Origin: a virus
Length of the DNA stretch: 31,699 nt
Reading direction: 5' to 3' (one strand)
IMG/VR virus record: IMGVR_UViG_3300044858_004797
Span: 1 to 31,699 of that record
In this document: positions 1 to 31,699 of the stretch, in pieces
Position numbering within the stretch: position 1 is the first letter of the stretch
How the letters are laid out: each line of letters starts with the position of its first letter
The notes under the pieces: model-generated
Seen by the model: the letters and a program-made list of their open reading frames with translations, nothing else
The model's database searches: none
What the model was told of the DNA's origin: nothing
Translations under genes and position numbers: made by a program

Positions 1-1
1 G

Positions 2-106
2 GTGCTTGTGCGGGCTGCTGTCGCCGCAGGATACCACAGTACGAGCATGGAAGACGCCATCATTGTGTTCGCGGATTCGATTAACCGCAAAGCGGAAAGG
101 GATTAG
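2..106 (+). CDS. 3' end of a gene of unknown function (partial)
   Basis: An open frame enters the window from the left and ends at TAG 104-106, giving 34 visible residues that end in SINRKAERD. It stops one base before the ATG of the next rightward gene, which is the packing expected of a real phage gene. The visible tail (MEDAIIVFADSINRKAERD is its last part) is a short amphipathic stretch with no motif I recognise. Function unknown. The other two plus-strand frames here are closed or do not fit the operon spacing. Confidence 0.5.
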   Translation: MLVRAAVAAGYHSTSMEDAIIVFADSINRKAERD

Positions 107-107
107 C

Positions 108-338
108 ATGGAAGCAGAGGTTGCCGCGTACCTGAGTAGTCTTGAGGCAAAGGTTGACCGCGTGTTGGGGGAGATGGGGAACAGCATTGACCGCATAGAG
201 GAGATGCTTCTTGCCCTTGCGGATGCGCAGGGGATTGAGCTTGGGTACGGGCCTTATGCGGTTAGCCGCGAGGCAGCGGAAGACATTGCAAAGCGTGGTG
301 TTGGTCGCATCGGATTCAAGTCGGAGGAGATGCAATGA
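108..338 (+). CDS. Small phage protein of unknown function (76 aa)
   Basis: I start this gene at ATG 108, which is preceded by a GGAAAGGG purine stretch at a suitable distance; a longer reading of the frame from position 6 would overlap the upstream gene and lacks a ribosome site. The 76-residue product begins with a predicted helix or short coiled coil (about residues 1-45, with EAKVDRVLGEMGNSIDRIEEMLLAL) and ends in a charged tail. No catalytic or binding motif is visible. It is translationally coupled to the next gene by an ATGA overlap. Function unknown; probably an accessory early protein. Confidence 0.7.
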   Translation: MEAEVAAYLSSLEAKVDRVLGEMGNSIDRIEEMLLALADAQGIELGYGPYAVSREAAEDIAKRGVGRIGFKSEEMQ

Positions 339-541
339 CATCAGAAGTGTCGGTCACCCATGACGACGGGTACGGCCCGTCAACAGGAATGTCAAGTTCT
401 AACCTGCGGAACCTTGAGGCGGGCGACGCTCTTGAGCACCTTTGTCGCCAATTCCTCGGTGCCTGCGTTGCCGTTGGGTTCAGCGAAGGTTCTGTCGGGC
501 GCGTTATGGCGCGTGTCGGATTCGAGTATCAGGAGGAGTAA
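335..541 (+). CDS. Small phage protein of unknown function (68 aa)
   Basis: ATG 335 overlaps the stop of the preceding gene (ATGA), and a GGAGGAG ribosome site lies 5-6 bases upstream. The product is 68 residues, with a polar N-terminus and a C-terminal helical part (about residues 30-60) containing two cysteines and a GSVGRVMARVG stretch. No known family recognised. It ends at TAA 539-541, sharing a base with the ATG of the next gene. Confidence 0.65.
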   Translation: MTSEVSVTHDDGYGPSTGMSSSNLRNLEAGDALEHLCRQFLGACVAVGFSEGSVGRVMARVGFEYQEE

Positions 542-738
542 TGGTCTTCAGGTGCAAGGACGGGTACTACATCTTCAACAAGTACGGAGAGAAGAAGGCT
601 GGCCCGTTTGAAACCCGTGACGAAGCGAAGAGCGAAGAACGGAATCTGCTACGCAAGGAAGGAACCTGCTATGAAGAGCAAGAGCAAGAAGCCCCGGATC
701 TTTGTGTTCCGCGACTGGACGACTCCGAGTTCCGGTAG
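541..738 (+). CDS. Small phage protein of unknown function (65 aa)
   Basis: ATG 541 overlaps the previous TAA (TAATG) and sits just after AGGAGGAG, a strong ribosome site. Residues 1-35 (start MVFRCKDGYYIFNKYGEKKA) look like a small beta-beta-alpha unit, as in many short phage proteins that carry a 'K.GY.IF....G' pattern. From about residue 45 the gene runs over the start of the next gene in another frame for 68 bp, far longer than the 1-4 base overlaps elsewhere here. The C-terminal 20 residues may therefore be read-through sequence, or the gene may have lost its original end. Function unknown. Confidence 0.6.
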   Translation: MVFRCKDGYYIFNKYGEKKAGPFETRDEAKSEERNLLRKEGTCYEEQEQEAPDLCVPRLDDSEFR

Positions 739-892
739 CTTCCGGTTCGAGGTCTGCACGAAGAGCGGGATGATGAGCGTCCTATCGCAGCCTTATCCGC
801 ACAGCAAGCGTGACGCTATGCGCGGGCTTAACCGGTGGCTTAGGGGATGCAACCTTCGAAGCACAGACTTTGAAGTTGTTGTGCAAGACTAA
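671..892 (+). CDS. Small basic protein, possible YegP/DUF1508-like fold (73 aa)
   Basis: I choose ATG 671, preceded by AAGGAAGGA, over the upstream ATG 608, which would lie deep inside the preceding gene. The 73-residue product starts with a Lys-rich segment (MKSKSKKPR). It then has a pattern of strands and a helix (SFRFEVCTKSGMMSVLSQPY followed by SKRDAMRGLNRWL) that resembles YegP/DUF1508 modules ('FEV...G...S..Y.SK..A..GI'). That resemblance is by eye and weak. It is the last gene of the rightward cluster, 7 bases ahead of a terminator hairpin. Confidence 0.6.
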   Translation: MKSKSKKPRIFVFRDWTTPSSGSFRFEVCTKSGMMSVLSQPYPHSKRDAMRGLNRWLRGCNLRSTDFEVVVQD

Positions 893-898
893 AAGAGA

Positions 899-926
899 AA
901 AGGCCCCGTGATTGGGGCCTTTCTTT
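899..926. terminator. Bidirectional Rho-independent terminator between convergent gene runs
   Basis: The stem AAAGGCCCC (899-907) pairs with GGGGCCTTT (914-922) around a 6-base loop. The rightward strand continues into TTTCTTTT and the leftward strand into TTTTCTCTTTT, so it can stop transcripts from both sides. It lies exactly between the last rightward gene (ends 892) and the last leftward late gene (ends 940). Confidence 0.9.
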
Positions 927-939
927 TGGTATTGATGTT

Positions 940-2094
940 CTATTTTCCGCGATACCCAAGAAGAAGCTCTCGCACGGATCTGCGTGAGTTCGGATTCATG
1001 GAATACGGGAGCCCCGCTTCGTCATAGCCTGAGTGAATCTTTGGTCTGTCGCCGCGTTCAGTATAGGTAACACCAGCCCTTTGGGCATATGATTCTGCTG
1101 CGCTCCTGAGCATTTGGTCTATCAGCCTTGCGTCAAGCATGTTCGGATCAGCAGGTTCCGGGGGGCCTACCTTTGGATAGTACGGGCTTTCCTGAGAAAG
1201 CCGAGGAAATTGTGCCCAAGCGTCCGCAAGTAGCTCAGCAGCCTGCGAACCGGCGCTCTTCATGTCATAGTACCCGGATGCCTCCGTCCTCCTCTTCGTA
1301 TAATCGATAAAGGGGTCGTTCTTGTCGTATTGCCCACTTGCAAGGAGCGCCTCCGCTGCTTTTATCTCATCCCCAGGATCACCATCTTTGTAAGTAATAC
1401 GGTGGCCGCTCTCGTGGTTGACAGTCTTAGCGAGACTCCCTTGCCCAGGTTTCAGTGGGCCAACGAAAGACTCGTTATATGGGGAGGGCTCGCCTGTCCT
1501 ATACTCATCAAGCAGCCCCTTCTTCCTCTCGGTCGAGTAAGGGCTCTCCTCAATCCAGATATCTCCCCCAACCAGCGTGTCCCCTAATGGGGTCTGGACT
1601 CTACCATTTGGTTGCATCCACCCGCCAACGGGGTCTTTACCGTTTCTAACAACTCCGTTCCTATCTTGCGACCAGCCATCGCTACCAAAGAACTCTCCAG
1701 GGTAAATAGACAAGAGATCTTTATCTGCATTGGTGCCGTAATATACTGACTTTTTCCGTTTTAATATTTCACGAACCTCATCAGCGTGCGAAAGAGCTGT
1801 TGATACCCTATCCTTAACCGCCGCCGTGGGCTCGTGCGGAGTCCCTTCTGCTCCGGATTGGAATAGTGTAGCCGCTGGGCCTACCTGCCCGTACATCTCG
1901 GCTATCCGCCAATCCTTCCGAAGATCCTCTTCCGACCTTTTGATGTTCTTGTTCATCGGGTCAAGTCTTGCACGGAGCATGTCAGCTTCAGACACAGGGA
2001 GTCCACGGATAATAAGGTCTCCCGCAGGAAGCAGTGTCCGCTCGTCCACAACCTGCTCTCTTGCGGGCCGAATAGGCCCCTGATACTCTGCCAT
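940..2094 (-). CDS. Virion-associated metallopeptidase-like protein (384 aa)
   Basis: The product has the zinc-protease signature HESGH at residues 227-231, within LAKTVNHESGH, followed about 56 residues later by AAELLADAW. Its Glu287 is a plausible third zinc ligand, giving the gluzincin pattern HExxH...E. The segment between is charged and predicted helical. The N-terminal 200 residues show no known domain. It is the last gene of the leftward late run, one base after the 902-residue internal protein, with AGGAGG upstream of its ATG. Position at the end of the ejection-protein module suggests a protein packaged in or near the virion that cuts a protein (host wall-linked or a phage precursor), but no substrate can be inferred. 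The peptidase call is from the motif alone. Confidence 0.75.
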   Translation of the reverse strand: MAEYQGPIRPAREQVVDERTLLPAGDLIIRGLPVSEADMLRARLDPMNKNIKRSEEDLRKDWRIAEMYGQVGPAATLFQSGAEGTPHEPTAAVKDRVSTALSHADEVREILKRKKSVYYGTNADKDLLSIYPGEFFGSDGWSQDRNGVVRNGKDPVGGWMQPNGRVQTPLGDTLVGGDIWIEESPYSTERKKGLLDEYRTGEPSPYNESFVGPLKPGQGSLAKTVNHESGHRITYKDGDPGDEIKAAEALLASGQYDKNDPFIDYTKRRTEASGYYDMKSAGSQAAELLADAWAQFPRLSQESPYYPKVGPPEPADPNMLDARLIDQMLRSAAESYAQRAGVTYTERGDRPKIHSGYDEAGLPYSMNPNSRRSVRELLLGYRGK

Positions 2095-2095
2095 C

Positions 2096-4804
2096 CTACG
2101 CCTCCTGTGTTACCGCTTCTGCCCACCCATCAAGCAGGGCGTCATAAGCAACAAGCTTCGCAAAGCCCTTGTCCCCGATACGCGTCTTGAGTGCGGCCTG
2201 CTCTTCGGGAGTGAGCGGCTTCAGAAGACGCCGCGCACGGATTGAAGCCTTTGCCGCCTTCGCATCCTTGCCGTCTACCGCAAGCGCGTCCGCAATGTCC
2301 TTCGACGGGTCTTGCTTCTTGCGGATCTTATCCATCGCACGGCGCATTGCCTGCCGGAACTTGATGTCTTCTTCGGACGCGGCACCAGGGCTTGTCTTGC
2401 CTGGTCGTGCTTCGTCAAACCGCCACTTCCAATAGCCGCGAATAGCACCCTCAAGGGCAGCGTCGCGATCCGACAACCCCATGACGGCAAGGCCGGTAGC
2501 CATCGGCCCCGTCAATGGCGTGCGCCTGCGCATGAACTCGACTGCCCGCTCAAACGGAGTGCGATCTTTATACGCTCCCTGACCTGTAATGAGCGTGTGC
2601 AGTTCGTCAAGCATCATACCCGGGAAGGTAGACTTCACAATCATGGCAGACGGCGGATCGCCCGGCTTCATCGCATAACGAGCAAGCTGCGCAAAGGGGC
2701 CGGTGATTGTAGAGAACAGGAAGGATTCCCCTGCAAATTTGACCGGCTCATCCTTCGCTTCGTGAATAGCGATTGAGAGCCCCGTAGCGCCACCGAATGC
2801 CAAGGCAAGTAGAAGATACGACCCTGCGCCCTGGGCTGTCGTAAAACCGATGTGACGGCCTAATAGAACCCGTTCCGACGACTGCGCCGCATGAAGCGCG
2901 GATTCCATGTTTGTTTTGCCGCTCTTCTTGGCGTCTTGCAACACTTTGTCGAGGGCGCGAACGGAAGACGCTACCGTGTTCATCTTCGCCCTGCCGTAAG
3001 ATAGGAACGGGAACAGGGTGGAGAAGGACGGGCTTAGTCCAGCGCGGGACTGAAGAGCTGGGGAGATGGGCGAGCCCGTGTGCATCTGCGAAACCGTCTT
3101 GATGAAACGGTCTTGAAGGTCGGCAGAGGACATGCCCGACACAAGTGCCTGCACTTCTTTTTCGGTGAATGTTTCCATCGACCGGAGCGCGGCAACATCC
3201 TGCCGCATGACAGTCCCCTGCTCCCAGCCCCTGATCTTGTTCATTGCCACAATCGGAGCAACAGCTTCCTGCATCTCGTTAAGCGAGCGCTGCATGGTGA
3301 GCGTTCCCGCCACTTGTTGCATAATACGCAACGAGTCACGAACGGGATGTGACTTGTTGAAGCTGAAGTCGAAGTAGAACTTGCTTAGGGCGTTGATGTT
3401 GTCAAGCTGGTTGACAAGAGCGTCACCCTTCATGTACATGCCGATGCCGCGCATTGTCTCGCGCATACCAAAGGTAGCAGATGTTGTACCGAACAGCGTT
3501 TCCGAGACATTGGACGCGGCAGATAGGGTCAGGGCAAGCGTACGCGCAACAGTGTTGAAAGCCTCGTATGTCTTCCACCCGTACCACGCCGGTGTAAAAG
3601 CGGGGAGTCGCGGGACTTCAAGCGGAAGCCCGTTGAGTACGCGCTGATCCGTGTCGATCAGTTTGCGGACATCGCCTTCGTTCATTTGGCGTGCGGGTGC
3701 CTGCCTGATAATCTCCTCGCGAAGCGGAGCCCAGTCGTCCTTGCCGATAACCTCGACAAGCTCGCCCGTCCTCTCGTCCACATACTTCTGCCTGATTGCA
3801 CCCTGCCCGAACACGCGGGAATAGGCAAGATGCGAGGCGTGGGAAGAACTCATGCGCCGAGCATACTCGGTCGGGCTCCCCACGAAGATGTTGTGCGTCA
3901 TCCCGCGATACCGAACAACAGACGGAATCCACGGGATAAAGCGGGAGTGCTCAAGGGCAACAGACCCGTCCCCCCCGTCAACATTTCCCTTCTTGTTCAT
4001 GCCGGACGATGTTCTGATCATCGCCTCTTCAAGCGCCTCCCGCGTCCACCCCGCGTTCTTGTTGAGCGGGTGCTCCGCCATCCCGTCGATAACATCCTTC
4101 CACAAGGGATGCTGCGTACCCTGCGTAAAGAACTCGCGCCCACCCTGATCGAGGATGCGCACAAGCACTTCACCCTGCTTGCCGATAAAGGGACGATAGC
4201 GCCCATCCGTGCCAAGCTGGAGCTGCCCGACCTCTGCTTCCGTCCCCTCCATCCCGCGTGACGCAATACGGGCAATCCCCACCTTCCCCTTTTCGCTAAC
4301 GATCAACCCACGCTTTGTGAGTTTCGCCTGTGCCTTGACAAGGAGCGTGTTGTAGGTTTGGATGTCCAAGCCGGTTCGGATGATCTTGTTCCACCCGCTC
4401 TCGCCACCGACAGGCTGCGCCCACTTTGCGGTAACAAGGTTGATGTTGCGCACCATTTGCACAATCGACTGCTGGAACTGCGTGAGAGGAATGGGTGACG
4501 CTTGGTTCGTGACGGCAAGCCCAAGGGCGTGATCGCCTATCGGACGCCCAGGAATCCACACGGGATCTTCAAGCTGCCCGATCTCAAGGGCATTGCTCGG
4601 CTTCGCTGCCGCGCTTTCAAGCTCGTGCGTGACCTTCTTGATGTCTCCACCAATATCCTGCGCAAGAGTTCTTGTTTCCTGCACCTTATTGGCAAAGGTG
4701 TCAGCCTCCGGCGTGCCGCGCAAGGAGTTGACAAGCGACTCCAACGGGCGGGAGAAAGCCTCTACCGCGAAGCGAGCGGAGTATGGACGAGCGGGGCCGG
4801 GCAT
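2096..4804 (-). CDS. Large internal virion (ejection) protein (902 aa)
   Basis: A 902-residue protein, mainly predicted helical, in the position where podoviruses encode internal or ejection proteins. It holds a hydrophobic stretch around residues 655-680 (AGSYLLLALAFGGATGLSIA) and a weaker one near residue 425 (ARTLALTLSAASNVSETLFG), which could insert into the host membrane during genome entry. The N-terminal half is polar and may be a soluble domain. The C-terminus is Lys/Ala-rich. It resembles the large, poorly conserved internal proteins that follow the tail genes in short-tailed phages; I do not recognise an enzyme motif. Its ATG overlaps the stop of the upstream 540-residue gene (TAATG), so the two are coupled. 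Confidence 0.7.
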   Translation of the reverse strand: MPGPARPYSARFAVEAFSRPLESLVNSLRGTPEADTFANKVQETRTLAQDIGGDIKKVTHELESAAAKPSNALEIGQLEDPVWIPGRPIGDHALGLAVTNQASPIPLTQFQQSIVQMVRNINLVTAKWAQPVGGESGWNKIIRTGLDIQTYNTLLVKAQAKLTKRGLIVSEKGKVGIARIASRGMEGTEAEVGQLQLGTDGRYRPFIGKQGEVLVRILDQGGREFFTQGTQHPLWKDVIDGMAEHPLNKNAGWTREALEEAMIRTSSGMNKKGNVDGGDGSVALEHSRFIPWIPSVVRYRGMTHNIFVGSPTEYARRMSSSHASHLAYSRVFGQGAIRQKYVDERTGELVEVIGKDDWAPLREEIIRQAPARQMNEGDVRKLIDTDQRVLNGLPLEVPRLPAFTPAWYGWKTYEAFNTVARTLALTLSAASNVSETLFGTTSATFGMRETMRGIGMYMKGDALVNQLDNINALSKFYFDFSFNKSHPVRDSLRIMQQVAGTLTMQRSLNEMQEAVAPIVAMNKIRGWEQGTVMRQDVAALRSMETFTEKEVQALVSGMSSADLQDRFIKTVSQMHTGSPISPALQSRAGLSPSFSTLFPFLSYGRAKMNTVASSVRALDKVLQDAKKSGKTNMESALHAAQSSERVLLGRHIGFTTAQGAGSYLLLALAFGGATGLSIAIHEAKDEPVKFAGESFLFSTITGPFAQLARYAMKPGDPPSAMIVKSTFPGMMLDELHTLITGQGAYKDRTPFERAVEFMRRRTPLTGPMATGLAVMGLSDRDAALEGAIRGYWKWRFDEARPGKTSPGAASEEDIKFRQAMRRAMDKIRKKQDPSKDIADALAVDGKDAKAAKASIRARRLLKPLTPEEQAALKTRIGDKGFAKLVAYDALLDGWAEAVTQEA

Positions 4805-6426
4805 TAGTCAAGCTCCCCAAACCGATCTATCAGGCTTCGGTTTGTTAGATTCGCACGCTGCCGTGCTCCGTATGTGTAGAGATCCGTCCTTGCATCACTC
4901 CACTCTATGTTGATGGAAGCAGGATCTCCGGCAACCTCCGCCGCCGTCTGCGCCTTGAACCTGCGCCACTCCTTGTTTGTCGCCTCACGCGGGGGATTAT
5001 AAGCCTTCCCAATCTCATCCCAAGACGAGCGCCACTCGCTTGCCTGATCGGTAATGTTCTTGTACTCCGCGTCCCACACCTCCCGTGTTAACCGAGCGCT
5101 CTCCTCGTCGCGAACACGGATTTGTTCTGCGCTTAGAGACGGAGGCTGCTGCGGATCTGCCGGAGGTGTTTCCACCGGAGGCGTCTCCACTTTCTTCGGG
5201 ACAAGCCACGACCCATCCCGCATAATCTTGGAGACTTCAGCAGGCTCAAGGCCGTGAAACTGGAGCGACTCGCGCATCATAATATCGCCAGCCGTCTTGC
5301 TTTGGGCGCGGATGTCCATCACGCCAATCGTGTTTGCGAAGCGGTTGTAGTCCTTCGCCGCGATAGCGTCCTTTGCCCCTTCAATATTCGCATTGAAGGC
5401 TTCGTTTGCAGCACCACGCCCCGCGTTAACGACCCATGGCGTCGCATGGAGTCCGAAGTATCCGCCAAGGAGATACTCGTACACCTGATTAGCCGTGTCA
5501 TCCCCACGCATAGTAGCGGGAAGCCCCATCATCACCCCGCCCGCAAACGTGCGGAGAAGGTGCTCGGCACTTGACTGCTTCCCCTCAAGGATCAGCTTGG
5601 ACGATACTCGCCCCACATTCCCCAAGAGCCCGAACGCCCCGCCCATGACCGCGCCACCGGCAAAACCGCCGATTGCCGAGTCCACGCGCTCGCCCCACTT
5701 CATCGGGTTGATTCCGGCACCGGCGATAGATGACGCAAGCCCAAGATGAAGCGCCTGCTGCCCCACATCGGTAAGGATTCCGAAGCGCTCCGCGCTCGAG
5801 AACGCCTTCGTGTTCTTCAAGAGTCCAACAGCGGCACGCCCGCCGTTCGCGATAAAGGGAACGCCCGTAAGCTTTCCAAGCCCTTTCATTGCAAGCGTTG
5901 CCCCGCCAAGAGGAATAGATTTCCCCGCAAGAACGCCGCCAAGAAGATCCCCGTACCCCCTGAGCCCGACAACGCGCTCCGCTTCTTTGATAAGAGCGGT
6001 AGTTGACGCCTTTGCGGCAAGAGCCGCAGCTTCTGTTGTGACGCCCTTCTTGACCGCTGTCGCGACAATCTTTCCTGCGGCCCGCTTCTTTAGGGCCGCC
6101 TTGCCGTAAAGGAGCGCAGCCTTAGCCGGAGCGGCAGCAAGGTCAGTAGGATCAGGGACGAACCCGATGAAGCCCCATAACTGACCGATGCCCCGAAGGA
6201 TCTCTGCCGCCTTGTTCTTGGGAGCGTCTCCAACGGATATCGTCGTGTATCCTTCGAAGAAGCCCTTAGGGAGCGCGGAAACAGCAGACCATATCTCGTC
6301 GAACATCGTGTCTTCGGGAGCGGCAGCTACCCGCTGCATAGCCGCAAGCCCCTGCCCTGTGACATCTCCTTCACGAGCAAGGGCCTGCTGGGATGCGTTA
6401 AGAAACTCTTGTCGGAGCGCTTCCAT
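4804..6426 (-). CDS. Internal virion protein with Gly/Ala-rich membrane segments (540 aa)
   Basis: A 540-residue protein rich in Ala and Gly. Between about residues 150 and 330 it has several glycine-zipper-like hydrophobic stretches (such as GGFAGGAVMGGAFGLLGNVG and AGGVMMGLPATM) that could cross or line a membrane. A proline-rich linker (PPVETPPADPQQPPS) near residue 420 separates this from a charged helical C-terminal domain. This architecture fits ejection proteins that form a conduit for DNA. It starts with ATG 6426, 34 bases after the previous stop. The assignment is from position and composition; sequence family not recognised. Confidence 0.65.
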   Translation of the reverse strand: MEALRQEFLNASQQALAREGDVTGQGLAAMQRVAAAPEDTMFDEIWSAVSALPKGFFEGYTTISVGDAPKNKAAEILRGIGQLWGFIGFVPDPTDLAAAPAKAALLYGKAALKKRAAGKIVATAVKKGVTTEAAALAAKASTTALIKEAERVVGLRGYGDLLGGVLAGKSIPLGGATLAMKGLGKLTGVPFIANGGRAAVGLLKNTKAFSSAERFGILTDVGQQALHLGLASSIAGAGINPMKWGERVDSAIGGFAGGAVMGGAFGLLGNVGRVSSKLILEGKQSSAEHLLRTFAGGVMMGLPATMRGDDTANQVYEYLLGGYFGLHATPWVVNAGRGAANEAFNANIEGAKDAIAAKDYNRFANTIGVMDIRAQSKTAGDIMMRESLQFHGLEPAEVSKIMRDGSWLVPKKVETPPVETPPADPQQPPSLSAEQIRVRDEESARLTREVWDAEYKNITDQASEWRSSWDEIGKAYNPPREATNKEWRRFKAQTAAEVAGDPASINIEWSDARTDLYTYGARQRANLTNRSLIDRFGELD

Positions 6427-6460
6427 TCAAGCCCCTATTGGACGGTCGTGTTCGCCATTG

Positions 6461-7288
6461 TCACTCGGGCAGCTTTACCATGGGGTCGGAGCCGAGACCA
6501 GCCCCCCTAAGTCCAAGCCTGAAAAGCTCTCCACTGGCGGCATTTTCCCTATTTTGCTTATCCAGCCTTTCCGCAATGTACTCAAGGGCGTCCGCTGTGG
6601 TGCGGGGGTCAACACCACCAAGCCAATCAAGCGGGCTCCCCCACCCAAATCCCTCCGCTTGCTTCCGCGCCTTTTGGGCAAAACCTCGGATTTCGTCGGC
6701 TGTCGCATACCTGGGAAGCTTGTCATCTCCCTCTGGGTCGATAAGATCGAAAGTGTCGCGGATTGGTGTCGGGATTTCAGCCTTCCCATTCTTGTCCATG
6801 GAAAAAACAGCAGTGGCGGAAAGAGATCCGTTAGGAGATCTCCCCCCGCTCATCCCCGGAAGCCCGAGCCAGCTAAGAAGCGCGTCTTGTTTCCTCCGCG
6901 CATTTATTGCCTCTTCGATCTGAGCCTCTATAAGCTTGATCTGTGCCGTGTTTCCAGTTGCTTGGGCCGCTGCCAGCGCCCTCGCCGCCTCAAGCTCGTT
7001 ATTGGACAGGGCGATAGCCTGATCTTTTGTGATAGTGGCAAGTTCGCGGGAGTTGGCGAGTGTAGACGCGTGCTCCATCGCTCGCGCCGAGAGCAGCTCC
7101 TCGTTTTGCCCCTTCATGTACTCGCGCTGAAGCGCGTTCTCGCTCGCCTGATAAGCCCGCTCTGCCGCGATCTCCTGCGACCGAAACGCCCGCTCACGCC
7201 TCGCCGCAGCGTCGGCAAGGATCTGACTTGAAAGGACGCCAAGCGCATCGGCAAGAGGATTGCGCGGCTCCCGAATGATAATAGCCAT
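6461..7288 (-). CDS. Coiled-coil internal virion protein (275 aa)
   Basis: The 275-residue product has a long Ala/Glu/Arg-rich helical region from about residue 15 to 150 (for example AAARRERAFRSQEIAAERAY), typical of a coiled coil. After it come a Gly/Ser turn region and a shorter helical C-terminus. It has no membrane segment or enzyme motif. It sits between two membrane-type internal proteins in the leftward run and begins 11 bases after the 234-residue gene, with an AAGGAGATAAAAG ribosome site. Most likely an ejection-complex or internal core component. Function inferred from context only. Confidence 0.65.
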   Translation of the reverse strand: MAIIIREPRNPLADALGVLSSQILADAAARRERAFRSQEIAAERAYQASENALQREYMKGQNEELLSARAMEHASTLANSRELATITKDQAIALSNNELEAARALAAAQATGNTAQIKLIEAQIEEAINARRKQDALLSWLGLPGMSGGRSPNGSLSATAVFSMDKNGKAEIPTPIRDTFDLIDPEGDDKLPRYATADEIRGFAQKARKQAEGFGWGSPLDWLGGVDPRTTADALEYIAERLDKQNRENAASGELFRLGLRGAGLGSDPMVKLPE

Positions 7289-7299
7289 CTTTTATCTCC

Positions 7300-8004
7300 T
7301 TATCGGGTGAAGAGTGGGCCAGATCCGGCGGTATACGGATATGGGTTCGCGAAGTTTTGTTGCTGGTACATGCTTCCCATATCAAAAGACCCGCCTCCAC
7401 CGCCCATCGGAACTCCTGTCGCAACAGACGCCGCCTGCTTTGACGCATCCTGCCAACTGCTATTCATTGAGCCAAAGGCAGAGAAGGCCATGGGTATGAA
7501 CGACTCCAGCACTGTCGGTTCGTTCGCCTTCATGTTCGCAAGAGAGATCTGATCCTCTTCCCGCTGGAACTGCATGGGGAGTAGATTACCAGCAAGCTGC
7601 GCTTCCATAGAACCAGCGGATTGGATAAGGTCACCAGCACCAGCTTCCCGCGCAGAAGCAGCACGGCGTGTCGCAATGTTCTGTGCGGAAACAGGGTCAA
7701 CACCGGCGGAAATAAGCTCTGCCGCCGTTCGGCGTCCAAGCGAGTCAGCGCTTGCCCCCACACTGCCAAGCTTTTCCTGCCACCCGCCATAGCTGCGCAT
7801 ATATTCACGGGCACGCTCTGCCGCGTTGAAGTCGGGGATTTTCTGTTCGTCTGACCCACTGAAGCCCCCGGCAATGCCGCCAAGGATGGCCCCGATAGCA
7901 GCGCCCGGCAGCGCTCCAATTCCGCCAGCAGACGCCCCCATCATTCCGCCAGTAGCGGCACCGCCAGCGGCCCCTTGCCCGGCATTTGACCAATTAAACC
8001 CCAT
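7300..8004 (-). CDS. Gly-rich internal virion protein, first of the ejection module (234 aa)
   Basis: The N-terminal 50 residues form a strikingly Gly/Ala-rich hydrophobic stretch (GAAGGAATGGMMGASAGG, then LPGAAIGAILGGIAGGF) that looks like a glycine-zipper membrane hairpin. Residues 60-165 are predicted helical, and the C-terminus is Gly/Tyr/Gln-rich and probably flexible. Small Gly-rich proteins of this kind open the internal-protein block in many podoviruses. It begins after a 60-base gap holding an inverted repeat, unlike the overlapping genes around it, so it may head its own transcript. Its stop is 11 bases ahead of the next start. Confidence 0.65.
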   Translation of the reverse strand: MGFNWSNAGQGAAGGAATGGMMGASAGGIGALPGAAIGAILGGIAGGFSGSDEQKIPDFNAAERAREYMRSYGGWQEKLGSVGASADSLGRRTAAELISAGVDPVSAQNIATRRAASAREAGAGDLIQSAGSMEAQLAGNLLPMQFQREEDQISLANMKANEPTVLESFIPMAFSAFGSMNSSWQDASKQAASVATGVPMGGGGGSFDMGSMYQQQNFANPYPYTAGSGPLFTR

Positions 8005-8025
8005 GGGATGCCCCTCTCTTTCGTA

Positions 8026-8044
8026 TTGGCAAATATATTGCCAA
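8026..8044. repeat. Inverted repeat ahead of the ejection module
   Basis: TTGGCAA (8026-8032) and TTGCCAA (8038-8044) are perfect inverted arms around ATATA, in the gap between the fibre-like gene (ends 8065) and the ejection genes (start 8004). There is no U-run on either strand, so a classic terminator is unlikely. It could be an mRNA-processing hairpin, a weak attenuator or a protein-binding site; on the minus strand it also contains the TATA-rich sequence TATATTT. Confidence 0.5.
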
Positions 8045-8064
8045 CAACTGTTTTCTAATGCAGG

Positions 8065-9111
8065 CTACTTCGTTGTGATCTGTCGAGACCCAACCGTGTC
8101 GCACTCGATGTGCATCTGAAGCATCGTGCAAAACACATCGTTCGTGGGCGGAGGATAGGTCACAACATTTGATGTAGCAATGCGTGTTAACTTCGGCCAA
8201 ATGTGAGTAGCAAGACCGAATCCGGCAAGGGACACGGTTTCGATATTGTAGAGCAAGTGCGTGTTGTTGGGCGTCCCCGCAGGGATCTTCAAGTCAAGAG
8301 ATGTCGATGTCTTAAGAGTAGACACCGCGCTTCCCGCGTTTGCCACAAGCCAGTCCACCTTAAACCGCAAGTAGCTATCCGCCGCGTATCCAGACGACTT
8401 CCCACTCAACACATGCACATGCCAAGTGCCGCTTGTCCCAAGCTTCCACGAATGGGGAAGCTCTTCACCCTCGCACTGGTTAGTATCGTTTATCTGCCAA
8501 AACGGAGCAGAGATAACACCGCCGACATCTATTGTCTGAAGGCTTGGGATGCCGACGCCAACCGTTCTTACAATAATCGGGAAGTTCAGGTCTACCCAAT
8601 AAGTAGCGTCTCCGTTAAAGACAAGCGTCCCGTCTGCTTCGAATCCTGCGTAGTTCGCGACACCGCCAAACGCCGCAGTATCCGCACTTACCGTCCCGAA
8701 GTCGGCAGACATTGTGCCGCCCGTTATGTCGTCTTCGACAAGGATGTTGCCGTTTGCATCACGCGAGTATAGCTGTGCACGAGCCCCGTCGCCCTTGATA
8801 AACACATCGCGCCCGATGTACACCGTCCCCTTGGACGACTTCACCTCTTCGGCTTCAATTACCTTCACATTCTTGATCGCCATCCCGCGACCGTCGATGT
8901 CGCGCCGGAGGGGGGTAGACTTTTCACCGTCATCAATATCAACCTGGATCGATCCGCGCCCGTCCTTCGTCTTCACGGACAAACGGCTTTGATCCCTGTC
9001 GAACTGGACAGCGCGTGTCGAAGCGACCTCCCGCCGAAGCCGCTCGATCTCATCACGCATTTCACGCACAACCTTATCGACCTCAAGGTTACCTGTCCGT
9101 GTGTCACGCAT
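8065..9111 (-). CDS. Fibre-like virion protein with coiled-coil N-terminus (348 aa)
   Basis: Residues about 8-35 form a coiled coil (VDKVVREMRDEIERLRREVA), followed by a repetitive beta-strand shaft (GRGSIQVDIDDGEKS, SKGTVYIGRDVFIKGDGA). The C-terminal half contains WVDLNFPI, GEELPHSWKLGTSGTWHVHV and YLRFKVDWLVAN. That pattern, with an ELPHSWK...WHVHV core, is one I associate with head- or tail-fibre tip domains of tailed phages. I infer a trimeric fibre or collar protein that may contact the host. Its ATG overlaps the stop of the 1054-residue tail gene (TAATG), so both are probably made in step. Confidence 0.65.
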   Translation of the reverse strand: MRDTRTGNLEVDKVVREMRDEIERLRREVASTRAVQFDRDQSRLSVKTKDGRGSIQVDIDDGEKSTPLRRDIDGRGMAIKNVKVIEAEEVKSSKGTVYIGRDVFIKGDGARAQLYSRDANGNILVEDDITGGTMSADFGTVSADTAAFGGVANYAGFEADGTLVFNGDATYWVDLNFPIIVRTVGVGIPSLQTIDVGGVISAPFWQINDTNQCEGEELPHSWKLGTSGTWHVHVLSGKSSGYAADSYLRFKVDWLVANAGSAVSTLKTSTSLDLKIPAGTPNNTHLLYNIETVSLAGFGLATHIWPKLTRIATSNVVTYPPPTNDVFCTMLQMHIECDTVGSRQITTK

Positions 9112-12100
9112 TAACGCACCCCACCAAAGGCTCGGTAGATAACACCGATAGAGTCCACACGCTGCGTCCCCTCAAGCTGCAACCCAACCTGAAGCCCACG
9201 GTGCCGGAGCGCGTCCATCTCCACAACATACATCCCTGACTCGTGGGAGTTTGTCGTTGTCAAGAGATTGCCGTCCTGATCTCGCGCAGAAAAGACGGAC
9301 GCTGTATTCGTCCCCTGATAAGGGATGCGGATTTTGTACCACTTCTTGTCTATTGTGTTCATCCCAGCGTCAAGCACACGGCTGACCCAGGAGATCCCCC
9401 TTGACCCCGTCCCGCCAAGGTAGTCGATAAGGTACTCGCCGTTGCAAACATACATCTCCCCGTCGTCCCCGTAAAGGTTATCGGTGATGGGGTTAGAGGA
9501 GATAATGTGCCCCCACAGATCCCACCGCCCCTTCTGAAGGTTGTAAGACCAAGCGCGAAGGTCGCCGTTAGCTTTCTTGAACACGGCGATAAAGGAGATG
9601 CGCTTTGCGTCGAAGAAGCAGACAGGCGCGAAGGTCATGTCCCGTTCGTTCCACCCGATAAGGCGTGCACTGTCGCTTGTAAGGATGCTCGTGCCGATAG
9701 GCTCAAGCCCCTGCCCCTTGTCCAAGTAAAGGTTTGTCGTCCCCGCGACGAACATGCCGTACTCGGAAACGCAAACAGACTTCGGGCCTTGGCATCCAAC
9801 CCCGTCGAACTCGTCCTCGATAAGAGGGCCGCCAGGGCTGATCCTCCAGAACTTGGAATTTGCAAACCCGTAAAACCGCCCGCGCCAATAAGCAAGGGCG
9901 TTCGGCACTTCGGAGAAGATGACAAACTTGTTGTAAAGGTCGAACTGATCAAACCTGCCTACCTCGGAGATAAACCCGTAACTCGACGCGTCCTTGATCG
10001 ACCCCACGCCCCCGCAGTTTGCAACAAGCAATTGTCCGCCACCCTTGCAGGAAAGCCCGTAATACGGAGTACACTCCGACTCGGTATGCGGGTACCCCGT
10101 AAGCTCTTCAAAGGTTTCAGACGGGGAGTTTGTGTCCTTGATCGTGTGGTAGTAGAAATCGGTAGAGAACCCCTCGAGCTTCTTTGTCTTTGTAAGTGTC
10201 GTGATGTCTATGCGCCCAATGACACGCGGAAGCGAGTCCTCTTGCGTAGACACAAGCCCATCGTAGTAAGATCTGAACACGGTAAGACCGGTTATGCGCG
10301 GGTTAGGGATCTCTGTCGAAATGAAATAGAAATCAACAAACACCGCATTCCCGTCTTCGGACGGTGTGTGTTCGCAAAGCGCTTCGGAAAGCGGGCCAAT
10401 TTGGTACCCGTCGTATTCGTACGCAACAAAGAACCGATAAGTTCTCGTCGCCCGCATCCCGTCTGCTCTTACATTCGTGTCTCTTGGGACAACGATAAAA
10501 TCTGCAAGCGTGACATAGGACACCGTGCTGTAAACGCCGGTATCAAGAAGCGGAACGGTTGCATACCCATAGCCGCCGCTCTCGATAAAGAGCGCCAAAA
10601 TGCTTTGGTATCCGCTGCTCAGTGTGATGTGCGGAATGCCAATTGAAACATCGTCTTTCTGGTAGGTATGCGAAGACCCATCTTCAAGATATGTGAGGTT
10701 ACCAGCATAGAAGTTGTCATTCGAAGTAAGCGTAAGCTTCCCGTCGTCAAACAGATATAGAGTAGTAGAAGACCCGTTTCCAATCGCTATATTGATAAAG
10801 TAGTCAGCGCCCGTCTCCTCTTGGACAAGAAGCGGCTGGAAGCCGGTGATACTCTTGTCGATGAAAGAGGTCTCATCATCCGAGTCGTTTGTTAATCGCA
10901 CCCCGCGAATGTCAATCTTGCTTGTGCCAGATTCGGTGTCTATCGGGTGCGCACCTGACCCCGCGGTCATGTCCGGAGCAATGATGTATACGCACAATCC
11001 AACCCTATCCCACTGGTTCCCACCCGCCGTTGCCGTCGTGATCTTTGCCCCAACCGTCCCCGACTTGAAGGAGCAAAACCAGCAAATGGTATCCGAATTG
11101 ACAGCCTGAAGCATGAGCGGCTTCATGAAAGTGATCAGATCGAAATAATGGTAAGAGTCGTCTACGGCGTCTTCCAAGTAGAAAACCCCCGTAAGCGCCC
11201 CACTACCATCTGTTCCCTTCAGGTTGATCGTCATGTTCTGCGTTTCGATATTCTGACCGTCCGACGGGACAGCAAGAGTCCGGAACAGAAGTGTGCCATA
11301 TCCACACGACAAGTCCGAATCAGGAGGGCGGACATCTGTCGGGTCTTGACTGCGCTTCTTTGTGATCTTCACCCCGCCCGCAAGGTTGTGGATGGCGAAC
11401 CAAATGTACTTCGTTCCACCTCCACCTTGAATCATGTCCGTGCAGGTGTAAGATCCTGGATCTTCAAGCCCTTGTCCGCCCCAAGACTTAATCGTTATCT
11501 TCTTGACAATGGCAAACACGCCTGCGGTATAGCTGACCTCGTATAGTGTTCCACAGGTCGTCTCGTCATTGTCGTACACCCACATGAAAGTTGTATTTGC
11601 CGCAGTTGTTTCCGATTTACAAATTGCCTGAATGCGGGTGAACGACGGGATGTCCGAATCGGATGTCCCGTAAATAGCCCCAGTGTTTTCCGTCACAACA
11701 ATGATCTTCGTCCCGCCGTATTCAACACCAAGATACCGCGACTGGAAACTATGATGAACGGCCTTGTAAATACCGTTCGTCTCGAGCGAGTAGGAATCAA
11801 GGGCCGCATCGTACATAGTCATGTTCGCGGGGGGGTCAACATTAAACTGCTTCTGCTGGACGAAGCCGATCCACTTCGGGGGCTGATCCGATCCCATCCC
11901 CGCGTGGACGCTGTGCCCGTCTGAGGCAAAAGCAACACGGTCACTTGTCGTCGTAACACTCTGCGGAATTGTAAACGGCCCCGTGCGTGTTCCGTTAAAA
12001 TCGTTGTAATACGCAAACGGCTGAGCTTCCGTCGGATCGTAGAACAAAAGTGCCTTCTGCTTCTCGGACTCGTTCTGTTCCACCCACTCCATCTGCGTTC

Positions 12101-12275
12101 CGCCAAACCCGCTAAGAACCGTGGTGTCGGTCGGAATGCCTGACAGCTTTCCGCCTTCCGCAACAGGATCGATATTGAGCGAGTACACCGCCGCATCGAG
12201 AGGAATATCCGTCTCGGACGGAGCACACACAATGCCGTTCTGGAACCCACGGATCTCAACAAGTTGCTTCGGCAT
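9111..12275 (-). CDS. Large tail protein, probable tail hub/nozzle (1054 aa)
   Basis: A 1054-residue, almost entirely beta-rich protein. It opens with a conserved-looking start (VEIRGFQNGIVCAPSETDIP) and ends in repeated Tyr/Trp/Gly-rich strands (ALAYWRGRFYGFANSKFWRI, then YGMFVAGTTNLYLDKG) that suggest a beta-propeller. Podoviruses carry such a protein below the portal and adaptor as the tail nozzle or stabilising protein (T7 gp12 or P22 gp10 type), and this is the best fit by size, fold and place. No enzyme motif is visible. It overlaps the M15 peptidase gene upstream and the fibre gene downstream. The specific family is not confirmed. Confidence 0.65.
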   Translation of the reverse strand: MPKQLVEIRGFQNGIVCAPSETDIPLDAAVYSLNIDPVAEGGKLSGIPTDTTVLSGFGGTQMEWVEQNESEKQKALLFYDPTEAQPFAYYNDFNGTRTGPFTIPQSVTTTSDRVAFASDGHSVHAGMGSDQPPKWIGFVQQKQFNVDPPANMTMYDAALDSYSLETNGIYKAVHHSFQSRYLGVEYGGTKIIVVTENTGAIYGTSDSDIPSFTRIQAICKSETTAANTTFMWVYDNDETTCGTLYEVSYTAGVFAIVKKITIKSWGGQGLEDPGSYTCTDMIQGGGGTKYIWFAIHNLAGGVKITKKRSQDPTDVRPPDSDLSCGYGTLLFRTLAVPSDGQNIETQNMTINLKGTDGSGALTGVFYLEDAVDDSYHYFDLITFMKPLMLQAVNSDTICWFCSFKSGTVGAKITTATAGGNQWDRVGLCVYIIAPDMTAGSGAHPIDTESGTSKIDIRGVRLTNDSDDETSFIDKSITGFQPLLVQEETGADYFINIAIGNGSSTTLYLFDDGKLTLTSNDNFYAGNLTYLEDGSSHTYQKDDVSIGIPHITLSSGYQSILALFIESGGYGYATVPLLDTGVYSTVSYVTLADFIVVPRDTNVRADGMRATRTYRFFVAYEYDGYQIGPLSEALCEHTPSEDGNAVFVDFYFISTEIPNPRITGLTVFRSYYDGLVSTQEDSLPRVIGRIDITTLTKTKKLEGFSTDFYYHTIKDTNSPSETFEELTGYPHTESECTPYYGLSCKGGGQLLVANCGGVGSIKDASSYGFISEVGRFDQFDLYNKFVIFSEVPNALAYWRGRFYGFANSKFWRISPGGPLIEDEFDGVGCQGPKSVCVSEYGMFVAGTTNLYLDKGQGLEPIGTSILTSDSARLIGWNERDMTFAPVCFFDAKRISFIAVFKKANGDLRAWSYNLQKGRWDLWGHIISSNPITDNLYGDDGEMYVCNGEYLIDYLGGTGSRGISWVSRVLDAGMNTIDKKWYKIRIPYQGTNTASVFSARDQDGNLLTTTNSHESGMYVVEMDALRHRGLQVGLQLEGTQRVDSIGVIYRAFGGVR

Positions 12276-12619
12276 TATGCCATTCCCTCATGTGTTAATG
12301 AGTAGTGATTGCCATCACTAAAGCGACCGCCCCAGCGACAATCAGGGTGTAAAGACTCCCAATATAAGCCAAGTTCTTTATGGTCTTCAGATTCACCTAA
12401 GTACCTTCCGTCTTTGAACAAGTCCAGGTCTAACGCAAGCTGGATCTTGTGGCAAGAGCGCGGATGCCCGTATCCCTTTCGGACTCCGGGCACTCCGAAC
12501 AATCGCTGATCCCGCTTCGCATCCCCAAGCTTGAACTGGTACCCAAGCTCAAGAGCCTTTGTCAGAAGAGAGATGACAAGTTTCCCGAACAAAAGCTGCT
12601 TCACAAGAAGCGGTGACAT
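12275..12619 (-). CDS. M15-type D,D/L,D-peptidase endolysin (114 aa)
   Basis: A compact single-domain zinc peptidase. The motif SCHKIQLALDLDLF supplies His57 and Asp64 (HxxxxxxD), and CRWGGRFSDGNHYSL near the C-terminus supplies His105. These are the zinc ligands and the 'WGGRF.D..H' signature of the VanY/M15_4 peptidase family, which cuts peptide stems of peptidoglycan. At 114 residues it is close to the shortest catalytic core and has no wall-binding domain or signal peptide, so it depends on a holin. It lies in the lysis cassette after an amidase-like gene. It could instead be a virion peptidase used at entry, since a tail gene follows with a TAATG overlap. Confidence 0.85.
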   Translation of the reverse strand: MSPLLVKQLLFGKLVISLLTKALELGYQFKLGDAKRDQRLFGVPGVRKGYGHPRSCHKIQLALDLDLFKDGRYLGESEDHKELGLYWESLHPDCRWGGRFSDGNHYSLTHEGMA

Positions 12620-12626
12620 AAGACCT

Positions 12627-12713
12627 CTACTTCTTTTTCTTCTTCTTCGCCGGAACCTGCTGCGGCTGAGCCTGAGGCTTGGGCTTGTTCCCGCCCTTCT
12701 TCTTCTTCCCCAT
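12627..12713 (-). CDS. Tiny Lys-rich peptide in the lysis cassette (28 aa)
   Basis: ATG 12713 overlaps the stop of the amidase-like gene (TAATG) and has GAGGAGG seven bases upstream, so it is well placed for translation. The 28 residues are two Lys clusters (MGKKKKGG at the start, AKKKKKK at the end) joined by a Pro/Gln-rich linker (KPKPQAQPQQVP). There is no membrane segment. It fills the 94 bp between the amidase and the M15 peptidase, a space otherwise empty. A polycation of this kind could bind DNA, RNA, lipid headgroups or teichoic acid. Function unknown; translation likely but unproven. Confidence 0.6.
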   Translation of the reverse strand: MGKKKKGGNKPKPQAQPQQVPAKKKKKK

Positions 12714-13225
12714 TACACAACCTCCTCGTGTCCAAGAGTAAGCGCCCATTTGTAGAGTTCGTACGGGTTCGTGTTGTCCGGCCTGTCAAGCTTGCGGATA
12801 CGCATGTGCAAGGCCCGCTCGATAACCCGCTGGCACGCGGCGGAGCAGAAGTCACGCTTCGTGCTGTCGCGGTTCCGGTCGCCTATGGTGCGCGTTAAGC
12901 CGAGGAGGGTGTCATAAGGCGTCCCCTCCATCAACTCAAGCTCTCGACCGATCTCAGACCGCTTTCCGGTGAACGGCATGCGGACGATGCGGACAGACTC
13001 CGTGTGGTGATCGCACATCCACTCCTCGTACGGGGTCTTGACAAAACCACGACCCCATAACGCTTCCTGTACCCAAGGCACCCCGTCCACCACGCGGATC
13101 ATCCCGACATGCGAAGGGATGTAGGCTCCTGCAAGCGTCAACCGAAACGCCGACGCCAACCGGATAAGGCGCGAGATAAGCTTGGGCGAACGGGTGAAAA
13201 CAAGGTCTCCGGTTTGTAGCTTCAT
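12713..13225 (-). CDS. Permuted papain-fold (NlpC/P60-like) amidase or endopeptidase (170 aa)
   Basis: The start MKLQTGDLVFTRSP is followed by a circularly permuted papain-like pattern. His39 lies in PSHVGMI, Glu54 in WVQEA, and the probable nucleophile Cys127 in RDFCSAACQ. In this family (YiiX/NlpC-P60-type) the His motif precedes the Cys. Such enzymes cleave cell-wall peptides or amide bonds in lipids. I start at ATG 13225, which overlaps the stop of the holin-like gene (ATGA); a longer frame reaching 13330 would read back through the holin gene. Next to a holin and an M15 peptidase, its likely job is lysis. A wall-modifying role at entry is the alternative. Confidence 0.75.
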   Translation of the reverse strand: MKLQTGDLVFTRSPKLISRLIRLASAFRLTLAGAYIPSHVGMIRVVDGVPWVQEALWGRGFVKTPYEEWMCDHHTESVRIVRMPFTGKRSEIGRELELMEGTPYDTLLGLTRTIGDRNRDSTKRDFCSAACQRVIERALHMRIRKLDRPDNTNPYELYKWALTLGHEEVV

Positions 13226-13437
13226 TGCAGATGTGCTCCAACAAAAGCACCAAGGATTCCGGCAAGGCTGGACATGATTGCGATCATAACCTTCCCGCCA
13301 TTGTAAGTCCCCGTCATCCGCTCCTTCCACATCTCAAGCGCCGTTACGCGCCCATTCGTCTTTTCAGCTTGACCAAGAATCTTGTCAAGCGTCTCCTTGA
13401 TTTCCTTCAGGTGGATCTCGATAACTTCAGGCGACAT
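13222..13437 (-). CDS. Holin, XhlA-like: coiled coil plus one C-terminal membrane segment (71 aa)
   Basis: The 71 residues consist of an amphipathic coiled coil (about 3-40, IEIHLKEIKETLDKILGQ) and one hydrophobic segment (about 49-68, VMIAIMSSLAGILGAFVGAH) at the C-terminus. This layout matches XhlA/BhlA-type holins and holin partners. It is followed, with an ATGA overlap, by a wall hydrolase, as expected in a lysis cassette. With only one membrane span it may act as a holin or as a partner of a second holin that I do not see. Confidence 0.75.
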   Translation of the reverse strand: MSPEVIEIHLKEIKETLDKILGQAEKTNGRVTALEMWKERMTGTYNGGKVMIAIMSSLAGILGAFVGAHLQ

Positions 13438-13446
13438 GGGGTGCCC

Positions 13447-14004
13447 CTACTGGTTGATCTCAAAGTACATCTTGTCTCGCGTCGCATCGGGAAGAAGCAT
13501 GTAGTCCTCGGAATAATAGGCCCACATCTCTTCGTCTGATCTGTTTCGCAGTTTCGGGACATGAAACCATGTCTCTGGATCGTACTCGTCTGAAGCATCG
13601 TATGTGCCCGGGATGCCGTCAAGGAAGGCGTAATACCCGTCCCAATCCTTGAAGTTGGTAGACTGAGCCAACACCTTCCAGAACATCTTCTTCCTCGTGG
13701 CCCAAGGGAGCTGGAAGTAAGCCTTGCGGAAAATGTAAAGCTGAAGCTCGTCGGACGGGTTGAGCGGCTTGGGAATCGGATGCCATGTCGCATCATCAAG
13801 GGAGTCCGCCACCGTGCCACCGTGACTCGCAAGGCTGTCCAGCCACCGATAGTGACCGTAATAAGCAGCCATGCCCGAAGACACGCCCTCAACCTTCCAT
13901 AGCGCCTTCTGCGAAGCCTTCGCAAGTTTGTAGTACTCGTCCATCCAAATCTTGAACTGCGCCATGTCGGTAGAGTTTACCGGCTTCATGATCTGATACC
14001 AGTC
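13447..14004 (-). repeat. 72-aa tandem repeat at the C-terminus of the beta-helix protein
   Basis: Residues 662-733, 734-805 and 806-846 align without gaps at a 72-residue period. Conserved features are a Trp at position 2 (DWYQIMKPVN, TWHPIPKPLN, TWFHVPKLRN), an S-[TD]-[DM] start to a helix, a Tyr-rich helix, and a [LK]-x-[LKP]-x-[AT]-[ST]-x-K-[AKM] turn followed by [LMY]-[WF]. Copies one and two also share a second half ending in a YY..LD pattern. The last copy stops after its first half at the end of the protein. Confidence 0.8.
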
Positions 14005-15987
14005 GTTCTTGTCTTCTGTGGAGTCCTGTGATGCGGGCCAGCTATTGTTTGTCACATTATAAAGAACCCACCAAGGGCCAGGGATGTTCGCATAGCGCAT
14101 TCCAATTGTCGGGACACCGTAATCAGCAGGGGAAACGCCCACTCCAATCGTGCCAAACGCAGAGTTTGTCATTCCGGTAAGGCCGACCTTTCCGCCCCAC
14201 TTCATATTCCATGAGGTGGAGTCGGTGAAGGATGTCGCCGCCATTGAATCGCCGTCGAAATCGAACCGCGTCAAATAACGCAACGCCCAACAGTTATTCC
14301 CTTCACTCCATCCACTCCCATTTCCACTGCTGCTCATGAAGACATAATCAGCGGCACCTCTGACGGTGTTGTTGTGGAACCGGTTACCTTTCGCCTGCAC
14401 GCCTTCCCACGCCCCATCGTCTAACACGTAAGACGTCCCGGCGTCTGTTACTGTCACATCGTTGTTGTAAAATTCGCAAGAATCGCCGACCGCGAAATAT
14501 ACTCGGCTCACGTCCCCAGTTGACCCGTGATCGATGAAAGTGTTGTTGTAATAGTGGTTCGCTCGGCCCTTGTCCACGATGCCGTAATGAATCGAGCTGG
14601 TCGCCAACTGCTCGAAATAATTGTCGTGCGCCTCGACGTGAGACGCGCCATGCGCGTTATCTGCTGCACGCCATGACGCTGCTGGGGTGTCGTCGTTATG
14701 AATGACGATGTGACTTGTGCCGTTCGAGATGATTCTGTTATTGGTGAGCGTCACTGAATCTGGGCATAGGGTGAGCATCGCACTCACCCCAGAAGTTGGG
14801 CTCCAATTCGTGTGGTCGATGACGTTAGAATCGAAAGTCCATCGCGACCCAAGTGATGCCGCAAGCGTGTCTGCGGCAGTGTTCGCGATGAATGCGATGT
14901 TCGTTGCGTAGAGCGAGTTCGAAGATATTGTGCAGTCGCTCCCGTAGCTGTAAGCGTAAATGAAGTAATCGATTTCGGTTGCGTTGACAACATTAAAGGT
15001 GTTGCCAGTTATGTGCCATGTCGGCCCCGCGTCTTTATCGACTGCATATATCATTGCAGCGCCACTCGCAACAGGTTTCGTCTTGGAAAGCGTGATCGTG
15101 TTGTTGGTGAACCAGACTGTTTTGGGGCGTGCCGCCGTTGTCGCGTCAGCGAAATAAAACAGGCAGGACTTCCCGGCACTCGCTAAGGCCCAGTATCTGA
15201 TCGTGCACGAATTTATTCTTACAAGACGGGCGTCGTTGAAATTAATGTCGGAATAAGTTGCGGAGTCGGCTTGAAATGTGCAGGTCTGAAAACTGATAGA
15301 GTCGACGTCACAGGATGCTGTGAAAGACAGCAGGGGGCCGTTGTCAACACTACCTCCCGTGAATGTGCACCCGCTGAACATTATTTTGCCAGAGGGATAT
15401 GCCGCCCACCCGATTTGGTCGCAGGTGTTGATCGTGCAGTTCGAGAAGGTTTGATCCGCTGCAAGAGATGTTCCGCTGAAAAAATAAATCTCTCCCAAGT
15501 CCCCAGTGGATGTTGTGCACGAGTCTAAGGTGCAGTTCGTCATTGCTAGTGGATTGGCGTCGAAACCGATTCCCCACCCTGCGACTGCCACTTCCGTCCC
15601 ACTGCCTGGGTGCTTAAATGTGCAGCCCGTGGCGTTAAACGCAAGCGAACTCTTGTTAACGTACACGGCTGCCGTCAGCCGCAGATTTGTCATCGTCAGC
15701 GTGCCCGTCCCGCTGAAAGTAACCTTGTACGCCGTGACTGTCGTTGTCAGGTTCGTGGCACCGACAATAACGAGAGCCTTGTTTGAGCACGTATAGGCCG
15801 ATGCAAGCGCCTCAGAAGACGCGCCAACCTGGGTCAGCGTGTCCCCAGACGATGCCGCAGTAAGAGCGGTCGTGAATGTTGCGTATGTCCCACCCGTGCC
15901 GAAGGTGCGGGTGGTAGCCTGCGCGCCCCCCGCAAACAGTGACAACAAGAAGAAAATCGTGATAAAGCTTGTGGCAAGTTTTCGCAT
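13447..15987 (-). CDS. Secreted right-handed beta-helix protein with C-terminal 72-aa repeats (846 aa)
   Basis: I start at ATG 15987 because a GGAGGACGCC ribosome site precedes it and because the first 24 residues form a textbook Sec signal peptide: MRK, a hydrophobic core (SFITIFFLLSLFAGG) and an AQA cleavage site. A longer frame reaching 16239 overlaps the upstream gene and would bury the signal. Residues about 40-600 are repetitive short strands with stacked Asn/Thr/Cys (for example TLTNNRIISNGTSHIVIHND), typical of a pectate-lyase-like right-handed beta helix. Residues 662-846 are a 72-residue repeat (2.6 copies). A secreted beta-helix protein could bind or cut surface polysaccharide. An export signal on a tailspike-type protein is unusual; no catalytic pair is identifiable by eye. 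Confidence 0.75.
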   Translation of the reverse strand: MRKLATSFITIFFLLSLFAGGAQATTRTFGTGGTYATFTTALTAASSGDTLTQVGASSEALASAYTCSNKALVIVGATNLTTTVTAYKVTFSGTGTLTMTNLRLTAAVYVNKSSLAFNATGCTFKHPGSGTEVAVAGWGIGFDANPLAMTNCTLDSCTTSTGDLGEIYFFSGTSLAADQTFSNCTINTCDQIGWAAYPSGKIMFSGCTFTGGSVDNGPLLSFTASCDVDSISFQTCTFQADSATYSDINFNDARLVRINSCTIRYWALASAGKSCLFYFADATTAARPKTVWFTNNTITLSKTKPVASGAAMIYAVDKDAGPTWHITGNTFNVVNATEIDYFIYAYSYGSDCTISSNSLYATNIAFIANTAADTLAASLGSRWTFDSNVIDHTNWSPTSGVSAMLTLCPDSVTLTNNRIISNGTSHIVIHNDDTPAASWRAADNAHGASHVEAHDNYFEQLATSSIHYGIVDKGRANHYYNNTFIDHGSTGDVSRVYFAVGDSCEFYNNDVTVTDAGTSYVLDDGAWEGVQAKGNRFHNNTVRGAADYVFMSSSGNGSGWSEGNNCWALRYLTRFDFDGDSMAATSFTDSTSWNMKWGGKVGLTGMTNSAFGTIGVGVSPADYGVPTIGMRYANIPGPWWVLYNVTNNSWPASQDSTEDKNDWYQIMKPVNSTDMAQFKIWMDEYYKLAKASQKALWKVEGVSSGMAAYYGHYRWLDSLASHGGTVADSLDDATWHPIPKPLNPSDELQLYIFRKAYFQLPWATRKKMFWKVLAQSTNFKDWDGYYAFLDGIPGTYDASDEYDPETWFHVPKLRNRSDEEMWAYYSEDYMLLPDATRDKMYFEINQ

Positions 15988-15997
15988 GGCGTCCTCC

Positions 15998-16555
15998 TTA
16001 CTTCTTGTACGCCAAGACCTTGCCGGACGCAAGCTGAATCTTGTAGAACGCACCTTTAATCGATTGACCGGCAACAAGCGAGACACTGCCGAAGGTTCCG
16101 CCATCGATAGCCCCGCCGTTTGCAGCGGAGTCGATGACAAATTCTCCGATAGGCGTAACGCCCGTAAGAATCTGAGCACCGGTATGGTCAATCGGGTAGA
16201 ATGTTTCGGCAACATCCGGCAGAATCTCGTTAAGGACATGGACTTTCATCCATCCCGCAGCGTCCCCGCCGGCAAAAGATCCGCCCGTGACCGTGATTTC
16301 GTTAACCGCAATCACAGCACCCGTCGTCCCGCCAACAAAAGAACACCCGACAGCCACCGTGCCAGATCCAGCATTGAATCCGATACCGTTTCCATACAAA
16401 GAATCCGCAAGCGCGGCGGTAAACTCGGACGCTTCAAGAGCGTAGACCTCCGAGTAATCGCCGTAATGCGGATTCGTGTCGTCAATCACAATAGCCCCGC
16501 CTTGTCCGGCCATAATGTTGACGGCTTCTTGAACTGTGTGGTCGTGAATTCCCAT
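15998..16555 (-). CDS. Gly-rich beta-structured virion protein, possible fibre part (185 aa)
   Basis: A 185-residue protein dominated by Gly, Ala, Val, Thr and Ser in short strands (for example GCSFVGGTTGAVIAV, then VTGGSFAGGDAAGW). The ending, AGQSIKGAFYKIQLASGKVLAYKK, resembles the C-terminus of small phage structural proteins in which a beta barrel is followed by a basic tail. It lies between the fibre-like 312-residue gene and the secreted beta-helix gene and starts after a 73-base gap with an AAAGGGGAT site. Probably a minor tail or head-surface protein. Family not recognised. Confidence 0.55.
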   Translation of the reverse strand: MGIHDHTVQEAVNIMAGQGGAIVIDDTNPHYGDYSEVYALEASEFTAALADSLYGNGIGFNAGSGTVAVGCSFVGGTTGAVIAVNEITVTGGSFAGGDAAGWMKVHVLNEILPDVAETFYPIDHTGAQILTGVTPIGEFVIDSAANGGAIDGGTFGSVSLVAGQSIKGAFYKIQLASGKVLAYKK

Positions 16556-16628
16556 TCTTTATCCCCTTTCTGGGCGGGCTTTAAGCTCGCGGTTGACGAG
16601 CGTGAATGCCCTGTTCGTGTGACTTGTG

Positions 16629-17567
16629 CTACGCCCCTCCCCAAGAGGAGCTGTAAAGAGTTACCCGTCCGTATGTGTAGTTGCCGCCGGACGCCCCCGT
16701 GATAACATTGATGTAGATCGCGTAGGTTCCGGTTGTTGAATCCCCTGTTTTCACGACTTGGATTCTATTAAGAGATGGGGCCGCAGGGGAAATCGCCGTA
16801 TCTGAACTCGGTAGCGTAATCGAAGAGTCGCTATTGATAATAGGGATCTTGTTTATTGCTCCAGCGCCCGTCGTGTCCACCGTTGCCGATGTCCCAAGTC
16901 CAAGGGTCGTCCTTGCATTAGACGGTTCAAGCGTAGATGCCGCTCCAGAGGCAGCAGTGACAAACACATCCGTTGTCGCAGCACTAACCTTTGTATCAAG
17001 ACTCTCAAGCGCAGACCCGTACGCCTGAACATCTACACCAATCTCAAGACCAAGAAGTGCACGCGTTGCATTACTATCTGTTAGTTCAAGTACCGTTCTC
17101 GCAAGCGCGGGGGGAATGAATGCAACCGTATCTGTCCCGCTATCGTATGCCGCAATCCCGTCCTCGTTGACGATGTTAAGGGCTGTCGCGGATGTAACAG
17201 CATCGTCAAGGTAGTCGCTGTGCGCCTGGATATCCGCGCCGATTTCAAGCCCGAGAGCCGTCCGCGCATCGGACGCGTTCTCGCGTGCCGTCCCGCCAAA
17301 CTCTTGTTCAAGCGGGAATTCGAAGTGCCTTACCTCGGAGTATCCCCCGATAAGAGCAGGAGTACCGCCGGAAGCACACGCGTACACTGCGTATGTCCCC
17401 GTGTCTGGATCGTTGTTTGTCGTGTAAGCTCCGTTCGCATTGTCAACAACCGAGCCATTCGCGGTAGTTGACACAACAGCCCCGCTCGATACAAGGCGGA
17501 ACTGAACCGTCCACCCAACGATAGCGTTGCCAGATGTGTCCCGAAGCGTAATAGACATGTTTGCCAT
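16629..17567 (-). CDS. Tail-fibre-type protein with ALGL repeats (312 aa)
   Basis: Residues about 1-90 form an Ig-like or BppU-type beta domain (start MANMSITLRDTSGNAIVGWT). Residues 90-235 carry the degenerate repeat seen in many phage fibres: NASDARTALGLEIGADIQAH (98-117), DSNATRALLGLEIGVDVQAY (164-183) and PSNARTTLGLGTSATVD (215-231). The C-terminal 70 residues are again beta-rich and end in YSSSWGGA. The repeats are known to form trimeric shafts. It is coupled to the upstream connector gene by a TAATG overlap. I read it as a tail fibre or fibre-attachment protein; host receptor unknown. Confidence 0.7.
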   Translation of the reverse strand: MANMSITLRDTSGNAIVGWTVQFRLVSSGAVVSTTANGSVVDNANGAYTTNNDPDTGTYAVYACASGGTPALIGGYSEVRHFEFPLEQEFGGTARENASDARTALGLEIGADIQAHSDYLDDAVTSATALNIVNEDGIAAYDSGTDTVAFIPPALARTVLELTDSNATRALLGLEIGVDVQAYGSALESLDTKVSAATTDVFVTAASGAASTLEPSNARTTLGLGTSATVDTTGAGAINKIPIINSDSSITLPSSDTAISPAAPSLNRIQVVKTGDSTTGTYAIYINVITGASGGNYTYGRVTLYSSSWGGA

Positions 17568-17860
17568 TATGGGCCAACCTCCTCCGATGGCAATCCAGAA
17601 TCAGACGCAATATAAGGCGGTTCGCCAGAAAGCCTATCAAGACGCACACCGTTATAATCCACACGGTACACATCCTGAATCGAGTCGATCAATTTGTAGC
17701 GGTACTGATCCGCCACGCTCGTATAATCCACATAGCCGCGAACAAGACCCGCGTCATGCGCAAAGCGCCGGATACGCTCATTCAGCCATAACCGGATAAT
17801 GTTCGGGTGAACATTCTCGTGGTGAAGCTGGATCAGCTCAATCGCCTGCTGCTGTGTCAT
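17567..17860 (-). CDS. Small head-tail region protein (97 aa)
   Basis: A 97-residue protein of predicted helices (start MTQQQAIELIQLHHENVHPN) and a short beta segment (GYVDYTSVADQYRYKLIDSI). No known motif. It is coupled on both sides by overlapping codons (ATGA upstream, TAATG downstream) in the stretch between the capsid and fibre genes where head-tail joining proteins are expected. Function inferred from place only. Confidence 0.6.
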   Translation of the reverse strand: MTQQQAIELIQLHHENVHPNIIRLWLNERIRRFAHDAGLVRGYVDYTSVADQYRYKLIDSIQDVYRVDYNGVRLDRLSGEPPYIASDSGLPSEEVGP

Positions 17861-18234
17861 GCCTCAACCTCGAAAAGATTGCACTTCTTCGGTCGTGCCC
17901 AGTCCCCGCTTCGCTGCCGAGACGCATAGACCTGACCGTCTACAACGCCCTTCAGGTACTTCTGCTCGAACAGCGAGTACATTCCAGGAACGCCGCCAGG
18001 GAGCAGGTACCCGTCCGCAATCGCCCCATCGATGATCGCCATGTGGAACTGTTCCGGCAAGGGGATCTGCGTCAAGTGTGACCCCGTGCTGTTTGTCAAC
18101 GCATCGGGGAACCTCGTGCAATAGGCCCTGATTGCGTTCCCGTCCACAGCGGGGGCCGTGTATGTCCCATCGCCGTTATCAAGTCCGATAACGAGCGAGT
18201 CGTTGTCAATCCACCAAAGGTATTCGCCTGTCAT
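17857..18234 (-). CDS. Head-tail region protein (125 aa)
   Basis: The 125-residue product begins with strands (MTGEYLWWIDNDSLVIGLDN) and then turns helical, with IPLPEQFHMAIIDGAIADGY and YSLFEQKYLKGVVDGQVYAS. A helical stretch of the type 'LPEQFH..I..G...GY' is common in adaptor or head-completion proteins of short-tailed phages, but I cannot name the family. It overlaps both neighbours by ATGA junctions, so the three connector genes are probably translated together. Confidence 0.6.
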   Translation of the reverse strand: MTGEYLWWIDNDSLVIGLDNGDGTYTAPAVDGNAIRAYCTRFPDALTNSTGSHLTQIPLPEQFHMAIIDGAIADGYLLPGGVPGMYSLFEQKYLKGVVDGQVYASRQRSGDWARPKKCNLFEVEA

Positions 18235-18890
18235 AACACCACCTTCACGCGCTCAAAGCCCGCAGCGTATTCCGATGCCAACCGACCAAGCAAAGCCTCT
18301 GCTTTTGCCACCTCGCCCGCCTTCAACTGTGCGAGTTCGGAGTCCTCGTCCGTGTCGATATAGGTTCGCATCTCCCCTCGAAGCGTAGCGATCCTATATT
18401 CTGTTGCTCGCATTGCAGCATAAAGAACCACCTGTTCGTATAGTGAAGACGGAAAGTCCTCAATCGTTCCAGACCCGTCCGTGACCGCTCCGTAAGAAGC
18501 GTACCTTACGATAGCACCGCTTGACGCACTTGGAATCGTGTATACTTTCCCTCCAGACAAATAAGCAACTGGGTGCGTCTCTGTCGCGGAATAGATGCTA
18601 TTACTACTACTTAGATCAGAGATCCTGTCGGATTTAACAATAGGTGAAAACCGCGTCTGCCCGCTTGACATTACTCGATACACACTAATAATGTGCGGGC
18701 TTGGGATTGTCACTGCCCCACTACCAACAATTGTACGGGTAGTGGAAAAATGATCGGCGTACGCAGGATTAATCGCAAGAGTCCGGTCAACAACATCCCT
18801 TACCCCGTCCGAAAGCCATGTCGGCATTTGGGTAGTGTAGGATGTTGAGTCGCCGGTTTTGTATTGAACCTGACTCGAAAAGGATGCCAT
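18231..18890 (-). CDS. Probable head-tail adaptor protein (219 aa)
   Basis: The 219-residue product opens with an aromatic/helical region (LSDGVRDVVDRTLAINPAYA), then a beta core (VTIPSPHIISVYRVMSSGQT, VYTIPSASSGAIVRYASYGA), and ends in a long helical segment (PSSLYEQVVLYAAMRATEYR and a charged tail). Head-tail adaptors (P22 gp4 or T7 gp11 type) follow the capsid genes and combine a beta sheet with helices like this. The 'LYEQVVLYAAM..AEYR' helix is common to such proteins. It starts after an unusually stable hairpin, with a GAGG ribosome site, and is coupled downstream by ATGA. Confidence 0.6.
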   Translation of the reverse strand: MASFSSQVQYKTGDSTSYTTQMPTWLSDGVRDVVDRTLAINPAYADHFSTTRTIVGSGAVTIPSPHIISVYRVMSSGQTRFSPIVKSDRISDLSSSNSIYSATETHPVAYLSGGKVYTIPSASSGAIVRYASYGAVTDGSGTIEDFPSSLYEQVVLYAAMRATEYRIATLRGEMRTYIDTDEDSELAQLKAGEVAKAEALLGRLASEYAAGFERVKVVL

Positions 18891-18907
18891 CTTTTCCTCG
18901 CGTTAAG

Positions 18908-18942
18908 CAAGGGGGGAGGGGGCCGAAGCCCCCGTCCCCTTG
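18908..18942 (-). terminator. Very stable UUCG hairpin after the capsid genes (attenuator or mRNA stabiliser)
   Basis: On the minus strand CAAGGGG...GGGGGC-TTCG-GCCCCC...CCCCTTG forms a 13-pair stem (18908-18914 with 18936-18942, and 18918-18923 with 18928-18933) capped by a cUUCGg tetraloop, with a small internal bulge. It lies between the capsid-region genes and the connector genes. No U-run follows, so it is more likely to slow polymerase or protect the 3' end of the capsid message than to terminate fully. Confidence 0.65.
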
Positions 18943-18954
18943 GCTTTGTTAACC

Positions 18955-19356
18955 TTAAAGGATGACCGAGTAGGTGATCGTGTTCGCGCTCTCGTCCGCA
19001 TCCGTCGTGTGGGCAAGATAGTAGTACGGAGCAGGATACGCATTGATGTCCAACACACCGGCCTTCGTCTTCGCGGAGTTCGTGATGTCGGCAACAATCG
19101 AGTTTAGATCGAGGAGAAGGAACTTCTCGCCGGTCGCTGTCAAGGAACCATAGAGACTCAAGTCAACATTGGTTCCAGACACAGCGCTCGCCGTTGCCAC
19201 AATCGTCACATACTTCTTTTCGGTGTCCTTGCGGATGCCGAGGAACTCAATCACGGGTGTATAACCGATGGTCGCAGAACTCGGGAGCGTGACAGCCCCA
19301 GAGGTGTAACCACCGACATTCGTGGTTTCGTTCGTGTCAAGAGGAGCCCAAGCCAT
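18955..19356 (-). CDS. Capsid decoration-like protein (133 aa)
   Basis: A 133-residue, beta-rich protein (start MAWAPLDTNETTNVGGYTSG; strands YVTIVATASAVSG, VDLSLYGSLTATGEKFLLLD). It follows the major capsid gene after 12 bases with an AAGGAGG site and is followed by a stable hairpin, suggesting high expression. Small Gly/Thr/Ala-rich proteins in this place commonly decorate capsids. I do not recognise the exact family; a capsid-stabilising or head-fibre base protein is also possible. Confidence 0.55.
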   Translation of the reverse strand: MAWAPLDTNETTNVGGYTSGAVTLPSSATIGYTPVIEFLGIRKDTEKKYVTIVATASAVSGTNVDLSLYGSLTATGEKFLLLDLNSIVADITNSAKTKAGVLDINAYPAPYYYLAHTTDADESANTITYSVIL

Positions 19357-19368
19357 AGTAAAACCTCC

Positions 19369-20631
19369 TTACTTGGCAATCAAGATGTGGTGGGTCTGCG
19401 GCAAGGTCACGCCAAGACCGCAATCGCTGAAGTACTGATCCTTGATGCCGTCGATGTCGGGGGCCTGAATGGCGGCCTGGAACTGATCCGGGCGGTAACG
19501 AACCATCGACACATTTTCGGGATCAATAATCAGGCAGTAGCCGCTATACAGTCCGTTGGCGTGGTTGGTCAGCAGCGGGCTGCGAACCAAGTCCAGCTTG
19601 CCGAACTGATGCTGCAAGGAGCGGAACTGCCAACCGAAGCTCTTGCTGTCCTGCGCCATGGTCAGATTCAGGTTCTTCTCCATGCCGGTTGTCGTCGCAA
19701 AAGACGCAACCCAAGCCAAGAAGTCGTCACCACAAATGGCGACCTTGGTGGCGTTGTCGTTGCCGTACTTGTACGCGCTCTTCATCAGCTCCACGAACTG
19801 AGCGTACTTCAGCGAAGCCTTGCTGAACGAATGCACATTCGTGCCGTTGCCAGCATCGTAGTCCGTGATCGTCGGAATCAGACCGTGAGTCGTGCGGATC
19901 TGGTTGGTGGTGCCGGTACGGTGCGTGCCGACAGCGGTAATGCCGCCGTCCTTGCGACCGAGCAGGAGCGCCAACTCCTTCTTCATCTCGTGTTCCTTGC
20001 TCTTCTGCATACGCAGACGGGCAAGCTCGCTGGAAGCTCCGCGCAACTTGGCGTTAGCCAACAGCGTTCCGGTGATCTCAAGAGGGGTCTTGAAGATCTG
20101 GGCGCTGTTGTACACCATGGCAAGCTCTTCGCTCCAAGCGGCAGGAGAACCGGTGCCCTCTTCCACGGCGCTGCCGATAAGGAAGAAGAACCCGTTGTCG
20201 GTCGTGGTGGCGTTGGACAGCTTGGTTGTGGTGGCGGTGAAGGTGCCTTCCGTCGCGCTGGTGCGCGAAACAGCCGTCACAACACACTGCCCGTTGTAGG
20301 TCGCACGGTCACTCGTCCACACATCGTACACATCGCCGACAGTCGGGTACATGCCCGTCGGGCCGTCGAAGGTGTAGGTGTTGGCGCTACCCTCAGCCGC
20401 GAGGACAGTGGGGCTACCGTCGTTGTGAAGGCAGTAGGCATTCATCCACGAAGCCGCGTGCTGGAACATACGGTAGTCGGGATCGGGGGACTGCATGACC
20501 TTCATCTTGCTGGAAAGGGTCAGGAACGGGGTGACGCTGGGCCAAAGCTCAGCCGTCTGCTTGGGGTTCAGGTAAAAGTCTCGGCGATCCGTATAAAGAA
20601 CGCCGGAGTTTACCATCGCAGTCTGGGCCAT
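19369..20631 (-). CDS. Major capsid protein (420 aa)
   Basis: The 420-residue protein occupies the slot after the scaffold gene. The N-terminal arm (TDRRDFYLNPKQTAELWPSV) leads to a long helix with charged residues (SSELARLRMQKSKEHEMKKE) and a beta core (AQIFKTPLEITGTLLANAKL). The 'FKTPLEITGT' plus following helix is a pattern I associate with SU10-type/DUF5309 HK97-fold capsid proteins of short-tailed phages. Size and position fit. It is preceded by AAAGGAG and a near-ideal spacing, as for an abundant product. The family name is from memory. Confidence 0.8.
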   Translation of the reverse strand: MAQTAMVNSGVLYTDRRDFYLNPKQTAELWPSVTPFLTLSSKMKVMQSPDPDYRMFQHAASWMNAYCLHNDGSPTVLAAEGSANTYTFDGPTGMYPTVGDVYDVWTSDRATYNGQCVVTAVSRTSATEGTFTATTTKLSNATTTDNGFFFLIGSAVEEGTGSPAAWSEELAMVYNSAQIFKTPLEITGTLLANAKLRGASSELARLRMQKSKEHEMKKELALLLGRKDGGITAVGTHRTGTTNQIRTTHGLIPTITDYDAGNGTNVHSFSKASLKYAQFVELMKSAYKYGNDNATKVAICGDDFLAWVASFATTTGMEKNLNLTMAQDSKSFGWQFRSLQHQFGKLDLVRSPLLTNHANGLYSGYCLIIDPENVSMVRYRPDQFQAAIQAPDIDGIKDQYFSDCGLGVTLPQTHHILIAK

Positions 20632-20649
20632 ATCAAACTCCTTTGTGTA

Positions 20650-21579
20650 TTAGCTTGCGTAGCGGGGGGAAATACTACGAAGCGACTCAAGGAATTGCGA
20701 GCCCGCATCTTTCGGGCCGTCTACCGCATTCCCCTTGGGCTTCGCAGAAATTGCCGCCTTCCCGCTATTCTCTCGAATCTTGCTGAACTCCTTCGCCTTC
20801 GCCTCTACCGTCGAGCTTACTTCCTTGCGGAGCCCCTTGTTGGACATGTAAGCACGAACATAGTCTTCAGGCTTGGGAACCCAGCCCGCAAACGCCTCAT
20901 ACTCATCGGGAGGAAGATCGGTTGCTTTCAGGAGTTCGGTCAGCTCGTAACGCTTTCGGGCTGCCGCCTGCTGTTCCGCAAAAGGACGAGTCGCCTGAGA
21001 GACCGCCTCTTGCGCAGCAAGCACAGCATCCCGCCGCGCCACTTCGCGATTAAACACCTTCAAGTCATTCCAATACTTCTGCGAAGAAGACCCACGGACA
21101 TTGATCATCGCAGCATCAAAGTCTTCGGGCTCTTCCGGTTCAACCAGTTCAGGTGCACGCTGCGGTTCGGCCTTACTCGTGTTTCCCCAGTGCGAACGAA
21201 GCGCATCTTGGGCACCCGGGTCGTTACGCAACGCCTCCAGAACCGGCTTCCATTGAGCAATCTCATCATACTGCGCCTTCAGCTTGTCGTGCTGGGACTG
21301 CCAATATGAATCGACCGTCTTCTTCCCCTCGGTGACAGGGGCATCTTCAGAAACGCCTTCTTCATCACCGGCTTCGTCCGTCACTTCCCCATCCGCCAAT
21401 TCCGTCTCGTTGTCTCCAGATACTTCGTAAAGATCCGAATTACGATTGGGGTTATCAGCTTCAAGGGTGAGGGAACCGTCGCCTACGATTTCCGCGTCAA
21501 GGAGCATCCCGCCAGAAGGCACATAGCCGTCAACTCCATCAAAGCCGGAATCAGTAGGGACAGCCGCTACATTCGCCAT
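20650..21579 (-). CDS. Capsid scaffolding protein (309 aa)
   Basis: The first 90 residues are acidic and disordered-looking (for example EVSGDNETELADGEVTDEAG), the middle is a helical region (SQHDKLKAQYDEIAQWKPVL), and the rest is charged, helical and Ala/Glu/Lys-rich (VEAKAKEFSKIRENSGKAA near the end). No enzyme motif is seen. A 309-residue acidic helical protein between portal and capsid genes is the standard place and composition for scaffold. The short Arg/Tyr ending (SLRSISPRYAS) may bind the capsid protein. It follows the portal gene by 14 bases. Confidence 0.8.
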   Translation of the reverse strand: MANVAAVPTDSGFDGVDGYVPSGGMLLDAEIVGDGSLTLEADNPNRNSDLYEVSGDNETELADGEVTDEAGDEEGVSEDAPVTEGKKTVDSYWQSQHDKLKAQYDEIAQWKPVLEALRNDPGAQDALRSHWGNTSKAEPQRAPELVEPEEPEDFDAAMINVRGSSSQKYWNDLKVFNREVARRDAVLAAQEAVSQATRPFAEQQAAARKRYELTELLKATDLPPDEYEAFAGWVPKPEDYVRAYMSNKGLRKEVSSTVEAKAKEFSKIRENSGKAAISAKPKGNAVDGPKDAGSQFLESLRSISPRYAS

Positions 21580-21593
21580 TGAAAACCTCGTTG

Positions 21594-23705
21594 TTACACT
21601 GACTGTTCGTTCATTTCGGGTTCCATCTCTTTATCAAGGTCGGCGCGAAATGCCTCAAGCGTCTTCTCTACTTCGCTCCGAACCTCGTTTGAATAAGCTG
21701 CATTGTTTGTCTTGACTTCGTTCAGGAACTGATCCAGCTTCGTCTTGAACTTCATGAACTCCACCTTCTTCTCGTCCTGTAAGGACTCGCGGCGAGTCGT
21801 CTGAAGCTGACCCTGAAGATCCTTAATCGCACGCTGCGCCTGCTGAAGCTGCGCGGCATACGCCATGTCCTGCTGATACCCCGCAGCGATCTTCGTCGCG
21901 CCAGGAATGTCAAGCCTCTTCAAGAACTCCGGCACAAGCTGCTGGACGCCAAGTCCGATAGCATCCTTGATCGTCTCAAGCTCGGCCCACTTGTTCGTCG
22001 GAAGCGAAGACCCCGCGACAACGCGGATATCGTACCGGTTGCGCGACAGGTCGTTGTTCATGATCTGTGCCTGCGCAGCAGCTTGGTACTCTTCGGGCGA
22101 GTTGAACATCGTCTCGCGGATCTCGCCGTCCGGCTCGGTAATGCGGATGATCTTCTTCAGGGAGTAGAACGATTGTGCCCACTCCACAACAACCTTTCCG
22201 AAGAACGCAAGCGCGTTCTCGATGTCCTTGATCTTGGAACGCATCCGGCGCTGACCCATCTCGTCAATCGCCATCGTTCCACGGAATGTCTCGGGGGCCA
22301 TCTGCCCCGAACCCATCATGTTCTCAAAGATCCCGAACTGGTATTCGATCTTGTGCTTGGCGTCCTGAAGGAGCGCAAGTGCTGCGCCCGACAGGGGTGG
22401 CGTCTGCAAGACAATAACGCCCGCCTGCCCGTTGGCAGAAAGCGCTTCCGCGTTGTACTCCCCGAAGGCGGTGCCGGGCTTTGAGAAGTTCTCTTCCAGC
22501 TTTTGGATGTCTACACCCATGCCCTTCGGGAACAGCGCCTTGTAGGACACGGTATCCTGCGTGTGCTGCACGACAAGGGATACCATCTTGTTGTAGAAAT
22601 CCTGCGGGCTGATAGCGCCCGCAACATCCGAGATCGGGAATGGGTTCCCGCTGTGCTTGTTCGGGCACGGGACAACCGGATACTCGCTTATCTCAAGCTC
22701 GTCCTTGCCAAGCTCAACCTCGCCAATCGAAACAAACCGGCGGATACGGGTCTTCTTGAACTGGACATGCTCGACAGAACCACGGGAGATCAGCTCTTCA
22801 AGCGTGAAGAACTGGACATCTTCACCCATCGCCGCCATCTGCCGACCGGTCATCTCGTCCACAACGGAAGCCGATCCGTCCTGCCGTGTAACCTGCGCGT
22901 AGTTAGCCTTCTTCGCCTTGCGGTATTCCTTGTCCGTAAGCGGTGCTGGCTCAAACCCGTCGTCTACAAACAGAAGACGGTGGTAGTTGCGCTTGAACTT
23001 TTCATAACGCCGCACATGATCAAGGTCGTCTTGCTCGAAGAAGTCGATGTCCGCTGTCGTCGTGTGCCCGTAAGCCGACTGGACGGTAGACTCTACCGGC
23101 TGATTCTCGTGCGTGTTCTGTGCGAGCTTGATCTTTTCCGCAAACTCGGGGTACATGTTTGTCGCAACACGCCGGTCTACCCGCTCGTGGACGAGAATCC
23201 AAGCCGCATCCTTGCCGTACAAGTCCTTGCTGCTTGGGTCGAAGTAGACATTGCGCGGGTCGATAGAGGAAATGCGCAACTCTCCGCGCCCGTCGTCCGC
23301 TTCCGTGTCCTCGGACACTTCCCACACGCCCTTCGACTTCACATAATAGTCGTAGACATGCTTCTTGTACTCAATGTCGCCGTCTGATGTGTACCAGATG
23401 TACGACAATAGATCGGCAACATTGTTTCCAAGGTCTACATCGCCAAAGTCCGTGCCGGTAGCGTTGAACCGTGGCGTATTGTGGGTAAGGAAAGACACAC
23501 CCTGCTCCACAGACGGCAGGATAAAGTCGTGTGTCAGGTTCGGGATGCCAAGAGTTTTCATCTTGGTGGCATCGCCCGCCGTCCACTGGGACAATCGGGC
23601 GTACTTCTCCCACCTATCCACATTTTCAAGCCATTCATTCGCAGCGCCACGCGCTTTACGAAGAAGGTCAAGAGATTCGATAGCGTACGAAGTTGTATCT
23701 GCCAC
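21594..23705 (-). CDS. Portal protein, P22-like (703 aa)
   Basis: GTG start at 23705 with AGAGGG upstream. The long protein has the usual portal layout: helical N-terminus (RGAANEWLENVDRWEKYA), a mixed alpha/beta core with SSIDPRNVYFDPSSKDLYGK ('IDP..V.FDP...'), a stem region, and a long C-terminal coiled coil (QLQQAQRAIKDLQGQLQTTR onward, about residues 615-700) like the barrel helices of P22-type portals. It forms the dodecameric DNA channel at one capsid vertex. At 703 residues it is close to the P22 portal's length. It heads its own run after a 73-base gap that holds a promoter-like sequence; scaffold and capsid genes follow. Confidence 0.85.
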   Translation of the reverse strand: MADTTSYAIESLDLLRKARGAANEWLENVDRWEKYARLSQWTAGDATKMKTLGIPNLTHDFILPSVEQGVSFLTHNTPRFNATGTDFGDVDLGNNVADLLSYIWYTSDGDIEYKKHVYDYYVKSKGVWEVSEDTEADDGRGELRISSIDPRNVYFDPSSKDLYGKDAAWILVHERVDRRVATNMYPEFAEKIKLAQNTHENQPVESTVQSAYGHTTTADIDFFEQDDLDHVRRYEKFKRNYHRLLFVDDGFEPAPLTDKEYRKAKKANYAQVTRQDGSASVVDEMTGRQMAAMGEDVQFFTLEELISRGSVEHVQFKKTRIRRFVSIGEVELGKDELEISEYPVVPCPNKHSGNPFPISDVAGAISPQDFYNKMVSLVVQHTQDTVSYKALFPKGMGVDIQKLEENFSKPGTAFGEYNAEALSANGQAGVIVLQTPPLSGAALALLQDAKHKIEYQFGIFENMMGSGQMAPETFRGTMAIDEMGQRRMRSKIKDIENALAFFGKVVVEWAQSFYSLKKIIRITEPDGEIRETMFNSPEEYQAAAQAQIMNNDLSRNRYDIRVVAGSSLPTNKWAELETIKDAIGLGVQQLVPEFLKRLDIPGATKIAAGYQQDMAYAAQLQQAQRAIKDLQGQLQTTRRESLQDEKKVEFMKFKTKLDQFLNEVKTNNAAYSNEVRSEVEKTLEAFRADLDKEMEPEMNEQSV

Positions 23706-23728
23706 TTTGCCCTCTGGTTTTGGCTCGC

Positions 23729-23757
23729 ATAAAATACTGTTAAGTATTGATTGTCAA
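23729..23757 (-). promoter_or_regulatory. Possible promoter ahead of the portal and capsid genes
   Basis: On the minus strand TTGACA (23757-23752) is followed by TATTTT 15 bases on or TTTTAT 17 bases on, leading into the portal ribosome site. TGTCTGC lies just upstream of the -35, as in the rightward promoter at 28171. The -10 is poor, so strength is uncertain. The 73-base gap is the longest between 18.96 and 27.82 kb, which supports a promoter here. Confidence 0.5.
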
Positions 23758-23778
23758 TGCAGACAACAATTCATAGTA

Positions 23779-24912
23779 TCAAACAGATTCTATCGGCAAC
23801 TGCGCACTACTGATTCTCGCCTGAGCAATCTTCAGATATTCCTCATCAAGTTCTATCCCGACAAAGTGGAAGCCTTCTATCATTGCCGCCTTTCCCGTGC
23901 TCCCACTTCCCATGAATGGGTCGAGAATAATGCCGCTTGGCGGTGTGACAAGACGGCACAGGTAGCGCATAAGGTCGGTAGGCTTTACGGTGGGGTGATG
24001 GTTGCGTGCCATCTTTGTAAAGCGGTCGGAAACTGGGTCGCCTTCCGCATCGTTGCCGTTGTTCATCTTCACGCGAATCGTCGGAAGCCCCTCGCACCCC
24101 TCATCCCGGTCCCGCTTGCTCGCCTTGGAGCAGTAAAAGAAGCGGGAGGCATCACCGAGCAGCGCGCAGGGCTCATCACTTCCGTCGTGAATCAAGTTTG
24201 CAGGCCATCTGCCATTTGGATTTGCAAAATCAGTCAAGCCAATACCAGTTGCGAATGACGATGCGTTTTTTTTATCTTTATTGCCATTACAATATGCACC
24301 ACCACAAAGATTATCGCTTGTTTCAATCCTACAATCGTTTATGTTTATTCCACCTGTTCCATGCTTTAACACATTTTCAGCAACAGTTCCAATCAACGGT
24401 TTTCTTGCTACAGTGATTGGTTCAAGAGCAGGTTTTAATGCAGTACCCCATCCATGCCATAGCGAAGCAGGTAGCGAAGCAGGTAGCGAAGCAGGCCGTG
24501 GTTTTCCTCCGTCAAACATTGATGATGTTCCTTGCTTCTTATAATGCGTTATTTCTCTTTTGTCATCAACACCAAGATGCTTGTCAATTGCTTTACTTAC
24601 ATCGTGAGATTTTGGGAAACCATTGCCATACACCCATGCAATCATATCCCTGATTTCAAATCCAGCATCCTCGATGTTTACAGCCATGCGGTGCTGTGTG
24701 CGAGTTCCGGCAAACGCCAACAGGTGCCCTCCGGGTTTCAAGACGCGCAGACATTCCGACCAGATTTCTTCGCTTGGAACATCGCAGTCCCATTTCTTCC
24801 CCATGAAGGACAACCCATAAGGCGGGTCTGTCACGATAGAGTCTATCGAGTTGTCCGGCATTGCACGAAGAATGTCCAAACAGTTCCCGTGGTGAAGGGT
24901 GAAAGAACTCAT
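23779..24912 (-). CDS. DNA adenine or N4-cytosine methyltransferase, beta class (377 aa)
   Basis: The protein transfers a methyl group from S-adenosylmethionine to an amino group in DNA. DPPY (residues 29-32, catalytic motif IV) comes early and the AdoMet-binding motif FMGSGSTG (333-340) comes late, within ILDPFMGSGSTGKAAM; this order defines the beta class. The middle (about 95-250) holds the target-recognition region, including GWGTALKPALEPITVARKPL and GTVAENVLKHGTGGININD, as in many phage enzymes. A PASL triplet (140-151) is encoded by three copies of a 12-bp repeat. Its ATG overlaps the TerL stop (ATGA). No restriction partner is seen; it may protect phage DNA or alter packaging. Target site unknown. 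Confidence 0.9.
   Translation of the reverse strand: MSSFTLHHGNCLDILRAMPDNSIDSIVTDPPYGLSFMGKKWDCDVPSEEIWSECLRVLKPGGHLLAFAGTRTQHRMAVNIEDAGFEIRDMIAWVYGNGFPKSHDVSKAIDKHLGVDDKREITHYKKQGTSSMFDGGKPRPASLPASLPASLWHGWGTALKPALEPITVARKPLIGTVAENVLKHGTGGININDCRIETSDNLCGGAYCNGNKDKKNASSFATGIGLTDFANPNGRWPANLIHDGSDEPCALLGDASRFFYCSKASKRDRDEGCEGLPTIRVKMNNGNDAEGDPVSDRFTKMARNHHPTVKPTDLMRYLCRLVTPPSGIILDPFMGSGSTGKAAMIEGFHFVGIELDEEYLKIAQARISSAQLPIESV
24461..24496. repeat. 12-bp tandem repeat (x3) inside the methyltransferase gene
   Basis: AGCGAAGCAGGT is repeated three times head to tail (last base differs). It encodes PASL x3 on the minus strand. Copy-number change by slippage would keep the frame and alter length by four residues. 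It lies at the edge of a stretch that looks richer in A+T than the rest of the gene. Confidence 0.85.
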
Positions 24913-26489
24913 CTATTACTCATCCATGTTGTTTCGACAATATCGTCCAAGCCAATCGTGCAAACGCGTCGCGTCTGTTCTTGCACCTTCTCAAGCGAAT
25001 CTTGCCAGTCCACATCGCAGGGCCACGCATCTTTAAGTGCGTAGTATTGTGCGTCAAGCATATCCTCGTGCTGCGAGTCCTTGTCCACAACATACATCGT
25101 CGCCTGTGAGATAAAGTCTTCGTCTTCACCTTCCCGTACATACATCATCCTGTTCTTGTAGCGCCAAAGATCCGACAAAATGCGTTCGCTTTTCTTCGAT
25201 CTTGGCTGGTTCTTCTTGTCGAGCCCCGCAACCCATACCCCTTCTTCATTCATTTTGTGGCGCAAGTAAGAACGAATCGTTTCCTGCGCCTGAACCGTCT
25301 CGATATTCCCAGACAAAGGATTGAAGTACACGGCTTGCTTGAAGAACTCGTCTGCGGCTGTAAGTGCGTCAACGCGTTTGTTGAACTTCCAAAGCAAATA
25401 GCAGTTTTTACGCGCATCCATCCCCCAAAATTCTATCGCGGTGGCGTCTGCACGGTTTGATTCAGACGATGCAGGGTCATATCCCCAGAAAATGTTGATC
25501 GGAATGATCTTGTTCGACAAGACAACAGCGCCAGATTGCTTCTTTGCCTCGTCTAACCGGATGACAAACTTGCCAGGAGTAACCTGGATGCACTCTCCTT
25601 TGTACTTTCTGAAGTATTCGCTCTTGAACGGCTGGTTGTCTCCCGTTCTAAACTCATTCTGGTAGTTCATCCACCAAATGTGACCGCGCCCGGCGACCTC
25701 CATTCGGTTCTTTTCTTCCATGAGCTTGTGAAAAGACCACCATTCGGGCCAAAGGACGGGAACTTCAGACGATCCATCCCAGTTTGGGATTGCTTGGTAC
25801 CAGCGCACCGTCCATCCAGGAAGGCGTCTGAGCCTGTCCACAAGGCATCCTTCGTTAATCATAGTACCAATCACGACAATGCGGCAGAACTGCGGGTCAC
25901 GAGCCGCCATAAGGGCTTTCTCGAACCATTCGTAGTTCTTGTCCATCGCCTCTATCGTTCCGGCGTTTCCGTCGTCCTCGGGATCGTCCAAGATGAACAT
26001 GGTCGGGCGCTGCTGAAACCGCTTCAGTCCGTGGATCTGCGATCCCACGCCGAGTGCCGTGATAACCGTGTTGTTCTTGAGGATGATTTCGTTTTCAGAC
26101 CACTTTTGCGCCGTCACCTCGCCCCAATGCCCGAAGTATTCGATCAATCGTTCGTTGTTATCAAGGTGATATTTGATTGTTGTAAGCAGAGACTTCGTGT
26201 GCGATGTTGTCTTGGACACCAGCACAATGAATTCGGCCTTCTTCCCCTGCATTGCGCTATAAAGCGCACGGTGGATTGGCTGGATTTCGGCAGTAAGCGA
26301 AGTTTTGGCGTGACCTCGTGGGGCGACGATAAGCAGGTTCTCAAGAGAGTCGTTATTCAGGTCTGAATAAAGTTGCCCGTGGAATTTAGGCGACTTTACA
26401 CGCAAAGTTGCAGGGAAACATTCACGGGCAAAGGCTCCCATGTCTGCGCCCATCTCGATGATGCGTTGGGATTTCTTACTCGGAGCCAT
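24909..26489 (-). CDS. terL: Terminase large subunit (TerL, 526 aa)
   Basis: The packaging ATPase-nuclease. Residues 56-63, APRGHAKT, form the Walker A loop (variant ending in KT), and residues 164-173, MFILDDPEDD, form Walker B with the catalytic acidic pair. IVVIGT (204-209) is the usual coupling motif. The C-terminal nuclease begins with FWGYDPASSESNRADATAIE, in which Asp338 is the first metal ligand; a later acidic cluster (HEDMLDAQYYALKDAWP) near the end fits the last ligand. It overlaps the upstream TerS-like gene by 14 bases and the methyltransferase by ATGA. Length is normal for TerL. Confidence 0.9.
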   Translation of the reverse strand: MAPSKKSQRIIEMGADMGAFARECFPATLRVKSPKFHGQLYSDLNNDSLENLLIVAPRGHAKTSLTAEIQPIHRALYSAMQGKKAEFIVLVSKTTSHTKSLLTTIKYHLDNNERLIEYFGHWGEVTAQKWSENEIILKNNTVITALGVGSQIHGLKRFQQRPTMFILDDPEDDGNAGTIEAMDKNYEWFEKALMAARDPQFCRIVVIGTMINEGCLVDRLRRLPGWTVRWYQAIPNWDGSSEVPVLWPEWWSFHKLMEEKNRMEVAGRGHIWWMNYQNEFRTGDNQPFKSEYFRKYKGECIQVTPGKFVIRLDEAKKQSGAVVLSNKIIPINIFWGYDPASSESNRADATAIEFWGMDARKNCYLLWKFNKRVDALTAADEFFKQAVYFNPLSGNIETVQAQETIRSYLRHKMNEEGVWVAGLDKKNQPRSKKSERILSDLWRYKNRMMYVREGEDEDFISQATMYVVDKDSQHEDMLDAQYYALKDAWPCDVDWQDSLEKVQEQTRRVCTIGLDDIVETTWMSNR

Positions 26490-27822
26490 CGCTCACGACA
26501 TCTGCTGGGTGGATAATGCCGACGCATTCCAACTCATCAGTATCACTTACAAGTTCAGCCTTCTTCCGCTCAATTTCGGATGCGATAAGCGTCTGTTCCC
26601 CGCTTGTAAGCTCAAGCCTGCGCTCGGTTGTCACCATTCGGTGCTCAGGTTTCATCGCAAGCAGGTCGATAAGACGATCCGTGTTCTCCTGAAGGGCGTG
26701 AACAAGCCTTGGGCTGATGTTCCCCTTGTCGTCCTGAATGTTCTCCAGCACCATTTCGTTAATCCTGATCAATGTGTTGAGCACATACTGATCTGGATCG
26801 CCTTCAATGCCAAGACGATTCATAATGCTCGTCATGGCTTTGCGTGCGCGGTCTTCTACCATACCCAAAAACCTCGGCCCGTTTAGGAAACTGGAAAAGT
26901 CCTTGCTATACTTCGATCCTGCAAGGCCGTAAGACAGCCCCGTTGCAAGATCCCTATCCCCTGTCGCCACCATGACAGATGTTAGCACGGCTTCGCGGAT
27001 TGCGCCGATGGACGGAACAACATACCTGCCGATGCGCTCGATCTCCTCGTCCCTACCGATAGCCGGAATTGCGCAGAAAAGACGCTTTGCAGAACAGTCC
27101 GTGTAGAGGAACTGCTTTCCCCTGCGGTGCCGCGTCCACACCCCCGCCCCGAACATGGTGGAAATGAACAGATGCGAGCTTCCTTCGCGCCGGAACATCC
27201 CGGGCCACCACCGTGCAACGACGGAAACGACAAACCCGTCGTCTGTCAGGACATAGGGGTTCTGGCTTTTCGTCCACCAACACGGTTCGTAGCTGAAGTT
27301 GTACTTGTCGGCAATGTGTTTGGGGATTGCGAAGTAAACGACCCCTGCAAGCACGCGCCAGTTTGCGTTTGCAGCAACAAGATCCTCGACCATTGCGTGC
27401 GGAATGTCTTCGTGCAGGGATAGCGTCCCTTGGAAGTCGCGGGTTCCAGGTTCCCCTAACCCGACACTGAGCTTCCGAAGCTTCCACGCGCTTGTCGGGT
27501 AATAGATTGCGCCGTACCCAAGCCGTTCAAGCTTTGACAGATCTTCAAGCGTAACGGTTTCGTCGAACTTGCCGTCTTTGAAACGGGAGGGATCGATGTC
27601 CAGCTCTTCGCACAGCCGCTTGAAATCGACATCCCCGTAAAGGCGGATATACCTTTCGGCATATTCGTTGCAATCTGCAATAGCGGCCTTAAGCTTTTCC
27701 TTAAGGTGTGGGATGATTGTTGCCGTCTTGTTGTGAAACCTTTCCCCGAACGGCTTGCGCCGAGCCCGCTTAAGGTCTTCGTCCTTTATTCGGGCTTTAC
27801 TCCTTCGCTTTTCTTCTACCAT
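26476..27822 (-). CDS. Unusual large protein with TerS-like C-terminus, possible small terminase (448 aa)
   Basis: Located directly before TerL, where the small terminase is expected, but 448 residues long (TerS is usually 100-250). The C-terminal 155 residues show the 'YG.AGS.YSKDF..FL..P.FL...' pattern followed by a long helix and coiled segment (DPDQYVLNTLIRINEMVLEN) that looks like small-terminase architecture: a DNA-binding-type helical part and an oligomerising helix. The N-terminal 290 residues have a basic start (EEKRRSKARIKDEDLKRARR) and an aromatic-rich mixed alpha/beta domain (for example YNFSYEPCWWTKSQNPYVLT, then VVARWWPGMFRREG) that I do not recognise. A TerS fused to an extra domain is my best reading. 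Confidence 0.55.
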   Translation of the reverse strand: MVEEKRRSKARIKDEDLKRARRKPFGERFHNKTATIIPHLKEKLKAAIADCNEYAERYIRLYGDVDFKRLCEELDIDPSRFKDGKFDETVTLEDLSKLERLGYGAIYYPTSAWKLRKLSVGLGEPGTRDFQGTLSLHEDIPHAMVEDLVAANANWRVLAGVVYFAIPKHIADKYNFSYEPCWWTKSQNPYVLTDDGFVVSVVARWWPGMFRREGSSHLFISTMFGAGVWTRHRRGKQFLYTDCSAKRLFCAIPAIGRDEEIERIGRYVVPSIGAIREAVLTSVMVATGDRDLATGLSYGLAGSKYSKDFSSFLNGPRFLGMVEDRARKAMTSIMNRLGIEGDPDQYVLNTLIRINEMVLENIQDDKGNISPRLVHALQENTDRLIDLLAMKPEHRMVTTERRLELTSGEQTLIASEIERKKAELVSDTDELECVGIIHPADVVSDGSE

Positions 27823-27992
27823 GCTTCGTCCGTAGAGGAGTAGTAGTCGTCCCTGTCGAAGTAGTCGCGCAGCTCTCCGATGCTGACTTCCTGGATCTCG
27901 TGTGTGTCCACATTCCTAAGTTTGACAAAACGGGGGCCGTCTTCGATTGCCTCCCACACACTACCGTCCGTATCGGTGAATCTCTCTCCCAT
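27816..27992 (-). CDS. Small acidic protein ahead of the terminase genes (58 aa)
   Basis: ATG 27992 to TAG 27816, 58 residues, starting MGERFTDTDGSVWEAIEDGP and ending in YFDRDDYYSSTDEAW. It is clearly acidic, with a beta-like start and a helical, Asp/Tyr-rich end, and overlaps the next gene by seven bases (ATGGTAG). The ribosome site is only modest (CAGGTGCC). The clean frame, coupling and place as first protein gene of the leftward late run support it. No family recognised; an acidic DNA mimic or a packaging partner is speculative. Confidence 0.65.
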   Translation of the reverse strand: MGERFTDTDGSVWEAIEDGPRFVKLRNVDTHEIQEVSIGELRDYFDRDDYYSSTDEAW

Positions 27993-28022
27993 GGCACCTG
28001 TCTTTGGTTTCGCTTTAAGGCT

Positions 28023-28050
28023 GTAAGGAAAAACACCGTGTTTTTCTTAC
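28023..28050. terminator. Hairpin between tRNA-Thr and the late genes
   Basis: GTAAG(G)AAAAACAC pairs with GTGTTTTTCTTAC, giving an 11-pair stem (after a small loop at the top) with one bulged G. It follows the tRNA 3' end on the minus strand by one base. No U-run follows the stem, so it may be a processing site or a partial terminator for the tRNA unit. Confidence 0.6.
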
Positions 28051-28051
28051 A

Positions 28052-28123
28052 AGCCGCCCACGGGATTTGAACCCGCACCCCGCCGCTTACAAAGCAGCAG
28101 CTCTACCGTTGAGCTAAAGCGGC
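28052..28123 (-). tRNA. tRNA-Thr (anticodon UGU)
   Basis: The minus strand folds into a full cloverleaf of 72 bases. The acceptor GCCGCTT pairs with GGGCGGC (two G-U pairs), the D stem is GCTC/GAGC, and the anticodon stem GCTGC/GCGGC holds loop TTTGTAA (anticodon TGT). The variable loop is GGGGT, and the T arm GCGGG-TTCAAAT-CCCGT is canonical. The discriminator is T and CCA is not encoded. It decodes ACA (and possibly other ACN). It lies at the head of the leftward run. Confidence 0.95.
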
Positions 28124-28170
28124 ATGTGGTAATATATTTTAGTGTGTAAGAATCCAATGCAGGTGTCTGC

Positions 28171-28199
28171 TTGACAATGTTGGAAAGTTGTTGTATCTT
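28171..28199 (+). promoter_or_regulatory. Strong sigma70-like promoter for rightward genes
   Basis: TTGACA (28171-28176), a 17-base spacer and TATCTT (28194-28199) lie just ahead of the HTH gene (ATG 28227, GGAGG at 28216-28220). The -35 is perfect, the spacing ideal, and the -10 has four of six consensus bases. The 14-mer ACAATGTTGGAAAG overlapping the -35 recurs at 29210. Confidence 0.8.
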
Positions 28200-28226
28200 G
28201 TTGGTGGAAAATTTTGGAGGATTGAC

Positions 28227-28415
28227 ATGACAGGATTGGCAGGTGTGTGGTACAATGTGTCGGAGGCAGCCGGGTATCTTGGGATTTCTCGGCAGACCTT
28301 TTCGGCATGGGTTCGCGAGGGCAGGATTCCTGCTCCTGATTTTCGCAAAAATGCGAGAATCTTGTACTGGACGCGGGAAACTTTAGACGCCGTAAAAAAG
28401 AGAGAGGTGAAGTAA
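28227..28415 (+). CDS. Helix-turn-helix DNA-binding protein, excisionase/MerR-like (62 aa)
   Basis: ATG 28227 is chosen over a TTG at 28188 because GGAGG lies six bases upstream and the earlier start falls in the promoter. The 62-residue product reads VWYNVSEAAGYLGISRQTFS, then AWVREGRIPAP: 'VSEAA.YLGIS..T...W...G.IP.P' is the winged helix-turn-helix of the excisionase/AlpA/MerR-type small regulators. The rest is a basic wing (FRKNARILYWTRETLDAVKK). It may regulate the nearby early genes or act at the recombination/replication region. It is the first rightward gene and is coupled to the next by TAATG. Confidence 0.8.
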   Translation: MTGLAGVWYNVSEAAGYLGISRQTFSAWVREGRIPAPDFRKNARILYWTRETLDAVKKREVK

Positions 28416-28618
28416 TGGCTAAGGCTACTTGGAAGGTTGTTTGGATGGGGAAGAATAAGGCGTGTATGGAGGAGTTTGCGTGCGAACATCGGGCACGGCG
28501 GAGGGCGAAGGAATTGCGCGAATACCTGCTGTCTCCGGAGTACGGGCAGACGGTGCAGGTGATCAGTCCGAAGGAGCCGCAACCCGAAAAAACACAGCAG
28601 AAGGCGTCGAAGATTTGA
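28415..28618 (+). CDS. Small basic protein of unknown function (67 aa)
   Basis: ATG 28415 overlaps the HTH stop (TAATG), with GAGAGGTG upstream. The 67 residues are rich in Lys/Arg/Glu: start MAKATWKVVWMGKNKACMEE, then a helix (EHRARRRAKELREYLLSPEY), a short strand (QTVQVISP) and a Lys/Gln tail. The layout of strand, helix, strand is common among tiny phage proteins, but no family is recognised. Co-transcription with the DNA-binding protein is expected. Confidence 0.7.
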   Translation: MAKATWKVVWMGKNKACMEEFACEHRARRRAKELREYLLSPEYGQTVQVISPKEPQPEKTQQKASKI

Positions 28619-28733
28619 AGGCGCGGCGGTGGCACGAGAGCAAGACGCCCGTAAATGCCGCTGAGAGGCGATTTGCGGCACGATCCCCGCCGAGGATACA
28701 TATCGACACACAAAAGAAATCGGAGGGCTTAGA

Positions 28734-28865
28734 ATGGACGACAGACGGCAAGAACGCAATCGGGCATTTTCAGGGGGAACAGGTAGTGAAACAGATTCGA
28801 AAAAAACACCCGTGGCGCTATATATATGGGTATCTCTTATTCTCCTATTCTTTTCTGAGATGTGA
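28734..28865 (+). CDS. Probable small membrane peptide (43 aa)
   Basis: ATG 28734 has GGAGG eight bases upstream. The first 25 residues are polar (MDDRRQERNRAFSGG start), and residues 27-43 form one hydrophobic segment, VALYIWVSLILLFFSEM, which should span a membrane. It may act in superinfection exclusion or as a membrane anchor, but function is unknown. The 115-bp stretch before it (28619-28733) shows only a weak TGCCGC/GCGGCA inverted repeat. A competing frame from TTG 28615 to 28947 covers the same DNA and has a poorer start. Confidence 0.55.
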   Translation: MDDRRQERNRAFSGGTGSETDSKKTPVALYIWVSLILLFFSEM

Positions 28866-28882
28866 TTCTCTAAGACATAAGA

Positions 28883-28936
28883 TCTCTTCTTCTTTTCTTT
28901 TCTCCCAAGGAGGAAAGAAAAGAAAAGAAGAAGAGA
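28883..28936. repeat. Long polypyrimidine/polypurine inverted repeat
   Basis: A 19-bp perfect stem, TCTCTTCTTCTTTTCTTTT (28883-28901) against AAAAGAAAAGAAGAAGAGA (28918-28936), with an inner CTCC/GGAG pairing and a five-base bulge. All pyrimidines sit on the left arm and all purines on the right. It begins 18 bp after the stop of the small membrane gene, so it may terminate or process that transcript, though no U-run follows. Confidence 0.85.
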
Positions 28937-28960
28937 AGTATATATAATTCTTAAGAGAAA

Positions 28961-29058
28961 ATACAAGAAGAGAATATATCTAATATCCTGAGTATAGTTT
29001 AAGATACAAGTATTTATACTCTCCTGAAAATACAAGTATATATAATATCCTGAGTATA
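28961..29058. repeat. AT-rich direct repeats
   Basis: The 16-mer TAATATCCTGAGTATA occurs at 28981-28996 and 29043-29058. ATACAAG occurs at 28961, 29004 and 29030, the last two as ATACAAGTAT. The intervening DNA is almost all A/T. Repeats in an easily melted stretch are typical of origins. Confidence 0.8.
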
Positions 29059-29206
29059 TTATAATCTCTAAGTACTTATAATCTGCAAAAAACACTATAA
29101 CATAATACATAATCAACTACCGTCTTATCACTTAAAAACATGATAACCTGCGCACACGCACGGCTCTCTATAACAACAAATTAACACACTCAAAATCAAA
29201 CCACGC

Positions 29207-29235
29207 TTTACAATGTTGGAAAGAAGTGTAAAAAT
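29207..29235 (+). promoter_or_regulatory. Second promoter-like site sharing the early promoter motif
   Basis: TTTACA (29207-29212) followed by TAAAAA or AAAAAT at 16-17 bases. The 19-mer around it, GCTTTACAATGTTGGAAAG, matches the early promoter at 28169-28187 in 18 of 19 positions. It would start a transcript at about 29242 in the non-coding region, 775 bp ahead of the next gene. Confidence 0.5.
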
Positions 29236-29351
29236 TGTACGGCTATTTATATCAGGGTATCCGTATTAAACACCACCCCCTACACATTCGGGTATACGGG
29301 GGTCAACACTGTTGCGATCTGGTCAGGGTGGAGTCAATTTCATGTGCTGTC

Positions 29352-29397
29352 GGGAGGGAAGGGGAAGAGTCGCTCAAAGCTAAGGGAGGGAAGGGGA
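29352..29397 (+). repeat. G-rich 14-bp direct repeat
   Basis: GGGAGGGAAGGGGA occurs at 29352-29365 and 29384-29397. Each copy has three G-runs; the pair has at least six on one strand, so a G-quadruplex in the transcript or displaced strand is possible. No gene overlaps it convincingly. Confidence 0.8.
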
Positions 29398-29464
29398 CAG
29401 GAAAGTTTAGTAACTACTCTTTACACATATTAACCACCTTTCTTTCTATTAAACCCTTTTCCTG

Positions 29465-29493
29465 TTGACTTCAATTCCCAAATTTGGGAAAAT
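29465..29493 (+). promoter_or_regulatory. Promoter-like site with a 16-bp palindrome in its spacer
   Basis: TTGACT (29465-29470) and GAAAAT (29488-29493) have a 17-base spacer. The perfect palindrome TTCCCAAATTTGGGAA (29475-29490) lies inside and over the -10, as expected for a repressor-controlled promoter. The palindrome is certain; the promoter is a hypothesis. Confidence 0.5.
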
Positions 29494-29518
29494 TAACTTT
29501 ACTGTTTAGCCTGACATT

Positions 29519-29550
29519 CTGTCATGAAACTGTCATGAAACTGTCATGAC
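29519..29550. repeat. 11-bp iterons (x3)
   Basis: CTGTCATGAAA is repeated at 29519 and 29530, and a third copy at 29541 diverges at the last position (CTGTCATGAC). A further TGTCATG lies at 29587. The 11-bp period places copies on nearly the same face of the helix, as for cooperative protein binding. Confidence 0.9.
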
Positions 29551-29568
29551 TGTGACTCTGGAGTCACA
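29551..29568. repeat. Operator-like inverted repeat
   Basis: TGTGACTC-TG-GAGTCACA is a perfect 8-bp inverted repeat immediately after the 11-bp iterons. Such symmetry suits a dimeric regulator. Confidence 0.8.
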
Positions 29569-29620
29569 CTCTCTTCTCTGCCATATTGTCATGGCTGGGG
29601 AAGGTGGTGATACTCGAATC

Positions 29621-29634
29621 GGTATTTCAATACC
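29621..29634. repeat. Short inverted repeat
   Basis: GGTATT-TC-AATACC is a perfect 6-bp inverted repeat, about 70 bp after the previous one. It may be another binding site, but its length makes chance possible. Confidence 0.5.
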
Positions 29635-29709
29635 TATATATATGCCGGTCTCGTGTGAAACCTGGTTCCTGTCAATTATCTCGTGCGGTGATTTTCTCTC
29701 TCTTCTATT

Positions 29710-29773
29710 ATCTCACTCTCTAAATATTTCACTCTTCAACAATCTCACTTCGCTACATTTTCACTCTTCAATT
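29710..29773. repeat. 16-bp iteron array (four contiguous copies)
   Basis: Four head-to-tail 16-bp units start at 29710, 29726, 29742 and 29758: ATCTCACTCTCTAAAT, ATTTCACTCTTCAACA, ATCTCACTTCGCTACA, TTTTCACTCTTCAATT. TCACT occurs in each at exactly 16-bp spacing; the consensus is roughly ATYTCACTCTTCWACA. A flanking ATTGTTGA (29771-29778) mirrors TCAACAAT (29737-29744). Confidence 0.85.
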
Positions 29774-29978
29774 GTTGATAGTGTGAAGGTTTTCCTGGTT
29801 GTGCCGGTGCAAGGGCCAGTGCAAGGGCTAACTCTCTCCCTTTCGCTTGGGGAAAATGCGAAAATAATTGTTCGGAAAACTGTGATGTTGTTGATGCTCA
29901 ACAAACGCAAAGGTGAAAATAATTGCAGTGTGCGCTTTTATTGAACCAATCCAAGTGCTATCATTACTCCCGAAGCAA

Positions 29979-29991
29979 GGGCGAGACGCCC
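29979..29991 (+). repeat. Small hairpin in the leader of the 69-aa gene
   Basis: GGGCG-AGA-CGCCC forms a 5-bp GC stem 25 bases ahead of the ATG at 30017, upstream of the AAAGGA ribosome site. It could tune translation. Too short to be sure. Confidence 0.4.
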
Positions 29992-30016
29992 AAGCAAAAC
30001 TGAAAGGAATAGAGAA

Positions 30017-30226
30017 ATGGGGAAGAAGCCAACAACGCGAGAGCTTTACCTTTTGGTAAAGAAGGCACATTTTGCCCTTTGTGAGAATTTGACTCATGCC
30101 GATTTTAAGAATCCATCGTGTCGAGATATGTACTTTGAAATTAATGGCCAGTCACAGGCGTTAATGGCAGTCATTGAAGCGATGGAAGGCGATCAAACTA
30201 CACTTAGGATTTTCGCAGGAAACTAA
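30017..30226 (+). CDS. Small phage protein of unknown function (69 aa)
   Basis: ATG 30017 with AAAGGA seven bases upstream. The 69-residue product (start MGKKPTTRELYLLVKKAHFA) is mainly helical, with a middle segment CRDMYFEINGQSQALMAVIE. No family recognised. First gene after the repeat-rich stretch; its leader shares a CCAAGCAAAACTGAAAGGAA pattern with the leaders of the next two genes. Confidence 0.7.
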   Translation: MGKKPTTRELYLLVKKAHFALCENLTHADFKNPSCRDMYFEINGQSQALMAVIEAMEGDQTTLRIFAGN

Positions 30227-30252
30227 GCTTTGCCAAACGAAAGGAAAGACCG

Positions 30253-30591
30253 ATGAAGCAGACTGTCACTCTCCACAGTTTCCGACGCGCCTTTGAGCTT
30301 GCTGGGCGGAGCAACCATTTCAGCCATGAGGGCCTTGAAGTCTTGTTCAATTTGATCGAATCATTTGAAGAGGATACAGGAGAGGATATTGAACTTGATG
30401 TTGTCGGCCTTTGTTGCGAATGGCAAGAGCTTTCCATCCCGGAAATCCGGGCCGAGTATCAAGAGGCGGAGGAGATGACTTACGAGGAAATAATTGAATG
30501 GCTTGGACAGAATACGGTTTATGGCGAGGTAGAACCAAACCTGTACCTTCCCGAGCCATGCACTCGCGGCGTTGTTTTCATGGCATTCTAA
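30253..30591 (+). CDS. Conserved phage protein, 'FRxAF...LFxLIExxEEDTGxxIELD' type (112 aa)
   Basis: The 112-residue product matches a pattern I recall from many phage hypothetical proteins: FRRAFELAGRSNHFSHEGLE, then LFNLIESFEEDTGEDIELDV and VGLCCEWQEL. That is a phage family with a conserved FSxEGLxxLFxxxE and DTGExIELDVxxLCCE core, usually in early regions. Biochemical role is unknown. The ATG follows AAAGGAAAGACCG. The C-terminus (EPCTRGVVFMAF) ends in a short hydrophobic strand, also typical of that family. Confidence 0.75.
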   Translation: MKQTVTLHSFRRAFELAGRSNHFSHEGLEVLFNLIESFEEDTGEDIELDVVGLCCEWQELSIPEIRAEYQEAEEMTYEEIIEWLGQNTVYGEVEPNLYLPEPCTRGVVFMAF

Positions 30592-30605
30592 AAGACCACA
30601 AAGCC

Positions 30606-30649
30606 GAGACCGGGCTCCTGCCCGGTCTCCAAAGGACGGCAACCTTTGG
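30606..30649 (+). terminator. Tandem hairpins between two early genes
   Basis: GAGACCGGG (30606-30614) pairs with CCCGGTCTC (30621-30629) around a six-base loop, and CCAAAGG (30629-30635) pairs with CCTTTGG (30643-30649). No U-run follows, so this is more likely an attenuator, RNA-processing or RNA-stability element than a simple terminator. Confidence 0.6.
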
Positions 30650-30685
30650 ACTGACGAGGCAAGCCAAACAAAAGGGAGAACTGAA

Positions 30686-30865
30686 ATGAGCAAGCGAAGC
30701 CAATTACTCGAAATACTGGCTCAATCGGCTTGGGACTTGAGACCCTACCTCTTTCACATCGCAGCAAACCCAGATGCCCCCGCTCTCGTCCGAGAGGAGT
30801 CCAGGTTTGCGGCAAAACTTGCCGATAAACTTATGTATGACAAGATGCGAGGAGGAGAGAAGTGA
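30686..30865 (+). CDS. Small helical protein of unknown function (59 aa)
   Basis: ATG 30686 (AAAGGGAGAACTGAA upstream) is preferred to an upstream ATG at 30572 that would run over the hairpins and the previous gene. The 59 residues are helical (MSKRSQLLEILAQSAWDLRP start, then REESRFAAKLADKLMYDKM) and end in RGGEK. No known family. It overlaps the next gene (GTGA). Confidence 0.65.
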   Translation: MSKRSQLLEILAQSAWDLRPYLFHIAANPDAPALVREESRFAAKLADKLMYDKMRGGEK

Positions 30866-31026
30866 GTGGATCGGAAGCCTACGCCCGGCGCTTTACCTGC
30901 GCCCAGATTGAGCACAAAATTCTGTGCGCCTTCCATGGCGCGCAAAAGAGCCCGGGATACTACGCAAATCACTTGCACATGTTGCGGATTGCGCTTGCAA
31001 AGCGGCAGGCGAGAGGCTGGAAATAA
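30862..31026 (+). CDS. Small basic protein of unknown function (54 aa)
   Basis: GTG 30862 overlaps the previous stop (GTGA) and is preceded by GGAGGAG, so translation is coupled. The 54 residues read, near the start, EAYARRFTCAQIEHKILCAF, then a helix with HMLRIALAKRQARGW. Two cysteines and several His are spaced irregularly, not a zinc finger pattern. Below the usual size cut-off; function unknown. Confidence 0.6.
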   Translation: MSGSEAYARRFTCAQIEHKILCAFHGAQKSPGYYANHLHMLRIALAKRQARGWK

Positions 31027-31060
31027 ACCGATTGCACGCAAAGAAATTTGGAGTCTCGAA

Positions 31061-31261
31061 ATGAACAGAAAAGAGAAGGTCGAATATTTACTCTCCCGTG
31101 CCGCTGCCGTGCGGGAGAGTATCGAGAGGGAACAGTTAGTGGAAGAGGCGCTCTATCTTGCCGGGCTCCCGACAGGCGGAGGCGTGGCCGAGAGACTGCG
31201 GAAGGAGGTTGCCTTCCTGGAACACGCCATGAGGTTAGCCGGCGGAGGTGAACAATGCTAA
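31061..31261 (+). CDS. Small helical protein of unknown function (66 aa)
   Basis: ATG 31061 (TTTGGAG upstream) to TAA 31261. The 66 residues form two predicted helices (NRKEKVEYLLSRAAAVRESI, then AERLRKEVAFLEHAMRLAG) joined by a Gly turn, a helical-hairpin layout. It overlaps the start of the next gene. A longer frame from 30866 overlaps the 54-aa gene and is not supported. Confidence 0.65.
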   Translation: MNRKEKVEYLLSRAAAVRESIEREQLVEEALYLAGLPTGGGVAERLRKEVAFLEHAMRLAGGGEQC

Positions 31262-31699
31262 CGACAACACTGTCAGAACTGCGGAAGTACGGCCCTTGCA
31301 CGAGAGGCTTGGGCACCTTAACCGAGGCGCTGGGAGCGGAGTGGGGGAACGAGGAGCCGATTCCACTCGTGCGAATAATCGAGACAAACGGGATTAATGA
31401 TGCTGTCTGGGCTTTGCGAGCTTGCGGGCCGGAGGTAGATAGGGATAGGATCGCTCGGCTATTCGCCTGCCGTTGCGCACGGCAGGTCTGGCACCTGCTG
31501 GAGGATGATAGAAGCCGGAATGCGGTAGAGGTTGCGGAGCGGTTTGCGGACGGGAAGGCCACAGAGGAGGAGCTTGCCTTTGCGAGAGATATCGCATGGA
31601 ACGCCGCTTTTGCGGAGGAAAACGATGCAAGGGCCGCGTGGGCCGGAAGGGCTGCAAAGGCAGCGGCGAGGGAGCCCGCAGGGCAAAGCGCTACCTGGG
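31255..31699 (+). CDS. Imm5-like / Ala-rich phage protein (partial, 148 aa visible)
   Basis: ATG 31255 has GGAGGTG four to five bases upstream and overlaps the previous TAA; the frame stays open to the end of the window. Residues about 35-75 read PIPLVRIIETNGINDAVWAL and DRDRIARLFACRCARQVWHL, and about 80-125 read RNAVEVAERFADGKATEEEL. After that comes an Ala/Trp-rich helical run (AFARDIAWNAAFAEENDARA, then AAWAGRAAKAAAREPAG). This is the layout of Imm5-type (putative immunity) proteins found in many phages and bacteria. Whether it provides immunity here is unknown. Confidence 0.75.
   Translation, partial: MLTTTLSELRKYGPCTRGLGTLTEALGAEWGNEEPIPLVRIIETNGINDAVWALRACGPEVDRDRIARLFACRCARQVWHLLEDDRSRNAVEVAERFADGKATEEELAFARDIAWNAAFAEENDARAAWAGRAAKAAAREPAGQSATW

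Follow-up and report, generated by a model that had tools for sequence, protein, structure and literature searches.

The window, which spans 31,699 bases and is a linear virus record from IMG/VR, carries a block of late genes on the minus strand, which consists, in order, of a 58-aa ORF, a 448-aa gene, the gene for the large terminase TerL, a DNA methyltransferase gene, the gene for a P22-type portal, a 309-aa gene and the gene for an SU10-type major capsid protein. The 448-aa ORF lies at exactly 26476-27822 on the minus strand, which the original prediction had left unstated, and TerL starts inside its end with an overlap of 14 bp; the 448-aa gene thus occupies the classical slot of the small terminase TerS, as the original prediction had stated. 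The genes and protein regions at this locus are the following:

27816-27992, minus strand: 58-aa ORF overlapping the start of the putative TerS gene; the relative L086 has a 56-aa ORF at the equivalent place
26476-27822, minus strand: probable extended TerS gene with an ATG start, directly upstream of TerL, encoding 448 aa (50.9 kDa)
27391-27822, minus strand: residues 1-144, lineage-specific extension, coding to judge from codon use and unmatched by the family profile
27058-27390, minus strand: residues 145-255, family-wide beta-rich domain with a W...YVLTDDGFV motif, assigned from the profile score, the fold of residues 1-100 of the relative L080 and mapping
26815-27057, minus strand: residues 256-336, predicted HTH DNA-binding region, aligned to L080 residues 101-173 and deduced from the relatives
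26650-26814, minus strand: residues 337-391, helical hairpin that is predicted to serve as the core of oligomerisation, aligned to L080 residues 174-215
26479-26649, minus strand: residues 392-448, acidic C-terminal tail (net charge about -8), predicted to be flexible and TerL-facing; the L080 counterpart is disordered in the model
24909-26489, minus strand: TerL, the large terminase and partner gene (phrog_38, 2.7e-62; alignment with relatives, A2)

Several other features of the region were recorded. The 58-aa ORF and its counterpart in L086 (122-292, plus strand) share a similar VW...IEDG string. A tRNA-Thr with the anticodon TGT is encoded at 28052-28123 on the minus strand, directly upstream of the late operon and at the switch between two gene blocks. 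The DNA methyltransferase (23779-24912, minus strand; PF01555, 3.2e-33) is located between TerL and the portal, and its codon use differs from that of the neighbouring genes. In the related contigs L086, L002, L003, L004 and L005, the portal follows TerL without an intervening methyltransferase. Because of this absence and the deviating codon use, the methyltransferase looks like an insertion in the lineage of the window. The late block also contains large minus-strand ORFs of 930 aa (13447-16239), 1054 aa (9111-12275) and 902 aa (2096-4804). The 930-aa ORF possesses a right-handed beta-helix region (PF13229, 3.4e-10), and such regions are frequent in tail spikes; family searches with the 1054-aa and 902-aa ORFs gave no match.

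Searches with the 448-aa protein itself returned nothing significant in Pfam, PHROGs, NCBIfam, the PDB, phage and plasmid records, viral contigs and bacterial genomes. None of the TerS models tried matches the window protein, including PF03592 (Terminase_2), whose curated cut-off of 26.1 bits was not reached, and a structure predicted from the single sequence had a pLDDT of only 37. The N-terminal part had been described as aromatic-rich and as matching nothing recognisable. The first description is accurate, since F, W and Y together make up 11.4% of residues 1-290 versus 3.8% of residues 291-448; the second holds for direct searches of the three family libraries, the PDB and the records of phages and plasmids, but was overturned once remote relatives had been gathered by synteny.

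These relatives were collected through the capsid and TerL genes and then by iterated profiles. A search with the capsid protein led to four related contigs, each of which encodes a protein of 289 to 357 aa before TerL, and alignments of TerL and capsid yielded about 160 further loci. Iterated profiles recovered at least 111 related ORFs, with 89 distinct sequences of at least 180 aa; the members are mostly 250 to 270 aa long, with a median of 260 aa among the complete ones. All 111 related ORFs are located upstream of a TerL, and the TerL loci that lack such an ORF all end at a contig edge no more than 700 bp upstream of TerL. The nearest relative of the window is L086, whose capsid is 57% identical and whose corresponding product has 396 aa; BLASTP aligned the window protein to it over residues 127-429 (E=4e-17, 24% identity). 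Relatives in isolates or genomes were not found, either with the capsid in bacterial genomes or with the L005 and L080 TerS proteins in phage records. Two irregularities were noted among the related contigs. In L005, an ORF at 9310-9942 (plus strand) contains a string resembling LAGLIDADG (WLAGIIEGEGNLDL) and may encode a homing endonuclease of an intron or intein; it is located just before a capsid ORF in which the match starts only at capsid residue 55. In L003, the portal seems to be divided into two plus-strand ORFs (5992-7116 and 7148-8182); a frameshift, a genuine division of the gene or faulty assembly could account for this.

The window protein is recognised by family profiles from which it was left out. 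A profile that was started from L005 alone and never included the window, L002 or L004 found it with E=5.6e-4, and a leave-one-out profile of all members except the window found it with E=2.1e-9, whereas the next best non-member among 3351 ORFs reached E=1.1. Using the latter profile, residues 145-255 alone scored 20.3 bits (best of 200 shuffles, 1.2), residues 256-448 alone also scored 20.3 bits (best of 200 shuffles, 5.1) and residues 337-448 alone scored 15.6 bits, while residues 1-144 did not score; the HTH stretch (256-345), taken alone, gave no score against the family profile. The original prediction had proposed profile searches of residues 1-290 and 290-448 and had confined the TerS-like part to the latter. 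Both a part of the N-terminal region (145-255) and the C-terminal region do score, the first 144 residues remain silent, and the start of the TerS-like part is placed around residue 256 instead of 290.

The assignment of this family to the small terminases rests on the agreement of sequence, structure and gene order, although the single scores are modest. PF03592 is by far the commonest family detected among the relatives, with sub-threshold matches in 27 of 63 (best 0.0011), and phrog_51, a terminase small subunit family, matches four of the 63; wherever a position was given, the match lies in the C-terminal half, and wherever a score was given, it falls short of the curated cut-off. When the family profile was compared with the PDB, the best match was the Pam5 small terminase (E=0.021), which covered profile positions 145-218, the HTH-to-hairpin region. 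L080, a typical relative, was modelled with AlphaFold2 using an alignment of 63 rows. The model has a mean pLDDT of 84.8 and consists of a beta-rich domain (around residues 1-100), helices between residues 103 and 211, the last two of which (178-195 and 198-211) form the hairpin, and a disordered tail. Residues 109-170 of the model superpose on the DNA-binding domain of SF6 TerS (4zc3) over 57 of 57 residues with an rmsd of 2.2 and a Z-score of 6.2; comparison with the phage protein 2ao9 gave a Z-score of 7.3 over 105 residues, and comparison with the SPP1-like TerS 3zqq a Z-score of 4.7. All of these Z-scores are below 8, and middling values of this kind arise by chance among helical bundles. 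In a Foldseek search of the PDB, E=0.001 was not surpassed by any match; among the closest neighbours of the L080 model in BFVD, many are named 'Terminase small subunit'. The structural reading of the window protein is based on relatives that are 17 to 25% identical to it, and by this homology it is predicted to contain the helical hairpin after the HTH. Taken together, the 448-aa protein is considered to be the small terminase of this phage, in an extended form whose predicted body of HTH, hairpin and tail follows N-terminal modules, with a probability of roughly 0.87.

The additional N-terminal sequence postulated by the original prediction is present, and it is absent from characterised TerS proteins. 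It does not form a single new domain of 290 residues, since residues 145-255 correspond to the beta domain of the family, residues 256-290 to the helical part of TerS and residues 1-144 to a lineage-specific piece. A nuclease function, which had also been suggested, finds no backing, as neither the whole protein nor residues 1-130 matched a nuclease family. The layout with a beta domain is common to about 100 uncultivated phage contigs and is not unique to the window. The W...YVLTDDGFV motif of the window protein matches the conserved residues W33 and D45-D46 of the family (L080 numbering). The beta domain has weak fold matches to eIF5A, EF-P and chromo-barrels, which are suggestive of an SH3-like barrel without identifying the domain; barrels that bind proteins and barrels that bind nucleic acids both occur among its weak matches. 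Most relatives have a basic beta domain (median net charge +3, pI 8.9), with net charges that range from -5 to +9, and the corresponding region of the window protein (163-268) has a net charge of +5.

The extension, in contrast, was found only in the window protein and in L086. The extension of L086 matches the transcriptional repressor family phrog_4583 (4.3e-6, profile positions 4-75 of 81), the only one of the two repressor-type profiles phrog_4583 and PF01381 to give a match there, and is likely of repressor-type origin, whereas phrog_4583, HTH_3/PF01381 and other HTH profiles do not match the extension of the window protein. The two extensions share a similar string, GKFDETVTLEDLSKLERLGYGAI in the window against GRVGITLEDIAAFEAVTGYPLI in L086; the similarity between them was equalled by 36 of 1000 shuffles. 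Since shuffled sequences score equally this often and no HTH profile detects the window extension, a repressor-type origin is only possible for the latter. A second copy of a strand-helix-strand unit in the extensions was also considered, and the test did not support it.

It could be argued that the extension is not translated at all and that the true start is an internal ATG at residue 144, giving a product of about 305 aa. Such a start would bring the protein close to the length of the longer relatives (289-357 aa), the family profile stops short of residues 1-144, and a Shine-Dalgarno sequence is visible neither at codon 1 nor at codon 144. However, the in-frame codon signal of residues 1-145 is equal to that of the remainder of the gene (0.108 versus 0.125), while the other two forward frames are negative, and the extension is very likely translated on the basis of this signal. 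Moreover, the 58-aa ORF ends at the codon-1 ATG, the same overlap is found in L086 with its 396-aa product, and with a start at residue 144 about 430 bp of an otherwise tightly packed operon would be left empty, all of which makes the internal start highly improbable. Equally little credence is given to the proposal that the TerS slot here holds some other protein of packaging or regulation that binds DNA, with TerS encoded elsewhere, for example by the small HTH ORF at 28188-28415 or in a portion of the genome that is absent from the record. The window is a linear record that may represent a genome fragment, and the example of E217 shows that a TerS gene can be far from TerL (PMC9611059). In addition, the 75-aa ORF at 28188-28415 (plus strand) weakly matches phrog_57, a terminase small subunit family (1.1e-5, and 9.5e-7 in a separate search). 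This ORF, however, encodes a generic HTH_17/excisionase-type domain (PF12728, 2.5e-10; TIGR01764, 4.3e-9) on the opposite strand, and phrog_57 gives matches in 14 of 14 control genomes; of the four TerS profiles that were run on the record, only one gave a match, and it did so at this generic HTH ORF. The 448-aa protein, in contrast, shows homology to the family, shares its slot with all relatives and has a relative whose fold gives TerS-type matches.

A more serious alternative accepts the protein as TerS and concerns only its N-terminal pieces: the beta domain and the extension might act off the DNA, by binding TerL, the portal or another phage protein, or might merely stabilise the ring. 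In the beta domain, W33, D45, D46 and G74 (L080 numbering) are conserved and seem to serve the structure and not the binding of DNA, the net charge of the domain varies between relatives, and its weak fold matches include protein-binding barrels. On the other hand, the domain is basic in most relatives and in the window, it directly precedes the HTH, and the L086 extension resembles a repressor family. A role away from DNA is possible, although it is not the preferred explanation. Since the beta-domain region is basic and the extension of L086 has a repressor-type HTH, a DNA-reading role of the N-terminal part is plausible as far as the sequences go. The most far-reaching form of this idea, a two-headed TerS in which the HTH ring and the beta domain are joined by a second, repressor-derived DNA-reading head, is unlikely.

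The position of the gene, its homology to the family, the predicted TerS-like fold of a typical member and the coding-like character of the extension were observed; ring formation, the binding of DNA and TerL and the role of both N-terminal pieces are extrapolated in the following model of how the extended TerS might work. In line with what is established for TerS proteins (PMC9611059), the HTH domain (around residues 256-336) would be the part that binds the viral DNA at its packaging site, the helical hairpin (around 337-391) would bring the subunits together in a ring, and the acidic flexible tail (392-448) would engage TerL. The mostly basic beta domain (around 145-255) would, in its most likely role, supplement the HTH with further DNA contact or with specificity for the packaging site, and the extension (1-144), possibly derived from a repressor-type HTH, might widen DNA recognition or permit autoregulation. 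If the protein were indeed two-headed, the packaging site would be read by two different DNA-binding modules, or the protein would also repress its own late operon. How TerS chooses the viral genome from cellular DNA has been described as unsettled (PMC9611059), and a conserved domain beside the HTH is a natural construct to locate the source of sequence specificity. Furthermore, the family furnishes a TerS for uncultivated phages with an SU10-type capsid, a large group whose TerS goes unannotated by the standard libraries that were used.

The protomers of characterised TerS proteins have a mass of 15 to 21 kDa and carry the HTH at the N-terminus (PMC9611059); the window protein, with 50.9 kDa, is two to three times as large as the small terminases examined to date and is outside this class. 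A limited search of titles and abstracts in the open-access literature gave no matching description of an extended or fused TerS. The window protein resembles the SPP1/SF6-type TerS proteins (3zqq, 4zc3) in the position of its gene just upstream of TerL and in the predicted order of HTH, hairpin and C-terminal tail; however, it is about 2.5 to 3 times larger, has a beta domain and an extension before the HTH and shows no sequence match to them over curated cut-offs. The Pam5 small terminase (PDB 21di) comprises 134 aa in the entry, and its aligned part lacks a counterpart of the beta domain or the extension. The phrog_4583 repressor is matched by the extension of L086, but not detectably by the window protein. 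The predicted structure of the BFVD entry A0A516LAI0 (249 aa) aligns with L080 over its full length (E 9.7e-16), and the combination of a beta domain with a TerS layout is thus already present, unnamed, in the databases, although this entry, judged from its length, is without the 144-residue extension of the window protein. As a TerS, the window protein belongs to a known kind, whose domain layout and size are extended here beyond the characterised examples.
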